A DNA stretch of 64,000 bases, taken from contig NZ_CP068439.1 of the NCBI RefSeq assembly GCF_016757735.1, forward strand, positions 1,488,001 to 1,552,000, written 5' to 3'. Below the pieces are notes generated by a model. The model was not told where the DNA came from and searched no databases. It saw nothing but the letters and a program-made list of their open reading frames with translations. Of the stretch, positions 1 through 64,000 are shown piece by piece. Numbering within the stretch: position 1 is the stretch's first letter; every line of letters starts with the position of its first letter. This DNA comes from Aequorivita iocasae (lineage in GTDB: Bacteria > Bacteroidota > Bacteroidia > Flavobacteriales > Flavobacteriaceae). Made by a program: the position numbers and the translations under genes.

Positions 1-1365
1 GAACAACCTGAACAATATGGTGCGGTAAAAGAAAAAGCTGACAGAATAAGCGCTATTTCAAGTGAGTTTGATTCTTATATTGAAGGTGTTAAAAGTGATA
101 TGATGAGCACTGTTAAGCCTGAAGATGCCCAAGATTACGAAGTTCAAGATAAGGCAGACTTTCTTGATCAGAAGTTTTTCCAAGGAGATAAATTATCACC
201 CGCAGGACAGGAGTTTGTTGCCCAAATTGACAAATACCGTGAAGGTGTTTTAAGTGTTATAGGTGATGATCCACGTTATCAAAGCATTGCCGCAGATGTT
301 GCTAAAAAATTTGAAACACAACCGGTTGAACGTCGTGACGGTGTTAAAGTACCTTGGTTGAATTATCATTTTGAAGGGTTTCCTTTAGTAGCTTCAAGAA
401 CAAAAATGACGCAATTACAGAATGACGTAAAAACTACCGAAAACGAGATTCTTTCAAATATGCTGGCAGGCCAGCAAGCAGCTGCGCTTTCATTTACACA
501 GTATAACACCCTTTTGGAATCCACCAAGTCTGCGTATTATGCCGGCGAAGAATTTGACGGTGGAATTGTGCTTGGACGTAAGGATCCAAATACAAGACCG
601 AATCGTGTAGAACTTACATTAGATGGAAGACCATTATCTGAAGGACAATATGCAATTGAGAACGGTAAAGTGATGTTGAAGATTAGTGCCGGTTCACCTG
701 GTGACCACAAAATTGAAGGAAATCTTATCTTCCTTGAAAACGGTGAAGAAAAAGAAATTCCTGTAAATGTAGGATTCTCAACTATTTCTAAACCAAACAG
801 TGCAGTGATTGCTGCCGATAAAATGAACGTGGTGTACCGTGGTGTAGATAACCCAATGACGGTTTCTATTCCTGGTATTCCTGACAATAAAGTAGATGCA
901 CGCGCTCCAGGTCTTTCAAAAGTTTCTGGAAGTAAATACGTAATGCGTCCAGGTACGGGAAGAACAGTTACCATTACAGCTAGTGGAACACTGCCTAATG
1001 GAGATCGTATAAGTACACCGGCCGAATTCCGTATCAAGGATATTCCGGCTCCTGTAGGTGCTATTCGTGGTGAAACCGGAATTGTACGTATGGAACGTGG
1101 AGGACTTGAGATTTCTTCGATATCTGCAGTATTGCCAGATTTCGATTTTGATGTAAACCTAAATGTTTCAGGCTTTAGTTTTAAAGTTTCTGGACAACCA
1201 ACCGTTCGTGTAAATGGAACAAAGCTTGATGCAGCCGCCAAAGGTGCGCTAAGAAGAGCTGGAAGAGGCGAGACTGTTCAAATTTTTGATATTAATGCAA
1301 GTGTTTCCGGTAGCGGAGTAATGCTTAAGAAAACGTCTCCAGTTATTATTGAATTGACAAACTAA
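1..1365 (+). CDS. gldM: GldM, gliding motility / type IX secretion motor protein (5' end cut by window)
   Basis: The reading frame is open from base 1, so the gene enters from the left; 454 residues are visible and a family member is usually a little over 500. GldM is the inner-membrane protein whose long periplasmic part forms, with GldL, the proton-driven motor of the type IX secretion system and gliding machinery. The transmembrane N-terminus lies outside the window; what is seen is the periplasmic part, a helical region followed by beta-rich domains and a C-terminal region rich in Gly and Val. gldN follows after 23 bp in the same direction, the standard gldKLMN order, which makes the call firm. 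Confidence 0.95.
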   Translation, partial: EQPEQYGAVKEKADRISAISSEFDSYIEGVKSDMMSTVKPEDAQDYEVQDKADFLDQKFFQGDKLSPAGQEFVAQIDKYREGVLSVIGDDPRYQSIAADVAKKFETQPVERRDGVKVPWLNYHFEGFPLVASRTKMTQLQNDVKTTENEILSNMLAGQQAAALSFTQYNTLLESTKSAYYAGEEFDGGIVLGRKDPNTRPNRVELTLDGRPLSEGQYAIENGKVMLKISAGSPGDHKIEGNLIFLENGEEKEIPVNVGFSTISKPNSAVIAADKMNVVYRGVDNPMTVSIPGIPDNKVDARAPGLSKVSGSKYVMRPGTGRTVTITASGTLPNGDRISTPAEFRIKDIPAPVGAIRGETGIVRMERGGLEISSISAVLPDFDFDVNLNVSGFSFKVSGQPTVRVNGTKLDAAAKGALRRAGRGETVQIFDINASVSGSGVMLKKTSPVIIELTN

Positions 1366-1388
1366 TATTTAGTATAAAACCCTATAGT

Positions 1389-2288
1389 ATGAATTTGAAA
1401 AATGTTGTTTTATGTGTTTTTGGTTTTGGAATGGCCGCTGGTGCAAGTGCACAGGTGAACATTTTAAACGCTAAAACCCCTGAAGATATAGGCAAGAAGA
1501 CCGAAGCGCAGATTGCTTATGACAATGATGAGCCGTTGCCTTATGGCTATACTGACGAGCGTGATGTGCTATGGTCCAAAACTACTTGGGAAATTATCGA
1601 TCTTGATGAAAGAGTAAACTTTCCTCTGTATTATCCTATAGATACAAACAACATTGGAGCAGACAGGCGTTCGCTTTATGACGTTTTGGTGAAAAACATC
1701 AAAAACGGAAAAATTGAAAACGTTTACGCAGATTCATATTTTACTGAAAAACGTACACTTCAGGATATAGAAGCTTCTTTGGTTTACAGCGATACTACCG
1801 ATTTAGGTATTGAGCAGTATAATGCTGAAGGAACCGTAGATCCTCAATACGTACGTCGTTTTTCATTGGATGCCGGTGATATAGAAGAATGGCACATTAG
1901 AGGCTATTGGTATCTAGACAAGCGTCAAGGCGAGCTAAAGTATCGTATGCTGGGAATTTGTCCCGTCGCAAATGAAGCACGTTCAAAAGCATTCCCAGAA
2001 GATGGAATTGATTCGAAGGTTGAGCTTTTCTGGGTTTGGTTCCCAGGCGCACGTGAAGTTTTACACGAGGCAAAAGCTTTCAACCGAAAGAATACATCGC
2101 AGCCTATTTCGTACGATCACTTGTTAAATTCGCGCCGTTTCAACGCCGTAATTTATAAAGAAGATAACGTACAGGGCGATAGGGATGTAAAAGATTACAT
2201 CAATGATAATGCTCTTATGCAATTGCTGGAATCTGAAAGAATCAAAGAACAAATACGTAACATAGAAATAGATTTGTGGAATTATTAA
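1389..2288 (+). CDS. gldN: GldN, type IX secretion periplasmic ring protein
   Basis: 299 residues with a clear Sec signal peptide (hydrophobic residues 5-18, cleavage expected after Ala-Ser-Ala near residue 21). GldN associates with GldK and GldM in the periplasmic ring of the type IX secretion system. The body matches the family in length and in the early motif around YGYTDERDVLWSKTTWE. It is the last gene of the gldKLMN operon: 23 bp after gldM and followed by a strong terminator. Nothing is broken or unusual. Confidence 0.95.
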   Translation: MNLKNVVLCVFGFGMAAGASAQVNILNAKTPEDIGKKTEAQIAYDNDEPLPYGYTDERDVLWSKTTWEIIDLDERVNFPLYYPIDTNNIGADRRSLYDVLVKNIKNGKIENVYADSYFTEKRTLQDIEASLVYSDTTDLGIEQYNAEGTVDPQYVRRFSLDAGDIEEWHIRGYWYLDKRQGELKYRMLGICPVANEARSKAFPEDGIDSKVELFWVWFPGAREVLHEAKAFNRKNTSQPISYDHLLNSRRFNAVIYKEDNVQGDRDVKDYINDNALMQLLESERIKEQIRNIEIDLWNY

Positions 2289-2311
2289 TCAATTAGTAAA
2301 ACCATACTTTT

Positions 2312-2357
2312 AAAAAAACCCTTCAAATTTCATTTTCGGAAATTGAAGGGTTTTTTA
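2312..2357 (+). terminator. Rho-independent terminator after gldN
   Basis: A 13-15 bp stem (left arm AACCCTTCAAATTTC, right arm GAAATTGAAGGGTT with one bulge) is followed by a run of T. It lies 24 bp after the gldN stop and 11 bp before the next start, so it separates the gld operon from the oxidoreductase gene. The A-run on its left could allow some activity on the other strand. Confidence 0.85.
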
Positions 2358-2367
2358 TATCACAATA

Positions 2368-3411
2368 ATGATTGAAAAAGATTACATAATCGTAGGGCTC
2401 GGGATTGCAGGAATAACTTTGTGCGAACAGCTCCAAAACAAAGGGAAAAGCTTTGTGGTGATTGATAACGGCGCAGAAGGCTCCACGGCAAAGTCTGGCG
2501 GTGTTTTTAACCCAACAGTGCTTAAACGCTTCACAGCGGCTTGGAATGCCTCAGACTTTTTTCCTGTGGCAGTTAATTTCTACAAAACACTTTCAGATAA
2601 AATTGGAGAAGAATTCTTTATTAAAACCCCAATTTTGCGAGTATTTAAAAGTGTGGAAGAGCAGAACAATTGGTCTGTGGCAAGTGATAAAAAGGACCTT
2701 CGACAGTTTCTTTCCTCTGAGTTTTTAAAGAATAAAAACCCAGCCGTTAATGCTCCGTTCGGTTTCGGAAAGGTTTTGGGAACAGCCCAGATACAAACCG
2801 ATATTTTACTTTCAGAATATCGAAATTTTCTTTTGAAAACAAATAATTTGGTTGCCGAAGTCTTTCAATACAAAGATGTGGTGCAAAAAGAAAACGGAGT
2901 GATTTATAAAAACATTTCAGCAAAGAAAATCATTTTCGCCGAAGGCGCAAAAGCGATTGAGAATCCCTTTTTTCCAAAACAGACTTTAATTGGGAACAAA
3001 GGCGAATATGTTATTATTTACGCCCCTGAACTTAAAATAGAGACGCTTTTAAAAGGCCCCGTGTATGTTATTCCTTTGGGAAAAGATCACTACAAAGTTG
3101 GTGCAACCTACAGCCGCGATGATTATAGTGTTGATGCTACTGAGGAAGCGAAAGAAGAAATACTTTCAAAACTAAAAACATTTATCAATTGCCCATTTGA
3201 GCTAGTAGGACAAACCGCTGGCGTAAGACCCACTACCAAAGACCATAGGCCCCTTTTGGGCAATTTAATTGAAAGTCCGAATTTAGTTTTCTTTAATGGG
3301 TTGGGCTCGCGCGGTTTTTTGATGGCACCCATGCTTTCGGAAATTCTTTTTAATTATTTGGAAAAAGAAACACCGCTTCCAAAAGAAATGGATATTACAA
3401 GAATGTTATAA
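2368..3411 (+). CDS. FAD-dependent oxidoreductase of the DAO (glycine oxidase-like) family
   Basis: 347 residues. The N-terminus has a Rossmann FAD-binding GxGxxG (G10, G12, G15) followed by the acidic end of strand 2 (VIDNG); the C-terminus carries the GVRPTTKDHRPLLG block typical of D-amino-acid oxidase/glycine oxidase-like enzymes. Such enzymes oxidise amine or amino-acid substrates with FAD; the substrate cannot be read from the sequence. No signal peptide, so cytosolic. The 3' end is 10 bp from the convergent DUF983 gene. In related flavobacteria a gene of this type commonly follows gldN. Confidence 0.85.
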   Translation: MIEKDYIIVGLGIAGITLCEQLQNKGKSFVVIDNGAEGSTAKSGGVFNPTVLKRFTAAWNASDFFPVAVNFYKTLSDKIGEEFFIKTPILRVFKSVEEQNNWSVASDKKDLRQFLSSEFLKNKNPAVNAPFGFGKVLGTAQIQTDILLSEYRNFLLKTNNLVAEVFQYKDVVQKENGVIYKNISAKKIIFAEGAKAIENPFFPKQTLIGNKGEYVIIYAPELKIETLLKGPVYVIPLGKDHYKVGATYSRDDYSVDATEEAKEEILSKLKTFINCPFELVGQTAGVRPTTKDHRPLLGNLIESPNLVFFNGLGSRGFLMAPMLSEILFNYLEKETPLPKEMDITRML

Positions 3412-3421
3412 AAGCCTGGAA

Positions 3422-3808
3422 TTATGCTTTGGCCTTATTTTTGTCATACTTCATAAAAAAGTTGATCCAAATATTTCGGGATACCCTTAAAATAAGGGGA
3501 AGCATAATAACCAGAGTGACTATAATGGCAAGAAAGGTATAGTCTCTATCCAACCCGATAAAAAAATAGGCAATTATAAAGGCTGCAACCGCAATGGCCA
3601 CACCCACCGCATAACTTACATACATTGCACCGTAAAAAAAAGAAGGCTCAATTTTGAATTTTGTGTTGCAATGGCTGCAACGTTCGTGCATTTTCAAGAC
3701 TTTTGTGAGTTTGTAAGGATTGCGTTCCACGTACATTTCACCTTTATGGCACACTGGGCAAGTTCCCGTAAATATACTGTAGAGTTTGGAGCCTTTGAGG
3801 AATTGCAT
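3422..3808 (-). CDS. DUF983 family membrane protein
   Basis: 128 residues from the chosen ATG at 3808; an upstream in-frame ATG at 3841 would add 11 residues but overlaps the promoter space of the divergent ABC-F gene. The N-terminal half has two CxxC pairs (CPVC and CSHC, about residues 17-50), likely a small zinc site, followed by two hydrophobic helices. DUF983 function is not established. It is divergent from the ABC-F gene (59 bp apart) and convergent with the FAD oxidoreductase. Confidence 0.8.
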   Translation of the reverse strand: MQFLKGSKLYSIFTGTCPVCHKGEMYVERNPYKLTKVLKMHERCSHCNTKFKIEPSFFYGAMYVSYAVGVAIAVAAFIIAYFFIGLDRDYTFLAIIVTLVIMLPLILRVSRNIWINFFMKYDKNKAKA

Positions 3809-3867
3809 AATCGGTTTTTTTAGCAGTGCAAAATTAAGCATCTTTGCAGAAATTTTAGCGCTTTATA

Positions 3868-5778
3868 ATGGTCAATATCCACAATTTATCGGTTTCCTTT
3901 CAGGGCGACTACTTGTTTGAGAAAATTACCTTTCAATTAAAACCCGGAGACAGGGTTGGTTTGGTAGGTAAAAACGGCGCTGGCAAATCAACGCTTTTAA
4001 AAATCATTGCCGGCGAGCAGGAATACGATAGTGGCCAAATAGCGACCGATAAAGAAATATCCATTGGTTTTCTGAAACAAGATATCGATTTTGAAAAAGG
4101 CCGAACTGTTTTGGAAGAATCTTACGAAGCTTTTACAGAAATCAAAAAGCTTGAAAAACAACTTGCTGAAATCAATACGCAATTAGCCGAGCGCACCGAT
4201 TATGAAAGTGATGGTTACCATCAATTAATGGTTGATTTAAATGAGGTGCAACATCAATATGAAATCCACGGCGGTTACAATTACCAAGGCGAAACCGAAC
4301 GTATTTTGCAGGGTTTGGGTTTTCAGCGGGAAGATTTTACAAAGCTCACCGAAACCTTTTCCGGCGGGTGGCGCATGCGTATCGAACTTGCCAAACTTCT
4401 GCTTCAAAACAACGATATTTTACTGCTGGATGAGCCTACAAACCACTTGGATATTGAATCTATTCTTTGGTTGGAAGAATTCTTAAAAGGATATGCAGGT
4501 GCCGTTGTAATCGTTTCCCACGATAAAATGTTTTTGGACAACGTGACCAATCGTACCATTGAAATTTCCCTTGGAAAAATTTACGATTTCAACAAGCCAT
4601 ACACCCAATATTTAATTCTCCGGAATGAACTGCGCGAGCAACAATTGGCGTCGCAGAAAAATCAGCAAAAGCAGATTGAACAGACTGAAAAATTGATTGA
4701 TAAATTTCGCGCAAAGGCAAGTAAAGCCACGATGGCGCAGTCGCTCATAAAAAAATTGGACAAAATAGACCGTATTGAGGTAGATGAAGACGATAACAGT
4801 GTTATGACGCTGCGTTTTCCAGTTTCAATCACCCCTGGAAAAGTAGTTATTGAAGCCGAAAATATTTCAAAAAACTATGGCGAAAAAAATGTTTTGAATG
4901 GCGTGGACCTTTTGGTAGATCGCGACAGCAAAATTGCTTTTGTTGGTCAAAACGGGCAAGGGAAATCTACTTTGGCAAAAATAATTGTTGGTGAGATAGA
5001 ATACGATGGGAAACTCACTTTGGGCCACAATGTGCAGATAGGTTATTTTGCGCAAAACCAAGCTGATTACCTGGACGGAAGCAAAACGGTACTCGACACG
5101 ATGATTGATGCGGCCAATGAAAAAAACCGAAGCCGAGTCCGTGATATTTTGGGGTCTTTCCTTTTCCGTGGAGATGAGGTTGAAAAATTTGTACGTGTGC
5201 TGAGTGGGGGCGAACGAAACCGTTTGGCTCTGGCAAAATTGCTTTTGCAGCCTTTCAATGTTTTGGTGATGGATGAGCCCACAAACCACCTCGACATAAA
5301 ATCCAAAAACGTATTGAAGGATGCGCTGAAAAGTTTTGAAGGAACTTTGCTTTTGGTTTCCCACGACCGTGATTTTCTGCAAGGATTAACCAATAAGGTT
5401 TACGAATTTAAAGACCACCACATCAAAGAATATTTGGGTGATATTGATTATTTCCTTGAACAGCGAAACCTTCAAAACCTTCGTGAAGCTGAAAAGAAGA
5501 CGGTCGTTTCCGAAGTAAAAGAAAAGAGAAGCGCCGGCGAGGAATATGAAATTCAGAAAAAACTGAAATCGGTAAAAAATAAATTAAGCAATGTAGAATC
5601 GGCAATTTCATCTTTGGAAAAAGAGATTGCAACTATTGACACCGAACTTCTTATAAATTACGAAGAAACCATTGCCAAGCCACACTTTTTTGACAAGTAT
5701 CAAGAAAAGAAAAAGAAACTCAAGAAGCTGATGGAAGAGTGGGAAGTGCTTCAGGAAACAGTGGAATCCCTATCCTAA
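3868..5778 (+). CDS. ABC-F family ATPase
   Basis: 636 residues with two ABC cassettes and no membrane segment, the ABC-F layout. Cassette 1 has Walker A GKNGAGKST (about residue 36), signature FSGGW and Walker B LLLDEPTNHLD; cassette 2 has GQNGQGKST (about 355), LSGGE and VMDEPTNHLD. Between them is a charged linker helix (about 245-290) and at the end a coiled coil (about 550-636), as in Uup/YheS-like members. ABC-F proteins act on the ribosome or in nucleic-acid processes; which subgroup this is cannot be fixed from sequence alone. A near-consensus -7 box (CATCTTTG, 3839-3846) precedes it. Confidence 0.93.
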   Translation: MVNIHNLSVSFQGDYLFEKITFQLKPGDRVGLVGKNGAGKSTLLKIIAGEQEYDSGQIATDKEISIGFLKQDIDFEKGRTVLEESYEAFTEIKKLEKQLAEINTQLAERTDYESDGYHQLMVDLNEVQHQYEIHGGYNYQGETERILQGLGFQREDFTKLTETFSGGWRMRIELAKLLLQNNDILLLDEPTNHLDIESILWLEEFLKGYAGAVVIVSHDKMFLDNVTNRTIEISLGKIYDFNKPYTQYLILRNELREQQLASQKNQQKQIEQTEKLIDKFRAKASKATMAQSLIKKLDKIDRIEVDEDDNSVMTLRFPVSITPGKVVIEAENISKNYGEKNVLNGVDLLVDRDSKIAFVGQNGQGKSTLAKIIVGEIEYDGKLTLGHNVQIGYFAQNQADYLDGSKTVLDTMIDAANEKNRSRVRDILGSFLFRGDEVEKFVRVLSGGERNRLALAKLLLQPFNVLVMDEPTNHLDIKSKNVLKDALKSFEGTLLLVSHDRDFLQGLTNKVYEFKDHHIKEYLGDIDYFLEQRNLQNLREAEKKTVVSEVKEKRSAGEEYEIQKKLKSVKNKLSNVESAISSLEKEIATIDTELLINYEETIAKPHFFDKYQEKKKKLKKLMEEWEVLQETVESLS

Positions 5779-5817
5779 AAACAGGGAAAATCCTATAAAT
5801 TCTTTCGATTAATTATC

Positions 5818-5844
5818 TTAACTTGTTATTTTTTAATAAGTTAA
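5818..5844. other. Hairpin between ABC-F gene and patatin gene
   Basis: Arms TTAACTTGTTA (5818-5828) and TAATAAGTTAA (5834-5844) pair over 11 positions with one G-U and a 5-nt T loop. No T-run follows it, so it is a weak terminator at best; it could be an operator or mRNA 5' structure. It covers the upstream alternative start of the patatin ORF and so supports the later ATG. Confidence 0.5.
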
Positions 5845-5861
5845 AATTAATCGTGGGGATT

Positions 5862-7589
5862 ATGGAAAACGAAAACACTTTCAAGCTTTGTATTACAATG
5901 GCAGGTGCCGTTTCTGCGGGGGCTTATACTGCTGGCGTTTTGGATTATTTAATTGAAACACTCGACCTGTGGGAAAAGGCCAAGGAGAAAAACAGAAAAC
6001 TTGGAGTTGCACATCCAGATTATGATCACACCATCCCGATGCATCAAGTGGAGATTGACGTTATAAGTGGCTCTTCGGCTGGTGGTATTTCTGGCTCATT
6101 GACTTTTATGGCATTGGCTGACAAAAATTTCAAAAGCTTCAACAAAGACAATCCCACAGGAACCAATAACATTTTTTATAAAAGTTGGGTAGATATGGGC
6201 AACACTGCTGAAAATAGTACGGTTGATAAACTACTTAACAATAGTGATTTAAAGGAATATGGCGAAGTACGCTCTTTACTTAACACCCAAGCAATAGATG
6301 TAATTGCCGACGAAGCTCTGGCTGTACGCGAACAGCGTGAAATTCCCAAATATGCCTCAGACAGTCTTGACGTGATTTTGACTACTACCAATTTACGAGG
6401 CATTAATTTTATGGTAAATTTTGATGCAAGTGGCCGCGATACTTCTAAAGGTACGGTTATCACAAATCACGGAGGTTTTTTCAGGTATAAGCTAAAAAAT
6501 GATAAATTCCCTACTGGAATACCCGAAAAGGAAGACGAACTGTACTATGTGCTTGATCTTTCAAACGAAACGCATCTTCAATATTTAAAGGATGCCACAT
6601 TGAGTACTGCAGCATTTCCAATTGGTTTAAAATCACGGGAGGTTGCCATTTCAGCAGAATACATAAAACGGTATCCGAAATATTTGTTCAATAAATCCAA
6701 AGGCATCGAACCGCTTTTGCCCGAAGGCGCTATTTATAAATTTAACTCTGTGGATGGGGGCGTTATTAATAACGAACCCTACGGAATTGGACTGAAAGTT
6801 TTGCGGGAAAAGAACCCAAAAAGTATTGAAGCGTGCAAATACGGAGTAATAATGATAGATCCGTTTCCGAACAAAGATCACGACGTTGCTGAAAGTGGCA
6901 GCGGAATTATGAGCATAGCAGGAGGGCTTTTAAAAGCACTTCGCAATCAGGTAATGTTCAACCAGGATGGAATTTTGGACGCGCTGGATATGACAGACCG
7001 TACCAAATTTTTAATTGAGCCCATTCGTAAGATTGAAAAAGACGGGAAATGGGTTCGTCCAAAAAATGACTTGGCAGCTGCTCCCATCGGTGGATTTGCA
7101 GGGTTTTTGAGCCGAGATTTTCGGGAGCACGATTTTCAGTTGGGCAGAAAAAACTGTCAGGTTTTCTTACGATACTATTTTGCGGTAGCTTCCGAAGATA
7201 TTGAAAAACGCTTAAGTATTGTTCCCAATAGTGCCATAAAAGATAGGTATCAATTTTCGGTGCCAGCAATGGACCCGAACGGAGAAAAATTCTTTCCAAT
7301 TATACCCGATATGCGCGTGTTGCGAAATTTTGACAATCAGGTAGATAAAATCAACTATGGAAAGGATGCGGAAATTCAGGATTTACCGTACCCTAAATTA
7401 TCTTTTTCTGAGTTTGAAAGCCGTTACAAATCCAAAATAAAGGATCGCATTGGATTGATTGTGAAACATTTGCTGAAAAATAAATTTCTTTCTTTTTTGG
7501 CCAATTTCTTTTACGCAAAAAACGCAGGTTATAAATTTGTAAAAGAGGCATTGGAAAAGGAACTTGGCGAAAATGACCTCTTAAAATAA
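5862..7589 (+). CDS. Patatin-like phospholipase family protein
   Basis: 575 residues from ATG 5862 (preceded by GTGGGGATT; the in-frame start at 5823 lies inside a hairpin). The glycine-rich oxyanion motif (AGAVSAGAYTAG, residues 14-25) is followed by the nucleophile elbow SGSSAGG with Ser72, and the catalytic Asp is in VDGG near residue 295, giving the Ser-Asp dyad of patatins. The family hydrolyses acyl ester bonds of lipids. No signal peptide or outer-membrane domain is seen, so it is likely cytosolic or peripheral. The next gene starts 5 bp after the stop, suggesting one operon. Confidence 0.88.
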   Translation: MENENTFKLCITMAGAVSAGAYTAGVLDYLIETLDLWEKAKEKNRKLGVAHPDYDHTIPMHQVEIDVISGSSAGGISGSLTFMALADKNFKSFNKDNPTGTNNIFYKSWVDMGNTAENSTVDKLLNNSDLKEYGEVRSLLNTQAIDVIADEALAVREQREIPKYASDSLDVILTTTNLRGINFMVNFDASGRDTSKGTVITNHGGFFRYKLKNDKFPTGIPEKEDELYYVLDLSNETHLQYLKDATLSTAAFPIGLKSREVAISAEYIKRYPKYLFNKSKGIEPLLPEGAIYKFNSVDGGVINNEPYGIGLKVLREKNPKSIEACKYGVIMIDPFPNKDHDVAESGSGIMSIAGGLLKALRNQVMFNQDGILDALDMTDRTKFLIEPIRKIEKDGKWVRPKNDLAAAPIGGFAGFLSRDFREHDFQLGRKNCQVFLRYYFAVASEDIEKRLSIVPNSAIKDRYQFSVPAMDPNGEKFFPIIPDMRVLRNFDNQVDKINYGKDAEIQDLPYPKLSFSEFESRYKSKIKDRIGLIVKHLLKNKFLSFLANFFYAKNAGYKFVKEALEKELGENDLLK

Positions 7590-7594
7590 TAGTT

Positions 7595-7777
7595 ATGTTC
7601 GAATATTTTTTTCAATGTCCCCACTGCTGGGAAGAGATTTCGATGTTGTTGGATACTTCTGTCCGACATCAAAAATATATTGAGGATTGTGAAATTTGTT
7701 GTAACCCCATTGAATTGGAAGTAACCTTCCAAGATGGCGAACTTATTGGCTTTTCAGCGAACAGTATTGGTCAGTAA
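7595..7777 (+). CDS. CPXCG-motif cysteine-rich protein
   Basis: 60 residues. Cys8 and Cys11 (CPHC) and Cys32/Cys35/Cys36 form two CxxC-type pairs as in the small CPXCG family, likely binding one zinc ion. Function unknown. It sits 5 bp behind the patatin gene and is probably translated from the same mRNA. Confidence 0.8.
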   Translation: MFEYFFQCPHCWEEISMLLDTSVRHQKYIEDCEICCNPIELEVTFQDGELIGFSANSIGQ

Positions 7778-7824
7778 GTTTTATTTTTTTAAATTTATGG
7801 AAACAAACCAACCCAGAACATCCT

Positions 7825-8178
7825 ATGCTCTCCACATTTAGTCTTGCAGACAACATTATTGGTTTTATTATAGATGGTCCTTACAATGAAAATTCAGTTG
7901 ATAAAATTCAAAATGAAGTTTTAGAGAAATTAGAATATTTTGATACCGTTAGTTTTTATATTGAAGATACTTCCAATGCTGAAATCTCGCTCAAGGCTGT
8001 ATTGAAAAGCATTCCTTTTAAGATTAAGACCGGGAACCGTTTTGAAAAAGTGGCAGTAGTTACAGATCGGAAATGGGTACAGCTTTTTAGTTCTCTTGAG
8101 AAACTTTTTTTTAACGCCGAAATACGTCTTTTTAATTCAAAACAAAGGCTTGAAGCTATTCAGTGGATAAGCCATTAA
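7825..8178 (+). CDS. SpoIIAA-like (STAS-type) domain protein
   Basis: 117 residues with the alternating strand/helix pattern of the SpoIIAA-like family (PF11964): strands near residues 10-18, 37-47 and 72-80 and a C-terminal helix ending AIQWI. Members occur in bacteria with no fixed role, sometimes linked to membrane or stress processes. It follows the cysteine-rich gene by 47 bp and is convergent (2 bp) with the AsmA-like gene. Confidence 0.7.
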   Translation: MLSTFSLADNIIGFIIDGPYNENSVDKIQNEVLEKLEYFDTVSFYIEDTSNAEISLKAVLKSIPFKIKTGNRFEKVAVVTDRKWVQLFSSLEKLFFNAEIRLFNSKQRLEAIQWISH

Positions 8179-8180
8179 AA

Positions 8181-9728
8181 TTAGATCAGGATTTTTTTAA
8201 GGGCGTTTTTTATGTTCAGCCATAAAAAATTAAAAACAGATTTTGACTTGTTGCGCGTAGCTTCTGCGGTTCCTTCTTTGTAATATTCGTTTTTTTCTTG
8301 ACTGTTTTTGGAGATAAAAATGTTTGCCACAGCAGATAGAAACTTATTTTTCTTTTCACCTTCATTTTGCAAAAGCAAAACCTTAAAATCTGAATATTTA
8401 ATCTTCATATCTATTGTTGATGTATCATTATTACCATCAATTGTAAAATATGTTTGGTCGGTAGTGCCCTCCAATCTCACTTTTAAATTAGGCTCGGTAA
8501 AACTGTTAAGTCTATCTGCTACTAAGTGACCTACATCGGCACTGAATAGAAACTGATCATTTTTATTTTGTACATCAAAACTCCAATTTACAGAGATTGG
8601 CGTATTTTCCATAAAGTCGGCTTTTATCTTCGCTTCGGTTTTAGTGGGACTACTGTAGGTGTTGCTCACATTTGAGATGGATGCTTCAAGATTTTCAAAA
8701 TTTATGGATCCGCCCATGTTTTCAGCCTTCTGTCGTTCTTCATAGATTATTTTCGCATCGCTAATTTTTAAAGAATCAATTGTTAGGTCAAAAGGTAGTT
8801 CACGTAACATTTTACTGTACAACGGTTTTGTTTTTGTTTCGTCTGCTACCAATTTATCCCTGTAAATTTCAAGCGATGGAGCAGACAAGGAAAGCAATTT
8901 GCTTTTTGCAAAGAAACGATTTTGGTTAAAGCCAAAATCAATTCCTTCAACTGAGAGGGATTTTAAGGAAAGGTCATAATGATCGCGTTCTTTTGAAATC
9001 AATTTTGAAAGCTCCCTTTTTGAATACTTAGTTTTTAAAATTAAATTTTCAAAAAATGCGTTTCGATTTTCAACGGTAAAATCTTTTACTGTAAGATTTT
9101 CATAGGGACTTACCTTCACAAAAACAGTATCGCTTTTTGCAGTATAACTTTTATATTCCAAAGGTATTTTGCGCTTTATTGTTTGGGCATCTATTTTTAT
9201 TCCTTCAATAGCAACAGAAAGTCCCTTGGTATAAAGCTCTGTAGAGTCTTTTGCTTTTTCATAAATGGCAAATTTGGTATTGTTTACATTTAAACGATCA
9301 ATTAGTATAGGCTTGTATACTGATAAGAAATCATTGTTTTGGGTACTTTCATTTTTTGCTATTCTATCTTGGTAATAAGCGATTGTAGGATTGGTGAGCG
9401 TGATTGCTTCTATATGAATTTCACTATTAAAGAGATAATCCCAGTAACTGATGTCAGAGATTTTAAGTTTTTCAACATTTACAAATGTATGCTTTGCGCC
9501 ATTTTCTTTATTTTCTATTATTAGAGATGCATTTGTAATGGTAAGTGAACCACCAAAAGTTTCTACAGTAATGTCGTCATAAGCACGGATTATATTTTGC
9601 GGCAGGCGATCCTCGATGAAGTTTTCCAGCTTTTTTTTAAGGATAATGTTTACCGTTACCGTTCCAATTATAAACAATGCGCCCAAAGAGAGTACTGTAT
9701 AAATAATTTTTTTAAATCCATTTTTCAT
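8181..9728 (-). CDS. AsmA/DUF748-like membrane-anchored protein
   Basis: 515 residues with one N-terminal transmembrane segment (about 7-28) and a long extracytoplasmic part of repeated beta strands with SLKSLSVEGIDFGF-type units, the look of AsmA/DUF748 (TAM/AsmA) proteins that bridge or shape the envelope. The family assignment rests on architecture, not on a sharp motif. It is a single gene transcribed away from tRNA-fMet. Confidence 0.6.
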   Translation of the reverse strand: MKNGFKKIIYTVLSLGALFIIGTVTVNIILKKKLENFIEDRLPQNIIRAYDDITVETFGGSLTITNASLIIENKENGAKHTFVNVEKLKISDISYWDYLFNSEIHIEAITLTNPTIAYYQDRIAKNESTQNNDFLSVYKPILIDRLNVNNTKFAIYEKAKDSTELYTKGLSVAIEGIKIDAQTIKRKIPLEYKSYTAKSDTVFVKVSPYENLTVKDFTVENRNAFFENLILKTKYSKRELSKLISKERDHYDLSLKSLSVEGIDFGFNQNRFFAKSKLLSLSAPSLEIYRDKLVADETKTKPLYSKMLRELPFDLTIDSLKISDAKIIYEERQKAENMGGSINFENLEASISNVSNTYSSPTKTEAKIKADFMENTPISVNWSFDVQNKNDQFLFSADVGHLVADRLNSFTEPNLKVRLEGTTDQTYFTIDGNNDTSTIDMKIKYSDFKVLLLQNEGEKKNKFLSAVANIFISKNSQEKNEYYKEGTAEATRNKSKSVFNFLWLNIKNALKKILI

Positions 9729-9799
9729 AATTTAAATATAAGCAATGTTGAAAGGAAAAAGACAATGAAGTTTATTTTTAAAAAATTTGTCTTTCATCA

Positions 9800-9829
9800 T
9801 TGGAAACTCTAAAAAGCTTTGTATCTTTG
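9800..9829 (+). promoter_or_regulatory. Flavobacterial-type promoter of tRNA-fMet
   Basis: TTG at 9800-9802, exactly 19 bp, then TATCTTTG at 9822-9829: a full match to the flavobacterial -33/-7 consensus TTG-N19-TAnnTTTG. The tRNA begins 11 bp downstream. This is the cleanest promoter in the window and supports the phylum call. Confidence 0.85.
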
Positions 9830-9839
9830 CCGTCCATAT

Positions 9840-9912
<73 letters not shown>

Positions 9913-9918
9913 CAAAGA

Positions 9919-9947
9919 AAAACCTCCAATTTCAGGAGGTTTTTTTA
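9919..9947 (+). terminator. Terminator of tRNA-fMet
   Basis: Stem AAACCTCC / GGAGGTTT around a 7-nt loop followed by seven T, beginning 7 bp after the tRNA. Confidence 0.85.
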
Positions 9948-10035
9948 TGCCCGTTTTTAACTGCAAAAACAATTCTTTAACAACATTTTTACATACCATT
10001 TAGTACATTAGCTGTTTATTTTTAATTGAACACTA

Positions 10036-11970
10036 ATGAAGTATTTCACACTCAGTTTCTTGGTTTCACTGTTTCTCACAACGATTCCGCTTACATTATT
10101 TGCTCAGCAAGCAAACCCCAACAATCAAGATCTTTTCGATAATGTTAGTTACAGACAAGGCAATGTTTACCGAACGGCTTCGGGTAAACCGGGGCCCGAA
10201 TATTGGCAAAACTCCGCAGATTATATTTTGAAGGCTACTCTGGACGATAAAACGCATACCGTTTCTGGAAATGTGACGATTCATTATACCAACAACAGTC
10301 CAGAAACTTTAGATTTTATTTGGATCTATTTAGAACAAAATCGATTTACCGAAAATTCCCGCGGAACCTTAACAACTCCTGTTCAGGGAAACCGCTACAA
10401 TGGTGATATTGAAGGCGGCTTTGAATTAAGCAACGTCTCAGCAAAAACAAAAACGGGCACTTCTTCCCAATATATAATTACCGATACGCGTATGCAACTT
10501 TGGCTCGATAAGCCTTTGGCTGCAAAAGGAGGAGAGGTTGAAATAAAAATGGATTTTAAATTTAAAGTTCCTGTTGAGGGGATGGACCGCATGGGCCGCC
10601 TAGAGGTAAAAGACGGCACTATATACGCCATAGCACAATGGTATCCGAGAGTTGCAGTTTTTGACGATGTAGTGGGCTGGAATACTGATCCCTATTTGGG
10701 TGCAGGCGAATTTTACTGCGAATATGGAAATTATGATGTAATGATTACCGCTCCTGCAAACCAAACCGTAGTTTGTTCGGGTGTATTGCAAAACCCTAAA
10801 GAAGTACTTACAAAAGAACAACAGGACCGTTGGTCACAAGCTGAAAAAAGTGACAAAACAGTTTATATTATTAAACCGGAGGAAGTTGGAAAGCCAGTGG
10901 CGCACGCAAAAACCGGAGGTACGCTCACGTGGCATTATAAAATGGAGAATACCCGCGATGTGGCTTGGGCAGCTTCCAAAGCATTTATTTGGGACGCAGC
11001 ACGCATGAATCTTGGCGAAGGCAAAACAGGATTGGCCCAATCAGTTTATCCAAAAGAAAGTGACGGAAAAACCGCTTGGTCACGCTCAACGGAATTTACC
11101 AAAGCATCTGTAGAATTTTATTCAAAAAAATATTTCACTTACCCATATTATAACGCAATAAACGTGGCGGCAAGTGTAGGTGGAATGGAATATCCCGGTG
11201 TTAGTTTTTGTCATTACCAAAGCAGGGATGCAGATCTGTGGGACGTAACAGACCACGAGTTTGGGCACAACTGGTTCCCAATGATTGTAGGCAGTAACGA
11301 ACGACGCTATCCATGGATGGATGAAGGTTTCAATACTTTTATAAACCATTACAGTACTGATGCTTTTAATAATGGTGAATTTCCAACAACTACAGACAAA
11401 CCAAAAAATTTAGTGCGCTATTTAAGCTTTGAAAACCGTGAGAGTATTGATACTTATCCCGATGTGGCCAATGCAATGAATTTAGCATATACGGCCTATT
11501 ATAAACCAGCAGCGGGACTTTATTTGCTTCGTGAGTACATACTTGGCGGTGAACGTTTTGACAATGCTTTTAAAAGTTATATTCACACTTGGGCTTTCAA
11601 ACACCCGCAGCCTAATGACTTTTTTAACCATATGGAAAACGTGGCAGGCGAAGATCTTTCCTGGTTTTGGAAAGGCTGGTTTTATGGTAATGGAAATATT
11701 GATTTAGGCATTTCAGAAGTAAAACCTTTCAACGGCAATTATCTAATTACAGTTGAAAATGACGGGCAGATACCGATGCCGGTCCAATTGCAAGTGATTT
11801 ATGAAGACAATTCAAAAGAAGAAATCTCGCTTCCCGTTGAAATCTGGCAGCGTGGCAATAGCTGGACGCACCTTTTAAAAACGACCAAACAAGTGCAGCG
11901 CGTGGTTTTGGATCCCAATAAAATGCTGCCCGATGTAAATGTTTTGAACGACACTTGGAATAAAATTTAA
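10036..11970 (+). CDS. M1 family (gluzincin) metallopeptidase, exported
   Basis: 644 residues with a signal peptide (hydrophobic residues 5-23, ending LFAQQ). The zinc site is HEFGH at residues 407-411 with Glu430 in DEG, the HExxH-x18-E spacing of M1 aminopeptidases. It is shorter than PepN-type enzymes and matches the roughly 600-residue exported M1 proteins common in Bacteroidota. Expected to cleave N-terminal residues from peptides in the periplasm or outside. Stands alone and ends at a strong terminator. Confidence 0.9.
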   Translation: MKYFTLSFLVSLFLTTIPLTLFAQQANPNNQDLFDNVSYRQGNVYRTASGKPGPEYWQNSADYILKATLDDKTHTVSGNVTIHYTNNSPETLDFIWIYLEQNRFTENSRGTLTTPVQGNRYNGDIEGGFELSNVSAKTKTGTSSQYIITDTRMQLWLDKPLAAKGGEVEIKMDFKFKVPVEGMDRMGRLEVKDGTIYAIAQWYPRVAVFDDVVGWNTDPYLGAGEFYCEYGNYDVMITAPANQTVVCSGVLQNPKEVLTKEQQDRWSQAEKSDKTVYIIKPEEVGKPVAHAKTGGTLTWHYKMENTRDVAWAASKAFIWDAARMNLGEGKTGLAQSVYPKESDGKTAWSRSTEFTKASVEFYSKKYFTYPYYNAINVAASVGGMEYPGVSFCHYQSRDADLWDVTDHEFGHNWFPMIVGSNERRYPWMDEGFNTFINHYSTDAFNNGEFPTTTDKPKNLVRYLSFENRESIDTYPDVANAMNLAYTAYYKPAAGLYLLREYILGGERFDNAFKSYIHTWAFKHPQPNDFFNHMENVAGEDLSWFWKGWFYGNGNIDLGISEVKPFNGNYLITVENDGQIPMPVQLQVIYEDNSKEEISLPVEIWQRGNSWTHLLKTTKQVQRVVLDPNKMLPDVNVLNDTWNKI

Positions 11971-11984
11971 AATTCCCAACAAGG

Positions 11985-12028
11985 AAAAAATGCTTCCAAA
12001 CTTTATAGTTTGGAAGCATTTTTTTTAA
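11985..12028. terminator. Bidirectional terminator between M1 peptidase and M56 gene
   Basis: Stem ATGCTTCCAAAC / GTTTGGAAGCAT with a 6-nt loop, flanked by A-run on the left and T-run on the right, so it can end transcripts of both convergent genes. Confidence 0.9.
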
Positions 12029-12047
12029 ATAATATTTGGTAATTAAT

Positions 12048-13439
12048 TTAGCATCCGTCTAAATGAACTATCGGATATTGGTTTACATCTATAGTAACAT
12101 CGTTCGTGCTTTTTTTCACCATTTCAATCGCTTCGTCTGTGCTGTATTTATGCGGGCCTATGTAAAAAGTGGCTCCCCGTTTTCCCAATTCCTTTACATA
12201 TTCCACAGGGTCTGCAAGTGGCGCTGGCGGAGCCTCGGGAGCCATATATAAGTTTCCGTTTTCTGCTGAAGGTGTTTTAGAAACCTTTGGGGCTGGCGGC
12301 GGCGGTGGAACATCACTTTTTTCACCTTTCTTTACTTTTGGAGGTTTCGGAGCTTTTGGAGGTTTGGGTGGGGGTGGGGGAAGACACTCAGGAAACGTTT
12401 CTGCATTTGCTTTCTGTTCATCGTTCATTTTGCGGTAAATGGTTTCCAAACGTTCCAAATCCTTCTTTTTGATGATTCGTTCTTCAATGTCAACCGCGTT
12501 ATATTTTTTTGCCAGTTTGTTATATTCAGCAACTTCTGCTTTTGTGGCCTTTTCTTTAATTGATTCATTTGTTTGTGCGTTTTTTTGAATAATTTCTTTC
12601 GAGCTAAACCCATAAATCAATACGGAAAGCAAGGGCAAAATTAAAAGGCTTCGAAACCAGATGGCTCTTTTGGAGGTGCGTGTTTTCATAAGTGTAAATC
12701 GTTTTTTGATTGATGAATAATTCAGTGAATGCGCCAGCGATGGCGTAGCTGCATTTGATGAGAATGCAAGTAATATCTTTTGATAGTCTGAAGTTTCGGC
12801 ACCTGCGTTTAACACGGCACGGTCTGCCAAAAACTCGTGGTTCAGTTTGATACTTTTTTTAAAGAAATAAAACAGCGGATTGAACCAAAACACAATCTGC
12901 AATATTTCAATAAAAATAATGTCCAAACTGTGTTTTTGGCGCGCATGTGTTTCTTCGTGAAATATTACTTCCTGCGGTATTTCACGGTTTTCGAATTGCT
13001 TTTTGTTCAGAAATATATAGTTGAAAAAAGTATGTGGAATTACAGTTTCGTTTAAAAGTACGTTTATAAAAGGGGTGTTTTTATATTTTGGATTTTTTCG
13101 AATTTTTTGGATTAACCCAAAAAGACTTCTGAAAAATTTAATGCTAAAAAACAACACGCCAAGGCCATAAATAGTCCAAAGCACGAACGGCCAGAAATTT
13201 AAGGTTTGTTCAACTTCAGTATAATTCGATTGCGGAGATACTTCGGAATAAATGGGCACGATAGGCGAAACCTCTATATAGCTGGTAAAGGTGATAAGCG
13301 GAATAAAAAAAGAAGCCAATAAACTACCGAATAAATAAAAACGCTTAAAAGTGTGCAGAGAGGTATTTTCCAAAGCCACTTTGTAAAAGGTGAAAAGGAT
13401 TGCTAATATGCTTCCGGATTTCAAGAGATATAACTCCAT
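12048..13439 (-). CDS. BlaR1/M56 family membrane metallopeptidase
   Basis: 463 residues. Transmembrane helices lie near residues 4-20, 34-52, 90-110 and 265-285; the M56 zinc motif HEETHA (about residue 160) is followed by FWFNPLFYFF, as in BlaR1/MecR1. The C-terminal periplasmic part has a proline-rich stretch (about 365-400). M56 proteins sense a signal outside and trigger cleavage of a BlaI-type repressor; here the repressor gene lies 2 bp upstream in the same operon. No penicillin-binding sensor domain is seen, so the signal is unlikely to be a beta-lactam. Confidence 0.88.
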   Translation of the reverse strand: MELYLLKSGSILAILFTFYKVALENTSLHTFKRFYLFGSLLASFFIPLITFTSYIEVSPIVPIYSEVSPQSNYTEVEQTLNFWPFVLWTIYGLGVLFFSIKFFRSLFGLIQKIRKNPKYKNTPFINVLLNETVIPHTFFNYIFLNKKQFENREIPQEVIFHEETHARQKHSLDIIFIEILQIVFWFNPLFYFFKKSIKLNHEFLADRAVLNAGAETSDYQKILLAFSSNAATPSLAHSLNYSSIKKRFTLMKTRTSKRAIWFRSLLILPLLSVLIYGFSSKEIIQKNAQTNESIKEKATKAEVAEYNKLAKKYNAVDIEERIIKKKDLERLETIYRKMNDEQKANAETFPECLPPPPPKPPKAPKPPKVKKGEKSDVPPPPPAPKVSKTPSAENGNLYMAPEAPPAPLADPVEYVKELGKRGATFYIGPHKYSTDEAIEMVKKSTNDVTIDVNQYPIVHLDGC

Positions 13440-13441
13440 AA

Positions 13442-13807
13442 TTATTTCTTTTTAATTTCAGAATCGATGAGCGCTTTCAGTTCTTCCAGCTCTTTTTTGG
13501 AGAGATTGGTTTCTTCGGTAAAAAAAGACGCAAACTGCGATGGGCTGTTATTGAAGAAATTTTTTATCAAACCATTCACATGTTTTGAGAAATAATCTTT
13601 CTTTTTTACCAAAGGAAAATATTCCCGCGAACGCCCAACTTGTTTATAATCCACAAAATTTTTGTCCTGCATCCGTTTCAAAAGCGTGGCAACGGTTGTT
13701 GTTGCTGGTTTTGGATCGGGATAGGCTTCCACTAAATCTTTCATAATAGCGCGTTCCTTTTTCCAGAGAAGTTGCATCAATTGTTCTTCGGCATTTGAAA
13801 GAGTCAT
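13442..13807 (-). CDS. BlaI/MecI/CopY family repressor
   Basis: 121 residues from ATG 13807; upstream in-frame codons would run through the operator DNA. The winged helix (residues 1-75, MTLSNAEEQLMQLLWK...TTVATLLKRM...) is followed by a C-terminal dimerisation helix pair. It should repress its own operon with the M56 gene, with relief by proteolysis. Two identical dyads upstream fit a double operator. Confidence 0.92.
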   Translation of the reverse strand: MTLSNAEEQLMQLLWKKERAIMKDLVEAYPDPKPATTTVATLLKRMQDKNFVDYKQVGRSREYFPLVKKKDYFSKHVNGLIKNFFNNSPSQFASFFTEETNLSKKELEELKALIDSEIKKK

Positions 13808-13828
13808 CTTGTAAATTTTAAAACTGAC

Positions 13829-13842
13829 TCTACAAATGTAGA
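13829..13842. promoter_or_regulatory. BlaI-type operator 1
   Basis: TCTACAAATGTAGA: a dyad TCTACA-N2-TGTAGA containing the TACA/TGTA core used by BlaI/MecI repressors, 21 bp upstream of the blaI-like start. Confidence 0.8.
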
Positions 13843-13855
13843 ACAAAATTTTAAT

Positions 13856-13869
13856 TCTACAAATGTAGA
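13856..13869. promoter_or_regulatory. BlaI-type operator 2
   Basis: A second, identical TCTACAAATGTAGA, centred 27 bp from the first. It also lies just upstream of the divergent PhnA-like gene, so that gene could fall under the same repressor. Confidence 0.75.
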
Positions 13870-13906
13870 GGATGGATTTTTTGAAATCATATGTTTTCGA
13901 ATAGTT

Positions 13907-13914
13907 TATATTTG
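13907..13914 (+). promoter_or_regulatory. -7 box for the PhnA-like gene
   Basis: TATATTTG, a full match to the flavobacterial -7 box, 46 bp before the ATG. A TTG is present upstream but at 23 bp, not the usual 19, so the -33 part is uncertain. Confidence 0.55.
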
Positions 13915-13960
13915 CAACCTCATTCTCCAAAGCCCTGGCAATGGAGTAAAAAAATTAAAA

Positions 13961-14536
13961 ATGAATTCAGAAAAAAACCTACGAGAAAGGAGTGGTAATG
14001 CATGTGAACTTTGCGGCTCTGAAGAAAATTTGATTGTTTTTGAAGTGTCAAATTCTCCAACAGATGTAGCGGAAACTAGCATTTTTATTTGCAACACTTG
14101 TAAAGAGCAAATAGAAGATCCGGAAAAAGTAGAGTCAAACCATTGGCGCTGTTTGAACGATAGCATGTGGAGCACCGTGCCGGCAGTACAAGTTATGGCA
14201 TGGCGCATGCTAAACCGTTTAAAGGTCGAAGGTTGGCCGCAGGATTTGTTGGATATGATGTATCTGGAAGATGAAACCAAAGAATGGGCAAAAGCTGGTG
14301 TAGCAGAAAATCAAGCGGAAGCAGTAATTCATCGCGATTGCAATGGAAATATTTTAGAAGCCGGTGATTCGGTAGTTCTTATAAAAGATTTAAAGGTGAA
14401 GGGTAGCAGTATGGTTGCCAAACAAGGTACTGCAGTTCGTAGAATCTCTCTTGATCACGAAAACGAAAAGTACATTGAAGGCAAAGTCGAGGGCCAACAG
14501 ATTGTAATTATCACTGATTTTGTGAAGAAAATATAA
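13961..14536 (+). CDS. PhnA/YjdM-like zinc-ribbon protein
   Basis: 191 residues. An N-terminal zinc ribbon (CELC near residue 15 and CNTC near 45) is followed by a linker and the C-terminal PhnA domain (GDSVVLIKDLKVKG ... about residues 125-190). Although named after the phosphonate operon, the family is widespread and its role is not settled. It is divergent from blaI. Confidence 0.85.
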   Translation: MNSEKNLRERSGNACELCGSEENLIVFEVSNSPTDVAETSIFICNTCKEQIEDPEKVESNHWRCLNDSMWSTVPAVQVMAWRMLNRLKVEGWPQDLLDMMYLEDETKEWAKAGVAENQAEAVIHRDCNGNILEAGDSVVLIKDLKVKGSSMVAKQGTAVRRISLDHENEKYIEGKVEGQQIVIITDFVKKI

Positions 14537-14537
14537 A

Positions 14538-16289
14538 CTAATATTTATAGTTCAGTTTTTTCATAAATTCCTTAAATCGGGTCTCGTTCCTATAGGCTTC
14601 AAACATAGGTTCGTTCGGTAGTTCAATGAGTCCAAGATCATTGTATGTCCGTGCTTTTTCTAGCCAATAATACATTTTTTCTTTGTCTTGGAGCACTGCA
14701 AAGGTTCCCGCAATTTGAAAACTCCAAGCTTTTTCATATTCATTGATCAATTTATTCAGTGCGATATTGGATTTTTCCTTATTGCCCAAACAATGGTAGG
14801 CTATAGCTTCTACGTGAAGCCTAAATCCTTCCAGAGGTTCTTTTTTTATGACATCTAAGGCTTCATTATATCGTTTCTGGTTTATTAGTATCAGCGCATA
14901 TAATGAGTACGCAACATCTTGATTAGGGTCTAAGCCAATGGATTTCTTTATAGCTATTTCGGCCTCCTTGAAGTTTTTCGCCATATAATAGGTGTTGGCT
15001 AAACTGTAATAATTGCCAGCATTTATGGGATCCAGCGTAATTACTTTTTTATGGATTGCAATAGCCTCTTCTGTTTTACCGCGTAACAGCGCTACTTCTG
15101 AAGCCCTGTGGAGGGCGGTCTCATTATTGGGTTCTAAACGCAATGCTTTTTCAGCAAGTCTTCCGGCTTTTTCAATATCATTTTCGTATTCCAAAGACAA
15201 TAAGGACAGGAACGCGTAAGTTTCCGCATAGATGCTGTCTGCTCTTATTGCTTGTTCTGCAACTTGATAGGTTAGCTTTTTAGCTTCTTCATAATTAATA
15301 ATTCCGAAATTATTTTTTGTGTGGTAAATATTGCCCAGCGTTATCAAGGCTGGAGCATATGTGGAATCTATGGCCAAAGATTTTTTCAATAATTGCTCAG
15401 CTTTTAGCAAGGATGAATTGTCAAAGTTATTGTGAAATATATGGCGACCTTCCAAAAATAAGGTATAGGCATCGGTATTGGGTTCTTTTACTTTCGGAAT
15501 TATTTTATCCAAAATCCGCAATTGAAGATTTTCAGCCACTGCCTCGGCAATTTCGTTTTGGATCTTAAAAATATTTTTGAACTCTTTCTCCCAACTCTGT
15601 GACCAAATATTAGTATCGCCTTTGGTTTCAACAAGGTTTACGCTTACCCTTATAATACTGTCCTGTGAGCGTACGCTGCCTTCCAGAATGTAAGCTACAT
15701 TTAATGCTTTTGCTATTTCTGGCAGATCCATTGCTTTGTTTTTGAATGAAAAGGCAGAGGTGCGCGAAGTAACTTGCAGTTCGTGTATGTTAACAAGGGA
15801 ATTTAGCACTTCTTCTGCCAACCCATCGGCAAAATAACCTTGCTGATTGTTAGGCGACATGTCTGAAAAAGCCAAAACAGCTATGGATTTTTCAGGATTC
15901 GTTTCCAGGGCTATGGCAGATTCATTTTTTTGTGATCGCAGCCGAAACCTATCCACAAACAATAAAATTATTGCCAATGCTAAAAAAGCAATGATGAAGG
16001 TATTGAGTTTTTGACCTGTTTTTTGAGCAATTGATTTTTCTTTGGGAACATTCTTCGTTTTTTTGATACCGTCGGCCGTAATTTCAAAAAACCAGGAAAT
16101 ACAGACCCACACTGGCAGCAAGACGATTAAAATGATTAAAATCATTTTTCCGAACCAAACGGGGGCATTAATGATAGGAGTGAGTATGGCTATAACCTGT
16201 AGCAGAACCCAAGAAAAAACCAAATATGAAACCGTGCCTTTAAAAACATTCCTTCTTTTCAGCTCGTTAAAAAAATCATTAAGGTTCAT
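14538..16289 (-). CDS. TolB-like/TPR membrane protein (paralogue B)
   Basis: 583 residues. Residues 1-65 carry the ELKRRNVFKGTVSYLVFSW start with two transmembrane helices, a third helix lies near 95-112; a TolB-N/FlgO-like domain (IAVLAFSDMSPNNQQGYFADGLAEE..., about 132-260) and TPR repeats (about 285-560) follow. Related proteins sit behind adenylate-cyclase or winged-helix regulators, but no cyclase or DNA-binding domain is seen here. Its start overlaps the end of the upstream paralogue by 4 bp, so the two are translationally coupled. Role unknown; likely a membrane scaffold. Confidence 0.75.
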   Translation of the reverse strand: MNLNDFFNELKRRNVFKGTVSYLVFSWVLLQVIAILTPIINAPVWFGKMILIILIVLLPVWVCISWFFEITADGIKKTKNVPKEKSIAQKTGQKLNTFIIAFLALAIILLFVDRFRLRSQKNESAIALETNPEKSIAVLAFSDMSPNNQQGYFADGLAEEVLNSLVNIHELQVTSRTSAFSFKNKAMDLPEIAKALNVAYILEGSVRSQDSIIRVSVNLVETKGDTNIWSQSWEKEFKNIFKIQNEIAEAVAENLQLRILDKIIPKVKEPNTDAYTLFLEGRHIFHNNFDNSSLLKAEQLLKKSLAIDSTYAPALITLGNIYHTKNNFGIINYEEAKKLTYQVAEQAIRADSIYAETYAFLSLLSLEYENDIEKAGRLAEKALRLEPNNETALHRASEVALLRGKTEEAIAIHKKVITLDPINAGNYYSLANTYYMAKNFKEAEIAIKKSIGLDPNQDVAYSLYALILINQKRYNEALDVIKKEPLEGFRLHVEAIAYHCLGNKEKSNIALNKLINEYEKAWSFQIAGTFAVLQDKEKMYYWLEKARTYNDLGLIELPNEPMFEAYRNETRFKEFMKKLNYKY

Positions 16290-18067
16290 GATGCGCCGTT
16301 ATCAGTTATAGGGAAGCCCATTTTGTCAATGAATTTTTGCCATCTTTTATCGTTGTGCAGATTTCTAAAGCGGGGTTCAGACAACACCTCGTTCAATCCC
16401 ACATCGTGTACTTCATATGCCTTATTCAGCCATTTAAAAGCATTTTCGGTATCATCTCTAAAGGAATAACTTTCGGCAATTTGATAGGCCATATCACTTG
16501 AATATTTTGCAATAAGTTCTCGCATATAGGCTTCAGATTTTTTCATATCGCCCATTTTGTAATATATATCAGCATAAATTTGCAGACTCCAGCCTTCATC
16601 CTCTTCTCTTTTAATAGCTTCCATGGCGGCTTTTACATTGTTTTGTTGCAATAATATGCGTGCGTAGTAATAATGGACGGCATAGCGGTTGGGCTGTAAT
16701 GCTATACATTTTTTTGAAGCTTCCACGGCTTTGTCCAACTGGTCCGCACAATAGTATGCATTCATTAGTTGATAATACGAATCTGGATTAATCGGGTCCA
16801 GACTTGCTGAATATTCCTGAAGCCTAACGGCACTTTCCACATTGCCCATAGCCAATGCAAGGGTAGATGTAAGGTTTATTATTTGAGGATTAGACCCGTC
16901 CAGTTTTAGGGCTATTGCATTTAATTGTTTGGCTTTTGTAAAATTCCACTCATAACTTAACTCAATATCTGCCAAATATGCATAGGCCAAAGCATTTTCG
17001 GGGTCTATCTCCAACACTTTATTTGCTGCTTCCTTGGCCAAAGTATATCCTTGCTTAAACCCTAATGTTCCATTGTTGGCCTGGGTTTCGTACACTCTTG
17101 AAAGTAGCAGCCAGGCCGGCACATACTTATTATCTATTTCCAGTGCTTTTTTGGCAAAAGAAACGGATTCAATTAATTTTTGTTCGTCACTGGAAAAATT
17201 ATAGGCGTGCACTGCCTGCAGATAAAGTCTATAAGCTTCAGGATTGGTTTTTTTGGATTTCGGAAGCGGTTTTGAATCTAACAAATTTAGTTCCAGTGCT
17301 TTTACAACGGCTTCGGAAACCTCGTCCTGGATAGCAAATATGTTGTCCAGATTTCTATCATAGGTTTCAGACCATAAGTGCTTGTCTTTTTTTGCTTCAA
17401 TAAGTTGGGCGGTAATACGAAGTAGGTTTCCAGATTTGCGCACGCTGCCTTCCAAAATATACGTAACGTTTAGTTTTTCTGCAATTTCAGGAATCTGTAA
17501 TTCTGAATTTTTAAAAGAAAAGGTTGAGGTGCGGGAAGTAACTTTCAGATTTTTAATCTGCGATAATAAATTCAGAAGTTCTTCCGTAAGCCCATCGGCA
17601 AAATATTCATTGTCTTTTTTTTCTGAAAAATCCTCAAATGGAAGTACCGCAATGGTTTTGGAGTTCATTGCTATGGGAAGGTCAACGAAAGTATTGTTGC
17701 TTTTTTTGTCGGTTATAATAAACCTGTCAATCACTAAAACAACAAGAATAAGCGCTAATATTCCAATTATAACTTTATTGAGCCTTTTTCCAGTTTTTTT
17801 CCGAATGGAAGCAGATTCAGCAACTTTACTGGTTCGTTTTAACCCCGTGGGTGTGAATTCAAAAATCCAAGTAAGCAATAAATATATTGGAAAACCGATT
17901 AAAAGCAGGTAGAAGAGACTTTTGGAAATCCAAAGAGGCATTTCTAGAATGTCCTTCAGCAGTGCTGCAATGCGAATAAGGAGCCATGACACCACTACAT
18001 AGGAAATGGCCCCCTTTATTACATTGCGCCGTTTTAGCTCATTCCAGAAACTTTTCCCCTTCTTCAA
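16286..18067 (-). CDS. TolB-like/TPR membrane protein (paralogue A)
   Basis: 593 residues with the same order as its neighbour: two N-terminal membrane helices after ELKRRNVIKGAISYVV, a further helix near 100-117, a TolB-like domain (about 138-265) and TPR repeats to the end. First gene of the two-gene operon. Tandem duplication with strong divergence is evident; both copies look intact. Function not known. Confidence 0.75.
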   Translation of the reverse strand: MKKGKSFWNELKRRNVIKGAISYVVVSWLLIRIAALLKDILEMPLWISKSLFYLLLIGFPIYLLLTWIFEFTPTGLKRTSKVAESASIRKKTGKRLNKVIIGILALILVVLVIDRFIITDKKSNNTFVDLPIAMNSKTIAVLPFEDFSEKKDNEYFADGLTEELLNLLSQIKNLKVTSRTSTFSFKNSELQIPEIAEKLNVTYILEGSVRKSGNLLRITAQLIEAKKDKHLWSETYDRNLDNIFAIQDEVSEAVVKALELNLLDSKPLPKSKKTNPEAYRLYLQAVHAYNFSSDEQKLIESVSFAKKALEIDNKYVPAWLLLSRVYETQANNGTLGFKQGYTLAKEAANKVLEIDPENALAYAYLADIELSYEWNFTKAKQLNAIALKLDGSNPQIINLTSTLALAMGNVESAVRLQEYSASLDPINPDSYYQLMNAYYCADQLDKAVEASKKCIALQPNRYAVHYYYARILLQQNNVKAAMEAIKREEDEGWSLQIYADIYYKMGDMKKSEAYMRELIAKYSSDMAYQIAESYSFRDDTENAFKWLNKAYEVHDVGLNEVLSEPRFRNLHNDKRWQKFIDKMGFPITDNGAS

Positions 18068-18200
18068 AACTCAAAATATTTGGTTAGATATATTGAATCC
18101 TAAAGGTAGCGAATTTATTGATTATCAGTCTTCGTGCCTGTATGGATACAATATGGGGATTTAAATAATGCCTTGAAATAAAACTTAGCTAATTTTATAT

Positions 18201-19589
18201 TTACTTACTCAACTCAGTAAAATAATGGTAGAATTGCGGTATGGTTTCAATGCCCTTTAAATAATTCCAAATACCAAAATGCTCGTTGGGCGAGTGTATG
18301 GCGTCACTGTCCAGCCCAAAACCCATCAAAATAGTTTTGCTTTTCAGTTCTTTTTCAAACAAAGCTACAATCGGGATGCTTCCGCCGCTTCGCTGTGGAA
18401 TTGGTGTTTTTCCAAAAGTTTCCTCATACGCTTTTTCAGCAGCTTTATAGCCCAAACTGTCAATTGGTGTAACATAAGCTTGACCGCCGTGATGCGGCTT
18501 CACTTTTACGCGAACGCCTTCCGGAGCAATACTTTCAAAATGCTTTTTGAAAAGCTCGGTAATCTTTTTCCAGTCTTGGTTAGGCACCAAACGCATACTT
18601 ATTTTCGCAAATGCTTTGCTCGCAATTACCGTTTTTGCACCTTCGCCTATGTAACCGCCCCAAATTCCGTTCACGTCCAATGTGGGGCGAATGCTATTTC
18701 GCTCGTTGGTGGAATATCCCTTTTCGCCATAAACGGCGTCAATGTCCAATGCTTTCTTATAATTTTCAAGGCTGAAGGGCGCTTCCGCCATTTTCTCGCG
18801 TTCTTTTTTGGAAAGTTTTTCCACATCATCATAAAATCCGGGAATGGTAATGTGGTTGTTTTTATCGTGAAGCGAAGCAATCATTTTTGTCAGCACATTT
18901 ATGGGGTTTGCCACCGCACCGCCATACAACCCGCTGTGCAGGTCTCGGTTTGGGCCGGTAACTTCCACTTCCACATAACTCAAGCCGCGAAGCCCCGTGG
19001 TAATTGACGGCACATCTTTCGCGATCATTCCTGTGTCGCTTATCAAAATTACATCATTGGCAAGCTTTTTCCGGTTTTTGGTTACAAACCATTCAAGACT
19101 ACTACTGCCCACTTCTTCTTCGCCTTCAATCATAAATTTCACGTTGCAGGGGAGTTGGTCGGTTTTGGTCATATATTCCAAAGCCTTTACGTGCATATAC
19201 ATTTGGCCTTTATCGTCACAACTTCCGCGGGCGAAAATGGCGCCTTCGGGGTGCAATTTTGTTTTTTTTATGACCGGCTCAAACGGTGGACTGTCCCACA
19301 AATCCAGTGGATCTGGCGGTTGCACGTCGTAATGGCCGTAAACCAAAATGGTCGGGAGTTTTTTATCAATTATCTTTTCGCCGTAAACAATGGGGTAACC
19401 GGGGGTTTCGCAGATTTCTACGAAATCGCAGCCTGCTTTTTCGAGTTGTTTTTTTACGGCTTCCGCAGTTTTTAGTACGTCTTTTTTGTAAGCTGAATCG
19501 GCGCTGATGGAAGGTATTTTCAACAGTTCGATCAATTCATCCAAAAACCGTTTTTTGTTTTTTTCAATATAAGTTTTAGCACTTTTCAT
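18201..19589 (-). CDS. M20 family dipeptidase
   Basis: 462 residues. Metal-binding motifs of M20 are in order: YGHYDVQPP (His near residue 87), the bridging Asp in RGSCDDKG, the catalytic Glu in IEGEEEVGS, and a late His in DAIHSPNE. Length fits cytosolic M20 dipeptidases (CNDP/PepV-like), which hydrolyse dipeptides with two metal ions. No signal peptide. Monocistronic. Confidence 0.92.
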   Translation of the reverse strand: MKSAKTYIEKNKKRFLDELIELLKIPSISADSAYKKDVLKTAEAVKKQLEKAGCDFVEICETPGYPIVYGEKIIDKKLPTILVYGHYDVQPPDPLDLWDSPPFEPVIKKTKLHPEGAIFARGSCDDKGQMYMHVKALEYMTKTDQLPCNVKFMIEGEEEVGSSSLEWFVTKNRKKLANDVILISDTGMIAKDVPSITTGLRGLSYVEVEVTGPNRDLHSGLYGGAVANPINVLTKMIASLHDKNNHITIPGFYDDVEKLSKKEREKMAEAPFSLENYKKALDIDAVYGEKGYSTNERNSIRPTLDVNGIWGGYIGEGAKTVIASKAFAKISMRLVPNQDWKKITELFKKHFESIAPEGVRVKVKPHHGGQAYVTPIDSLGYKAAEKAYEETFGKTPIPQRSGGSIPIVALFEKELKSKTILMGFGLDSDAIHSPNEHFGIWNYLKGIETIPQFYHYFTELSK

Positions 19590-19660
19590 TCTGATATATT
19601 ATTTTTTCTAAAAGTACTAAAAATGACGTAATTTGGCAGGTAAACCAACGCTTTCATTTT

Positions 19661-20353
19661 ATGAAAACTGCTTTATTGAAATTGCCTTTTCACTTTTCGG
19701 AAGAAAAACTACTTAAGGATTTGGAGGTATGTAAAAAGTATGAATTCACTTCACACTTCAACAAAAATGATTATTGGGGCGATTGGACTTCCATCTCCCT
19801 ACGCTCCCAAACTGGTGAAATGAACAATATTTTTGCGCTTCCGCAGAACAATAAAAAATATAAAGACACGGAGCTGCTTCAAAAATGCACCTATTTTAAA
19901 GAAATCATTGATTCTTTTGAATGCGAAAAGGAGTCCATCCGGCTTCTGAATTTAAAACCGGGCAGCGTAATAAAAGAGCACACAGATTATAATCTGGGTT
20001 ACGAAGATGGGATTTTCAGAATCCACATTCCAATTACTACTAATGAAAATGTTCATTTTTTTATCAATTATGAAGAAGTAAAAATGCTTCCCAGTGAGTG
20101 CTGGTATGGAAATTTCAATTTTACGCACAGTGTTCGCAACGATGGAAAAATTGACAGAATCCACTTGGTGATGGACTGTTTGCGCAATGATTGGTCTGAT
20201 ATATTATTTGCTGAAAACGGTTACAATTTTGAGGCTGAATACCAGCAATCAGAATATTCCCGAGAAACCAAACTGCAAATGATTGAACAATTGAAATTGA
20301 TGGATACCGAAATCTCCAGAGAAATGATACAGCAATTACAAAAAGAACTTTAA
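19661..20353 (+). CDS. Aspartyl/asparaginyl beta-hydroxylase-like protein
   Basis: 230 residues. A cupin-type Fe(II)/2-oxoglutarate site is visible: HTD (about residue 107), the FRIHIPI strand, and the distal His/Arg in THSVRNDG and DRIHLV. Related enzymes hydroxylate Asp/Asn side chains; the substrate here is unknown. The stop codon overlaps the start of the next gene (ATGA-type), so the two are coupled and probably work together. Confidence 0.8.
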   Translation: MKTALLKLPFHFSEEKLLKDLEVCKKYEFTSHFNKNDYWGDWTSISLRSQTGEMNNIFALPQNNKKYKDTELLQKCTYFKEIIDSFECEKESIRLLNLKPGSVIKEHTDYNLGYEDGIFRIHIPITTNENVHFFINYEEVKMLPSECWYGNFNFTHSVRNDGKIDRIHLVMDCLRNDWSDILFAENGYNFEAEYQQSEYSRETKLQMIEQLKLMDTEISREMIQQLQKEL

Positions 20354-20847
20354 TGAAAGAGGGGAAAGAACGCGACTTGGTTTTGGAACGGATTTGTCGG
20401 TTTTTTGATGAAATATCCATTCAATATAATTTCACCGAAATTGAAACAGAAACCTTTTTACCTGGCATCCAAATTAAAAACGGCACCCTGCAAATTGATT
20501 TGCAAAAACTGAAATATCCCGGAGATTTATTGCACGAGGCAGGACATATTGCGGTAACAAAATCAGAAGAGCGAAATACTTTAAACGATAACGTAATTGA
20601 AAACAATGCAGAAAAGGCCGGGGATGAAATGGCGGTATTGTTGTGGTCTTACGCAGCATCGAAGAAAATAGGTTTGGCCCCCGAAGTTGTTTTTCATGAA
20701 GATGGCTATAAAGGCGAAGCTGTTTGGCTTCGTGAACAGTTTGAAAGTAAAAACTATATAGGCTTGCCATTACTGCAATGGATGGGATTGGCAGAAACGG
20801 AAGGGAATCATGCCTTTCCAAAAATGAAGGCTTGGCTGCGCGAATAA
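20353..20847 (+). CDS. Small protein with HEAGH motif, coupled to the hydroxylase gene
   Basis: 164 residues. LLHEAGHIAV (about residues 55-64) is an HExxH-type metal motif, and EKAGDEMAVLLWSYAA (about 85-100) supplies a possible third ligand, resembling a minimal IrrE-like metalloprotease or a metal-binding remnant. No family is recognised with certainty. It overlaps the hydroxylase-like gene by one base at the stop/start. Confidence 0.6.
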   Translation: MKEGKERDLVLERICRFFDEISIQYNFTEIETETFLPGIQIKNGTLQIDLQKLKYPGDLLHEAGHIAVTKSEERNTLNDNVIENNAEKAGDEMAVLLWSYAASKKIGLAPEVVFHEDGYKGEAVWLREQFESKNYIGLPLLQWMGLAETEGNHAFPKMKAWLRE

Positions 20848-20899
20848 AAAACCTTGAAAAAATTTCAAAATAAGTTGGCTTTCATTTGTAAGTATTATT

Positions 20900-20907
20900 T
20901 ATATTTG
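20900..20907 (+). promoter_or_regulatory. -7 box upstream of the tRNA-Leu pair
   Basis: TATATTTG matches the flavobacterial -7 box and lies 45 bp before the truncated tRNA-Leu. The nearest TTG upstream is 22 bp away rather than 19. It probably drives the intact tRNA-Leu too. Confidence 0.5.
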
Positions 20908-20951
20908 CACTCCTTTTACAATATGTCCTAAGTGTTGTGAAGGATTTTGAT

Positions 20952-20990
20952 GCAGGCGTGGTGGAATTGGTAGACACGCTAGACTTAGGA
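20952..20990 (+). pseudogene. Truncated tRNA-Leu (5' half only)
   Basis: The first 39 nt read as tRNA-Leu through the D arm to the anticodon loop (GACTTAGGA), nearly identical to the intact gene 73 bp downstream, differing at acceptor position 3 and in the anticodon stem. After the loop no variable arm, T arm or acceptor 3' strand is present. It may be a tRNA cut by recombination in the anticodon loop. Confidence 0.75.
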
Positions 20991-21024
20991 CGTAGCGAAA
21001 TAAAAACTGTTAAAATATTGAAAT

Positions 21025-21106
21025 GCGGGCGTGGTGGAATTGGTAGACACGTCAGACTTAGGATCTGATGCCGCGAGGTGTGGGAGTTCGAGTCTCCCCG
21101 CCCGTA
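21025..21106 (+). tRNA. tRNA-Leu (TAG)
   Basis: 82 nt without CCA. Acceptor GCGGGCG pairs with CGCCCGT (G-U at 1-72), anticodon loop CTTAGGA gives anticodon TAG, a class II variable arm is present, and the T arm is GGGAG-TTCGAGT-CTCCC. tRNA genes are common ICE attachment sites, and ICE genes begin directly downstream. Confidence 0.95.
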
Positions 21107-21107
21107 C

Positions 21108-21138
21108 AAAAGCCGAAGAGAAATCTTCGGCTTTTTCC
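21108..21138 (+). terminator. Terminator after tRNA-Leu
   Basis: Stem AGCCGAAGA / TCTTCGGCT with a GAAA-type loop followed by a T run, directly after the tRNA. Confidence 0.85.
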
Positions 21139-21166
21139 ATTTAAAAAACTCTCGAAAAAAAGGTCG

Positions 21167-21210
21167 GGTACAACATAGGTACAACATTTTGCTAATTTCA
21201 GGGCAACATT
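21167..21210. repeat. Direct repeats GGTACAACAT near the ICE end
   Basis: GGTACAACAT occurs at 21167-21176 and 21178-21187, 11 bp apart (one helical turn), with a weaker third copy GGGCAACATT at 21201-21210. Short helically phased repeats beside a tRNA attachment site are what arm-type integrase sites look like. The rest of 21211-21341 shows no gene. Confidence 0.45.
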
Positions 21211-21341
21211 TGTATTAATGTCAAATGTTTCAATTTGTTATTAAACCCTATTATTTTTCTAGTAAAATAATAAATTCTGCTAATTAGCAACCTTATTCCT
21301 TCGTAAGGGGAGTTTATTATCATACAATATGACCGCAATTT

Positions 21342-21487
21342 AAACTCGTAAAATACTTCCATCAAAAGACTACGGCATAAAGCCATTTCTTCAGCCAGCG
21401 CTTATTTATTCCGTTTCCTTTTGAGCCAAGATTTTATCTTCCGTTTGGTTCCTGCTCAAATATTGTTTAATCTAAAATTTGAGTATT
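21342..21487 (+). repeat. Conserved leader, copy 1 (upstream of parB)
   Basis: About 146 bp of non-coding DNA ending at the ParB start; two other copies precede the DUF932 gene and a 55-residue ORF. Shared blocks in order: AAACTCGTAAAATAC, ATCAAAAGACTACGGCAT, TTATTCCGTTTCCTTTTGAG, TTCCGTTTGG and AAATATTGTTTAA. TCAAAAG and CTTTTGA are complementary and could pair around an inner GGC-ATAAA-GCC hairpin. Confidence 0.85.
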
Positions 21488-23275
21488 ATGACAACAAAAG
21501 CGAGTACCACAAAGAAGCGCAGTAGAGCGAAATCTATTGTCAAAAAAGAAGTGAATGGAATGGAAGCATCCGCACTTCAAATTCAGAACCTGGCTATAGG
21601 CAAAATAAAGCCCGACCCAGAACAACCAAGAAAAACTTTTAGCGAGGATGCATTACAGCAGCTTGCAGAGAGTATCGATAAGCACGGTGTATTACAACCG
21701 ATTACGGTAAGGCAACTAAATGAACATTATGTCATCGTGATGGGCGAACGTCGGTATCGTGCAAGTATGCTGGCAGGGAAAAATACCATACCCTGTATTG
21801 TGAGGACTTATAAGAACAGTGATGTTCTGGAGGTACAAATCATCGAAAATCTGCAAAGACAGGATGTTGAGCCTACCGAAGAAGCCGAGGCGATTGCCTA
21901 TCTAAGAGAAAAATATGCGCCTACTGAAATTGCCAAACGATTGGGCAGAACGGATAACTTTATCAGACAACGCTTAAAGCTGGCAGGTTTGATAGAAGGC
22001 TTTAAACACTTTGTCCGCAATGGCGAAATGACCATTTCCTTGGGTGTAGGTGTCGCGCTCTTTGTACCTGAAGAACAGCAGATGATGTTGGAAACGATGG
22101 GCAAGGATTTCAATGCGCACCAGATAAACAGGATGATTAAAGACCAGACCTATGATTTGGAAAAAGTATCCTTTGATGTAACCGACAAAAAATTAGTACC
22201 GAAAGCAGGGTCTTGTGTCGAATGTCCGTTCAACGCAGCCAATCAAGGGAATCTATTTGGGGATGGAAAGATGGTCTGTACAAAATCATCTTGTTACGAA
22301 TCCAAGAAAAACAAATCGTTCTTAAACCTGATTGAAAAATCAAAGAAAGAAAATGTACTGTTGATTCCTGAAATACGAAAGTATTGGGCAGATGATGAAC
22401 GTAATCAGCTGTTCATTTCACAGCTAGAGAAAAATGATTTGAAGGTCTATTTGCTAGACGATGTTGAAATCATTGAAAAACCGATTCAGCCCACATTGGA
22501 AGCCGTAAAAGAAGAATATCAGAATTACGACTACAATGAAGACGAGCTAAAAGAAGAATTTGACGAGGCTACCAAGACCTATAACGAGGAATTGGAAAAG
22601 TACAATTCGGCTACAGCGAATGGATTTAGAAATGGCATCGTTTTTCATCCTGAATCTTACCTACACAAAGAAGTATTAGTGAAGGTCATCGAAAAATCAG
22701 AAGATGCAAACGAAGTACATTCTGTACCATTATCGAACAGAAAAATGGATGATTGTACACCAGATGAACAAATCATTAAAATCAACGAAAGGGAAATCCG
22801 GAAAAAGCAAATCGAGAATAATCGACAGTTTGAAGAAGTTGTCGGGATGATTCGAGAAACTACGTACATAGAGACCAAGAAAACGCTTTCGGTAGATGAA
22901 ATGGTCGCCTTTTCAATTTCGCTCTACGAAAACAATGTGGACTACTTTAGTCAGCAAAAGTACTTTACAGGATTATTGGGCGATACATCAAAGCTATCCA
23001 AAGTTGAAATCGTGGAAAATTTCAAGAAGAAGTTCAAAAAAGAAATTTTTCATAAGCTGATTCGGTATATGCTTACCAAGCAAGTGCATTTCGGCGAAAG
23101 TAATCACGTAAATAATTTAACGAACATTTCATTCTACAATGCAATGCAAGGATATTACAAAACTAAGATTGCCGGTATTGAAAAAGAATATGCCGAAAAA
23201 AGGGACAAGCGTGAAGAACGTTTAAAAGAGCGCATCATAGTTCTTGAAAAGCAAATTCAGGAATGGAACGATTAG
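21488..23275 (+). CDS. ParB/RepB/Spo0J family protein of the ICE
   Basis: 595 residues from ATG 21488 (an in-frame TTG 9 bp earlier is less likely). The ParB/Srx-like N-terminal domain (about 25-115, with GERRYRA) is followed by a helix-turn-helix (about 125-175) and a cysteine motif (CVECPFN, then CTKSSC, about 245-280) that may bind a metal; the rest is long, charged and helical. Long ParB proteins of this layout are typical of Bacteroidota ICEs, where they may stabilise or regulate the element. First gene of the element, behind leader copy 1; no ParA is next to it. Confidence 0.88.
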   Translation: MTTKASTTKKRSRAKSIVKKEVNGMEASALQIQNLAIGKIKPDPEQPRKTFSEDALQQLAESIDKHGVLQPITVRQLNEHYVIVMGERRYRASMLAGKNTIPCIVRTYKNSDVLEVQIIENLQRQDVEPTEEAEAIAYLREKYAPTEIAKRLGRTDNFIRQRLKLAGLIEGFKHFVRNGEMTISLGVGVALFVPEEQQMMLETMGKDFNAHQINRMIKDQTYDLEKVSFDVTDKKLVPKAGSCVECPFNAANQGNLFGDGKMVCTKSSCYESKKNKSFLNLIEKSKKENVLLIPEIRKYWADDERNQLFISQLEKNDLKVYLLDDVEIIEKPIQPTLEAVKEEYQNYDYNEDELKEEFDEATKTYNEELEKYNSATANGFRNGIVFHPESYLHKEVLVKVIEKSEDANEVHSVPLSNRKMDDCTPDEQIIKINEREIRKKQIENNRQFEEVVGMIRETTYIETKKTLSVDEMVAFSISLYENNVDYFSQQKYFTGLLGDTSKLSKVEIVENFKKKFKKEIFHKLIRYMLTKQVHFGESNHVNNLTNISFYNAMQGYYKTKIAGIEKEYAEKRDKREERLKERIIVLEKQIQEWND

Positions 23276-23288
23276 TTTTTGTTGTTTG

Positions 23289-23325
23289 AAGAAGGGTCGG
23301 CATTCGTGCTGGCTCTTCTTTTTTA
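23289..23325 (+). terminator. Terminator after parB
   Basis: A 13-bp stem (left AAGAAGGGTCGGC, right GCTGGCTCTTCTT, some G-U pairs), a 6-nt loop and a T run, starting 14 bp after the stop. Confidence 0.85.
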
Positions 23326-23368
23326 TTTAGATAATTTTTATTTGAAAATGAGGAGCCAAATAGAAAAA

Positions 23369-23536
23369 ATAATCAATCAATAGTAGCGCAAAGGTAAACT
23401 CGTAAAATACACCCATCAAAAGACTACGGCATAAAGCCGTTCGCCCACTCACTATTTATTCCGTTTCCTTTTGAGCCGAGATTTTATCTTCCGTTTGGGT
23501 TTAGCTTAAATATTGTTTAATCTAAATTCAAATATT
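23369..23536 (+). repeat. Conserved leader, copy 2 (upstream of DUF932 gene)
   Basis: Same blocks as copy 1, with an extra shared 5' part (AATAATCAATCAATA and GCGCAAAGG) that only copies 2 and 3 have. The inner hairpin is perfect here (ACGGC-ATAAA-GCCGT). On the other strand it contains TACCTTTG with a TTG 20 bp upstream, so a leftward promoter is possible. Confidence 0.85.
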
Positions 23537-24373
23537 ATGTATTTACAAAATTTACAACAAGATGAAATCTTCGTTTCCAATGAAATGAAGTCTTTGAGAA
23601 GTATAACTCAAATGGAATCCAGAAGAGGGCTTGAAAACGCCATAATTTCCAATGGTAAAATTGTCAATGTAGTCTCGAACAGCTATGGCCACATTCCAAA
23701 TCAATTGTTCTTCAAGAAAGCTGAAGAAATGCTGACCGATGCACAATTGAACTTCCATAAACGCACCATCAACAAAAATGACAGGTCGTTTATTACCGAC
23801 TTTATCATCGACGACAAAAGCCAGTTTACGGTCAAGAACCATAAGGACTTGATACTGCCGATGCTTCGGTTCAAGAACTCTTATGACGGTAGTGAAAAGA
23901 CCTCGGGCCACTTCGGGTTTTATAGAAAAGTATGTTCCAACGGCCTGCACGTTTCCCAAGCGGAAATCGAGTTTTCTATCAAGCACAGTAAGAACAATAC
24001 ACACCTGATTATGCCCAGGTTGAGCAATCTGTTCGATAAGTTTCTGGACAATGAATTCTATACCATTACCAAGAAATTCGACAAAATGAAGGAATTTAAA
24101 ATCATCGATACGCAAGAGTTCGTAAAGGCAATTCTTGACAGGACGAAACTGTTCCGATACGAATGTAGCGACAAGAACAGCGACCCTTCAAAAAAGTCTC
24201 GTGAAGTTATTGAGATATTGAACTATGAAGCCTTGTTGCTTAACGAAGAGCCTAATCTCTGGTTAGGCTACAATGCGTTCAATGCAGTATTGCACCATAC
24301 GTTGAAGAAAACTTTTACCCAACAGGAAAGGTTGGATAAAAAGCTGTTTGATGAAATATATGAAATGGCATAG
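23537..24373 (+). CDS. DUF932 domain protein
   Basis: 278 residues from ATG 23537. The DUF932 core (SGHFGFYRKVCSNGLHVSQ near residues 125-150) is present and the length is normal. DUF932 proteins are frequent on ICEs, plasmids and phages of many bacteria; a role in handling incoming DNA has been suggested but not shown. It has its own copy of the repeated leader, so it may be co-regulated with parB. Confidence 0.85.
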   Translation: MYLQNLQQDEIFVSNEMKSLRSITQMESRRGLENAIISNGKIVNVVSNSYGHIPNQLFFKKAEEMLTDAQLNFHKRTINKNDRSFITDFIIDDKSQFTVKNHKDLILPMLRFKNSYDGSEKTSGHFGFYRKVCSNGLHVSQAEIEFSIKHSKNNTHLIMPRLSNLFDKFLDNEFYTITKKFDKMKEFKIIDTQEFVKAILDRTKLFRYECSDKNSDPSKKSREVIEILNYEALLLNEEPNLWLGYNAFNAVLHHTLKKTFTQQERLDKKLFDEIYEMA

Positions 24374-24532
24374 GCTATTAAAGGTTTATCCAGTACCTAC
24401 TTAAACTGGGTTTTTTATTTTAAAAGTATTACAAAATCAAATATTTACCATTTTATTCATATAGTGGTAATAATTAGTTTTCAAATATTCGCCACTTTTT
24501 TGTACTTTTGGCAAAGTTTTGATATAAAGATT

Positions 24533-25300
24533 ATGCCAAAAATTGTAGAAAATAAGCTTATAGAAGCATTTAAGGAGCGAAGTTCCTTTGATAGGGACGA
24601 ACTATTTCAGTTCTATTTGGACTTTGAACCGCATTTGAAGGAAAGTACATTTAGTTGGCGCATTTACGACCTGAAGAAAAAAGACATCATCAAAACTATT
24701 GGTCGTGGATTGTATGTTATATCCTATAAACCCAAGTATAGACCAGTACTGTCTGATAGTGTTCTAAAAATAGCAAGTAAGACCAATGAACGGTTTGAGG
24801 AAATCCAATATGCTATATGGGAAAACCAATGGCTAAATGAATTTACTCTGCATCAAGTATCCAATCAAATGATTGTAGTAGAAGTGGAAAAAGAATTTAC
24901 AGAATCACTATACTATTATCTAAATGATTCCTTGAAAATGGATTTTTTCTTGAATCCCGATGACAAGGAAATTGAATTCTACATTTCCGAGAGTGCTGTC
25001 CCCGTGGTCATAAAACGTCTCGTCACAAGAGCACCGATAAGTAAATTGAAAGATAAAAAAAATGTAGTTCCAGTCGCCACGCTTGAAAAAATAATGGTGG
25101 ACTTGTTTGCCGATGAAAACCTGTACCATTTTTACCAAGGCTCTGAACTCATAAATATTTATGAAAAGATACTTGAGCGATACAGTATTAATTTCACAAA
25201 GCTCTTTAGCTATGCGAAAAGACGAAAGAAAGAACAGGAAATCAAGCAATTTATGAATAACCACATACCAAATATTTTAGAGGACATAATCAATGATTGA
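24533..25300 (+). CDS. AbiEi-like antitoxin (DUF6577-type)
   Basis: 255 residues from ATG 24533 (the longer ORF start runs through the probable promoter, TACTTTTG at 24503-24510). The N-terminus resembles a winged helix (FDRDELFQFYLDFEPHL...SWRIYDLKKKDIIKTIGRGLYVI), as in AbiEi antitoxins that repress their own operon; the rest is the C-terminal antitoxin domain. It overlaps the next gene, a nucleotidyltransferase toxin, by 8 bp. Together they form a type IV (AbiE) toxin-antitoxin or abortive-infection pair. Confidence 0.75.
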   Translation: MPKIVENKLIEAFKERSSFDRDELFQFYLDFEPHLKESTFSWRIYDLKKKDIIKTIGRGLYVISYKPKYRPVLSDSVLKIASKTNERFEEIQYAIWENQWLNEFTLHQVSNQMIVVEVEKEFTESLYYYLNDSLKMDFFLNPDDKEIEFYISESAVPVVIKRLVTRAPISKLKDKKNVVPVATLEKIMVDLFADENLYHFYQGSELINIYEKILERYSINFTKLFSYAKRRKKEQEIKQFMNNHIPNILEDIIND

Positions 25301-26396
25301 AAACAAAAGCTTCACAAAAGAGTGGCTGGATATTTTCCGAGCAAAAAAAGAACACAAAGGCATTAATGTGACCATTTTGGAAAAAATGGTTCACGCATTT
25401 TCTTTATTAGAACATCTAAAAATAGAAGGACTTAATTTTGTCTTTAAAGGCGGCACTTCACTCGTGCTTTTACTTGAAGAAGGCAATCGGTTTTCAATAG
25501 ATATCGACATCATTTCAAGTCTAAAACGTGACGCATTGGAAAAAATCCTTGATACAGTTGTTGCCAACTCACATTTTAAAAGCCACACTTTGAATGAACG
25601 CAGAAGCTACAAAGAAGGCGTGCCAAAGGCACATTATACTTTTGAATTTGATTCGGTTTACAACCCAAACGTTCCAGGAACCATTCTGTTGGATATTCTT
25701 TTTGACAGCCCGCATTATCCAGAGCTCATAGAATCTTCCATTGAAATTCCTTGGCTATCGGTTAATGAGCCTATAATATCAATTACCACACCTTCGGTAA
25801 ATTCCATCTGTGGCGATAAGCTTACTGCTTTTGCACCAGAAACTATCGGTATTCCATATTACAAACAAGACCAGCTTTTTGCAATGGAAATCTGCAAGCA
25901 GTTGTTTGATTTAGGTAAACTATTTGAAAACATTACCGATATAAGCATAGTGAAGAAAAGCTTTTCCTCTTTCGCGAAAGCTGAACTATCCTATAGAAGT
26001 TCTGATGAAAATTTCAACAAAAGAAATCTTACGGAAACAGAGGTGCTGTGGGATTCCATAAACACTTGTGCTATAATTTCAAAAAGGGAACGAAATTCCA
26101 CCGCTGAAACAAAAAAGAAATTTGAAGATTTAAACCGTGGTATTCGCAGTTTTGGTAGTGCATTTCTAATGACGGGACATTTTAGGATAGAAGAAGCAAT
26201 GGCAGCTTCGGCCAGAGTTGCTTATTTGAATGCAATCTTATTGCAACCAAAAATTATAGACATTGAATATTATGAGGGACAAGATATAAGCGAGCTTACT
26301 ATTGAAAAAGCAGATTGGGCATACCTGAATAAATTGAAACGCCAGCCGGATAAGTCCATATTTTATTATTGGTACAAGGCGGTGGAATTGTTATAA
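25293..26396 (+). CDS. AbiEii/AbiGii-type nucleotidyltransferase toxin
   Basis: 367 residues. The nucleotidyltransferase signature is GGTSL (about residue 53) followed by the metal-binding DIDI (about 70-73), with the conserved GDKLTAFAPETIG near residue 170. AbiEii toxins transfer nucleotides to RNA (shown for tRNA in related enzymes) and arrest growth during phage infection; the AbiEi partner is encoded directly upstream with an 8-bp overlap. Complete in length. Confidence 0.88.
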   Translation: MIENKSFTKEWLDIFRAKKEHKGINVTILEKMVHAFSLLEHLKIEGLNFVFKGGTSLVLLLEEGNRFSIDIDIISSLKRDALEKILDTVVANSHFKSHTLNERRSYKEGVPKAHYTFEFDSVYNPNVPGTILLDILFDSPHYPELIESSIEIPWLSVNEPIISITTPSVNSICGDKLTAFAPETIGIPYYKQDQLFAMEICKQLFDLGKLFENITDISIVKKSFSSFAKAELSYRSSDENFNKRNLTETEVLWDSINTCAIISKRERNSTAETKKKFEDLNRGIRSFGSAFLMTGHFRIEEAMAASARVAYLNAILLQPKIIDIEYYEGQDISELTIEKADWAYLNKLKRQPDKSIFYYWYKAVELL

Positions 26397-26398
26397 AT

Positions 26399-27220
26399 AT
26401 GAAAAAAAGAAAAAGAGTTAAAACTAAAATGATTGAATTTAGAAACCCATACCATATTGAACCACCAGGGGCTTTACGTGAGATATTATCACATCCAGCA
26501 AATGAAACTGAAGTAATTGAACTTGCAGTATTTCAAGAACATCGGTATGCATTCTTCTACTGGAATAAATGGGTACGGAAAAACGAAGGTAATAATCCGC
26601 CTTGTCTAATTTCATTAGATTGGCACCAAGATTTATGCTATCCCTGTGAAACAGAAAGGAAATGGTTAGATAATTTGGATTTAGAAAGTGATGCGGAAGT
26701 ATCTTTGTTTTCGTGGGCAAAACTCAATGGTCTTAATGATGGCCATATTTTAAGTGCAGCCTATCTCAATTTGATTGGGGATATTTATGTGCATTGTAGA
26801 CAAGAGCTTGGTCAGAACACTTGGAAAGATGAAGAACTGATTGATACCTATGGAAACAGCCACGCAATCAAAAAATTCAAAACGTATGAAGCCTTACAAG
26901 ATGCACTATTGAATTCTTCAGAAACATCCGTGTTTTTTGATATTGATTTGGACTTCTTTTCAGTAAAGAATGGCTTAAGTGATGGTTCATTTGAATTTAC
27001 CTACTTACAGGAAGAAGAAATACGAAAAATGCTAAACAAGGATAATCCATTAATTAACTGGATTTTTAAACGTATAAAAGGTTTCACAATTGCCACTGAA
27101 CCAGAACATTGCGGTGGACTTTTAAGAAGTAATAAGTTTCTTGATTTAATTAGCGAAATCTATTTCAGTCCAGAATTGTTTGCACCTAAATGTAATTGGA
27201 AATGGAAACCTAAATATTGA
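26399..27220 (+). CDS. UPF0489 family protein
   Basis: 273 residues from ATG 26399, 2 bp after the toxin stop (ATG 26429 is an alternative start and gives MIEFRNPYHIEPPG). Two acidic metal-site-like motifs are clear: SLDWHQD (about residue 73) and FFDIDLDFFS (about 180), followed by EPEHCGG (about 235). UPF0489 proteins resemble the arginase/deacetylase fold, but their reaction is not known. The tight spacing ties it to the AbiE pair, which normally has only two genes. Confidence 0.75.
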   Translation: MKKRKRVKTKMIEFRNPYHIEPPGALREILSHPANETEVIELAVFQEHRYAFFYWNKWVRKNEGNNPPCLISLDWHQDLCYPCETERKWLDNLDLESDAEVSLFSWAKLNGLNDGHILSAAYLNLIGDIYVHCRQELGQNTWKDEELIDTYGNSHAIKKFKTYEALQDALLNSSETSVFFDIDLDFFSVKNGLSDGSFEFTYLQEEEIRKMLNKDNPLINWIFKRIKGFTIATEPEHCGGLLRSNKFLDLISEIYFSPELFAPKCNWKWKPKY

Positions 27221-27246
27221 TGATGAATTGAATCGACATTAATATT

Positions 27247-27420
27247 GCCATTCAGCCCATTCCCCTGCATTCCGCAAAAAGCTTCATTTCGGTAAATACG
27301 CTTCATTATAAAGGTCTTGGACACAACTTCAAATCTTCCGATTTCCATTGCGCTGAACCTGCCATAAAAATGGCAGAATCGCTTCATTCCCAATCTACAT
27401 CTTTAAAGTCAAGTCCGCTT
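27247..27420. repeat. Structured repeat R1
   Basis: About 175 bp with no credible gene, homologous to R2 and R3. Shared blocks: CATTCCCCTGCATT, several GCnnCATTTC units, TCTTGGACACAA, TTTCCATT and AAGTCCGC. In the variable part it has a hairpin CTGCCAT-AAAA-ATGGCAG (27359-27376) at the place where R2 and R3 have hairpins of other sequence. Confidence 0.8.
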
Positions 27421-27450
27421 TAAGCCCTACTAAATAAGGATAATTTGTTT

Positions 27451-27629
27451 TCATAATCCAGTAAGCACATTCCCCTGCATTTCGCGAAAAGCTGCATTCC
27501 GAGAAAAGAGCTTACCTAAAAAGGTCTTGGACACAATCCCCAATTTTGACTTTCCATTCCGTTAACTCGATCCGCTGCGCTGGAACGGAACACTTCATTT
27601 CCAAGCCAAAATCGTGAATTAAGTCCGCT
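27451..27629. repeat. Structured repeat R2
   Basis: Second copy, 30 bp after R1 in the same orientation and about 85% like R3. Its variable hairpin is TTCCGTT (27557-27563) with AACGGAA (27584-27590). It runs straight into leader copy 3. Confidence 0.85.
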
Positions 27630-27641
27630 AAAAATAACATA

Positions 27642-27815
27642 AATAATCAATCAATATCGGCGCAAAGGTAAACTCGTAAAATACACCCATCAAAAGACTA
27701 CGGCATAAAGCCATCGCACCATCCTACGCTTATTTATTCCGTTTCCTTTTGAGCTGTGATTTTAGCTTCCGTTTGGGTAATGCTCAAATATTGTTTAACT
27801 AAAATATATAAAATT
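27642..27815 (+). repeat. Conserved leader, copy 3 (upstream of a 55-residue ORF)
   Basis: Same blocks as copies 1 and 2, including the 5' extension seen in copy 2. Ends directly before ATG 27816. Confidence 0.85.
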
Positions 27816-27983
27816 ATGAAACAATTATCTGTAAAACCCAGCATTTCATTAAAAGAAGCGGAAGAACATTATCAATTGAGTAGTGAAAATTACACAATTG
27901 ATAGTGCAGAGACTCATTTAGCTTATTACAGAGATAAGCATCAGCTGTACTACCGAACACTTTTAAATCATTATTCAAACTAA
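27816..27983 (+). CDS. Hypothetical 55-residue ICE protein
   Basis: Starts MKQLSVKPSISLKEAEEHYQ, soluble and mostly helical. No family recognised. The support is its position right behind the third leader copy, at the same distance as parB and the DUF932 gene behind theirs, and the short gap to the next ORF. Confidence 0.6.
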   Translation: MKQLSVKPSISLKEAEEHYQLSSENYTIDSAETHLAYYRDKHQLYYRTLLNHYSN

Positions 27984-27994
27984 AACCTCACATT

Positions 27995-28249
27995 ATGGAA
28001 AATTTTAATTTTGTACAACTTGATTTTGGATTCGAGTGTGAACCCGAATCTACACAGAAAAAATCATCGAAATCAAACAAAAAGCGAAGTAACGATTTCG
28101 TTTTTAATTTTATGGATTGTCTCACCAGTCCCATCATTGTCTTTAAATCTGCTTGGAAAGATACAATACCAAGAGACATACTTAAAAACATAAAATTATC
28201 ACGACTATTATGTTCAATGCAACAAGAAGAAATGGCATCGCTTACATAA
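27995..28249 (+). CDS. Hypothetical 84-residue ICE protein
   Basis: Lysine/serine-rich stretch (KKSSKSNKKRS, about residues 22-33) followed by a hydrophobic segment around VFNFMDCLTSPIIVF. No family recognised. It lies 11 bp after the previous ORF in the same direction, likely the same mRNA. Confidence 0.5.
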   Translation: MENFNFVQLDFGFECEPESTQKKSSKSNKKRSNDFVFNFMDCLTSPIIVFKSAWKDTIPRDILKNIKLSRLLCSMQQEEMASLT

Positions 28250-28261
28250 ACTTTAGCATAT

Positions 28262-28546
28262 ATGATGCCCAGAACTTATGAAGCACCAATGCCTACCGAA
28301 TGGGTAAATATTTATACTTGGCTAGGTCTTCAGTATGCAATTCAGTTTAAGAATAGTGGCCAATTGAATGCAATGACTGAAATCGCACCAAGCAAACTTT
28401 CAGAATATGAAATGGGACGTTTGAATAGTTTGAGAAGTTGGATTTATGATAAAAGAAGAAAGGCTTTAAAAGATAGATTAAAAATAGCTGAAAAATCAGA
28501 AACAAAAATATTATCTGAAAATCAAAAAATACTTTTTGAAGAGTGA
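28262..28546 (+). CDS. Hypothetical 94-residue ICE protein
   Basis: Begins MMPRTYEAPMPTEWVNIYTW, then a highly charged helical C-terminal half (about 55-90). No family recognised. Third ORF of a small cluster behind leader copy 3, 12 bp after the previous one. Confidence 0.5.
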   Translation: MMPRTYEAPMPTEWVNIYTWLGLQYAIQFKNSGQLNAMTEIAPSKLSEYEMGRLNSLRSWIYDKRRKALKDRLKIAEKSETKILSENQKILFEE

Positions 28547-28579
28547 GCTAACTATTCACCCTTTTATTTAATACGAGTT

Positions 28580-28757
28580 TCATAAGCCATTCAGCACATT
28601 CCCCTGCATTTCGCGAAAAGCTACATTTCGGGAAAAGAGCTTCACTACAAATATCTTGGACACAATCCCCAATTTCGACTTTCCATTCCGTTAACCCTTC
28701 CCGATTCTCTGGGAAGGAACACTACATTTCCAAGCCAAAATCGTGAATAGCGTCCGC
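28580..28757. repeat. Structured repeat R3
   Basis: Third copy, same orientation as R1 and R2. Its variable hairpin is CCTTCCC (28696-28702) with GGGAAGG (28711-28717), different in sequence from both others but at the same place. Short ORFs through it lie in different frames in the three copies, so it is not protein coding. Confidence 0.85.
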
Positions 28758-28783
28758 CAAATCGGAATTCCATTTAATGATTT

Positions 28784-29066
28784 GGTGTCGCTTCCTACGT
28801 TTTTATACTTCACAAAAGCTTTTAGACCTACATCCGCACCCTCGCTGTTATACCCTTTTTTTGCCAGCAAAATACCAACATTTTGAACTTGAACAGACTG
28901 CATAAAACGTTCTCGCTGCGCTTCACTTTTTATAAGTCCTTATCAATTCAAAATCTTGAAAATGTATCAGCAACAAAAAAAGGTAACAGCGAGGGCGCTA
29001 TGGGAAGTAAATCTAAAATGAATCTTATGAAATCTTACAAAAACATCAAAAAGGAAGCGACACCAA
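28784..29066. repeat. Foldback (long inverted repeat) element
   Basis: Outer arms GGTGTCGCTTCC and GGAAGCGACACC; inner arms CCCTCGCTGTTA (28839-28850) with TAACAGCGAGGG (28984-28995), and CCTTTTTTTGC (28854-28864) with GCAACAAAAAAAGG (28970-28983). The DNA between outer and inner arms is also partly complementary, so each arm is roughly 80-100 bp around a loop of about 105 bp. It may be a MITE-like foldback element or an inverted duplication of part of a small gene. No clear target-site duplication is seen. Confidence 0.75.
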
Positions 29067-29173
29067 AAAAAACAAAAAAGGAAAACGCTCAAGATATAAT
29101 AAGTAAATCACTTCAAAAAAATATAACAATAAACTGTCTGAATGGTTCAGATAGCATTTTAATTAATCTTTAA
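29000..29173 (+). CDS. Possible 57-residue lysine-rich ORF before ssb
   Basis: From ATG 29000, MGSKSKMNLMKSYKNIKKEA..., basic and low in complexity. It overlaps the right arm of the foldback element and ends 10 bp before ssb. The left arm read on the minus strand gives a related peptide (NSEGADVG... against NSEGAMGS...), which could mean a real but duplicated small gene. Weakly supported. Confidence 0.3.
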   Translation: MGSKSKMNLMKSYKNIKKEATPKKTKKENAQDIISKSLQKNITINCLNGSDSILINL

Positions 29174-29183
29174 ATATTTTATT

Positions 29184-29528
29184 ATGAGTACTTTAAAAAA
29201 TCACGTACAGTTAATCGGAAACGTTGGACAAGAGCCAACCATTACAAACCTTGAAAGCGGTAAAAAAGTAGCCCGTTTTTCACTCGCTACTAATGAGTAT
29301 TACAAGGATGCCAAAGGCGAAAAACAAACAGAAACCAATTGGCATACCGTTGTGGCTTGGGGCAAGACTGCCGAAATTATCGAAAAATTTGTAGGTAAAG
29401 GCAAGGAAGTAGGTGTTACGGGAAAATTGAAATCCCGAAGCTACGAGGACAAAGAGGGTATCAAGCGATTTGTTACCGAAATCGAAGCAAATGAAATCCT
29501 TTTACTTGGAAGTAAAAATGACAAGTAA
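29184..29528 (+). CDS. ssb: Single-stranded DNA-binding protein 1 (ICE)
   Basis: 114 residues spanning one OB-fold: NHVQLIGNVGQEP at the start, TNWHTVVAWGK in the middle, EANEILLLG at the end. The acidic C-terminal tail (DDDIPF-like) that recruits host proteins in housekeeping SSB is absent. SSB on an ICE likely covers the transferred strand. Followed by its own terminator. Confidence 0.93.
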   Translation: MSTLKNHVQLIGNVGQEPTITNLESGKKVARFSLATNEYYKDAKGEKQTETNWHTVVAWGKTAEIIEKFVGKGKEVGVTGKLKSRSYEDKEGIKRFVTEIEANEILLLGSKNDK

Positions 29529-29540
29529 TTCTTAAAAATT

Positions 29541-29577
29541 AAAGAGGGCGTTCCTCTCGAAAGTTGCGCCCTTTTTT
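29541..29577 (+). terminator. Terminator after ssb 1
   Basis: Stem AAGAGGGCG / CGCCCTTTT with a 16-nt loop and a T run, 13 bp after the stop. Confidence 0.75.
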
Positions 29578-29603
29578 CATTAAAAATCTTTAAAATTTTT
29601 ATT

Positions 29604-29948
29604 ATGAAAACTATTAAAAATCACGTTCAGTTAATCGGGAACTTTGGGCAAGACCCACAGGTTACAAATCTTGAAAACGGAAAAATTGTGGCGCAGTTCT
29701 CAATGGCTACAAATGAAAATTACGAAGACTCAAAAGGGCAGAAGCAATCGGAAACCCATTGGCATAGTATTGTGGCTTGGGGAAAACTTGCTTCAATCAT
29801 TGAGAAATATGCAGTAGTAGGAAAACAAATTGCCATTGCGGGCAAATTGGCGCAACGCTCTTATGAAACCAAGGAAGGCGAAAAACGATACTATACCGAA
29901 GTTGTAGCAAGGGAAATTCTTTTGGTCGGGTCTAAAAATGGTAAGTAA
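29604..29948 (+). CDS. ssb: Single-stranded DNA-binding protein 2 (ICE)
   Basis: A tandem paralogue of the same length (114 residues), about 65% identical to the first, with the same NHVQLIGNFGQDP start and no acidic tail (ends LLVGSKNGK). Even the sequence before the start (AAAATTTTTATT) resembles that of ssb 1, so upstream control was duplicated too. Confidence 0.93.
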   Translation: MKTIKNHVQLIGNFGQDPQVTNLENGKIVAQFSMATNENYEDSKGQKQSETHWHSIVAWGKLASIIEKYAVVGKQIAIAGKLAQRSYETKEGEKRYYTEVVAREILLVGSKNGK

Positions 29949-29960
29949 CCATAAAAATCC

Positions 29961-30006
29961 AAGAGGGCACAGATACCAGTTTTCAATTAGTTCGTGCCCT
30001 CTTTTA
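29961..30006 (+). terminator. Terminator after ssb 2
   Basis: Stem AAGAGGGCAC / GTGCCCTCTTTT around a 23-nt loop. It shares AAGAGGGC with the ssb 1 terminator, so gene and terminator were duplicated as a unit. Confidence 0.75.
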
Positions 30007-30030
30007 ATTATTCACTTAAATAAATGAACA

Positions 30031-30411
30031 ATGAAAGCACAAGTTAACGAAATAAAAGAAGGATTGCAACATTTTCACGGTACGGAAATGTTCTATCAAA
30101 TCCCATTATTAAGAACACGTTTTACAGACGGACTAAAATATCTTGCTAATGTAGCAGATTGTTTTTGGCTCATTACGGACACTTCCGTAATTGCAAAAAG
30201 TCTGATGAACCGAAGCGAATTTGTTACCATCGACTTTAAAAGATTACCCGAAGATGAACAAGTCGTTACAGGCTACGAAGCTGAAATTATTTATACCGAT
30301 GGCAACGATAATGTTCTGGAAAAACACGGCTATCGGGCAACCCATTTTCCGCTCGATGAATTGCGTTTATTTTTTGTAAATGATACGCTGATGTTACCAA
30401 GCGAATACTAA
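30031..30411 (+). CDS. DUF6876 family protein
   Basis: 126 residues, soluble. The sequence (MFYQIPLL...DGLKYLANVADCFWLIT ... YRATHFPLDEL) matches the DUF6876 pattern seen on Bacteroidota ICEs and plasmids. Function unknown. It lies 12 bp before the next ORF. Confidence 0.75.
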   Translation: MKAQVNEIKEGLQHFHGTEMFYQIPLLRTRFTDGLKYLANVADCFWLITDTSVIAKSLMNRSEFVTIDFKRLPEDEQVVTGYEAEIIYTDGNDNVLEKHGYRATHFPLDELRLFFVNDTLMLPSEY

Positions 30412-30422
30412 AATTTAAAGCT

Positions 30423-30620
30423 ATGGTTTATCTAAATTTTACAGACTTGAGCGAGGAGGCTCAAAACCGTCTTTTAGAAAATTCTAAAAAAGATGTGGAA
30501 CGAAAATTTGGCGATGATATTCGCAAATACGTAAGGGAAAATTATACCTGTTTTGAAACGATGATAGAGGAAGAAGCATTACGAAATTTATATTCCTATA
30601 AGTTCATATTCAACATCTAA
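30423..30620 (+). CDS. Hypothetical 65-residue ICE protein
   Basis: MVYLNFTDLSEEAQNRLLENSKKD..., a small acidic helical protein. Similar short proteins follow DUF6876 genes on related elements. Function unknown. Followed by a terminator. Confidence 0.6.
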   Translation: MVYLNFTDLSEEAQNRLLENSKKDVERKFGDDIRKYVRENYTCFETMIEEEALRNLYSYKFIFNI

Positions 30621-30641
30621 TTTTCTAAACTTAATAATCAA

Positions 30642-30668
30642 GCACCTCTAAATTTTGGAGGTGTTTTT
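30642..30668 (+). terminator. Terminator after the DUF6876 unit
   Basis: Stem CACCTC / GAGGTG, a 9-nt loop and five T. Confidence 0.7.
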
Positions 30669-30856
30669 GTATGCAATTAATTTCAAGTCGAGAAAAAAGC
30701 GTATCTTTATTTCGCTGAAATTCAGCTCACATAAATTCATATAGTTATCCCATTTTTAACTTTCGCTGATAGCTGTATCCATCTATATTTTACATTGAGG
30801 AATTTTCGAATTCCTAAAAGGCAATTGGCTTTTTAGCCAGATTGTATGAAATTTTT

Positions 30857-31060
30857 GTTCGCCTGTGGCGAACGAAAAGGAATAGCAAGAGGGTAACGGG
30901 CAGAGCCACGTTACATATTTCTTTTAGCGTATAATCCATTAATTTTCAAATACTTGAAAATTAATGGATTATATAAATTTCTTCGATTTGCGTCAAATGC
31001 CCCCACACAGTCTGTAAACAGGGATGGATTTACGTCAAACACAAAAAAAAGCGAAAAAAA
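30857..31060. other. Probable oriT region upstream of the mob genes
   Basis: Within the 440-bp gene-free gap before the mobilisation genes are a hairpin GTTCGCC-TGT-GGCGAAC (30857-30873), a perfect inverted repeat with 19-bp arms and a 4-bp spacer (30931-30949 and 30954-30972), and a repeated ATTTGCGTCAAA / ATTTACGTCAAA pair near 30986 and 31029. Inverted repeats next to relaxase genes are the usual form of oriT. The nic site cannot be placed. Bases 30669-30856 hold only a short palindrome (GCTGAA-A-TTCAGC, 30714-30726). Confidence 0.55.
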
Positions 31061-31441
31061 ATGGATTCATTCATCACCATCAGGTTCAAAAGGAAAACTG
31101 CCAAACGTTTTCAGGAATTTTCAAAGACACACTTCAAGACCCATACCGAAGCAATGGAAAATATTCTTGATTTTTTCTTCTATAACGAGATATCCCCAAA
31201 GGAAAAATTGGGTCCGACAGGGCGAACCATCGAAGCCAAACTATTAAAAAGAATCAATGCAGTAATCGCTATAATGAGGGATGTTGAAAAGACCCAAACC
31301 AAGCCCACGGTCGCAATGATTCAATCCCTTTTTGAGACAGAACAGCCAAACAAAAAACCGCTGATTTTGGAAAAGAAATATGCCGAAGAAAAAAAGGAAG
31401 TACGCTTCCGTGAAAAACAAAATCCAAGTAACCAACTGTAA
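31061..31441 (+). CDS. BfmA/BtgA-type mobilisation protein
   Basis: 126 residues. A ribbon-helix-helix-like N-terminus (FITIRFKRKTAKRFQEF...) is followed by a basic, helical C-terminus, as in BfmA/BtgA accessory mobilisation proteins that bind near oriT. It directly precedes the relaxase gene (11 bp), the usual two-gene mob operon. Confidence 0.8.
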   Translation: MDSFITIRFKRKTAKRFQEFSKTHFKTHTEAMENILDFFFYNEISPKEKLGPTGRTIEAKLLKRINAVIAIMRDVEKTQTKPTVAMIQSLFETEQPNKKPLILEKKYAEEKKEVRFREKQNPSNQL

Positions 31442-31452
31442 ATTTTTGAGCT

Positions 31453-32484
31453 ATGTATATTACAATCTCACCTCAAAAAATAGGAGGTAATTATTCTAAA
31501 AGTTCGGCTGATTTTGTTGGCTATCTGGAGAAGGAAAACCAAGGATTGGAACAACAGGATATGGAGCATTTTTTTAACCAATATGGCGACGAGATTTCAG
31601 CAGAGGAAGTGGTCAAGGAAATTGATGGCAATACGGCAAAACTCGAAAAGCACGAACCACGGTTTTATTCCATTACCGTAAGCCCATCTAAATACGAACT
31701 GAAACGGTTGCAGAACCATAGTGAGGATTTGCAAAAATACACCCGTGAGATTATGAAGGATTATGTGGCTTCATTTAATCGCGAAATCAATGGGCGACCC
31801 ATTACAATCGATGATATAAAATACTATGCTAAAATTGAACACCAAAGAGCCTTTAAAGGAACGGACTTTCAGATAAAAGAAAACCAACCGTATGCCACAA
31901 AAATACTTCAACTAAAAACTGAAATCCGAAATGTGCAAGATGGACGAGCAGAAGGGAATGTGAAAAAATTGGAAAAAGAAATAGGGAAACTCGAAAGAGA
32001 AGCCCCACACCAACAGAACGGAAAACGAATCGTACAAGGAATGCCAAAAGCAGGAAACCAAAGTCATATCCATATAATTGTGAGCCGTAAGGATGCTTCC
32101 AATAAATTCAGCTTGTCCCCAGGAAGTAAGTACAAAGCTTCCGATGTTGAATTAAATGGTAAAACGGTAAAACGGGGATTTGACAGAGATGGATTTTTTA
32201 CAAAAGCAGAAAAGACTTTTGACAAGACTTTTGACTATCAAAGGAACTTCGCCGAAACCTATAAAGCAAGAAAGGATTTCATCAAGAATCCGAAAATCTA
32301 TTTTGCTTCATTAATGAAACTGCCCACCAACGAAAAAGCATTGGCGTTCAAAATAATGGGGAAAAGTGGCATCCCGATGATGCCGAGTATTCCTGTTACA
32401 CAGGCACAATTGGCGATGAAAATTTTTAATAGTCTACGACGTGGTGCGGAAGTAGCCATTAAATCGAGTTCCATCGGAATCTAA
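31453..32484 (+). CDS. Relaxase/mobilisation protein (DUF5712, MobB-like)
   Basis: 343 residues. The HxH-type metal motif SHIHIIVSRKD (about residue 203) fits the relaxase fold; the first half holds the likely tyrosine region (YSITVSPSKYELKRL). Relaxases nick one strand at oriT and lead it into the recipient. It sits between the accessory mob gene and the coupling protein gene. Confidence 0.82.
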   Translation: MYITISPQKIGGNYSKSSADFVGYLEKENQGLEQQDMEHFFNQYGDEISAEEVVKEIDGNTAKLEKHEPRFYSITVSPSKYELKRLQNHSEDLQKYTREIMKDYVASFNREINGRPITIDDIKYYAKIEHQRAFKGTDFQIKENQPYATKILQLKTEIRNVQDGRAEGNVKKLEKEIGKLEREAPHQQNGKRIVQGMPKAGNQSHIHIIVSRKDASNKFSLSPGSKYKASDVELNGKTVKRGFDRDGFFTKAEKTFDKTFDYQRNFAETYKARKDFIKNPKIYFASLMKLPTNEKALAFKIMGKSGIPMMPSIPVTQAQLAMKIFNSLRRGAEVAIKSSSIGI

Positions 32485-32493
32485 TTTAAAATT

Positions 32494-34074
32494 ATGCAAA
32501 TGGACAATCTCGTAACTGTACTTTTTATTATTGGTTTGGCCAGTAGTGTTTTCTATGGAATATTTCGGATAAGCAGATATGCATTTGTCGTCAATTTTCT
32601 GTTGATTGGCGCACTTGTATATTATTTAAATGAACAATTACCATTGGTGCAAGTAGCACTTTACTTGGTTTGTCCTCTGATATTAATTAATATAGGAATG
32701 TATGTATTCTTGCATAAAACGGACGAGCCTAAAAGTGGAAATGCCAAATATCAGGTCAACTTTGCCACTACAAAAGGTAACTTCAAACTGGATAACATCA
32801 AACGTGGTGCATCTATAATCGGTTCTGCGGGAAGTGGAAAGACCGAAAGTGTAGTCTATGGTTTTTTGAAACACTTCGAAAAAGAAGGGTTTTGCGGTAT
32901 TATTCACGATTACAAAGATTTTGAACTGACCGAAATAGCTTATCCACTCTTTAAGGATGGCGATATCCCTTTTAAGGTCATTTCCTTCGATAAAATCATC
33001 CATAGGGTAAATCCTATTGCGCCACGCTATTTAGAGAACGAGGAAAGCGTAAATGAGGTTTCAAGGGTATTAATTGAAAACCTTTTAGAACAAAGGGAAT
33101 CAGGAACAACCGGAACAACTAAATTTTTCAATGATGCTGCGGAAGGCTTGATTGGTGGATTGATTTGGAAATTGAAAACGACCTATCCACAATTCTGTAC
33201 CCTTCCACACTTAATTGCGGTTTATCAATATTTGGACACGGAAAGCCTTATCCGATTTTTGGAAACCAATACGACATCGAGGGCAATGGCAGATGCTTTT
33301 ATTAGTGGAAAGGATTCTGAAAGACAGACCGCAGGAGTAAAAAGCACCTTGGCCAATGCTTTGAAACGAATTAGTACACAGCGCATTTTTATGGCGTTGT
33401 CTGCGGACGAAGTTCCTTTAAATATAAATAGTCCAGAAAACCCCTGTGTGATTTCAATAGTGAACAATCCAAAATTTGAAACATCTTATTCGCCTGTAAT
33501 AGCGACCATCATTCATACGATTACAAAGCAAATGAGCATTCGGAATTCTAAACCATCTTTTCTATTGATGGAAGAAGCACCAACCATTCGTTTATTGAAT
33601 ATGCATCGTATTCCTGCGACACTTCGAAGCTATAATATTTCTACGATTTATGTGATGCAGGACAAAATACAAAATGATATGATGTATGGGGACAAGGCAA
33701 GCAAAGCGATTTTAAGCAATCTATCCTATCAATTTTTCGGTAAAGTCAATGACCCAGACACCGCAAAATATTACGAACGGTTTTTTGAAATTATTAAGGA
33801 TCCTACCAAAAGTATAAGTCGTGGGCATAATCTCGATTTTGATACTCGAATTACAACTGGAGAAAAAGAAATACCAAAAATTAGGGCAGATGTCTTTTTC
33901 AGATTGAAACAAGGCGAATTTATAACCTATGCAGATGGAAAGGATAAAAAGATACAGTTCAAGTTAGCCAATATTAAAAGAGAGTTTCCGCAAGAATCGA
34001 AGCAGTATTCTCAGTTTGATTTGGAAGCTAATTTTGAACGGGTTTATGAGGAGGCGCAGTCGATATTTGGGTAA
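32494..34074 (+). CDS. Type IV coupling protein (VirD4/TraG-like ATPase)
   Basis: 526 residues. Two or three N-terminal transmembrane helices (about 6-75) anchor it; the cytosolic ATPase has Walker A GSAGSGKTE (about residue 110) and Walker B FLLMEEAPT (about 353). It links the relaxase-DNA complex to the secretion channel. Start at ATG 32494; a second ATG two codons on is possible. Confidence 0.9.
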   Translation: MQMDNLVTVLFIIGLASSVFYGIFRISRYAFVVNFLLIGALVYYLNEQLPLVQVALYLVCPLILINIGMYVFLHKTDEPKSGNAKYQVNFATTKGNFKLDNIKRGASIIGSAGSGKTESVVYGFLKHFEKEGFCGIIHDYKDFELTEIAYPLFKDGDIPFKVISFDKIIHRVNPIAPRYLENEESVNEVSRVLIENLLEQRESGTTGTTKFFNDAAEGLIGGLIWKLKTTYPQFCTLPHLIAVYQYLDTESLIRFLETNTTSRAMADAFISGKDSERQTAGVKSTLANALKRISTQRIFMALSADEVPLNINSPENPCVISIVNNPKFETSYSPVIATIIHTITKQMSIRNSKPSFLLMEEAPTIRLLNMHRIPATLRSYNISTIYVMQDKIQNDMMYGDKASKAILSNLSYQFFGKVNDPDTAKYYERFFEIIKDPTKSISRGHNLDFDTRITTGEKEIPKIRADVFFRLKQGEFITYADGKDKKIQFKLANIKREFPQESKQYSQFDLEANFERVYEEAQSIFG

Positions 34075-34227
34075 TGGGTTATATTGAATATTAATTTATT
34101 GTTGGGGCATTTCATTGAGGATTTTTGTTTTAATTCCTTAATACACTTTTATTTAACTGAAATACAATAAGATGAAGATTCTTTAAAGAGTAGTATAATA
34201 CTAAACTATCAGCATAATTCGTTATAT

Positions 34228-35283
34228 TTGTATAAAATTTACCAGAACGATTTGAGCCAATTTGATTACATAAAAGAAATAGCGAAGTATGGTTTGGAAA
34301 ACGACCAGGAACGCTTATTGACTGTAATCAACGAGCTCGTTGAGCATTCTAAAAAGACTAAAAAAGTGAATTTTGCAATTCAATTGCAATCTATCCTTAA
34401 AGAGTCTATGCGACAACAGAGCACTAATAATTTGACTAAAGTTGGTTCTGATTCTTATTATCAGCGTCTTGATGATCGTGACATTCAAGATTTAATTCTT
34501 GAAAAAATCACTTCAGATTATTCTTTAGAAAACATTGTTGCAGATGATGTCGTAATGGGAGAACTAAAACACTTTATTGAAGAACACGATAAAATTGAAT
34601 TGCTTCAAAGATTCAATCTTCCCGTTTCAAATAAATTACTTTTGCACGGACCTTCTGGTTGTGGTAAAACACTAGCCTCTTACGTGATTGCCGGCGAACT
34701 CAATAAAATGATGGTAGTTGTTAATTTGGGAGCAATCGTCTCTTCTAAATTAGGCGAAACAAGTAAAAATCTTTCTAAAATATTTAAAAAGGCAGCTCTT
34801 GAAGACTGTATTATTTTTATTGATGAATTTGATAGTTTAGGAAAAATCCGTGATTATAGTCAAGACCACGGCGAAATGAAGCGTGTGGTCAATACTATCC
34901 TTCAGTTATTTGATTATTTACCTCAAAGCAGTATTGTTATTGCTGCCACGAATCAAAAAGAAATGTTAGATTCAGCTCTGACGAGAAGATTTGATAATAT
35001 AATAGGATTTTCTTTACCCAACACACAACAAATTAAAAACCTGGTTGAACTAACATTAAGTAAGAGTGGGTTTTTATTCAGTAACAAGAGTGAGGCAACT
35101 AAAATTATGAAGATGTGCGAAGGCTTGTCCTATTACAGTATTCAGAAAACACTGCTCACTGCATTGAAGAGAAGTCTGTTTAAGCATAGTGATAGAGATA
35201 TAAAGTCAATTACTAAAATTGATAGCCATATTTGGAAATCTCTTGTTATTGCAGAAAAGAAATCACTTGACATAAACGCTTAA
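34228..35283 (+). CDS. IetA-like AAA ATPase
   Basis: 351 residues. N-terminal helical region (1-100), then an AAA ATPase with Walker A GPSGCGKT (about 143), Walker B CIIFIDEFD (about 195), sensor 1 IVIAATN and the Arg-rich RRFDNI (about 255). Layout and neighbour match IetA of the IetAS (AAA plus subtilase) plasmid-incompatibility/anti-phage modules. No ATG fits: the frame must start at TTG (34228 or 34252), and TATATTTG at 34223-34230 looks like a -7 box, which favours TTG 34252. The stop codon shares bases with the stop of the opposing protease. Confidence 0.75.
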   Translation: MYKIYQNDLSQFDYIKEIAKYGLENDQERLLTVINELVEHSKKTKKVNFAIQLQSILKESMRQQSTNNLTKVGSDSYYQRLDDRDIQDLILEKITSDYSLENIVADDVVMGELKHFIEEHDKIELLQRFNLPVSNKLLLHGPSGCGKTLASYVIAGELNKMMVVVNLGAIVSSKLGETSKNLSKIFKKAALEDCIIFIDEFDSLGKIRDYSQDHGEMKRVVNTILQLFDYLPQSSIVIAATNQKEMLDSALTRRFDNIIGFSLPNTQQIKNLVELTLSKSGFLFSNKSEATKIMKMCEGLSYYSIQKTLLTALKRSLFKHSDRDIKSITKIDSHIWKSLVIAEKKSLDINA

Positions 35284-37709
35284 ACTTCTCCCTCTAAATC
35301 AGCTTCGGCTTCGGCTATATTTATTACTTCCACATTATTAATTGCTCTTAACTCGTCGTAGAGTCTACCAGTATTAGCTCTTAATGTTTCTTCAATTTTA
35401 AGAACAAGTGAGAAATTAAATTCTGTTGGATAATTCTCAACCTGGGACGCCATAATCTGATTAGATAATAATGCTTGTACAGCCAGTTTAAAGGTTTTAC
35501 CCTCACTACGCAATTGTGCAACGTCAATATTGAATTCAATTTTCTGAACATTACTGTAAGGAGCGGGCGTTGATTTATCTCTAGCGGATTGTGACCAACT
35601 TAAAGTGGTACGTAATTTCGAATTTAACTCTCGCTGTACTCGGTTAATATCATCAGATGAATGATTTTTAAAAACACTAAATGCCATATGCACTGGACAA
35701 TAGGTTAATTGATTATGCTGTAATGGCAAAAAGCTGAAACACAACGTAGCGGTCACTTTAAGAATGCCATTAATTTTACCAAGATTCGTTGAAATTAAAT
35801 AGTCTGGAAAGTTAACAGGGTAAATTTTCTGTTCACCACTTTGGATATAGTCCTCAAGAATCATTGTAGCGCTATTCTCATCTGAAAAAATAGTATTATC
35901 TGCATCAATGAGTCCATAACCCGAAGTTCTGTTTAGCAAAGGTTTGTTTGCATCGGGATACACAGTGTTTTTTAATGTAGCCCCATTAATTATCAATGCT
36001 TTTAATGTTTGTGACTTTAAATCCGGATATGCAATTTTAAGCTTTGCAGCAAGATTAGCAGTTAACGGGGCAGCTAGACTTGTCCCAACTTCTTTTGTGT
36101 ATCCTAAAGCAGGGTTAGATGATAATACAGACATTGCAGCATTATCCATAAAATCTATTGTGGTAGGATTGTAGAATCCATAATCACCACCACTTTCAAT
36201 AACGTCAGGTTTAAAAAGATTTTTATTTCGTTTTTTAACAGAATAGATGGCAGCAAGATCAATGTGGTCTTTACGAGTATAAATAGCAGGAAACTCTTTT
36301 CCTGATGAAATACCGTTAAATACACCGTTATATAAGCCATCTGCAGCTGCTCCTACAGTTACATTATTCATAGAATCTGCTGGCGTATTTAAATTTGTGT
36401 GCTCATTGTCAAAGTAATTTAAGTCATAATCAACATTTTCATTCATTGCTTGAACATTGTTTCCAACGCTTATAAAAATTAAACTATCGGTTTCATACGC
36501 AAACTTGTCAAGTTCGTAGGTGTAGTTAGAAAATGTTTCATTCGTTTTCTTATGAGTTTTATAACAAATTGTTAAGACGAAAATACCTAAATGAGGATAT
36601 TTATTTTTCGCTTTATACAGTAGTTCAATTACCTTTTTTTCAGAAAGATAGCCATCACCACTACCAATTAATTTTATAGAAAGCAACTTGGCATCTGCAT
36701 TTATTTCACCTTCAAAATTATTACTATGATTATGTCTTCCTAGTGCTGCCAATGCTCCAACCATTGTACCGTGTCCATCGTTTCCACAGTTGTCTATTAA
36801 TGGATTGCCGTCTAATGTAAAGGTGTCATCCTGTAATGTAATACTTGAAAGTGGTGTTTGCATACTTATACCAGTATCCAAAATTCCAATTAATGGAAGA
36901 TCCTCATTTGCATTTGCAATTTCAAAACCAAAAGCCCTACTTGGTATGTTGTATACCCCTGGCCGCACTACTCCCGAAAGGGAAGACGTAATGCTCTCAA
37001 TAACATCGAAGTTTTGAGCAATAGCAATAAGTTCATTTAAGGTAGTGTCGTAAAGCTCTAATCTATTTGACTCTCTATCAATTTCATAAACAATGAGATG
37101 ATCTTTTAAGTAAAATTCCAGTGCTTCAATAATCCCATTTTCAACGGCAGGACTCGCAGGTAGTTCTATGGTTTTAAGTATGACAACATTACCAATATTA
37201 TCAGCATCTACTTGCAGCACATCACTTAATGTGAGAAGCTTAAAGTTTTTTACAAAAAGTATATTTTTATTATAAACTGCTTGCGCGTTATTTTCTAAAC
37301 CTCTATTAATTAATCCTTCAACACTTGTTATAAAGACTTGAAATTTGTCACGATCTGAAATAGAGAATAATGCCGTTCTATTATAGTTTGTGAAGCTTAC
37401 TCCTTCAAGGCCAAATGTATCGTACCAAATGCTATAATATTTCTCCAAATGAAATTGCCCCATAAAATCAACTTCTATATAGTCTACGTCATAAGGTACA
37501 TTAATGGCCTTGTTTTTTGCAATTGCTTTCACTTCGAGGTCACTTCGGTACGATTGTAAATCTTCCCGAAAAGCTCTTGCCATAAATATGTAATTCGGCT
37601 CTGGGTTTGCTTCATCATCATTGTTTCCGAAACCGTAATTGAACTTTACTTGTCCAGATTCTTCTAGCTGTCTATCTGCTATAATTCTTAAGTGATTTCT
37701 GTTTGGCAT
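35280..37709 (-). CDS. IetS-like S8 subtilisin-family protease
   Basis: 809 residues from ATG 37709 (MPNRNHLRII...); the longer TTG start at 37736 lies inside the -7 box. The subtilase triad is intact: Asp in ILDTG (about 276), His in DGHGT (about 313), Ser in GTSLAAP (about 541). No signal peptide, so it is a cytosolic protease, as expected for IetS-like toxins restrained by their ATPase partner. It runs convergent to the IetA-like gene; TTAA at 35280-35283 supplies both stop codons. Confidence 0.85.
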   Translation of the reverse strand: MPNRNHLRIIADRQLEESGQVKFNYGFGNNDDEANPEPNYIFMARAFREDLQSYRSDLEVKAIAKNKAINVPYDVDYIEVDFMGQFHLEKYYSIWYDTFGLEGVSFTNYNRTALFSISDRDKFQVFITSVEGLINRGLENNAQAVYNKNILFVKNFKLLTLSDVLQVDADNIGNVVILKTIELPASPAVENGIIEALEFYLKDHLIVYEIDRESNRLELYDTTLNELIAIAQNFDVIESITSSLSGVVRPGVYNIPSRAFGFEIANANEDLPLIGILDTGISMQTPLSSITLQDDTFTLDGNPLIDNCGNDGHGTMVGALAALGRHNHSNNFEGEINADAKLLSIKLIGSGDGYLSEKKVIELLYKAKNKYPHLGIFVLTICYKTHKKTNETFSNYTYELDKFAYETDSLIFISVGNNVQAMNENVDYDLNYFDNEHTNLNTPADSMNNVTVGAAADGLYNGVFNGISSGKEFPAIYTRKDHIDLAAIYSVKKRNKNLFKPDVIESGGDYGFYNPTTIDFMDNAAMSVLSSNPALGYTKEVGTSLAAPLTANLAAKLKIAYPDLKSQTLKALIINGATLKNTVYPDANKPLLNRTSGYGLIDADNTIFSDENSATMILEDYIQSGEQKIYPVNFPDYLISTNLGKINGILKVTATLCFSFLPLQHNQLTYCPVHMAFSVFKNHSSDDINRVQRELNSKLRTTLSWSQSARDKSTPAPYSNVQKIEFNIDVAQLRSEGKTFKLAVQALLSNQIMASQVENYPTEFNFSLVLKIEETLRANTGRLYDELRAINNVEVINIAEAEADLEGEV

Positions 37710-37733
37710 AAAGGCTTCTATGTTGGTAATTGT

Positions 37734-37741
37734 CAAAAATA
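37734..37741 (-). promoter_or_regulatory. -7 box for the subtilase gene
   Basis: On the minus strand the bases read TATTTTTG, a full match to TAnnTTTG, 24 bp upstream of ATG 37709. No TTG lies at 19 bp. It decides the start by excluding 37736. Confidence 0.5.
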
Positions 37742-37789
37742 GTAATATTGTTTGCCTTTATTATAAAAATCTATATTTCTCTTTAGTTT

Positions 37790-38382
37790 GTAAGTTATTA
37801 TGGCAAAATCATTAATGCAATTGTTCATAATGACTACACCAATGAAATCGCCCCAAAGTTTGAAATTTTTGCAGATAGAATTGAAATCACATCGGCCGGT
37901 GGTCTGCCAGAAGGATTAAGCAAACAAGAATTTTTCGAAGGCTTTTCAGTTCCAAGGAACAAGGAACTAATGCGAATTTTTAAAGATTTAGAACTGGTAG
38001 AGCAACTAGGTTCCGGCATTCCTCGAATCTTAGAATACTATGGAAAAGATAGCTTTAGTTTTTCAGATAATTTTCTAGAATGACTCTTATTGCTAAAGAA
38101 GCTGTTACAGAAGCTAATGAAAAGGCTAAAGAAGAAGGTGGTGTAACAGGTGGTGTAACAGGTGGTGCAATTGATGCAACTAAAGCACTAACTAAAAGAC
38201 AAAAAGAAGTTATTAAACTTATAGCAAACAATACTACTATTACCTATACTGAAATAGCTGAAGCTTTAGGTATCAATGAATCTGCTGTTGGCAAACACAT
38301 TACAGCTATTAAAAATAAAGATTTTTTAGTGCGTCACTGCGAGACAGGGGGCTATTGGGAAATTAAACTCGAAATGAATTAA
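37790..38382 (+). pseudogene. Remnant of an AlbA/HATPase RecG-like transcriptional regulator or helicase-related gene
   Basis: From about 37796 the frame reads YYGKIINAIVHNDYTNEI...SAGGLPEGL...SVPRNKELMR...LVEQLGSGIPRILEY, the C-terminal half of the family with AlbA_2, ATPase-like and winged-helix domains. It lacks the first half. At 38079-38081 (FLE then TGA) the frame breaks; loss of one A would explain it, as the next frame continues MTLIAKEAVTEA and the GGVTGG repeat into a winged helix (38080-38382). So it is 5'-truncated and frameshifted. Confidence 0.8.
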
Positions 38383-38408
38383 TTAAATTTAAAATAGAAT
38401 TTCTTTTT

Positions 38409-38774
38409 TTAAAACGGCCCTTTATCCCTCGGCCCATTATGCGTTACCTTCCATTCGCCATCTTCTTGAATCAGTTTAAAAACACCCGGTTTTTGGTCGT
38501 AAGAAGTTGAATATTTTACCCAAGCCACCTTGCCATCCATAGCTTCATCCACCACTTTAAAATTAGCTTCTGAATCTTTATCTTCAGTAAACATTGCTTG
38601 AATGCTTGAAAGGTTTGCATAGCCTTCCGCAGTTGTATGCTTTTTTAAGGTAGCTTCATCGCCGTGATAAAAACTTTCGGCAACAACTTTGGCAGTTTCA
38701 GAAGGGGAAAGATTCTTGTTTTCTGAACAGGAGAAGAACAACAATAAGAACGAGCAAATGACTAAATTTTTCAT
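38409..38774 (-). CDS. Small lipoprotein (NTF2/DUF4878-like)
   Basis: 121 residues. Signal peptide with lipobox LLFFSC (Cys16), then a compact domain (SPSETAKVVAESFYHGDEATLKKH...WKVTHNGPRDKG) like DUF4878/NTF2-type lipoproteins. It follows traN by 7 bp and is the last gene of the tra operon, so it may act at the outer membrane in transfer or entry exclusion; this is inference. Confidence 0.7.
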   Translation of the reverse strand: MKNLVICSFLLLFFSCSENKNLSPSETAKVVAESFYHGDEATLKKHTTAEGYANLSSIQAMFTEDKDSEANFKVVDEAMDGKVAWVKYSTSYDQKPGVFKLIQEDGEWKVTHNGPRDKGPF

Positions 38775-38781
38775 AACGTTA

Positions 38782-39639
38782 CTAATTTGGGTTATTGATA
38801 TGACTATGTGATATTTTCAGTTTAATATTGCGTTCACCATCTTTTTCGTGCAATTCCAAAATTGCTCTGCGGTCATTGGATAATGAAAACTTTGGTATTA
38901 CATATACAAACCGAACTGTTTCATTTTCCTTTATTTTGGAAGGCTGATTGTATTTAAATAATGGTTCTTGATACAAACGTTGTAACGATTTCTTTTTTCC
39001 CTTTTGTCTTGTTTCAACCGAGAGTTTTAAGAAATTCAAATCATAATCCAAAGTAGAATTATTCTTAATCTCGATGACGAAGTAAAGTTCTTCCGTATCA
39101 AAAACAATGTTCTCAACGCTCAAAACTATTCCTTCGGTTCGCTTTTTAATCCTACCTACACGTTGCTTTCTTTCAAGAAGGTAAGAACTGAATTTCTGGT
39201 AATAATAATTTTTATTATCAATTTTACTTTCAGCAGTAGCAACCGAAATAGAATCATTCATTATTGGTCTTTCGTTCCCAATACTACTTGACTTCGGAAT
39301 GAAATAATTGAACTTGGTTAAATTCTTTTTATACCTTACAATATACGAAAAAATTGAACCATCTCTATTGACTATCAGAAGATTGCTTTCTTTTCCAGGC
39401 TTTGCTTGAAGCAAACCGAAATACTGCTCTTTTTCTCGGTTATACGTAAATATAAAATTGTCCGAACCGGTTATGCCTTGCCGAATAGGCTCTGGAAAAA
39501 ACAGCGCAACATTTTTAGTGTCATTCGCATAGATGGTATCTATTACGATTGTTTCTTGTGCTGTTACCTGCGCCCAACAAAGTCGAGGTACAAAAGTTGC
39601 AACAGCTATAAATAATGAAGTTATGATATATTTTTTCAT
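38782..39639 (-). CDS. traN: Conjugative transposon protein TraN
   Basis: 285 residues from ATG 39639, which begins the signal peptide MKKYIITSLFIAVATFV; the longer frame to 39672 overlaps traM. TraN (DUF4138) is the periplasmic/outer-membrane part of the Bacteroidota conjugation channel, acting with TraM. Length and position behind traM are standard. Confidence 0.85.
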   Translation of the reverse strand: MKKYIITSLFIAVATFVPRLCWAQVTAQETIVIDTIYANDTKNVALFFPEPIRQGITGSDNFIFTYNREKEQYFGLLQAKPGKESNLLIVNRDGSIFSYIVRYKKNLTKFNYFIPKSSSIGNERPIMNDSISVATAESKIDNKNYYYQKFSSYLLERKQRVGRIKKRTEGIVLSVENIVFDTEELYFVIEIKNNSTLDYDLNFLKLSVETRQKGKKKSLQRLYQEPLFKYNQPSKIKENETVRFVYVIPKFSLSNDRRAILELHEKDGERNIKLKISHSHINNPN

Positions 39640-39668
39640 AATAGTGAATTTTTGAGAACCTGTTAGAT

Positions 39669-40598
39669 TCATAGTTTTGGTTTTAGAATAAGCTTATAAT
39701 TGTTCAACACGGTCACTTTAATGCTTCGATTTTTCCGTTTTAGGATTTTAGTAATACCACCAACTTCGGGAACACTCGGAATATTGATATCGCCTATAAC
39801 ATCGTCCAGAACCTCCGTGGTAATTTCTGATCTAAAATTGTTTTGTACATAGATGCCCTCACTACCATCCTGTAAATCGAAAGCTTTGAGTTTAGTAGGA
39901 TGATGTCTGATATTCTCGATTTCTATTAAAGCGCGATTGGGCTGAAAACTGATAAATCCAAAAACGAGTGTGTTTTTTGGCATTTGTTTATTGTTAATCA
40001 TTGCAGCCTTGGTAAGTCGCATCCGCAATCGGGAATTTGCTTTTACTACTTGGTCGCCATCGACTACCACGTAGATTGTTTCATCCGTATTCCCGATGAT
40101 TGAAATGTCGTTTGGTTTTGGAGAAGCAGCAAAAAATAATTGATGTTCCAGGCCCAATTCTTTGGCTTCAATTTTCTGTTCTCTTTTTATGTCTGCGGAA
40201 TCTACTTCTTGAACTTTTTTGGGAGCTGTTCTTCTTTTCCCAAGATTCTGATAGGTCAAATCAGAATATTTGATTTTTCCAGCTGAATAGATGCTATCCA
40301 CGATACGTTCTTTTTCACGTTCAGGCAAATCTGCACTATAAAAGCCAAGGGAATCAATCAGTTTTTCATCATAGATACTCGGAGCATTGTTTTCACGTAC
40401 TTCCTTTAAATCATTGATGGCATCCAGTTTGGAATCGTATTCTTTTTGATTTTCTTCCAAATCTGGTATTTGGGTCTGTTCGAGGTTTTCATTTTCACTT
40501 TCATCATCTCCCATTACCATTACAGAGTATGATATCAGGAAAATGAAGATTACTGCCAAAACCGCAGCAAAAACTATTTTATTCTTTTCTACTTTCAT
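39669..40598 (-). CDS. traM: Conjugative transposon protein TraM
   Basis: 309 residues with one N-terminal transmembrane helix (about 8-28), an acidic/helical linker (30-130) and a C-terminal beta domain with a VirB10-like feel (LRMRLTKAAMINNKQMPKNTLVFGF). It probably spans the envelope in the transfer apparatus. Preceded by a GC-rich palindrome in the 50-bp gap to traK, where traL is found in some elements. Confidence 0.85.
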   Translation of the reverse strand: MKVEKNKIVFAAVLAVIFIFLISYSVMVMGDDESENENLEQTQIPDLEENQKEYDSKLDAINDLKEVRENNAPSIYDEKLIDSLGFYSADLPEREKERIVDSIYSAGKIKYSDLTYQNLGKRRTAPKKVQEVDSADIKREQKIEAKELGLEHQLFFAASPKPNDISIIGNTDETIYVVVDGDQVVKANSRLRMRLTKAAMINNKQMPKNTLVFGFISFQPNRALIEIENIRHHPTKLKAFDLQDGSEGIYVQNNFRSEITTEVLDDVIGDINIPSVPEVGGITKILKRKNRSIKVTVLNNYKLILKPKL

Positions 40599-40622
40599 AA
40601 TCGTGGTTTATAAATGCCGATT

Positions 40623-40644
40623 ACCTGGCTGCCGGCAGGCAGGT
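40623..40644. repeat. GC-rich REP-like palindrome in the traM-traK gap
   Basis: 22 bp centred on CTGCCGGCAG, palindromic except for one position, about 75% GC in a region near 35% GC. It resembles short intergenic palindromes found in many flavobacterial genomes. Confidence 0.6.
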
Positions 40645-40648
40645 CGGC

Positions 40649-41263
40649 TCAATTTTCATTGTTCAGTTTTTTTAAGGTGTTTTCAAAATAATCTGTTATC
40701 AATAATCCGTGTGGATTGTTCGGGAAGTTCCGATTGACCATAATGAGGTTTCCAGTTGAAACCAGTTCGTAGGTGTCAATTATAGAGCCTCTATTGATTT
40801 CAAAAATGGTTGTTGTTGTAAAACTATAAGAACCATTATTTTCAATTATCCTTGAATCGATGCTCAACACTTTTTGAACCAACGAATACTGTAATAAGCG
40901 GTTGTAAACGCCATCCGCTTTTTTCTGGCGGTACAGATTGTCAACTGAACTATTGCCCAACCAAAGCGCTTTTTCCAAGTTCCGTTCATAGTTGCTTGCA
41001 TCGATGTTATAGAAGTAATTGTGGAACAGTTCCAAATGCGCCAAAGCTTCAACCCTGAAATTTTCCTTTTGGGTAACGAGTTTAAGCGGAATGATGCTAC
41101 CATCGGTGTTGATGGCGAATGCACTATTGAGTGCATTTTGGTTAGTTCTAAATGCTATCCAAACGGAAAATGTACTCGCCAAAAAGGCAAACACTACGAC
41201 TGCCAAAACGATGAACCTATTTAATTTTAGGATGCTATAAATATTCTTATAAGGTGTTTTCAT
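40649..41263 (-). CDS. traK: Conjugative transposon protein TraK
   Basis: 204 residues. One transmembrane helix near 17-38 and a periplasmic domain (VirB8-like in position and size), with the TraK motif ALAHLELFHNYFYNID. Part of the inner-membrane channel complex. 12 bp after traJ. Confidence 0.88.
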   Translation of the reverse strand: MKTPYKNIYSILKLNRFIVLAVVVFAFLASTFSVWIAFRTNQNALNSAFAINTDGSIIPLKLVTQKENFRVEALAHLELFHNYFYNIDASNYERNLEKALWLGNSSVDNLYRQKKADGVYNRLLQYSLVQKVLSIDSRIIENNGSYSFTTTTIFEINRGSIIDTYELVSTGNLIMVNRNFPNNPHGLLITDYFENTLKKLNNEN

Positions 41264-41275
41264 TCTGATTTTGCT

Positions 41276-42118
41276 TTAGTTGGAAAATAATCTTAACGTG
41301 AAGGACGTGGCACGTCTATATAATTTGAATTTCAGGAAAACAATGAAGCCTACTGAACCAAGTTGTACAACAGGAGCAAAGAAACCTTGGCCTACATCTG
41401 TTCCAAAAAGATTATTCCAAAAGTTTGTGTTGATTTCTGTATATAGCGCATTAACAAATACGTTGACCAAAAAAAAGGCTGGTACGAGCATATAAACCGC
41501 TGCATACAATTTGAAAAAATTATAGGCGAGGGAACGGAATTTTTCAAATACAGCTAAACTGATGACCAACGGAAAAAATGCCTGCATAATCCCCAAAAGG
41601 AAGAATCGTTCTGCTAAAAAGAGCGGATAAATGAACAGGTCTAAAATCCATAGGATAATCCCAATGATAAAGGCAAATATTTTGAACCCGTAAAGTGGCG
41701 TTACCAAAGCTTCATAAAGCAATGTCATTGCATTTTTTGCAGCATCAATTAGATTTACATCTTCCTCTATCGGAATGTCCTGCATTTGCAAAGGCAATAA
41801 AGCTGGTGCAGTTCCTCGATATTGTGCTTCTATAGAAACCAAGATGCCATCGAAAAAGCCTAACACTTGTGTCGAAAAAATGACCAAAAGGACTATGGCA
41901 AAATTCTTCGCTAATTCCCCAGGACTCAATCCCCAAGTGTAACCGTCCTTATCTGCAACACCTTCATTATACTTTTTAAGGATATTGACCAGAAAAAACA
42001 AAACAGCAAGCGTTTTCATTCCTGCAATAGTATATTGCGAGAAGCTGCTGTTTTGTATGGTCTGAAAAACCGTGTCTATATATTCCAGTCCAATCCCTAA
42101 AATGATTGTTGCGGTCAT
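41276..42118 (-). CDS. traJ: Conjugative transposon protein TraJ
   Basis: 280 residues with about six or seven hydrophobic helices spread through the protein, the VirB6-like polytopic component. Starts 2 bp after traI. No signal peptide separate from the first helix. Confidence 0.85.
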   Translation of the reverse strand: MTATIILGIGLEYIDTVFQTIQNSSFSQYTIAGMKTLAVLFFLVNILKKYNEGVADKDGYTWGLSPGELAKNFAIVLLVIFSTQVLGFFDGILVSIEAQYRGTAPALLPLQMQDIPIEEDVNLIDAAKNAMTLLYEALVTPLYGFKIFAFIIGIILWILDLFIYPLFLAERFFLLGIMQAFFPLVISLAVFEKFRSLAYNFFKLYAAVYMLVPAFFLVNVFVNALYTEINTNFWNNLFGTDVGQGFFAPVVQLGSVGFIVFLKFKLYRRATSFTLRLFSN

Positions 42119-42120
42119 CC

Positions 42121-42690
42121 TTAATATTCGGTTTCTCGGTTATTGATTTTATCCTGCATTTTTCTGAAGGAAATAATATCCTTGTAGCGTTTCGTTTTGG
42201 CTTTGACATTGGAAACCATTTCCTTTGATTCCAGTTCTTTTTGTTTGAGGATTTCAGCACGTTCAGCGTCGCTCATTTTCAGATAATCGCTGCATAGGAT
42301 TTCATCTATGAAATTCATTGTATCCAAAGAATTTTCTACAATGGCAGTGAATGATTCAGAAACCCTTGCAACTTCTTCGGGCTTGATGTAAGGGCTATCA
42401 AGAATGTCCTTTAAATCATCCTGCATCACATCAATGAGTCGCTGATTGTTACGGCCAATCTCACGAACGGCATTCAATTGCCTAACCACATCGTTGACCT
42501 TTTCAATGTTTTCTTTTGCTGTTTTTAAGAACTTGACAGTCTTGATAATGTTTGCGGTTTGCTTCCCAGATTCTAATAGTTGTTTTATTAAACTAATAAA
42601 ATTGGTATTGTCATAAACTGGCATTCCCTGTGCTTTAATGTTCAAGCTGAACAGCAATGCCATTGCGAGTACTAAAATTTTTGTCTTCAT
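42121..42690 (-). CDS. traI: Conjugal transfer protein TraI (DUF4141-like)
   Basis: 189 residues with a signal peptide (about 1-20, ending IKAQG) and a mostly helical periplasmic body (coiled-coil tendency, 45-180). It occupies the place of traI between traG and traJ; VirB5-like by position. The symbol rests on synteny. Confidence 0.75.
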   Translation of the reverse strand: MKTKILVLAMALLFSLNIKAQGMPVYDNTNFISLIKQLLESGKQTANIIKTVKFLKTAKENIEKVNDVVRQLNAVREIGRNNQRLIDVMQDDLKDILDSPYIKPEEVARVSESFTAIVENSLDTMNFIDEILCSDYLKMSDAERAEILKQKELESKEMVSNVKAKTKRYKDIISFRKMQDKINNRETEY

Positions 42691-42694
42691 AATA

Positions 42695-45097
42695 TTATGT
42701 TTTAGATGTGAATTGAATTATTGCTTTTTTCATATCGTGATGCTCTTCGTAGAGCTTCATTATTTCTTCGTTTTCCTTTCCATCGGTCAAATAAGCTGCA
42801 TACACTTCCTTTGGAACTTCAAGACGGAAAATGTTGCTTTCCCTCCCGATTTTGATAAACATTTCGGTGTACTTCCGTGGTCCGGAAAGATTGTTTTTAA
42901 TAGACTTTAATTGGTTTAAGTCGTGGGTTGAAAAGTTGAGCCTTTTAACCAGTTCGTCATAGCCTTTTTCATTGTTCAGGCTATAAATGACCTGTGTGTT
43001 CTCCAAGATGCTTGCAGAAGTTGAATTGTTAGGAAGCTGATTGATGGATTGAAGGATAATCCCAATCGCACCGTTTTGTTTACGTATGGCTTGATAGTAA
43101 AATTCTACGCTTTCCAATACGTTTTCAAACTTCAGTTGCTTGGCGAACTCGTCGAATAGGATAATTCCTTTTTCAGCACGGTTTTTCCAAATGGTTCTTT
43201 GGATGGCGGACTTTATCAGCTTCAACATTACGGACAAGATTTCCTTGTTATCCTTGACTTCATCCAGTTCAAAAACAATCAATCGTTTGTCTTCAATTTT
43301 ATAGGTCTGGTCTTCGCTCACTTCAAAAAGAAAACTATATAGACCATCGCCGACGTATTCAGACATTACGTGCAAAAAGCTTGTAACATTGAAGTAGTCG
43401 GGATGGATTTTTAAGGTGTTCAGAAGGTCTTTCTGATTCTTTTCTATAAAACTGTAGAAGCCTTCCAAAGAATGATTTTCAGAATTGCTATCGTAATAAT
43501 AGCGCAATATCTTTTTTATGGAAACCGATTGTGCTTTGGTCACTTTTAAGTCCGATGCAAATAATTCAAACAGGAACACCGATAAGTCTTCCAATCTTTC
43601 AGGTGTCAGGTCATTTTGGTTACTGATGTAAAATGGGTTGATGCCTAAATTTTTTCCACTCTCATAACGAAGTACGGTATATTGTTCAGGATAGAGCTTT
43701 GCAAATTTGGTGTAAGAGCCACCCAAGTCGATAATGACCAGACGAACGCCACTTTCAAAATATTGGCGAAGGATGTTGTTGGCCAAAAACGATTTGCCTT
43801 CGCCCGTTGGTGCAAAAATGGCAAAGTTCCTTGCTTTAATTCGTTTCTTTTTTTCATCCCAAACATCCTTTAAAACAGGAATGTTATGCTCACGGTCGTT
43901 GAAGATGATTCCGGTAGGATCGCTTTTGTAATTGGTGTTATTGATGAACAGGCAAAGCGCGTGTTTTAAATCCGTTACATACAAATCGTTGTTCGAGAAA
44001 TTGGACGAAAAACAGCAGTAACTGTTTAGGATATAATTCTTACGTTCTTCGCCTCTTGGATAGTATGGTATGATATCCAATTCCTTAAATTCGGTCTTTA
44101 TTTTTGAAGTTATTTTGTCGAGCTCTTTAGCTTCTTTCGCCCAATAGACAATATTGAGATGACCACGGATGATTCGTGCATTATCATCGGCATTGATTTG
44201 GTCAAGAATGTGCTGGATTTTGCCAAGCACCACTTTATTCTGCGAACCGAAATTTGAACTTTTGTTGAGTTCCTCAATCTTCTTATCGAGCAGTTTACGC
44301 CATTTCTGTTTGTCATCCAGATACAAAATCTGATTGACAATGTGATTCTCGTTAAGCGTAAGCCCTAAGCCATCAATAAACCCTTGATGAAACACAAAAT
44401 CGTCAGAAGTGAATTTCTCATTGGTTTTGCTACTCTGTACACTTTCGCCAAAGCACAGTTCGCTGTTGATGGCCAGGGCATCAAAATGGTTTTCGCCAAT
44501 ATTGACGCTTTTTTTGTCCAGTAAAATATCGGTATCGTAGCCTTCATTAAAGCCATTGAAATAGGCACTTGTTAGTTGCTGTATCTCTTCCGCTTTAAGC
44601 GAAACAAAATCCATCTTTCGGCTATTATTGATGAAGGAAACCGAATCGCTAACCGAGTTTACAAAGCTTTTAATATTGTCATCCAGTTCCTGTACGATTC
44701 CTTTTGAAACTTTTCTGAAAGGGTTGACGTATTTCGGATTGTTGAGTGCCTTATTTTTGGTCAATATGAAGAACAAATAGCAGCTGTGCTCGATATGTCC
44801 ACGACCTTTAAAATGCTCGTGGGTAGCTTTTTCCAAAAAGGTGGAATTCGGAAGTTGTTCTGAAGAATAGGATTTCTTCAAGTAGATATCCTGTTTATGA
44901 ACCACAGTACCAACTGGCAAAGACTTTAATGCCTGAAACCAAGCACCGTGCATATCTTCAAAATCCTTTTCAGACAACGAGTATATTTCCGGCAGATTTC
45001 CTTTGTAGCACAAAATAACATTGCCATTATTGGCAAATACGATATTGTCCTGAATATCTACGATGGGTTGATATGCCGAAAGGTTAATCTTGTTCAT
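42695..45097 (-). CDS. traG: TraG, VirB4-type conjugation ATPase
   Basis: 800 residues. Walker A APTGEGKSF (about residue 433) and Walker B GIILFDEFAK (about 648) in a VirB4-like ATPase. It energises assembly and use of the transfer channel at the inner membrane. Start overlaps traF by 14 bp, indicating coupling. Confidence 0.93.
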   Translation of the reverse strand: MNKINLSAYQPIVDIQDNIVFANNGNVILCYKGNLPEIYSLSEKDFEDMHGAWFQALKSLPVGTVVHKQDIYLKKSYSSEQLPNSTFLEKATHEHFKGRGHIEHSCYLFFILTKNKALNNPKYVNPFRKVSKGIVQELDDNIKSFVNSVSDSVSFINNSRKMDFVSLKAEEIQQLTSAYFNGFNEGYDTDILLDKKSVNIGENHFDALAINSELCFGESVQSSKTNEKFTSDDFVFHQGFIDGLGLTLNENHIVNQILYLDDKQKWRKLLDKKIEELNKSSNFGSQNKVVLGKIQHILDQINADDNARIIRGHLNIVYWAKEAKELDKITSKIKTEFKELDIIPYYPRGEERKNYILNSYCCFSSNFSNNDLYVTDLKHALCLFINNTNYKSDPTGIIFNDREHNIPVLKDVWDEKKKRIKARNFAIFAPTGEGKSFLANNILRQYFESGVRLVIIDLGGSYTKFAKLYPEQYTVLRYESGKNLGINPFYISNQNDLTPERLEDLSVFLFELFASDLKVTKAQSVSIKKILRYYYDSNSENHSLEGFYSFIEKNQKDLLNTLKIHPDYFNVTSFLHVMSEYVGDGLYSFLFEVSEDQTYKIEDKRLIVFELDEVKDNKEILSVMLKLIKSAIQRTIWKNRAEKGIILFDEFAKQLKFENVLESVEFYYQAIRKQNGAIGIILQSINQLPNNSTSASILENTQVIYSLNNEKGYDELVKRLNFSTHDLNQLKSIKNNLSGPRKYTEMFIKIGRESNIFRLEVPKEVYAAYLTDGKENEEIMKLYEEHHDMKKAIIQFTSKT

Positions 45098-45368
45098 AAT
45101 CGAAGCCAGAATTTCTTTTGTTACTAATGATTTTTGGAAAAGCCTTAGCCATTTGGAATAGTTGTGGATTGTGGGCTATTCTCGTCAGCGCCACATAAAG
45201 GGAAGCGTTGAAAACCAACACACCTATTATTATCCCAAAGCTGAAAGAGAAGATGATGATGAGCAACGAAGCCAAAATAGAAACCATCATCAAAGCAAAC
45301 AGGGAAATGGGCAGCCCAAAAATGACCGCCCTTTTCCTGATGTTTTTATAGACTTCGAACCGTTTCAT
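45084..45368 (-). CDS. traF: Conjugative transposon protein TraF (DUF4133)
   Basis: 94 residues with two adjacent hydrophobic helices (about 17-40 and 43-62): the VirB3-like small membrane protein. Overlaps traG and follows traE directly. Confidence 0.88.
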   Translation of the reverse strand: MKRFEVYKNIRKRAVIFGLPISLFALMMVSILASLLIIIFSFSFGIIIGVLVFNASLYVALTRIAHNPQLFQMAKAFPKIISNKRNSGFDYEQD

Positions 45369-45656
45369 TTATACAACGATTCCTATTAGGTAAGTAAAGA
45401 TTCCGACTACTGCACCTGCAATCAATACAAATACTAAAACTCGGGTAATCCCCTTTTTTAAATCTGCATTTTCCCCAAAAAAATGTCCTGCGTTAAACAG
45501 GAAACCTACAAGGAAGATTACACCGAGAAGTATTGGAAAAATAGTTCGGATAGTGTCGCCTACATCGTTAACTGAATCTTCAATGCCACCAATTTGAGCA
45601 AAAAGCGAAGTGGATAAGAGCGAAAGAATGGATGCTAAATAGTGTGATTTTTTCAT
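45369..45656 (-). CDS. traE: Conjugative transposon protein TraE (DUF4134)
   Basis: 95 residues: signal peptide (1-20), then two hydrophobic helices (about 38-58 and 70-93), like a VirB2-type pilin-like subunit. First gene of the tra operon; stop and traF start are adjacent. The 189-bp gap to the divergent amidase gene holds the palindrome CAAATATTTG (45733-45742), which gives a near-consensus -7 box in both directions. Confidence 0.88.
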   Translation of the reverse strand: MKKSHYLASILSLLSTSLFAQIGGIEDSVNDVGDTIRTIFPILLGVIFLVGFLFNAGHFFGENADLKKGITRVLVFVLIAGAVVGIFTYLIGIVV

Positions 45657-45845
45657 AACGGAACAGTTTAAATTTTTGGTTCATTTTCGTTATTGGAAAT
45701 TTACATATATTTGAACTTAAATAACTGAAAATCAAATATTTGTGAATAAAATATTATTTGATATTGTTTGAATTCCGTTGCTATTATTTGGCATCAAATC
45801 CTATGGATTTTTGAAGGGAAGTTGTTGATAACCCGAAAATTGAAA

Positions 45846-46487
45846 ATGAAAAATCTGCTCAAAAACGTCAGTTTTGTGATTTTGGTTCTAAAAATGTGCT
45901 TCATTTTTGGACAAGAATCGACTGCTCAAAAACGAATAATAATTGACGTTGGACACGGCGGAAAAGATGCTGGTGCAATTGGTATAAATGACATTCAAGA
46001 AAAAGATGTGGTTTTATCGATTGCAAATGAGATTTTAAAGTTAAATGACGACTTGGAAAAACCACTCGATATTTATTTGACCAGGTATAAAGACACTTTA
46101 ATATCATTATCGGACAGGACTAAACTGACCAAAGCCTTAAATGCTGATTTGTTTGTGTCTTTGCATTGCAATCATTCCGATAATCCGGATGCAAGAGGTA
46201 TTGAAGTTTACGCTTCAAGAAAACAAGAAAAATTCTCAAAAGCATCGGTTTTTATGGGCTATCAAATTGAAAGTGCACTTTGTGAAGCAATAGGCTATGA
46301 TAGCAGAGGTGTGAAGTTTGCGAACTTTCAGGTGCTAAGGGAAACAGCAGATTATTGTACTGCCATATTAATAGAATTGGGCTTTTTATCCAATTGGGAT
46401 GAAGAAAGCTATATCTCAGACAACCACAATATTGAGCGTATCGCACTATCGATATTATTATCCATTCAAAAATCAATAGAATTATGA
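45846..46487 (+). CDS. N-acetylmuramoyl-L-alanine amidase (Amidase_3)
   Basis: 213 residues from ATG 45846, which begins a signal peptide (MKNLLKNVSFVILVL..., cleaved near residue 24). Zinc ligands are visible: DVGHGGKDAGA (His near 38), Glu in NDIQEKDV, SLHCNHS (His near 105), and the catalytic Glu in LIELGF. It cuts peptide stems from peptidoglycan and may make room for the conjugation channel or act in the recipient. Divergent from the tra operon. Confidence 0.88.
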   Translation: MKNLLKNVSFVILVLKMCFIFGQESTAQKRIIIDVGHGGKDAGAIGINDIQEKDVVLSIANEILKLNDDLEKPLDIYLTRYKDTLISLSDRTKLTKALNADLFVSLHCNHSDNPDARGIEVYASRKQEKFSKASVFMGYQIESALCEAIGYDSRGVKFANFQVLRETADYCTAILIELGFLSNWDEESYISDNHNIERIALSILLSIQKSIEL

Positions 46488-46582
46488 AAGATATTTTTTT
46501 AGAGTTAACGAAGAGCTTGAAGGACATTGTTTTACAATGTGTTTCAGAAGTTATTTTACTGTACAAATGCTTTAGAAGTTAG
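46484..46582 (+). CDS. Possible 32-residue coupled ORF
   Basis: ATG overlaps the amidase stop (ATGA). MKDIFLELTKSLKDIVLQ... is amphipathic. Too short to judge by composition; the only support is the coupling position. Confidence 0.25.
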   Translation: MKDIFLELTKSLKDIVLQCVSEVILLYKCFRS

Positions 46583-46634
46583 ATTACCTAAGTTTATTAT
46601 CTACACATTATAAAAAACAATTTATTCAATAGTG

Positions 46635-46676
46635 TATTTAAGTATTTGCTTAAATAATATAATAATGATATATTTG
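46635..46676 (+). promoter_or_regulatory. Promoter and ArsR-type operator of the metal operon
   Basis: TTG (46646-46648), 20 bp, then TATATTTG (46669-46676) is a near-perfect flavobacterial promoter. An inverted repeat TATTTAAG-N6-CTTAAATA (46635-46642 and 46649-46656) covers the -33 element, the right place for an ArsR repressor to block RNA polymerase. Confidence 0.7.
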
Positions 46677-46698
46677 TGGCCACTTTAAATCAAAAAAG

Positions 46699-47070
46699 AT
46701 GAGCTTGGAAATAACCTGTACACGGAACGAAGCAGACAAGAAGCAAATATCGAGATGTAAGGAAACCATAGAGAATTCTTCAGGTAGCTTAGAAGCAATA
46801 AGCAAAATTTTGTCTCTTGCGGGAAGCGAGGTACGACTGAAAATTCTATTTCTATTGAACATAGAGAATGAACTGTGTCCTTGCGATATTGCTGACATTC
46901 TTGAAATGAGTGTTCCTGCCGTATCCCAACATATCCGTAAAATGAAGGATGCGGGAATTATTACATCGAGACGTGAAGGGCAAACATTGTATTATTCGCT
47001 GGTAAAGAGTGAGGACAATGTTTTGAATGGAATTTTCAATTCAATTTCAGCAAGAAAGAAAACAGCTTAG
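46699..47070 (+). CDS. ArsR/SmtB family metal-responsive repressor
   Basis: 123 residues. Winged helix (about 40-105) with the CPCD motif in helix 3 (ELCPCDIADILEMSVPAVSQH), a known metal-binding position in ArsR proteins; further Cys at 7 and 20. It replaces MerR as regulator in mer-like operons of Bacteroidota. First gene of a three-gene operon with its operator upstream. Confidence 0.88.
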   Translation: MSLEITCTRNEADKKQISRCKETIENSSGSLEAISKILSLAGSEVRLKILFLLNIENELCPCDIADILEMSVPAVSQHIRKMKDAGIITSRREGQTLYYSLVKSEDNVLNGIFNSISARKKTA

Positions 47071-47082
47071 AAAGTTTACATT

Positions 47083-47685
47083 ATGGCACCGAATAAAACT
47101 TCAAATACCGCGGCCTATACCGGCATTTTTACCGCAGTTGCAGCATCAATATGTTGTATAACCCCTGTCTTGGCATTAATTGCTGGAACAAGCGGAATTG
47201 CATCTACATTCTCTTGGGTCGAGCCATTTAGACCCTATCTTATCGGCTTGACCATTATTGTTTTGGTCTTTGCCTGGTACCAGAAACTACGACCGAAAAC
47301 ACAGGAAGAAATAGATTGCGCCTGTGAAGATGATGCGAAACCATCGTTTTGGCAATCCAAACGGTTCTTATTGATAGTAACACTATTCGCCGCATTGATG
47401 CTGGCCTTCCCGTACTATTCCAATCTATTTTATGCACAGCCCGCCAAGGATATCGTCTATGTCTCTCAATCCAATATCAAAAAACAGACTTTTGAAGTCG
47501 CTGGAATGACCTGTGCAGGTTGTGAGGCACACGTAGAAAGCGAAGTCAATAAATTGGACGGAATTATTTCTATCAAAGCCAGCTACGAAAATGCTAATAC
47601 CATAGTGGAATTTGACAAGACCAAAACCGATTTGCCCACAATCCGAAAAGCTATAGAAAGCACGGGGTACAAAATAATAGAATAA
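47083..47685 (+). CDS. merTP: MerTP-type mercuric ion transport fusion protein
   Basis: 200 residues. Three hydrophobic helices (about 13-33, 47-65, 88-106); the first has a Cys-Cys pair (SICCITP) as in MerT, and a cytosolic CAC lies in the loop. After them comes an HMA domain (about 133-200) with GMTCAGC, the MerP part. Such fusions carry Hg(II) into the cell for reduction. No merA is in the window. Confidence 0.85.
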   Translation: MAPNKTSNTAAYTGIFTAVAASICCITPVLALIAGTSGIASTFSWVEPFRPYLIGLTIIVLVFAWYQKLRPKTQEEIDCACEDDAKPSFWQSKRFLLIVTLFAALMLAFPYYSNLFYAQPAKDIVYVSQSNIKKQTFEVAGMTCAGCEAHVESEVNKLDGIISIKASYENANTIVEFDKTKTDLPTIRKAIESTGYKIIE

Positions 47686-47891
47686 TGAAGATTCAATTAA
47701 AATCTACGATTACCTGTCCAGAATGCGGCCACAAAAAGGCTGAAGAAATGCCAACCACCGCCTGTCAATTCTTTTATGAATGTGAGAATTGCAAAACGGT
47801 TCTGAAACCAAAAGAAGGGGATTGTTGTGTATTCTGTTCTTATGGTACTGTGGCTTGTCCGCCGATTCAAGAAAATAAAAATTGTTGTTAA
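47685..47891 (+). CDS. GDCCVxC-domain small protein
   Basis: 68 residues with an N-terminal CxxC zinc ribbon (CPECG, CENC) and the GDCCVFCSYG signature, plus CC at the end. The family is found beside mer and selenium/arsenic genes and has selenoprotein members; here the motif has only Cys. Likely a cytosolic metal binder. Its start overlaps the merTP stop by one base. Confidence 0.8.
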   Translation: MKIQLKSTITCPECGHKKAEEMPTTACQFFYECENCKTVLKPKEGDCCVFCSYGTVACPPIQENKNCC

Positions 47892-47908
47892 AAAGCCATA
47901 CCTTAAAT

Positions 47909-48571
47909 TCACTTCCGTTTATCCCCAGCTTTAGTATCAAAAGCAATCAAATTAAAAAGTTCTCGCATTCGGCTACGCACACGATTACCATAGCGTTCTT
48001 CCAGTTCTTCAGCATTGAGATTGGTTGTGGCGTGCGTCTTGATTTTGTGTTTGGTTTGTAAGTAAAGCTCGTATCGGGATAAGAGCACTTCGCCCATTAC
48101 GTTCAAATCCTTTCCGTAGAATCTACCAGATGGTTCCACACCTAAATCATCAAAACAGTAAAATTTGGTATTACCATACTCTTCAACCGTTTTAAACCCA
48201 AGATGGTTGAAACTGAAGGTTACATTCCGGCAGGGAATCATTTCGTAAGGTCTTTGTAGTGGAACCAAATGGCGCAACAATTTCATCAAACTGGTTTTGC
48301 CGCAGCCAACGGGTCCGGAAAGTAGAATGCCTTTGTCAATGTCAATACCATAAGTCTCACAGTTGTCTTTATCCTTGATGAAGTAGGAACAGAGCTTCAG
48401 CAAAATATCCTTGTCTTCATCATATATCCTAAACTTTTCGCCAAACAAAAGTTTGCCTTTGGCATTTAGGTAAATCAAGATTTTTGGAAAATCATAGATC
48501 ACACTTTTACCATCAAATTTTCCGAGCGAATATTCCACGCCACCTTCGGTTATTTTAGAGGGGTTGTCCAT
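47909..48571 (-). CDS. DnaC-like AAA ATPase (ICE replication)
   Basis: 220 residues. Walker A GPVGCGKTS (about residue 85) and Walker B FYCFDDLG (about 138), with an Arg-finger region near SRMRELFN. DnaC/IstB-like ATPases load helicase; ICEs use them for replication of the excised form. Overlaps the upstream HTH gene by 17 bp. Confidence 0.8.
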   Translation of the reverse strand: MDNPSKITEGGVEYSLGKFDGKSVIYDFPKILIYLNAKGKLLFGEKFRIYDEDKDILLKLCSYFIKDKDNCETYGIDIDKGILLSGPVGCGKTSLMKLLRHLVPLQRPYEMIPCRNVTFSFNHLGFKTVEEYGNTKFYCFDDLGVEPSGRFYGKDLNVMGEVLLSRYELYLQTKHKIKTHATTNLNAEELEERYGNRVRSRMRELFNLIAFDTKAGDKRK

Positions 48572-49307
48572 AATCTTTGTTTTTAGTGGTTCGCAAGTTG
48601 TCCTTGATTTGGGACGCTTGTTTTTTGTTTGGTTTGTTTTCCTCGTCGAATATTTCGGTTCTGTCCATCCAGTTGATGGCTACGGCTCGCCAATCTCTGA
48701 TTTCCTTGCCATCGCCAGTTTGCCAATTTCTGGTCTGGTAATGCTCATAGAATTTTTTAGCTTCATCAGCATCAAAACCTTTTTCTTCAAAAAAAATAAA
48801 AACGGCCTGCCAGCCCTTTGGTTGTTTTATATAGTTTTCTTGTTTGATATTGTTTGTATTAGATACCAATGCTTGTCCATCTATGGGACGGTGTTGGTTC
48901 ACAACCTGTCCATTTTTGGGATGGTGGTGTCCCTCAAGCGGTACACCTCTGGGATGGTACTGTTCCGCAAGTTGTTCTAATATGGGATTGTACTGTCCCA
49001 CAACCGGTTCATCACTTGTCCCAATAATGGCCATCTTTATTTTGCTGCCTTTGTAGGGATTGTTGGAAGGGAAATAGGTTAAGTATTGCCAAGAATCTAA
49101 CTCGACGATGCATCTGTGATATGTAGACTTAGAACCTATTTTAGCACATCGCATCAAATCGCGACGGTTTACATAAAATTCATCCATAAAGCGGCAACTG
49201 TTCCATTCTTGGAACAGTGCCATATACAAACTGATATGGGTAGGGTTTAGGCGGTCATCGAAATAGAACTTTTCAAAAGCCGCATTAAGTAGCTTTATGT
49301 AGTTCAT
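48555..49307 (-). CDS. ICE replication-type HTH protein with tandem 11-residue repeats
   Basis: 250 residues. The N-terminal part (about 1-90) looks like a winged-helix replication initiator (RRDLMRCAKIGSKSTYHRCI); the C-terminal part (about 175-230) resembles a DnaD-type domain. Between them (about 96-143) are four degenerate 11-residue units of the type QYxP, rich in His, Pro and Gln. Pairs with the DnaC-like gene as initiator and loader. Family placement is by architecture and context. Confidence 0.65.
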   Translation of the reverse strand: MNYIKLLNAAFEKFYFDDRLNPTHISLYMALFQEWNSCRFMDEFYVNRRDLMRCAKIGSKSTYHRCIVELDSWQYLTYFPSNNPYKGSKIKMAIIGTSDEPVVGQYNPILEQLAEQYHPRGVPLEGHHHPKNGQVVNQHRPIDGQALVSNTNNIKQENYIKQPKGWQAVFIFFEEKGFDADEAKKFYEHYQTRNWQTGDGKEIRDWRAVAINWMDRTEIFDEENKPNKKQASQIKDNLRTTKNKDYGQPL

Positions 49308-49310
49308 CTT

Positions 49311-49595
49311 TTAAGAATTTAGGCCGTGCTGCACACGGTTGGCATCCATAACTTTTTGAATTTCCTCTGCGTCATAGTAGATGATGCCACCAACTTTGTT
49401 GTAGGGCAAAGTACCATTGATACGAAGGTTCTGAAGTGTGCCTGGACTGACTTGAAGTAAATCCATAACCTCGGAAGATTTGAGATATTTTTTCAGCTTT
49501 CCAGTGGCTTGTTTGGATAATAGTTGTTTGATGTCATCGAGCAATTCCATTTTGAATTCCCGAAGGTCGTCTGTGGTAATAATACTTGTTGGCAT
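49311..49595 (-). CDS. Excisionase-like helix-turn-helix protein
   Basis: 94 residues; a MerR-like/HTH_17 domain at about 35-85 (LKSSEVMDLLQVSPGTLQNLRINGTLPYNKVGGIIYYD). Proteins of this type in CTnDOT-like elements control excision. First gene of the operon with the initiator and the DnaC-like gene; the gap upstream contains the CCGTA dyads. Confidence 0.8.
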   Translation of the reverse strand: MPTSIITTDDLREFKMELLDDIKQLLSKQATGKLKKYLKSSEVMDLLQVSPGTLQNLRINGTLPYNKVGGIIYYDAEEIQKVMDANRVQHGLNS

Positions 49596-49718
49596 AATAG
49601 AACGGTTTTAATGGAAAGAGGCTATCGCATCGCTGTCAACTAATTTGATAGCCCCTGACCTGATTTGACTTTCGTTCTACAAAATTGGGTAGGTTTGATG
49701 GATTTTATTCCCCAGTAT

Positions 49719-49733
49719 GACCGTACTACGGTC
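49719..49733. promoter_or_regulatory. CCGTA dyad 1
   Basis: GACCGTACTACGGTC, a perfect dyad around one central base, 124 bp upstream of the excisionase-like gene. The rest of the 321-bp gap (49596-49916) has no gene. Confidence 0.6.
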
Positions 49734-49846
49734 AAAATTTAACATTTTGAAATTTGGGAATTTTTGGTGCGTTTTGAGCCGGTTTTTGCAAAATGATACC
49801 CTCAAAACATATTAAATTTTATGGAAAATAGATGCAGAATTCAATT

Positions 49847-49871
49847 ACCGTAGGTCAACCGTAGTACGGTC
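49847..49871. promoter_or_regulatory. CCGTA half-site and dyad 2
   Basis: A half-site ACCGTAGGT (49847-49855) is followed by the dyad ACCGTAGTACGGT (49858-49870), which is the reverse complement of the core of dyad 1. It lies at the 3' end of rteC. Confidence 0.6.
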
Positions 49872-49916
49872 GTTTTTAAGAGTTCTAAAAGAGAAGTGTT
49901 GGTTGAAACTAACGAT

Positions 49917-50753
49917 TTATTCTTCGCTTTTATCCATTTCTATAAGTAAGGATGTGGAAAGTTGGTCTAGAAAGAGTGTTCTACTATTTTTCCTGTTTTT
50001 GATCTCTTGAAAGGTTTTGTAAATGTCTTTTGGTGTGAAGTCAAATATCTGTTGCAGTTTTTTAGAAACATTCATTATGCCTTGATTATCCTGCCTTCCT
50101 AAACCTTTTGCACAGAGCGCATAAAGTAGTTCCACGTAATCCGTATTTGAAAATGGCCATTGAATTTTTTCTATTGGTTTAGTGGTTTTCGGTTTACCAT
50201 TTAAACCTTTTCGGATTTGGAATTTTTTCTCATCCAAATAAAATACTAATGAATCATAAGCTTTGTACTTGCCAAGAAGCATATCTCTTGGTGTGCAAAA
50301 TTCAGGGTCTTGGAAGTAGAATTTGGATGTTATAATGTGAAATGTTTCAAGGTAATCTCGTGTATAGTATTCTTTGTCAAAATGGGTAGCCCCAGAATTG
50401 ATGTATCGTCCAAAATCTATATTGATAAGGAAAAATCGATTTAACTTATTGATTTTCTTCTTAATGAATTTTAACTGGTCATCTTTATTTCCTTTTGGAA
50501 ACTGAACTTCAAAGGAATGTATTTCTGAAAAATAAATTAGGTTTGTAAGCGGAATTTGTTTCGTTTCTTTAAAGAATTTTATTTCTTCCTTGATGGTTTG
50601 GAATTCTTTATAGAGGATTTCTTTTTTAAAGGTTGTCAATAAATTACGACAAACTCTTATTGAACGGTTAGCCCTTTCTAAAATATTATCATATTGATTT
50701 TTTATTTCATCAAGGTCCTGAAGCAGTATTTTCGAAAGTATTTGAAAATTCAT
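49917..50753 (-). CDS. rteC: RteC family protein
   Basis: 278 residues with the RteC pattern (LNRFFLINIDFGRYINSGAT near 128, FCTPRDMLLGKYKAYD near 175, a winged-helix-like end). In CTnDOT, RteC binds inverted repeats and activates the excision genes. It stands directly upstream of the excisionase-like gene, with matching dyads on both sides. RteA and RteB are not in the window. Confidence 0.9.
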   Translation of the reverse strand: MNFQILSKILLQDLDEIKNQYDNILERANRSIRVCRNLLTTFKKEILYKEFQTIKEEIKFFKETKQIPLTNLIYFSEIHSFEVQFPKGNKDDQLKFIKKKINKLNRFFLINIDFGRYINSGATHFDKEYYTRDYLETFHIITSKFYFQDPEFCTPRDMLLGKYKAYDSLVFYLDEKKFQIRKGLNGKPKTTKPIEKIQWPFSNTDYVELLYALCAKGLGRQDNQGIMNVSKKLQQIFDFTPKDIYKTFQEIKNRKNSRTLFLDQLSTSLLIEMDKSEE

Positions 50754-50936
50754 AAGTAGGTACTTTTAATTTAAAAAACATAGTGACTTGATTTAATTGA
50801 TAAGGTTGAGTTGCTTTTTTCATTGTTCTGAAAACTATAGTAATAGCCACGATAATTCATAAAATTTGTTGGTTATTAGTGTATTTTGTAGAACTTTAGT
50901 AAGATAATCTTAAACAAGAATTATGAAAGGAAAACT

Positions 50937-50976
50937 TTCCGTATTTAATTACGGAATGCACCGTATTTTTCTACGG
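50937..50976. promoter_or_regulatory. Two CCGTA-N6-TACGG dyads upstream of rteC
   Basis: TTCCGTA-N6-TACGGAA (50937-50956) and CCGTA-N6-TACGG (50961-50976) are centred 22 bp apart, two helical turns. They lie about 190 bp upstream of the rteC start. The rest of 50754-51024 has no gene. Confidence 0.6.
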
Positions 50977-51024
50977 AATTTTTATGATATATTGTAAACA
51001 CAACGTTTTCAGACTGAATTTGAA

Positions 51025-51942
51025 TTATTTCTTTTTCTTACGAAATCGTTTTAAGAATTCACGCCTATTTTTTACGCTTGTCTTTTTGAAGATATTTGAA
51101 GCGTGTTTTGATACGGTGCTTTCTGCAATGAATAAATCTTTAGCAATATTTCTATAGCTTAAATCACTTAAAATGGAAAGAGCAACCTCAATTTCTCTTC
51201 TCGTCAAATCTTCATAAAAAATCTTACGTTCGATCGCTTCAACCTTTTGCTTTTTTTTGAGAGCGAACACTTCGTACATTCGGTTATTATTTTCTATAAA
51301 GTATAAATACCTGTCTACTTCAATGGTGGTTATGGCATAGAAGGCCAAGTTCATCACGGTAAAGGTCAACCATTGATAATCTCCAATAACTGTACAAATA
51401 GGTAACAATGCAATACTTCCCACACTTATGATAGATAATCTATTACGCCTTAAAATAAAGGCATTGGGATTGCTTGGATTCGAAATTCGTCTGTAAAATA
51501 TAAATAGAAAAACAAAGGCAGCGACTGAAATCGGTATGGTAAAGAGAATTCTGGCAGAGTCCAAAGACCCTGTGATAAGATAGGGAACTAAAAATAGAGT
51601 GATATAACTAGCGGTTGCAAATATGGCAAGATTCCGAATTGAAGAATTAAATTTCAGAACGACAATATCATACTCCTTGTAGAGATAATATACAATGTAA
51701 ACGCACAATGTGATTGCCACGCTATATGTTATGATGTATTGAAGTATAAATGGTCCAGGAAAATTATCAGTCGGAAGAAATCCGCCAGTAGCGTTATAGA
51801 CAACAAATAATAAACCAAGAATTAGAAACCGCTTAAAATTACTGCTCGGTTTCTTTCCAGAAAAGTAGAGTGTAAACAATACTATAACCGTATCTACTAA
51901 TAGATAGAAGAACGTCGTCCAATGTATTGAAGTTCCAAACAT
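51025..51942 (-). CDS. Membrane-bound LuxR-type regulator
   Basis: 305 residues. Residues 1-215 contain about seven hydrophobic helices; residues 240-300 are a LuxR-type helix-turn-helix (LTRREIEVALSILSDLSYRNIAKDLFIAESTVSKHASNIFKK). It likely senses a membrane or small-molecule signal and binds DNA at the membrane. It is the last gene of the cargo cluster, 8 bp after the asparaginase-like gene. Confidence 0.8.
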   Translation of the reverse strand: MFGTSIHWTTFFYLLVDTVIVLFTLYFSGKKPSSNFKRFLILGLLFVVYNATGGFLPTDNFPGPFILQYIITYSVAITLCVYIVYYLYKEYDIVVLKFNSSIRNLAIFATASYITLFLVPYLITGSLDSARILFTIPISVAAFVFLFIFYRRISNPSNPNAFILRRNRLSIISVGSIALLPICTVIGDYQWLTFTVMNLAFYAITTIEVDRYLYFIENNNRMYEVFALKKKQKVEAIERKIFYEDLTRREIEVALSILSDLSYRNIAKDLFIAESTVSKHASNIFKKTSVKNRREFLKRFRKKKK

Positions 51943-51950
51943 TTATATTC

Positions 51951-52436
51951 CTATTCATTGCGCTCAAATTTGTTGGTTTCTAAATTTTTGGAAACATTGT
52001 TCCAATTAAAAATTTGTCCGTTCATAGCAATATAAACATCCGGTTTTAGAAGCTGTAATGAGCTTATTGCATACCCTAAATTAAACGGTGCATCTGTATC
52101 TGCAGATGAACCTAATATGAAAGAACCAACCAAAACAATAGTTTTGTTCAAGTCTTTCTTTCCTATATATTTTGCAGTATCTTCCATTGTGAAAGTGCCG
52201 TGAGTAATTAGAATGTTAGTCGCACTAGTTTCTTTTATCTTGCGAACAAGCAATTCCCTATCCTTTTCCGTTATTGCTCTACTGTCTTTTTTAAAGATAC
52301 TTTCAATTTCATATTCAAAATCTACATTTGCCCTATCGAGAAAATCCCCAATAGATATATTCGTTTTTTTGATTCCCTTATCATCTACATAATCTAACCC
52401 TTCAATAGTTCCGCCTGTAGTTAATATTTTAATCAT
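51951..52436 (-). CDS. Short asparaginase-domain protein
   Basis: 161 residues from ATG 52436. It holds only the N-terminal asparaginase domain: the first catalytic Thr in TTGGTIEG (residues 6-13) and the second-site region HGTFTMEDTA; the usual C-terminal domain (another 150 or more residues) is missing. The stop is clean, so it looks like a stable short family rather than a fresh break. Asparaginase activity is doubtful; it could bind an amide or small ligand for the neighbouring regulator. Confidence 0.7.
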   Translation of the reverse strand: MIKILTTGGTIEGLDYVDDKGIKKTNISIGDFLDRANVDFEYEIESIFKKDSRAITEKDRELLVRKIKETSATNILITHGTFTMEDTAKYIGKKDLNKTIVLVGSFILGSSADTDAPFNLGYAISSLQLLKPDVYIAMNGQIFNWNNVSKNLETNKFERNE

Positions 52437-52582
52437 TAAAATAGTTTTTTTAAGTTTTCGCAAAAGTTAGATTTTCCTTTATAAAGTTAGCAGAAGTTTT
52501 TGATTATCTAAAATTTGCAAATTTATTTTTATGAATTTAGAATTGTCACCTAAAAATTTATCATACCATTTTTAGTTATTTA

Positions 52583-53806
52583 CTACGTTTTATCTTTTAT
52601 TTTCATTAAGGGTAGAACAAATCCCATTGAAACCAAAGCAACCAATCCAGCAATGATAAAAGGGTAATAAAACCCACCTGCTACTAACCACGTTCCTACA
52701 ACAGGGCCTAAAATCTGACCTACGCTACCTGTTGAGCTTTGTATGGATATATTTCTACCTGTATTTTCTTTAGATGTCAATGATACTGCTGATAACAAGT
52801 TTGGCGTTACCAAAGCACCACCAGCAGCAAACATAATGATTAATCCATATACCAAGAATTCACTTGTAAAAAAAGGAAAAGCAATCAAGGATACTCCGGC
52901 TATTAGGAACCCAATGGCAATTTGCTTTTTAGGCGATAAAAACTTCTCACCATAACTAGCAAATACAGGCTGTAAAACGGCCATCACAGAACCACACAGC
53001 ATAAAACCTAAACCCAACTGTTTGCTGTTAAACCCTAATTCATCTTTTCCATAGATTGAAAAAACAGTTTCAAACAAGGTCACAACAAATTGGGCTACAA
53101 AGGATAGTATGAGTAATACAATAAAATATTTGGTAAATGTGAATCGCAAGCTCACTTTTTGTGTCATTAACCTATGTACACGAGCGGTGTTTTTTAGCCA
53201 TTTCATCACAACGAATAACACAATCAATCCTAATAGGGCAACGAATAAAAAGGGCACTGAAAATCGGTCTAAATGTAGCAGACCTATAGAATATTTTATA
53301 TGAATATCAGTTTGGGATAGAAAGCCACCAATGACTGGGCCAAAAATAACCCCAGAGCTAATGGCAACGCCTGACCAGGCCATTATTTTTGTTCTCCGTT
53401 TTTCAGAAGTAATGTCGCTTAAATATGCGTTGCTAACTGGAATAACTGCTGATGTGAAAATACCACCAAAAATTCGAGCAACATAAAGCATTGTTAGAGA
53501 CGTGGCAAGACCAGTGAGCAATTGCATAATTACAAAACCGATTAGTCCACAAATGATTATAGGTTTTCGACCATATTTATCTGAAAGCTTTCCCCAAACC
53601 ACTACGAATAGTAACTGAAAAAATGGATAGATGCTCGTAAGCAATCCAATATGGAAGTTGATAAGGTCGGTGTCGAGATTGCCCTTTATTGCTAGCCTTT
53701 CGGTATAGTAAGGAAGGGTGGGCAATAATATACCATAGCCCAACATCACTACAAATAAACTCAACAGAATTAAAAATACCCTGTTGAGTTTTTCTTTTCT
53801 TTCCAT
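52583..53806 (-). CDS. MFS transporter
   Basis: 407 residues with 12 predicted membrane helices and MFS motif A (GKLSDKYGRKP, about residue 72), typical of drug/proton antiporters of the TetA/multidrug type. The substrate is not identifiable. Its start directly abuts the stop of the P-type ATPase, so the two are coupled; a metal or small-molecule efflux role is likely. Confidence 0.85.
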   Translation of the reverse strand: MERKEKLNRVFLILLSLFVVMLGYGILLPTLPYYTERLAIKGNLDTDLINFHIGLLTSIYPFFQLLFVVVWGKLSDKYGRKPIIICGLIGFVIMQLLTGLATSLTMLYVARIFGGIFTSAVIPVSNAYLSDITSEKRRTKIMAWSGVAISSGVIFGPVIGGFLSQTDIHIKYSIGLLHLDRFSVPFLFVALLGLIVLFVVMKWLKNTARVHRLMTQKVSLRFTFTKYFIVLLILSFVAQFVVTLFETVFSIYGKDELGFNSKQLGLGFMLCGSVMAVLQPVFASYGEKFLSPKKQIAIGFLIAGVSLIAFPFFTSEFLVYGLIIMFAAGGALVTPNLLSAVSLTSKENTGRNISIQSSTGSVGQILGPVVGTWLVAGGFYYPFIIAGLVALVSMGFVLPLMKIKDKT

Positions 53807-55957
53807 TTATTTTTTACCGATTTTTCGCTTTAATAATTGCGCATTAATGGCCACTATAATTGTACTCAAACTCATAAATACAGCTCCTACCGCAGGTCCT
53901 AAAACAAATCCTGAAGAATACAGAACTCCAGCGGCTAATGGTATTGCAACCACGTTATAACCCGTTGCCCATATTAAGTTCTGAATCATTTTATTGTAGG
54001 TAGCCTTTCCAAATAAAATTAAGTTCGCAATATCCTGTGGATTACTGTTTACCAAAATAATGTCTGCTGTTTCTGCTGCCACATCGGTTCCCGAACCTAC
54101 GGCAATACCCACGTTTGCTTGTGCCAAAGCAGGTGCATCATTAACGCCATCTCCCGTCATAGCCACAAATTCTCCTTTACCTTGCAATTCTTTTACGATT
54201 TCCACTTTTTGGTGTGGCAATACTTCGGCATAATATCCATCCAATCCAAGTTTATCGCTTACGGCTTTGGCGGTTTTTTCGTTATCGCCAGTTGCCATCA
54301 AGACTTTTATGTTGTTTTCTTTAAAGACCCTTATGGCTTCGGCAGATTCAAGTCTTATTTCATCAGCAAGAGCAATGTATCCTGCTAAAGCACCTTCAAT
54401 TAATACAAATACAACCGTTTCAGCGGCGTCACTATAAGCATCTTCAGGAATGGTAATTTTTTCATCCCTTAAATAGCCCGGACTCACTACTTTCACCTGC
54501 TTGCCTTCTACGTTTGCCTCTACACCTTTACCTGTAATCGCATTAAAGTTTTCAGGATTGGGAATAGCAACCTTGTCTTCTTTCACTTTTTTAATAATTC
54601 CCACGGCAATAGGATGTTCCGAGCTTTGTTCCAAGGCACTTGCCAGTCTTAATACTTCATCTGAAGAATATTTTTTATCTACCGATTCAATTCGGGTAAC
54701 GCCAAAATCCCCTTTAGTCAATGTTCCTGTTTTGTCAAAGAGCAGAGTGGATATTTTGCGTGATTCCTCAAATGCGGTTCTATTACGAATCAATAGCCCA
54801 TTTTGAGCAGATACTGCGGTAGAAATCGCAACTACAAGTGGAATGGCAAGGCCAAGTGCGTGTGGACAAGCGATGACCATAACGGTAACCATTCTTTCTA
54901 ATGCATAAACGAAAGGGAACCCTAGAATTAACCAAACTGCCAACGTACCAAATCCTATAGACAAGGCAATATAAGTCAACCACTTTGCTGCTCTATCCGA
55001 TAGATTTTGCATTTTGGACTTGGTCTTTTGTGCTTCCTCAACCATTGTGATAACCTTGTTGAGATAACTGTCTTTTCCTGTATGTTCCACTTTTACCTTT
55101 ATGCTGCCATTGCCGTTTACAGAACCTCCAATTACTTTATCCTTTTCTTCTTTTTTTACTGGTTTTGATTCTCCAGTTAACATAGATTCGTTCAGATAAC
55201 TAGACCCTTCGATTATGATACCATCGGCAGGAACTTTCTCGCCGGGCTTTACCAATATCACATCATCTTTCAATAAATCTTCCAATGAAATATCTTCAAT
55301 TGTATCGCCTTTTACTCTGTGAGCTTCGGCAGGCATCATACTTACTAGAAGCTGTAAGGCTTTTGAGGCACCCAAGACACTTTTCATTTCTATCCAATGG
55401 CCCACAAGCATAATAGCGATTAGAGTTGCTAGTTCCCAGAAAAAATCGACACCCTGCAATCCGAAGACTGTTGCGGAACTATAAAAATAGGCCACACTAA
55501 TGGCCATTGCTATTAAGGTCATCATTCCTGGTGCACCTTTTTTTACTTCAGACCAAAATCCTGTTAAAAATGGCCAACCACCGTAAAAATAAACTACGGA
55601 TGAAAGTGCAAAAAGGATATATTGGTTTCCGGGAAGCAAAAACTCATATCCAAAAAAGTCCTGAATCATCGGCGAGAAGAACAGTATGGGAATAGTAAGT
55701 ACAAGGGTTACCCAAAACCGTTTCCTAAAATCGGCAATCATCATCTTATGATGGTCGTGGCCTGCCATACCCATTGGTATGCTTCCGTGGTCGTGTTTCA
55801 TCTTTGAATGGTCCATTTTACTGTGGTCCATCTTGCTATGGTCGTCCGATTTTGGGTCTTCCATTTTTGAATGGTCGATGTTATCTTCATTCATTTTAGA
55901 ATGGTCCATCTTCGAATGGTCCATTTTTTTGTCCTTGTGATTTTTGTCCTTGTCCAT
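53807..55957 (-). CDS. copB: Heavy-metal P1B-type ATPase (CPH, CopB-like)
   Basis: 716 residues. A His/Met-rich cytosolic N-terminus (residues 10-70) has repeated MDHSKM units instead of HMA domains; then membrane helices, TGES (about 243), the CPH metal site in helix 6 (ACPHALG, about 363), the phosphorylated Asp in DKTGTLT (about 408), the SEHP loop (about 444) and GDGVNDAPA (about 609). CPH and a His-rich tail mark CopB-like pumps that export copper or silver. Symbol by subfamily. Confidence 0.88.
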   Translation of the reverse strand: MDKDKNHKDKKMDHSKMDHSKMNEDNIDHSKMEDPKSDDHSKMDHSKMDHSKMKHDHGSIPMGMAGHDHHKMMIADFRKRFWVTLVLTIPILFFSPMIQDFFGYEFLLPGNQYILFALSSVVYFYGGWPFLTGFWSEVKKGAPGMMTLIAMAISVAYFYSSATVFGLQGVDFFWELATLIAIMLVGHWIEMKSVLGASKALQLLVSMMPAEAHRVKGDTIEDISLEDLLKDDVILVKPGEKVPADGIIIEGSSYLNESMLTGESKPVKKEEKDKVIGGSVNGNGSIKVKVEHTGKDSYLNKVITMVEEAQKTKSKMQNLSDRAAKWLTYIALSIGFGTLAVWLILGFPFVYALERMVTVMVIACPHALGLAIPLVVAISTAVSAQNGLLIRNRTAFEESRKISTLLFDKTGTLTKGDFGVTRIESVDKKYSSDEVLRLASALEQSSEHPIAVGIIKKVKEDKVAIPNPENFNAITGKGVEANVEGKQVKVVSPGYLRDEKITIPEDAYSDAAETVVFVLIEGALAGYIALADEIRLESAEAIRVFKENNIKVLMATGDNEKTAKAVSDKLGLDGYYAEVLPHQKVEIVKELQGKGEFVAMTGDGVNDAPALAQANVGIAVGSGTDVAAETADIILVNSNPQDIANLILFGKATYNKMIQNLIWATGYNVVAIPLAAGVLYSSGFVLGPAVGAVFMSLSTIIVAINAQLLKRKIGKK

Positions 55958-55974
55958 ATTGTTCTATTTAAGTG

Positions 55975-56268
55975 TTATCGTAATTTTTTCCGCATTGCTT
56001 CTGAAATGTTTTCGGCATATACGCCGTAGGCATCCACCAAAAGACCCTTTATTCCATTTTTGGATGAAATGGCGTATAGAATGCTATTATCATCGGTACT
56101 GCTCATACCTTCAAAACGATAGGTTTTATCTACTTTGAAATCCTCTGGATGAATCTCAATTTTTAGTGACGCACATTCCAGGCATTCAGGTTTTAAGTTA
56201 AAATCATAAGGATATTCACTTGCCTGTAAATCGTTAATAGCTTCTGATAGTGTATCGTAATTTTTCAT
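55975..56268 (-). CDS. Small conserved protein often annotated as PRPP-synthetase-related
   Basis: 97 residues: MKNYDTLSEAINDL... PECLECASLKIEIHPEDF ... RFEGMSSTDDNSILYAISS...KGLLVDAYGVYAE. The family is common in Flavobacteriia and carries a PRPP-synthetase label in databases, but none of the PRPP motifs is present. A CxxC is at about 29-32. It lies two genes downstream of a real PRPP synthetase. Confidence 0.65.
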   Translation of the reverse strand: MKNYDTLSEAINDLQASEYPYDFNLKPECLECASLKIEIHPEDFKVDKTYRFEGMSSTDDNSILYAISSKNGIKGLLVDAYGVYAENISEAMRKKLR

Positions 56269-56274
56269 TTGTTT

Positions 56275-56919
56275 TTAGTTATAAGTCATTGTGAAATAAC
56301 TGTTATCTTCTTCGGTAAATTTCTGAAAGGTCAATAAACCGTTTCCATTTAATTTTTCGTAAACATTATAATCGAGTTGCTTAATGCGAATTCCCAAAGC
56401 ATAGGCCTTAATGTTGATTTTTGAATTAATTTTTTTTTTGTTACTATCTAATTTTCGGTCGTAAATCTTTATCGTGCTTTTTGAACCGAAAAAATTTAAT
56501 AAGCCCGAATCAAAACTCATTTCAAGTTCTATATCTTCCAAGTTTTCCAAGTCATACAACTCTTTAAAATTTGCAGAAATGGTATTGATTTCGGTTTCTT
56601 TTGATTTTGGGTTTGAAAACGGAAACGCCATTACCATTACACTGGCTTCATCTGGCTTACATCGATAGGTCGTTGTATATTTATCGGTGGATTTTTTGTC
56701 TTTGTCAAATAATTCTGTGATTACCTCAATTTCAAAATATCCATTTTTCTCCATTGTTTTACCAGCTTCAAAAGTTTGTTTGTTGAGAAAAGCACCTTTT
56801 TCATCAAAATTCTCCCGAATGACAAATCTTCCTGAAATCTGCCCAATGAGCATTTCAGTTTGTCCATTCATTGTAATATTGAATAAGATGAATAGTAATA
56901 TGAAGCCTTTTTTTCTCAT
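56275..56919 (-). CDS. Hypothetical exported protein
   Basis: 214 residues with a signal peptide (about 1-20, ending MNGQ) and a beta-rich body with KxTE-type strands. No family recognised. Its start overlaps the stop of the PRPP synthetase gene by 4 bp, and it is followed after 6 bp by the small gene, so it is part of the operon. Confidence 0.6.
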   Translation of the reverse strand: MRKKGFILLFILFNITMNGQTEMLIGQISGRFVIRENFDEKGAFLNKQTFEAGKTMEKNGYFEIEVITELFDKDKKSTDKYTTTYRCKPDEASVMVMAFPFSNPKSKETEINTISANFKELYDLENLEDIELEMSFDSGLLNFFGSKSTIKIYDRKLDSNKKKINSKINIKAYALGIRIKQLDYNVYEKLNGNGLLTFQKFTEEDNSYFTMTYN

Positions 56920-57809
56920 ATATGATGCATTAATTTCGTAACTTCTTTTGCCATTATATCGCTTAAATCAATACCATTTGAAGGATGCGGGATGGTATTG
57001 CAAGTCACTATTTTTTCCACCCCGGAATCCAATAAATCTTGATAGGCATTTCCTGAAAAAACTGCGTGAATACCCACACATATAGGTGGTTTCATTCCTG
57101 CTTTTTTCAAATGTTGTACGGTTTCAATCATTGTTCGCGCTGTGGAAATAATATCATCTACCAAAATAGGTGTGGCATTCTTGTATTTTTCCACATCTGG
57201 GACAGAAACCTCCACATCACGGTCGCCGTGACGCACTTTTTGCAATACCGTAAATGGTGCTCCTGCTTTTTTAGCAACTTCGGAAACCCATTGTTCACTT
57301 TCAGAATCTGGACCTATAAGTACAGGGTTTTCTATGTTTTCTTTTATCCAATCTGAAATAGCATCGGCAGCGTGAATGACCTTATTTGGGATTTTATATA
57401 CTTCGCCCAAGGAGCTAATTCTATGTAAGTGCGGGTCAACAGTGGTAATGCTATCGGCAAAACCTGAAATCAGTTTTCCGAAGAAACCAGAAGTAACACC
57501 TTCGCCTGCATTGAATATTTTGTCCTGACGCATATATGCGAGATATGGTGCGACTAAACAGGTGCACATTGCTCCCAATGATTTGGCTGTGTGGCTTAAA
57601 AAGTAGAGTGGTAACAGTTTTTCGTCTGGTTGGTGCAAGGTGCATACCAGTACTACACATTTGTCTTTAACATCAGATAATATACGTGTGTACGATTCCC
57701 CATCTGGAAACTTGCGTAAGGTTGCTTTTCCTATTTCTGCATCCATCTTTTTTGCCAAAAGCTCTGTGAGTTCTTCATTTCCGGGAAGGCTGAATAATAT
57801 TGTTTTCAT
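56916..57809 (-). CDS. prs: Ribose-phosphate pyrophosphokinase (PRPP synthetase)
   Basis: 297 residues with both halves of the PRPP synthetase fold: the flexible loop region (KFPDGESYTRI near 38), catalytic HLHRIS region (about 126) and the PRPP-binding loop ILVDDIISTARTM (about 216-228). It makes PRPP from ribose 5-phosphate and ATP. Shorter than the housekeeping enzyme (about 310-315), so likely an accessory class, as used next to thymidine/AMP phosphorylases. Gap to the phosphorylase gene is 5 bp. Confidence 0.85.
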   Translation of the reverse strand: MKTILFSLPGNEELTELLAKKMDAEIGKATLRKFPDGESYTRILSDVKDKCVVLVCTLHQPDEKLLPLYFLSHTAKSLGAMCTCLVAPYLAYMRQDKIFNAGEGVTSGFFGKLISGFADSITTVDPHLHRISSLGEVYKIPNKVIHAADAISDWIKENIENPVLIGPDSESEQWVSEVAKKAGAPFTVLQKVRHGDRDVEVSVPDVEKYKNATPILVDDIISTARTMIETVQHLKKAGMKPPICVGIHAVFSGNAYQDLLDSGVEKIVTCNTIPHPSNGIDLSDIMAKEVTKLMHHI

Positions 57810-57814
57810 AGTTT

Positions 57815-59317
57815 TTAAATTATGGTTATGATGTTGTCGTGGTTATTTTTATATTCCAAAGCATAATTAAGTTCGCCTTGAGATTCTGCATATATTGTAT
57901 ATAACAATTGGTCTATTTCAATTTTTTCGTCTAAATGGACATTTAAAAGAATCCCTGCCGACTTTGAGTTTGGTGCCCCCGAAAGCTTGGCGAGTTTTGC
58001 AATCTTTCGGTTATCAATTCTTTTTAAAACTCCTGACTTTTCGGCTTTAATTTCGATTTTATAAGGTGCTAAAACAGGTTTTGAAAAGCGACCTTGTGCT
58101 TTGCAAATGGCCACAAATTTTTCATAAGCTTTTCCAGATTTGAGAAGTTGATTTGCGGTTACTAATCCTTTCCCTTTTTCTACTTTCCCAGAAAGCTCAA
58201 ATAGTTCAGAAGCTAAAGTCAAAGCCCTTTCCTTTAGGTCATTTGGTGCATCAGCTTCGTTTTTTAAAACTTTCAATATATCGATGGCTTCTAAAGCAGG
58301 ACCAATACCTCTTCCGACAGGCTGTGTGCCATCTGTTATAACAACTTTTACATTCAACCCAACAGCCGTTCCAACGGTTTCCATATGGTTTTTTAGTTTT
58401 TGAGCCATTTCTGTACTACGTACCTTGGCGGTTTCTCCCACGGGAATATCAATGACGACGTGCGTTGAGCCTGCCGCAGCTTTTTTTGAAAGTACCGAAG
58501 CGATTAGCTGGCCTTCGCTGTCAATATCCAAGGCTTTTTCAATTTTAATAAGAATATCGTCCGCAGGACTCAATTGCGCTGTACCGCCCCAAACAATGCA
58601 GCCTCCTTCTTTTTCAACCACGGTTTTTATTTCTTCTAATGAAAGGGTAACATTGGTCATTACTTCCATAGTATCAGCTGTGCCTGCTGGCGAAGTGATA
58701 GCTCTCGATGATGTTTTTGGCATCGTAAGCCCGTAAGCAGCCACAATGGCAACCACTAATGGTGTGGTTCTATTGCCAGGTAATCCGCCAATGCAATGCT
58801 TATCGACTACGATTTCTTTGTTCCAATCCAACTGCTTTCCAGAAGCTATCATTGCTTTGGTAAGGTCGGATATCTCATCAATATCCAATCGGTCACCTGC
58901 ACAGGCCGTAATAAATGCTGAAAGGTGGATGTTTGAATAGTCGCCTTCAACAATATCAGTTATGATTTCATTGAATGCTGAATAGTCCAGTTTTTGATTA
59001 TAGATTTTCGCTCTGACGTGGCTTAACGATTCAATAGGTTCCAAATGTGAAACGTACAAGGTATCATTTTCTGAAACATTCAGTTTTTTCGCAGCAGCAT
59101 CAGATAGCCCTATTTCATTTGGTGACAGAATATCTGAATTTAAAACATTAAGGCTTGCTACGATTGATGTGGTTACATTGGATATCCTTATTCGGGTAAG
59201 TGCCTCAAACCCTTCGGAAACACAGACGTGGCAATCTTCACGCATATACACTACATTCTCGTTTTGTGTATAGATTCCGAGATGCTTATATTTTAATATG
59301 TTTGAGTGTTGTTCCAT
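57815..59317 (-). CDS. Thymidine phosphorylase-family enzyme (AMP phosphorylase-like)
   Basis: 500 residues from ATG 59317. An extra N-terminal domain (about 1-95) precedes the nucleoside phosphorylase fold with KHCIGGLPGNRTTP (about 183) and SRAITSPAGTADTMEV (about 218). The extra domain and the GNRTTP form are those of archaeal-type NMP (AMP) phosphorylases, which turn NMP and phosphate into base and ribose 1,5-bisphosphate. No type III RuBisCO or isomerase is in the window. Confidence 0.82.
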   Translation of the reverse strand: MEQHSNILKYKHLGIYTQNENVVYMREDCHVCVSEGFEALTRIRISNVTTSIVASLNVLNSDILSPNEIGLSDAAAKKLNVSENDTLYVSHLEPIESLSHVRAKIYNQKLDYSAFNEIITDIVEGDYSNIHLSAFITACAGDRLDIDEISDLTKAMIASGKQLDWNKEIVVDKHCIGGLPGNRTTPLVVAIVAAYGLTMPKTSSRAITSPAGTADTMEVMTNVTLSLEEIKTVVEKEGGCIVWGGTAQLSPADDILIKIEKALDIDSEGQLIASVLSKKAAAGSTHVVIDIPVGETAKVRSTEMAQKLKNHMETVGTAVGLNVKVVITDGTQPVGRGIGPALEAIDILKVLKNEADAPNDLKERALTLASELFELSGKVEKGKGLVTANQLLKSGKAYEKFVAICKAQGRFSKPVLAPYKIEIKAEKSGVLKRIDNRKIAKLAKLSGAPNSKSAGILLNVHLDEKIEIDQLLYTIYAESQGELNYALEYKNNHDNIITII

Positions 59318-59338
59318 AATTTTTAATTTTTCCAAAAG

Positions 59339-60715
59339 CTATTCTATTTCTTCAATGTTGTAGAGTTGCGGGATTTCCGCATCCCACCCATAGGTTTCCT
59401 TTATTCCTTTTTGAAGTGCTTCGGCACCTTCTTTTTCTCCGTGCACAATAAAAATTCGGGCTGGTTTATTTTTTATTTTGCTCATCCAATCTATAAGTTC
59501 AGCGTGGTCTGCGTGTGCCGAGAGACCTTGGATTTCGGCTACTTCCATTTGAAAGGATACCGTTTTTCCATACACTTTTAATTCTTTTTCGCCTTCCAAT
59601 AATTTTCTGCCACGAGTGCCTTCAGCTTGATAGCCTACAAAAAGCAAGGTGTTATTTGGGTTTTGCGCTTGGGTTTCGAGATAGTTGAGCATTCTTCCAC
59701 CTGTAAGCATTCCACTTCCAGCAATCACGATTTTTGGTTTGTTGTCTGTTCTTAATTCCATTGTTTCACGATAACTGCTTACGACCGTAAAGTGAGAACA
59801 CATTTCATCACATTCATTGTCCTCCAGTCTGTGCCAATCACGAGTTCTATGAAACAATTCCAATACGTTGGCACCCATCGGACTATCCATTATCATTTGT
59901 ACTTTTGGAATTTTCTTTTCTTTCAATAATTTCCAAAAGATGAGCATCATTAGCTGGGCACGTTCTACCGAAAAGCTTGGGACAAATAGACTGCCCCCTC
60001 TATTAATGGTGTCGTTGACCAATTTTTCAATTTGCGGAAGTGCTTCCACTTCGTCAGGATGAAGCCTTCCACCATAAGTAGATTCTATAAAAAGTACATC
60101 CACTTTTTTTGGTTTTAGGGGTGGATAGAGCAATAAATCATTGGTTCTACCAATGTCTCCTGAAAAGACAAAACGTTTTCCGTGCACATCCAACTCAATA
60201 TAGGTTGCACCCAGAATATGTCCGTTGTATTGGAAGCGAGCTCTAATACCGTCAAATAATGGAATCCATTGTGATTGTGGAATTCCTTTAAAGTGCGGAA
60301 TGGTTTTTTCCACATCCTTTAAATCGTAAAGCGGTTCTGCAGGACTATGTTTTGAATAGCCTTCCTTATTGGCACGTTCAGCTTCTTGCTCCTGTATTTT
60401 TCCGCTATCGTTCAAAATAATTTTAGCGATATCCAACGTGGGATTGGTGCCATAGATAGGTCCATTAAATCCTTGTTTTACCAATCGCGGTAGATAACCA
60501 GTATGGTCTAAATGACCGTGGGTAAGCAATACCATATCAATTTCTGAAACTTCCACGGGTGGATATTCCCAGTTTTTAAGGCGTAATTCCTTTAACCCTT
60601 GAAAAAGTCCGCAGTCTATCAATATTTTTTTTTCTCCTGTGTCCACTAAATATTTTGAGCCTGTAACTGTACCTGCTGCTCCCAAAAAGTGAATGTTAAT
60701 TTTATTATTTTTCAT
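59339..60715 (-). CDS. MBL-fold beta-CASP nuclease (RNA-processing type)
   Basis: 458 residues from ATG 60715. Metallo-beta-lactamase motifs: HGHLDHTG (about residue 55), GHILG (about 162), SGDIG, and the beta-CASP part with ESTYGGRLHP, GSGMLTGGR and SAHADH (about 390). This is the CPSF/YSH1-like group of RNA nucleases without export signal. It probably cuts or trims RNA with two zinc ions. The gap to the phosphorylase gene is 21 bp. Confidence 0.87.
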   Translation of the reverse strand: MKNNKINIHFLGAAGTVTGSKYLVDTGEKKILIDCGLFQGLKELRLKNWEYPPVEVSEIDMVLLTHGHLDHTGYLPRLVKQGFNGPIYGTNPTLDIAKIILNDSGKIQEQEAERANKEGYSKHSPAEPLYDLKDVEKTIPHFKGIPQSQWIPLFDGIRARFQYNGHILGATYIELDVHGKRFVFSGDIGRTNDLLLYPPLKPKKVDVLFIESTYGGRLHPDEVEALPQIEKLVNDTINRGGSLFVPSFSVERAQLMMLIFWKLLKEKKIPKVQMIMDSPMGANVLELFHRTRDWHRLEDNECDEMCSHFTVVSSYRETMELRTDNKPKIVIAGSGMLTGGRMLNYLETQAQNPNNTLLFVGYQAEGTRGRKLLEGEKELKVYGKTVSFQMEVAEIQGLSAHADHAELIDWMSKIKNKPARIFIVHGEKEGAEALQKGIKETYGWDAEIPQLYNIEEIE

Positions 60716-60729
60716 TTTTATGTTATTTA

Positions 60730-60984
60730 TTAATTTCCACCACAACAGGAAGGTGTGCTTCCTTTGTCTTGATTTGATTTGCTCAATTCCGCTATTTCGT
60801 TATATAGATTGCGGGAATCCTCTTTGATTACGAGTGCCAACTTCTTTACGGATTTAGGCTCGAAGTTTACCATACCCAATAATATTTCAAGGGCTTCCTC
60901 AAGTAGCTTTGGGTCATCTTCCAATGCTTGGTAAAATGGCTCTAGGTCAATTTTTTTCTGTTCTTGCAGTTCATCTGTTTTCAT
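60730..60984 (-). CDS. Small hypothetical protein with C-terminal CCGGN
   Basis: 84 residues, acidic and helical (PFYQALEDDPKLLEEALEIL...), ending in SCCGGN. A Cys-Cys end could bind a metal. No family recognised with confidence. Lies 14 bp upstream of the nuclease gene in the operon. Confidence 0.6.
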   Translation of the reverse strand: MKTDELQEQKKIDLEPFYQALEDDPKLLEEALEILLGMVNFEPKSVKKLALVIKEDSRNLYNEIAELSKSNQDKGSTPSCCGGN

Positions 60985-61026
60985 AATTTTTGTTTTAAGA
61001 TTGTTGAACTTTTATATTATTAATTC

Positions 61027-61869
61027 TCAAGAGCTTTTACATAGTGCTTCTGAATCTTCTAAAATCTTTTTGTGTCTTTTTTTATCAATTCCTATCTTTT
61101 CCAATAACACAGGTTTTTCGTGAAGCTCCTTGCAGAGCACGATACCTTCATCTAATAACTTTGTTTTTTCAGCTTTGGTTAGGGTAGTTAATGCGGTTAA
61201 AGGGTGCAGGCCCAACTTATCTATTCTGTCTTTTAAACCGTCACCAATTGGATAATCCCAACTTGTCAATAGTAGCTCTACGCATTTACCATATTGCACC
61301 GCATCACTTGTAAATCGTGTATTGGTGTACACGCCTCCTTTATGAAGCTTGGCTTCGTGACCTTTTTGACGTTCCCATTGTTTTTCAACATCTAAAAATC
61401 TTGAGTGGATATATAAGGGAATTTTCACGTTGCAAAACCTACCTTGGTCACTGTGGTATTTACATTCAATCATATAATGGGTATTGTCTTTTTGGGCTAT
61501 CACATCCACTTCGTGCTGAACGCAATTGCCTTGAACTATGACACCAACCTGTGTTGAAAATCCTTCGTGCGCCAATAGTTTGCCTACCAACTTCTCAAAT
61601 GGGAAGCCAGAAGGACCTAATTCCATCAGGGCTTTTTTGAGTTTGTATTTTGAAGCACTTACTCTCGACTTACCTTTTAGCATTTTAAATGCCATTTGAT
61701 AGATTTTTTTTGTGGTAATACCATCGTATAATTGGTCTTGAACTTGTGCTACTATTTGCTCAATCAATTCTTCACTTGCTTGGGAACGTTTTAAGGAATT
61801 GATAAGTTTCTCCACATCAAAGGCTACCACATCGCCCGAATATTTTACTATGTTGATTGGATGTTTCAT
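61027..61869 (-). CDS. ATP-cone plus PD-(D/E)XK (Mrr-like) nuclease fusion
   Basis: 280 residues. An ATP-cone domain (about 1-85), otherwise found as the nucleotide sensor of ribonucleotide reductases, is joined to a restriction-type nuclease domain with HEVDVIAQ (about 119) and IECKYH (about 134), the PD-(D/E)XK core; a helical tail follows. It suggests a nuclease whose activity depends on ATP/dATP level. Start overlaps the stress protein stop by 4 bp. Confidence 0.8.
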   Translation of the reverse strand: MKHPINIVKYSGDVVAFDVEKLINSLKRSQASEELIEQIVAQVQDQLYDGITTKKIYQMAFKMLKGKSRVSASKYKLKKALMELGPSGFPFEKLVGKLLAHEGFSTQVGVIVQGNCVQHEVDVIAQKDNTHYMIECKYHSDQGRFCNVKIPLYIHSRFLDVEKQWERQKGHEAKLHKGGVYTNTRFTSDAVQYGKCVELLLTSWDYPIGDGLKDRIDKLGLHPLTALTTLTKAEKTKLLDEGIVLCKELHEKPVLLEKIGIDKKRHKKILEDSEALCKSS

Positions 61870-62702
61870 TTTTTTATATGTATTGTCATTACTGGTAGAG
61901 CAGAATGATTGGTTATGCCCTCGGCAATGCTTTTTGAAAAAAGATTCAAAAATCCTGTCTTTCCGTGTGTGCTCATCACAATCAAATCTGCTGATTGGTG
62001 ATTTAAAAATGTATTGATGCCTGCTTCCACTGAAGGTTCGTTGTAAACACTCATTGAATATTTGCTGAAATCAGGGAACTTTTGAAGAAATTCCTTAACA
62101 GGGTTCAGCCCAAGTTCTATACTATTAAAATCCGTTTCTGTATTTATGCGTAACAAATGAATTTTTGAGTCACATTTTTCTGCAATGGACAGTACTTCCT
62201 TGAACGGTATGCTCACGTCTTCCTTAAAATCTGAAAGGAATACGATGTCCTTAAACGGAAACGTTACTTCATCCTCTTTTACCACAATAATTGGTGCATT
62301 TGCCTTTCTTACAATTTTATCAACGTTACTGCCTATTACTTCCCTAACGAGTCCTTTGGTGCCGCTACTTCCAGTAATAATGAAATCGTGGTGAAAGTGA
62401 CCGGAATGTTCTAAAATATCTTTTTGTCCTGAATCAAATTGTAGAAAAGTTCGACATTTAAGACCTTCGTGTTCTGCCTCTTTTTCCAACGCACGCAATT
62501 TGGCTTTGGCAATACCAATTTGCTTTACAGTTTCGGGATAGCGCTTTTCTTTGAGTTTACTCAATTTTACCCAATCTACAGGTGTTGTCATCAAGTGTAA
62601 AAAATGTATCTCTGCATCGTATAGTTTGGCCATTTTAATGCCTAAATAGGCTGCCTTTGTGCAGTTTTCAGAGAAATCGGTGGGTACAAGTATATTTTTC
62701 AT
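61866..62702 (-). CDS. Universal stress protein (two Usp domains)
   Basis: 278 residues with two tandem Usp folds: domain 1 ends with the ATP-binding type loop GTKGLVREVIGS (about 115), domain 2 with HGKTGFLNLFSKS (about 248). Double-domain Usp proteins respond to starvation and oxygen limitation. Coupled to the ATP-cone gene by a 4-bp overlap. Confidence 0.9.
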   Translation of the reverse strand: MKNILVPTDFSENCTKAAYLGIKMAKLYDAEIHFLHLMTTPVDWVKLSKLKEKRYPETVKQIGIAKAKLRALEKEAEHEGLKCRTFLQFDSGQKDILEHSGHFHHDFIITGSSGTKGLVREVIGSNVDKIVRKANAPIIVVKEDEVTFPFKDIVFLSDFKEDVSIPFKEVLSIAEKCDSKIHLLRINTETDFNSIELGLNPVKEFLQKFPDFSKYSMSVYNEPSVEAGINTFLNHQSADLIVMSTHGKTGFLNLFSKSIAEGITNHSALPVMTIHIKK

Positions 62703-62726
62703 TTTTTTATGTTTTAATTATTTAAA

Positions 62727-63722
62727 CTAATTGACAGATATTTCATTCCCAGAAAGGATTTCTTTATCAAAGCAATCTAAATTATATATGGTGGTTTCAG
62801 CAATATTGGTCAATGCTGTTTCTGTTAAAAAGGCTTGATGACTTGTTATTAAAACATTGTTAAAGGTCATTAATCGAGCAATCACATCGTCTTGCAAAAT
62901 GTCATCAGAATGGTCTTCAAAAAACAATCCTTCTTCCTCTTCATAGACATCCAATCCTAAATACCCTATTTTTTTCGTCTTAAGACCTTGTATGACCGCT
63001 TTGGTATCCACCAAACCACCACGACTTGTGTTGATGAGCATTACACCGGGTTTCATAAGTGCGATATGTTTTGCATCAATCAAATGTTTTGTGTTTGGTG
63101 TTAAAGGTATATGCAGACTTATGATATCTGCCCGTTCGCAGAGTTTTTTGCAATCAGTATAATTGACGTTATATGTATTGACAAGCCTTTTATCGATAGT
63201 CATATCGTGGGCCAGAATTTTGCAGCCAAAACCGTGAAGTATTTTTACCAATACAGCACCTATTTTTCCTGTTCCTATGACACCGACAGTTTTTCCGTTT
63301 AGGTCGAAACCCGTAAGTCCGTTTAATGAGAAGTTGTGTTCGCGCACCCTGTTGTTTGCCTTAATCAGTTTGCGGTTTAATGCAAGTATCAAAGCCATTG
63401 TGTGTTCTGCAATGGCATAAGGTGAATAGGCAGGAACACGGGCTACCTTCATATCCAATTCAGCTACTTTTATTAAATCAACGTGATTGAAACCTGCAGA
63501 ACGCAGAGCAATATTTTTTACGCCTAACGTGCTTAATTTTTCAAGAACTTTTGCCGAAGCCTCATCACCTGTAAAGAGACTTACCGTTTTGGAACCTGTT
63601 GCGAGAATAGCTGTTTCTTCCGTCAAACGACTCTCAAGCAGTTTTAATTGATGCTTGCCATCATTCGCTTTTAACAGATAGGGTTCTTCAAACTTATGTG
63701 TGCTAAATATGGTTGTTTTCAT
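62727..63722 (-). CDS. D-2-hydroxyacid dehydrogenase (D-lactate dehydrogenase-like)
   Basis: 331 residues. NAD-binding GVIGTGKIG (about 149), catalytic Arg in NTSRGGLVD (about 236), Glu in DVYEEE (about 263) and His in ITSHQAF (about 297) are all present. The length and the VYEEEEGLFFED loop fit LdhA-type enzymes that reduce pyruvate to D-lactate with NADH, a fermentation function. Preceded by the DUF4010 gene after 10 bp. Confidence 0.88.
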   Translation of the reverse strand: MKTTIFSTHKFEEPYLLKANDGKHQLKLLESRLTEETAILATGSKTVSLFTGDEASAKVLEKLSTLGVKNIALRSAGFNHVDLIKVAELDMKVARVPAYSPYAIAEHTMALILALNRKLIKANNRVREHNFSLNGLTGFDLNGKTVGVIGTGKIGAVLVKILHGFGCKILAHDMTIDKRLVNTYNVNYTDCKKLCERADIISLHIPLTPNTKHLIDAKHIALMKPGVMLINTSRGGLVDTKAVIQGLKTKKIGYLGLDVYEEEEGLFFEDHSDDILQDDVIARLMTFNNVLITSHQAFLTETALTNIAETTIYNLDCFDKEILSGNEISVN

Positions 63723-63732
63723 TTCACTTTTT

Positions 63733-64000
63733 TTAATTTCCTAACTGTATTAAAATATATGTTATGCCCACTATGACAACAGTTCCAAAAATCATAAGTA
63801 CAAGTTTTCCTGTTTTTTTAGAACCTTTAAAGTAGGTTATGCCCAACTTTACAATCATATTGCTTATGGTTGCTGTTATGATGACATTGGTTGCCAGTGC
63901 AAGTTTTTCTTCCAAAGACCCAAATTTTGCCATACTGATAGTAATGGCATCTGTATCTGCCAATCCTGCAATTAGGGCTGAATAGTACAAACCGCTTTCG
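63733..64000 (-). CDS. DUF4010 family membrane protein (5' end beyond window)
   Basis: The frame is open to the window edge; the last 88 or so codons are seen. GLADTDAITISMA is the DUF4010 C-terminal motif, followed by two hydrophobic helices (about 35-53 and 62-83 from the visible start). Members belong to the MgtC-like/DUF4010 membrane proteins; function unknown. It leads into the long minus-strand operon. Confidence 0.75.
   Translation of the reverse strand, partial: ESGLYYSALIAGLADTDAITISMAKFGSLEEKLALATNVIITATISNMIVKLGITYFKGSKKTGKLVLMIFGTVVIVGITYILIQLGN

Follow-up and report, generated by a model that had tools for sequence, protein, structure and literature searches.

Orientation-specific, non-coding sequences with several stem-loops lie near mobilization genes as the sso of rolling-circle plasmids and as sso1 of ICEBs1, and structure is reported to be able to outweigh sequence in an sso (PMC4595007). 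ICEBs1 sso1 lies downstream of the relaxase gene. In F-like plasmids, Frpo/ssi is a non-coding fold upstream of ssb, one strand of which is the template of the leading genes (PMC9849209, PMC11541004). The sgm-sRNA of SGI1, a demonstrated transcript, is non-coding and lies beside the oriT of an integrated mobile element (PMC9299015).

The repeat described here, termed R, resembles sso in its orientation specificity, non-coding character, stem-loops and closeness to mobilization genes, Frpo/ssi in its place upstream of ssb, with one strand that could serve as the leading-gene template, and sgm-sRNA in its place beside an oriT. The likeness to sso and to Frpo is one of description. Unlike sso, R forms tandem arrays of two subtypes, and its position relative to the relaxase gene differs from that of sso1. 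Unlike Frpo, R occurs also without ssb and belongs to a different phylum; scans of its linear sequence for TAnnTTTG showed no enrichment, and inspection of its folded duplex by eye brought out no clear -35/-10 boxes. Whereas the sgm-sRNA is a demonstrated transcript, no transcript of R is known. Integron attC sites also have a bottom-strand fold with a variable tip and conserved lower parts, and also occur in tandem copies. However, the polarity of R follows oriT, its size and loops differ from those commonly ascribed to attC, and no integrase was noticed beside R in the 23 + 20 loci examined.

The R repeat is real and constitutes an undescribed family. No such Bacteroidota element, and no account of the priming or expression of incoming single-stranded DNA in Bacteroidota elements, was found in the literature searched by title and abstract opening; subscription papers lay mostly outside that search, and an earlier description of R is possible.

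A repeat array upstream of ssb and a probable oriT

The window analyzed is a stretch of 64,000 nucleotides from Aequorivita iocasae (contig NZ_CP068439.1, 1,488,001 to 1,552,000). The original prediction placed three structured repeat copies at 27247-28757, and they are present there by sequence identity: R2 and R3 are 86% identical across 184 nt, and R1 is 77% identical to R2 and 80% identical to R3, each across 90 nt. The range also contains three small ORFs between R2 and R3, outside the repeat. The array is part of an Aequorivita mobile element in which ssb, a probable oriT, and a MobB relaxase gene follow it downstream (Table 1).

Table 1. Features of the R locus, in window coordinates
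Feature	Coordinates	Strand	Details
R1	27249..27418	-	type B copy; covariance model match 119.2 bits; in alignment A2
R2	27459..27628	-	type A copy; covariance model match 183.7 bits; itself among the model-building sequences
R3	28588..28757	-	type A copy nearest ssb and oriT; covariance model match 197.1 bits; also a model sequence
FB, long fold-back	28781..29067	-	outer arms 28781-28796 and 29052-29067; inverted repeat I1
ssb, single-strand DNA-binding protein	29184..29528	+	PF00436, E 1e-33
Second ssb	29604..29948	+	TIGR00621, 7.2e-34
DUF6876 protein, conserved neighbor	30031..30411	+	PF21781, 1.9e-30; cluster c3 in 16/23 loci
c4, conserved 65-aa protein, final gene before the oriT gap	30423..30620	+	cluster c4 in 16/23 loci
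Probable oriT (predicted)	30857..30912		IR1 30857-30873; invariant core 30877-30897; bulged IR2 30895-30912
BfmA/BtgA family mobilization protein	31061..31441	+	NF041200, 3.4e-23, above cut-off
MobB family relaxase	31453..32484	+	NF041495, 3e-122, above cut-off
Type IV coupling protein	32494..34074	+	PF02534, 3e-14, above cut-off

The usual order at R loci is R, ssb, DUF6876, the 65-aa protein (no Pfam or NCBIfam match), a gap, BfmA, MobB relaxase, and coupling protein. An ssb gene accompanies R in 21 of the first 23 loci, usually with R upstream and in template orientation, and in 9 of the 20 loci of a second sample that was partly chosen for having no relaxase. Both inverted repeats in the gap covary around the invariant core (55 distinct contexts, 45 of them listed), and this sequence is a probable oriT. 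The core was found at ≤2 mismatches in 18 of 27 R genomes. The oriT pattern also matches islands without a MobB relaxase (e.g. L141 and L129). L141 combines R, the oriT core, BfmA, and a gene that on reading resembles a tyrosine recombinase, and has no ssb.

A profile search of the initial loci gave 82 distinct R copies, and a covariance model run over 71 sources returned 124 matches, including two antisense self-hits (L125 and L126). Elsewhere in the Aequorivita genome, further copies of R lie at 3.138 Mb, and a weak copy lies at 1.238 Mb. Units in an array follow each other about every 190-230 bp, and copy number differs between arrays. R1 represents a second subtype, type B, set apart from type A by both sides of its lower stem. 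In the 11 arrays with both subtypes that were sorted (the window, L037 (two), L038, L039 (two), L040, L041, L042, L048, and L050), type B is distal and type A proximal to ssb and oriT.

The conserved fold lies on the minus strand

On its minus strand R forms two hairpins, HP1 and HP2. HP1 combines an outer stem GGAC/GTCC with a subtype-specific lower stem (..ATTCACAATTTT.. in type A versus ..ACTTCAAAGATG.. in type B), internal loops of the form [GNA]-AT-[GNA], and a tip stem that varies between copies. HP2 reads CCC-[GNA]-AT-[GNA]-GC-loop-GC-[GNA]-AT-[GNA]-GGG, and the linker between the hairpins is nearly invariant (GTCCAAGA). The GCnnCATTTC units first noticed as an internal periodicity are genuine. 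Their minus-strand sequence is GNAATGNAGC, which gives rise to paired 3x3 GNA/GNA internal loops flanking AT/AT steps, and the periodicity arises because the hairpin stems are built from such GNA/AT units. Some copies carry a CCCTTCGACTGCGCTCAGGA-like insert in HP1 (L012, L027, and L051), and in some the tip of HP2 is extended by additional sequence or a further hairpin (L049, L051, L053, L017, and L028).

A hairpin that keeps its place while changing its sequence had been proposed for all three copies. This holds for R1 (CTGCCAT/ATGGCAG) and R3 (CCTTCCC/GGGAAGG), whose stems are homologous. The stem assigned to R2, TTCCGTT/AACGGAA, lies in another register, and its TTCCGTT block occurs also in R3; the homologous stem of R2 is by reading CGATCC/GGAACG, with one A.A mismatch. 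The fold also belongs to the minus strand, opposite to the strand that was read.

For comparative analysis, 64 dissimilar copies were retained from 96 nearly full-length matches; alignment A1 comprises 43 of the 44 copies typed A. The type A set includes one true type B row (L040, 7.8 kb) that was missed by the typing pattern and is present in the wobble counts, the 500-shuffle test, the substitution classes, and the strict A1 covariation test. In the 43-sequence alignment 92.4% of cells pair, versus 35-50% with the partner slid, and two-sided changes occur in 21 of 48 pairs, a number reached in 0 of 500 shuffles; one of five covariation measures, that for further pair types, was matched by 6 of 500. 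Covariation was then assessed against a phylogeny-aware null with our own R-scape-like script on 107 R rows, obtained from the 124 matches by removing rows <120 nt and rows >95% identical. Four column pairs were significant at E ≤0.05 among all pairs, and all four lie in the structure; in a restricted test of the same rows, 7 of 43 structure pairs passed. The covariance model was built on A1, and both the 124-match search and the 107-row test therefore lean towards the A1 structure. When the strict test was applied to the subtypes alone, A1 gave two pairs (one in the structure and one near it) and A2 none; this result and the measure matched by 6 of 500 shuffles count against the single-stranded DNA site proposed below. 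The original prediction that paired change marks a conserved RNA or single-stranded DNA fold is supported against slid and shuffled controls and a phylogeny-aware null, and the wider alignment it called for gave significant pairs exclusively within the structure.

The consensus energy of the 107 rows was -58.2 on the minus strand versus -34.7 on the plus strand (alifold). Wobbles on the minus strand, counted over all 64 copies, were G.T 242 versus A.C 33 in type A and G.T 107 versus A.C 13 in type B, the structures used for these wobble and substitution counts (in R, and in the fold-back described below) having come from the same alignments that were then counted. The G.T excess is split evenly between C>T (116) and A>G (115), versus 26 and 4. 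Deamination was rejected as the sole cause of the asymmetry, since C>T and A>G contribute alike and one-sided deamination would not produce this. Individually, the minus strand had the lower energy in 101 of 102 copies when RNA parameters were used, and in 98 of 102 under DNA parameters. Mean z values over the 102 copies were -2.45 (minus) and -1.71 (plus) as RNA, and -1.89 (minus) and -1.54 (plus) as DNA. As minus-strand RNA, R3 had z -3.5 with a centroid nearly identical to the minimum free energy structure, and R1 had z -2.5. As minus-strand DNA, R3 with its flanks (28570-28769) reached a z of only -0.5. R as DNA is modestly stable relative to shuffled sequence, with the plus strand close behind, which again counts against a single-stranded DNA site; we have relied on covariation because the stability of single copies as DNA is weak.

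R is non-coding and its flanks are little conserved

A coding reading of R was rejected. None of the six frames stays open through the core in more than 26 of 113 copies, and core lengths fall 41, 41, and 31 into the three classes modulo 3, in agreement with the original observation that reading frames are not kept. R is thus a non-coding sequence with a conserved fold on one strand, the minus strand. The deduplicated flanks (53 five-prime and 76 three-prime) are little conserved at 0.09-0.42 bits per position, as averages over 10-nt blocks. Within 450 nt 5' of the R unit a Bacteroidota-type -7 box was not enriched (14 of 62 versus 18.7 in shuffles), and in an 80-nt scan the count was marginal (6 of 53 versus 2.4). 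The arrangement TTTG-17..21-TAnnTTTG was found in 2 of 62 on each strand, versus 1.1 and 0.4, with no clear enrichment, a further point against the proposed DNA site, and TAnnTTTG was not enriched on the linear R sequence. Conventional promoters on either strand were accordingly set aside, with no clear enrichment and one marginal count, and the flanks of R are without a conserved promoter or end.

A long fold-back separates R from ssb

The interval between R3 and ssb contains a long fold-back, FB. For the segment 28762-29190 folded as DNA, the minus strand had z -9.4 and the plus strand z -7.4. A strong fold between R and ssb was found in 21 of 21 ssb loci (z -4.2 to -15.9, 12 shuffles each, with gaps >620 nt (L043) trimmed to the 620 nt adjoining ssb). 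An alignment of FB from 15 of these 21 loci, which omits six gaps for their length (L043, L046, L049, L050, L051, and L053), had energies of -144 on the minus strand versus -115 on the plus strand. On the minus strand the 15 sequences had wobbles of G.T 181 versus A.C 23, and 22 of 114 pairs had two-sided changes. One arm of FB is strongly conserved and the other tracks it through paired changes. FB extends over the beginning of c6 (MGSKSK...), a small conserved ORF. Among the six omitted loci, the R-ssb fold inspected was that of L049, which differs in sequence and shape. A permissive Rfam scan of 27200-31100 gave two sub-threshold matches, to the miRNA model MIR8007 (on FB) and to Yfr10. In six further loci the R-oriT interval folds with minus-strand z values of -1.5 to -5.0 and no strand preference.

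The polarity of R follows the predicted oriT

The orientation of R is fixed relative to the predicted oriT. With cores accepted at ≤3 mismatches in 56 large loci, and drawing on all 124 R matches, 83 of 85 R-core pairs had the same polarity and two, both in L126, were opposite. Removal of the L126 antisense self-hit left 82 of 83 pairs with the same polarity; the lone opposite pair involves a doubtful core with 3 mismatches, 7.3 kb away and beside a separate BfmA gene. The relation holds also for R copies 8-15 kb from the core. In the core's own polarity, R lies upstream of 40 of 43 cores. The exceptions are the doubtful core and a single genome, in two contigs of which (L175 and L176) R keeps its polarity but sits on the opposite side of the core. 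This change of side counts against a single-stranded DNA site, as does the fact that a core within 3 mismatches was not found in 14 of the 56 loci.

Distribution of R

The R family is present across marine Flavobacteriaceae. By blastn, R was found in 30 of 197 genomes, the Aequorivita genome included, and a MobB relaxase was above cut-off in 27. The two occurred together in 20 genomes versus 4.1 expected; 10 had R only and 7 the relaxase only, and one of the latter (G057) has R by the covariance model. At the order level 20 of 296 genomes had an R match (two weak), and at the class level 7 of 396 (one weak); the two samples have genomes in common, and the filters applied to them were stricter and miss weak matches. 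R was present in all six class-level genomes with a close relaxase (>370 bits), which include the Aequorivita genome and one genome from a different family (G728), and was absent from eight with a more distant, split relaxase above cut-off.

A scan of named genomes for the R pattern pointed to the same family: among the 80 of 120 stretches that were listed, 78 titles name what we take to be Flavobacteriaceae. R-pattern matches in a Spirochaetia MAG (L219) and an Acidobacteria MAG (L258) may be chance matches or binning errors. A blastn search with 28560-28790 gave no match among 72,556 records of plasmids and 50,697 of phages, a viral collection gave no R-pattern match, and at gathering score Rfam has no family for R, two tRNAs being its only matches in the window. 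L130 has four R matches (two weak) on one strand at 5119-11627 amid genes mostly on the opposite strand, and no ssb, relaxase, or oriT core was found in that 16-kb stretch; this arrangement counts against a single-stranded DNA site.

Possible functions of R

We propose, with a probability of about 0.5, that R is a cis-acting site of folded single-stranded DNA on the conjugatively transferred strand, which here would most likely be the minus strand. The fold on one strand, the polarity tied to oriT, the usual vicinity of ssb and oriT, the co-distribution with the relaxase, and one small element without ssb all point to this. Much the same evidence bears on the three options offered originally, among which a part of a replication or transfer origin fits best, given the polarity of R, its usual proximity to the oriT core, its ssb, BfmA, and MobB neighbors, and its co-distribution with the relaxase. 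A small mobile unit finds no support, because the flanks are little conserved beyond the core and the polarity of R follows oriT.

The main rival is an RNA. R would then be a structured non-coding minus-strand RNA of ~170 nt, transcribed singly or within a tandem precursor and required for transfer or its control. The minus-strand RNA folds of R3 and R1 are well defined, the mean z of the 102 copies is slightly stronger as RNA than as DNA, and RNA typically shows GNA/GNA loops and G.U wobbles. However, the 5' and 3' flanks are little conserved, the -7 box is not enriched within 450 nt 5' despite the marginal 80-nt count, the transcript would be antisense to the ssb operon, and an RNA acting in trans would not need a polarity tied to oriT. 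A precedent exists in SGI1, which requires an sRNA encoded between mpsA and oriT (PMC9299015); on balance we regard an RNA as rather unlikely at R, if still to be taken seriously.

A role for R in recombination, as a folded or unfolded site at which cargo modules are exchanged in the manner of integron attC or by homologous recombination, is improbable. Such a site would account for the variable copy number of the arrays and for the way R brackets an AbiE-containing module in L049, L051 (where the left match is partial), and L053. However, no recombinase family was noticed to be kept beside R in the 23 + 20 loci, a cluster c145 being present in some islands; loci with a single R occur (e.g. 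L052 and L054); and homologous recombination would be a by-product that leaves the strand-specific fold unexplained. It is more improbable still, and can be given little credence, that R acts upstream of ssb as ordinary double-stranded DNA, whether as a regulatory region or as an array bound by protein: R is usually upstream of ssb in the same orientation, but two-sided changes and strand-specific wobbles would not be expected of double-stranded DNA, R is found without ssb (L141), and promoter consensus sequences are not enriched.

For the preferred reading, a folded single-stranded DNA site, the best interpretation by analogy is an sso/ssi- or Frpo-like element for second-strand priming and/or early expression. 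The minus strand is taken to be the transferred one because, as a general rule (PMC11541004), the relaxase gene is usually the last to enter. We infer that the folded strand is the transferred strand, that DNA is the active molecule, and that an enzyme is recruited. A point against this is that IR1, read on the plus strand, comes 5' of the core; judged by the layout of other oriTs, such a placement could mean transfer of the plus strand. In the proposed scheme the transferred strand would enter the recipient 5' end first from the probable oriT, so that the c4, DUF6876, and ssb genes, FB, and the R array would be early arrivals. Each R would fold into HP1 and HP2 on the incoming strand and could attract host primase or RNA polymerase, leading to second-strand synthesis in the manner of sso/ssi and/or to transcription of leading genes in the manner of Frpo. 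The long FB before ssb may be a promoter-like part, and multiple R copies would give multiple start points. Because a small element carries R without ssb, we favor a broader function in the establishment of the incoming strand over a promoter for ssb only.

More tentatively, R and FB may together form the single-strand control region of a Flavobacteriaceae ICE clade, a folded single-stranded DNA family with GNA/GNA zipper stems, often in an ordered array, through which incoming DNA would be primed and transcribed while still single-stranded. This would make it a Bacteroidota counterpart of sso/Frpo that arose independently. With its strand-specific covariation, its usual place, and a predicted oriT, the R family is a concrete target for deletion, and the R covariance model provides a means of finding leading regions and mobilizable islands in Bacteroidota.

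In three genera, R matches flank the same AbiE-containing cargo module (L049 6532-13320, L051 5484-12168, and L053 6510-13270), and these shared modules look as if they had been exchanged between R repeats.
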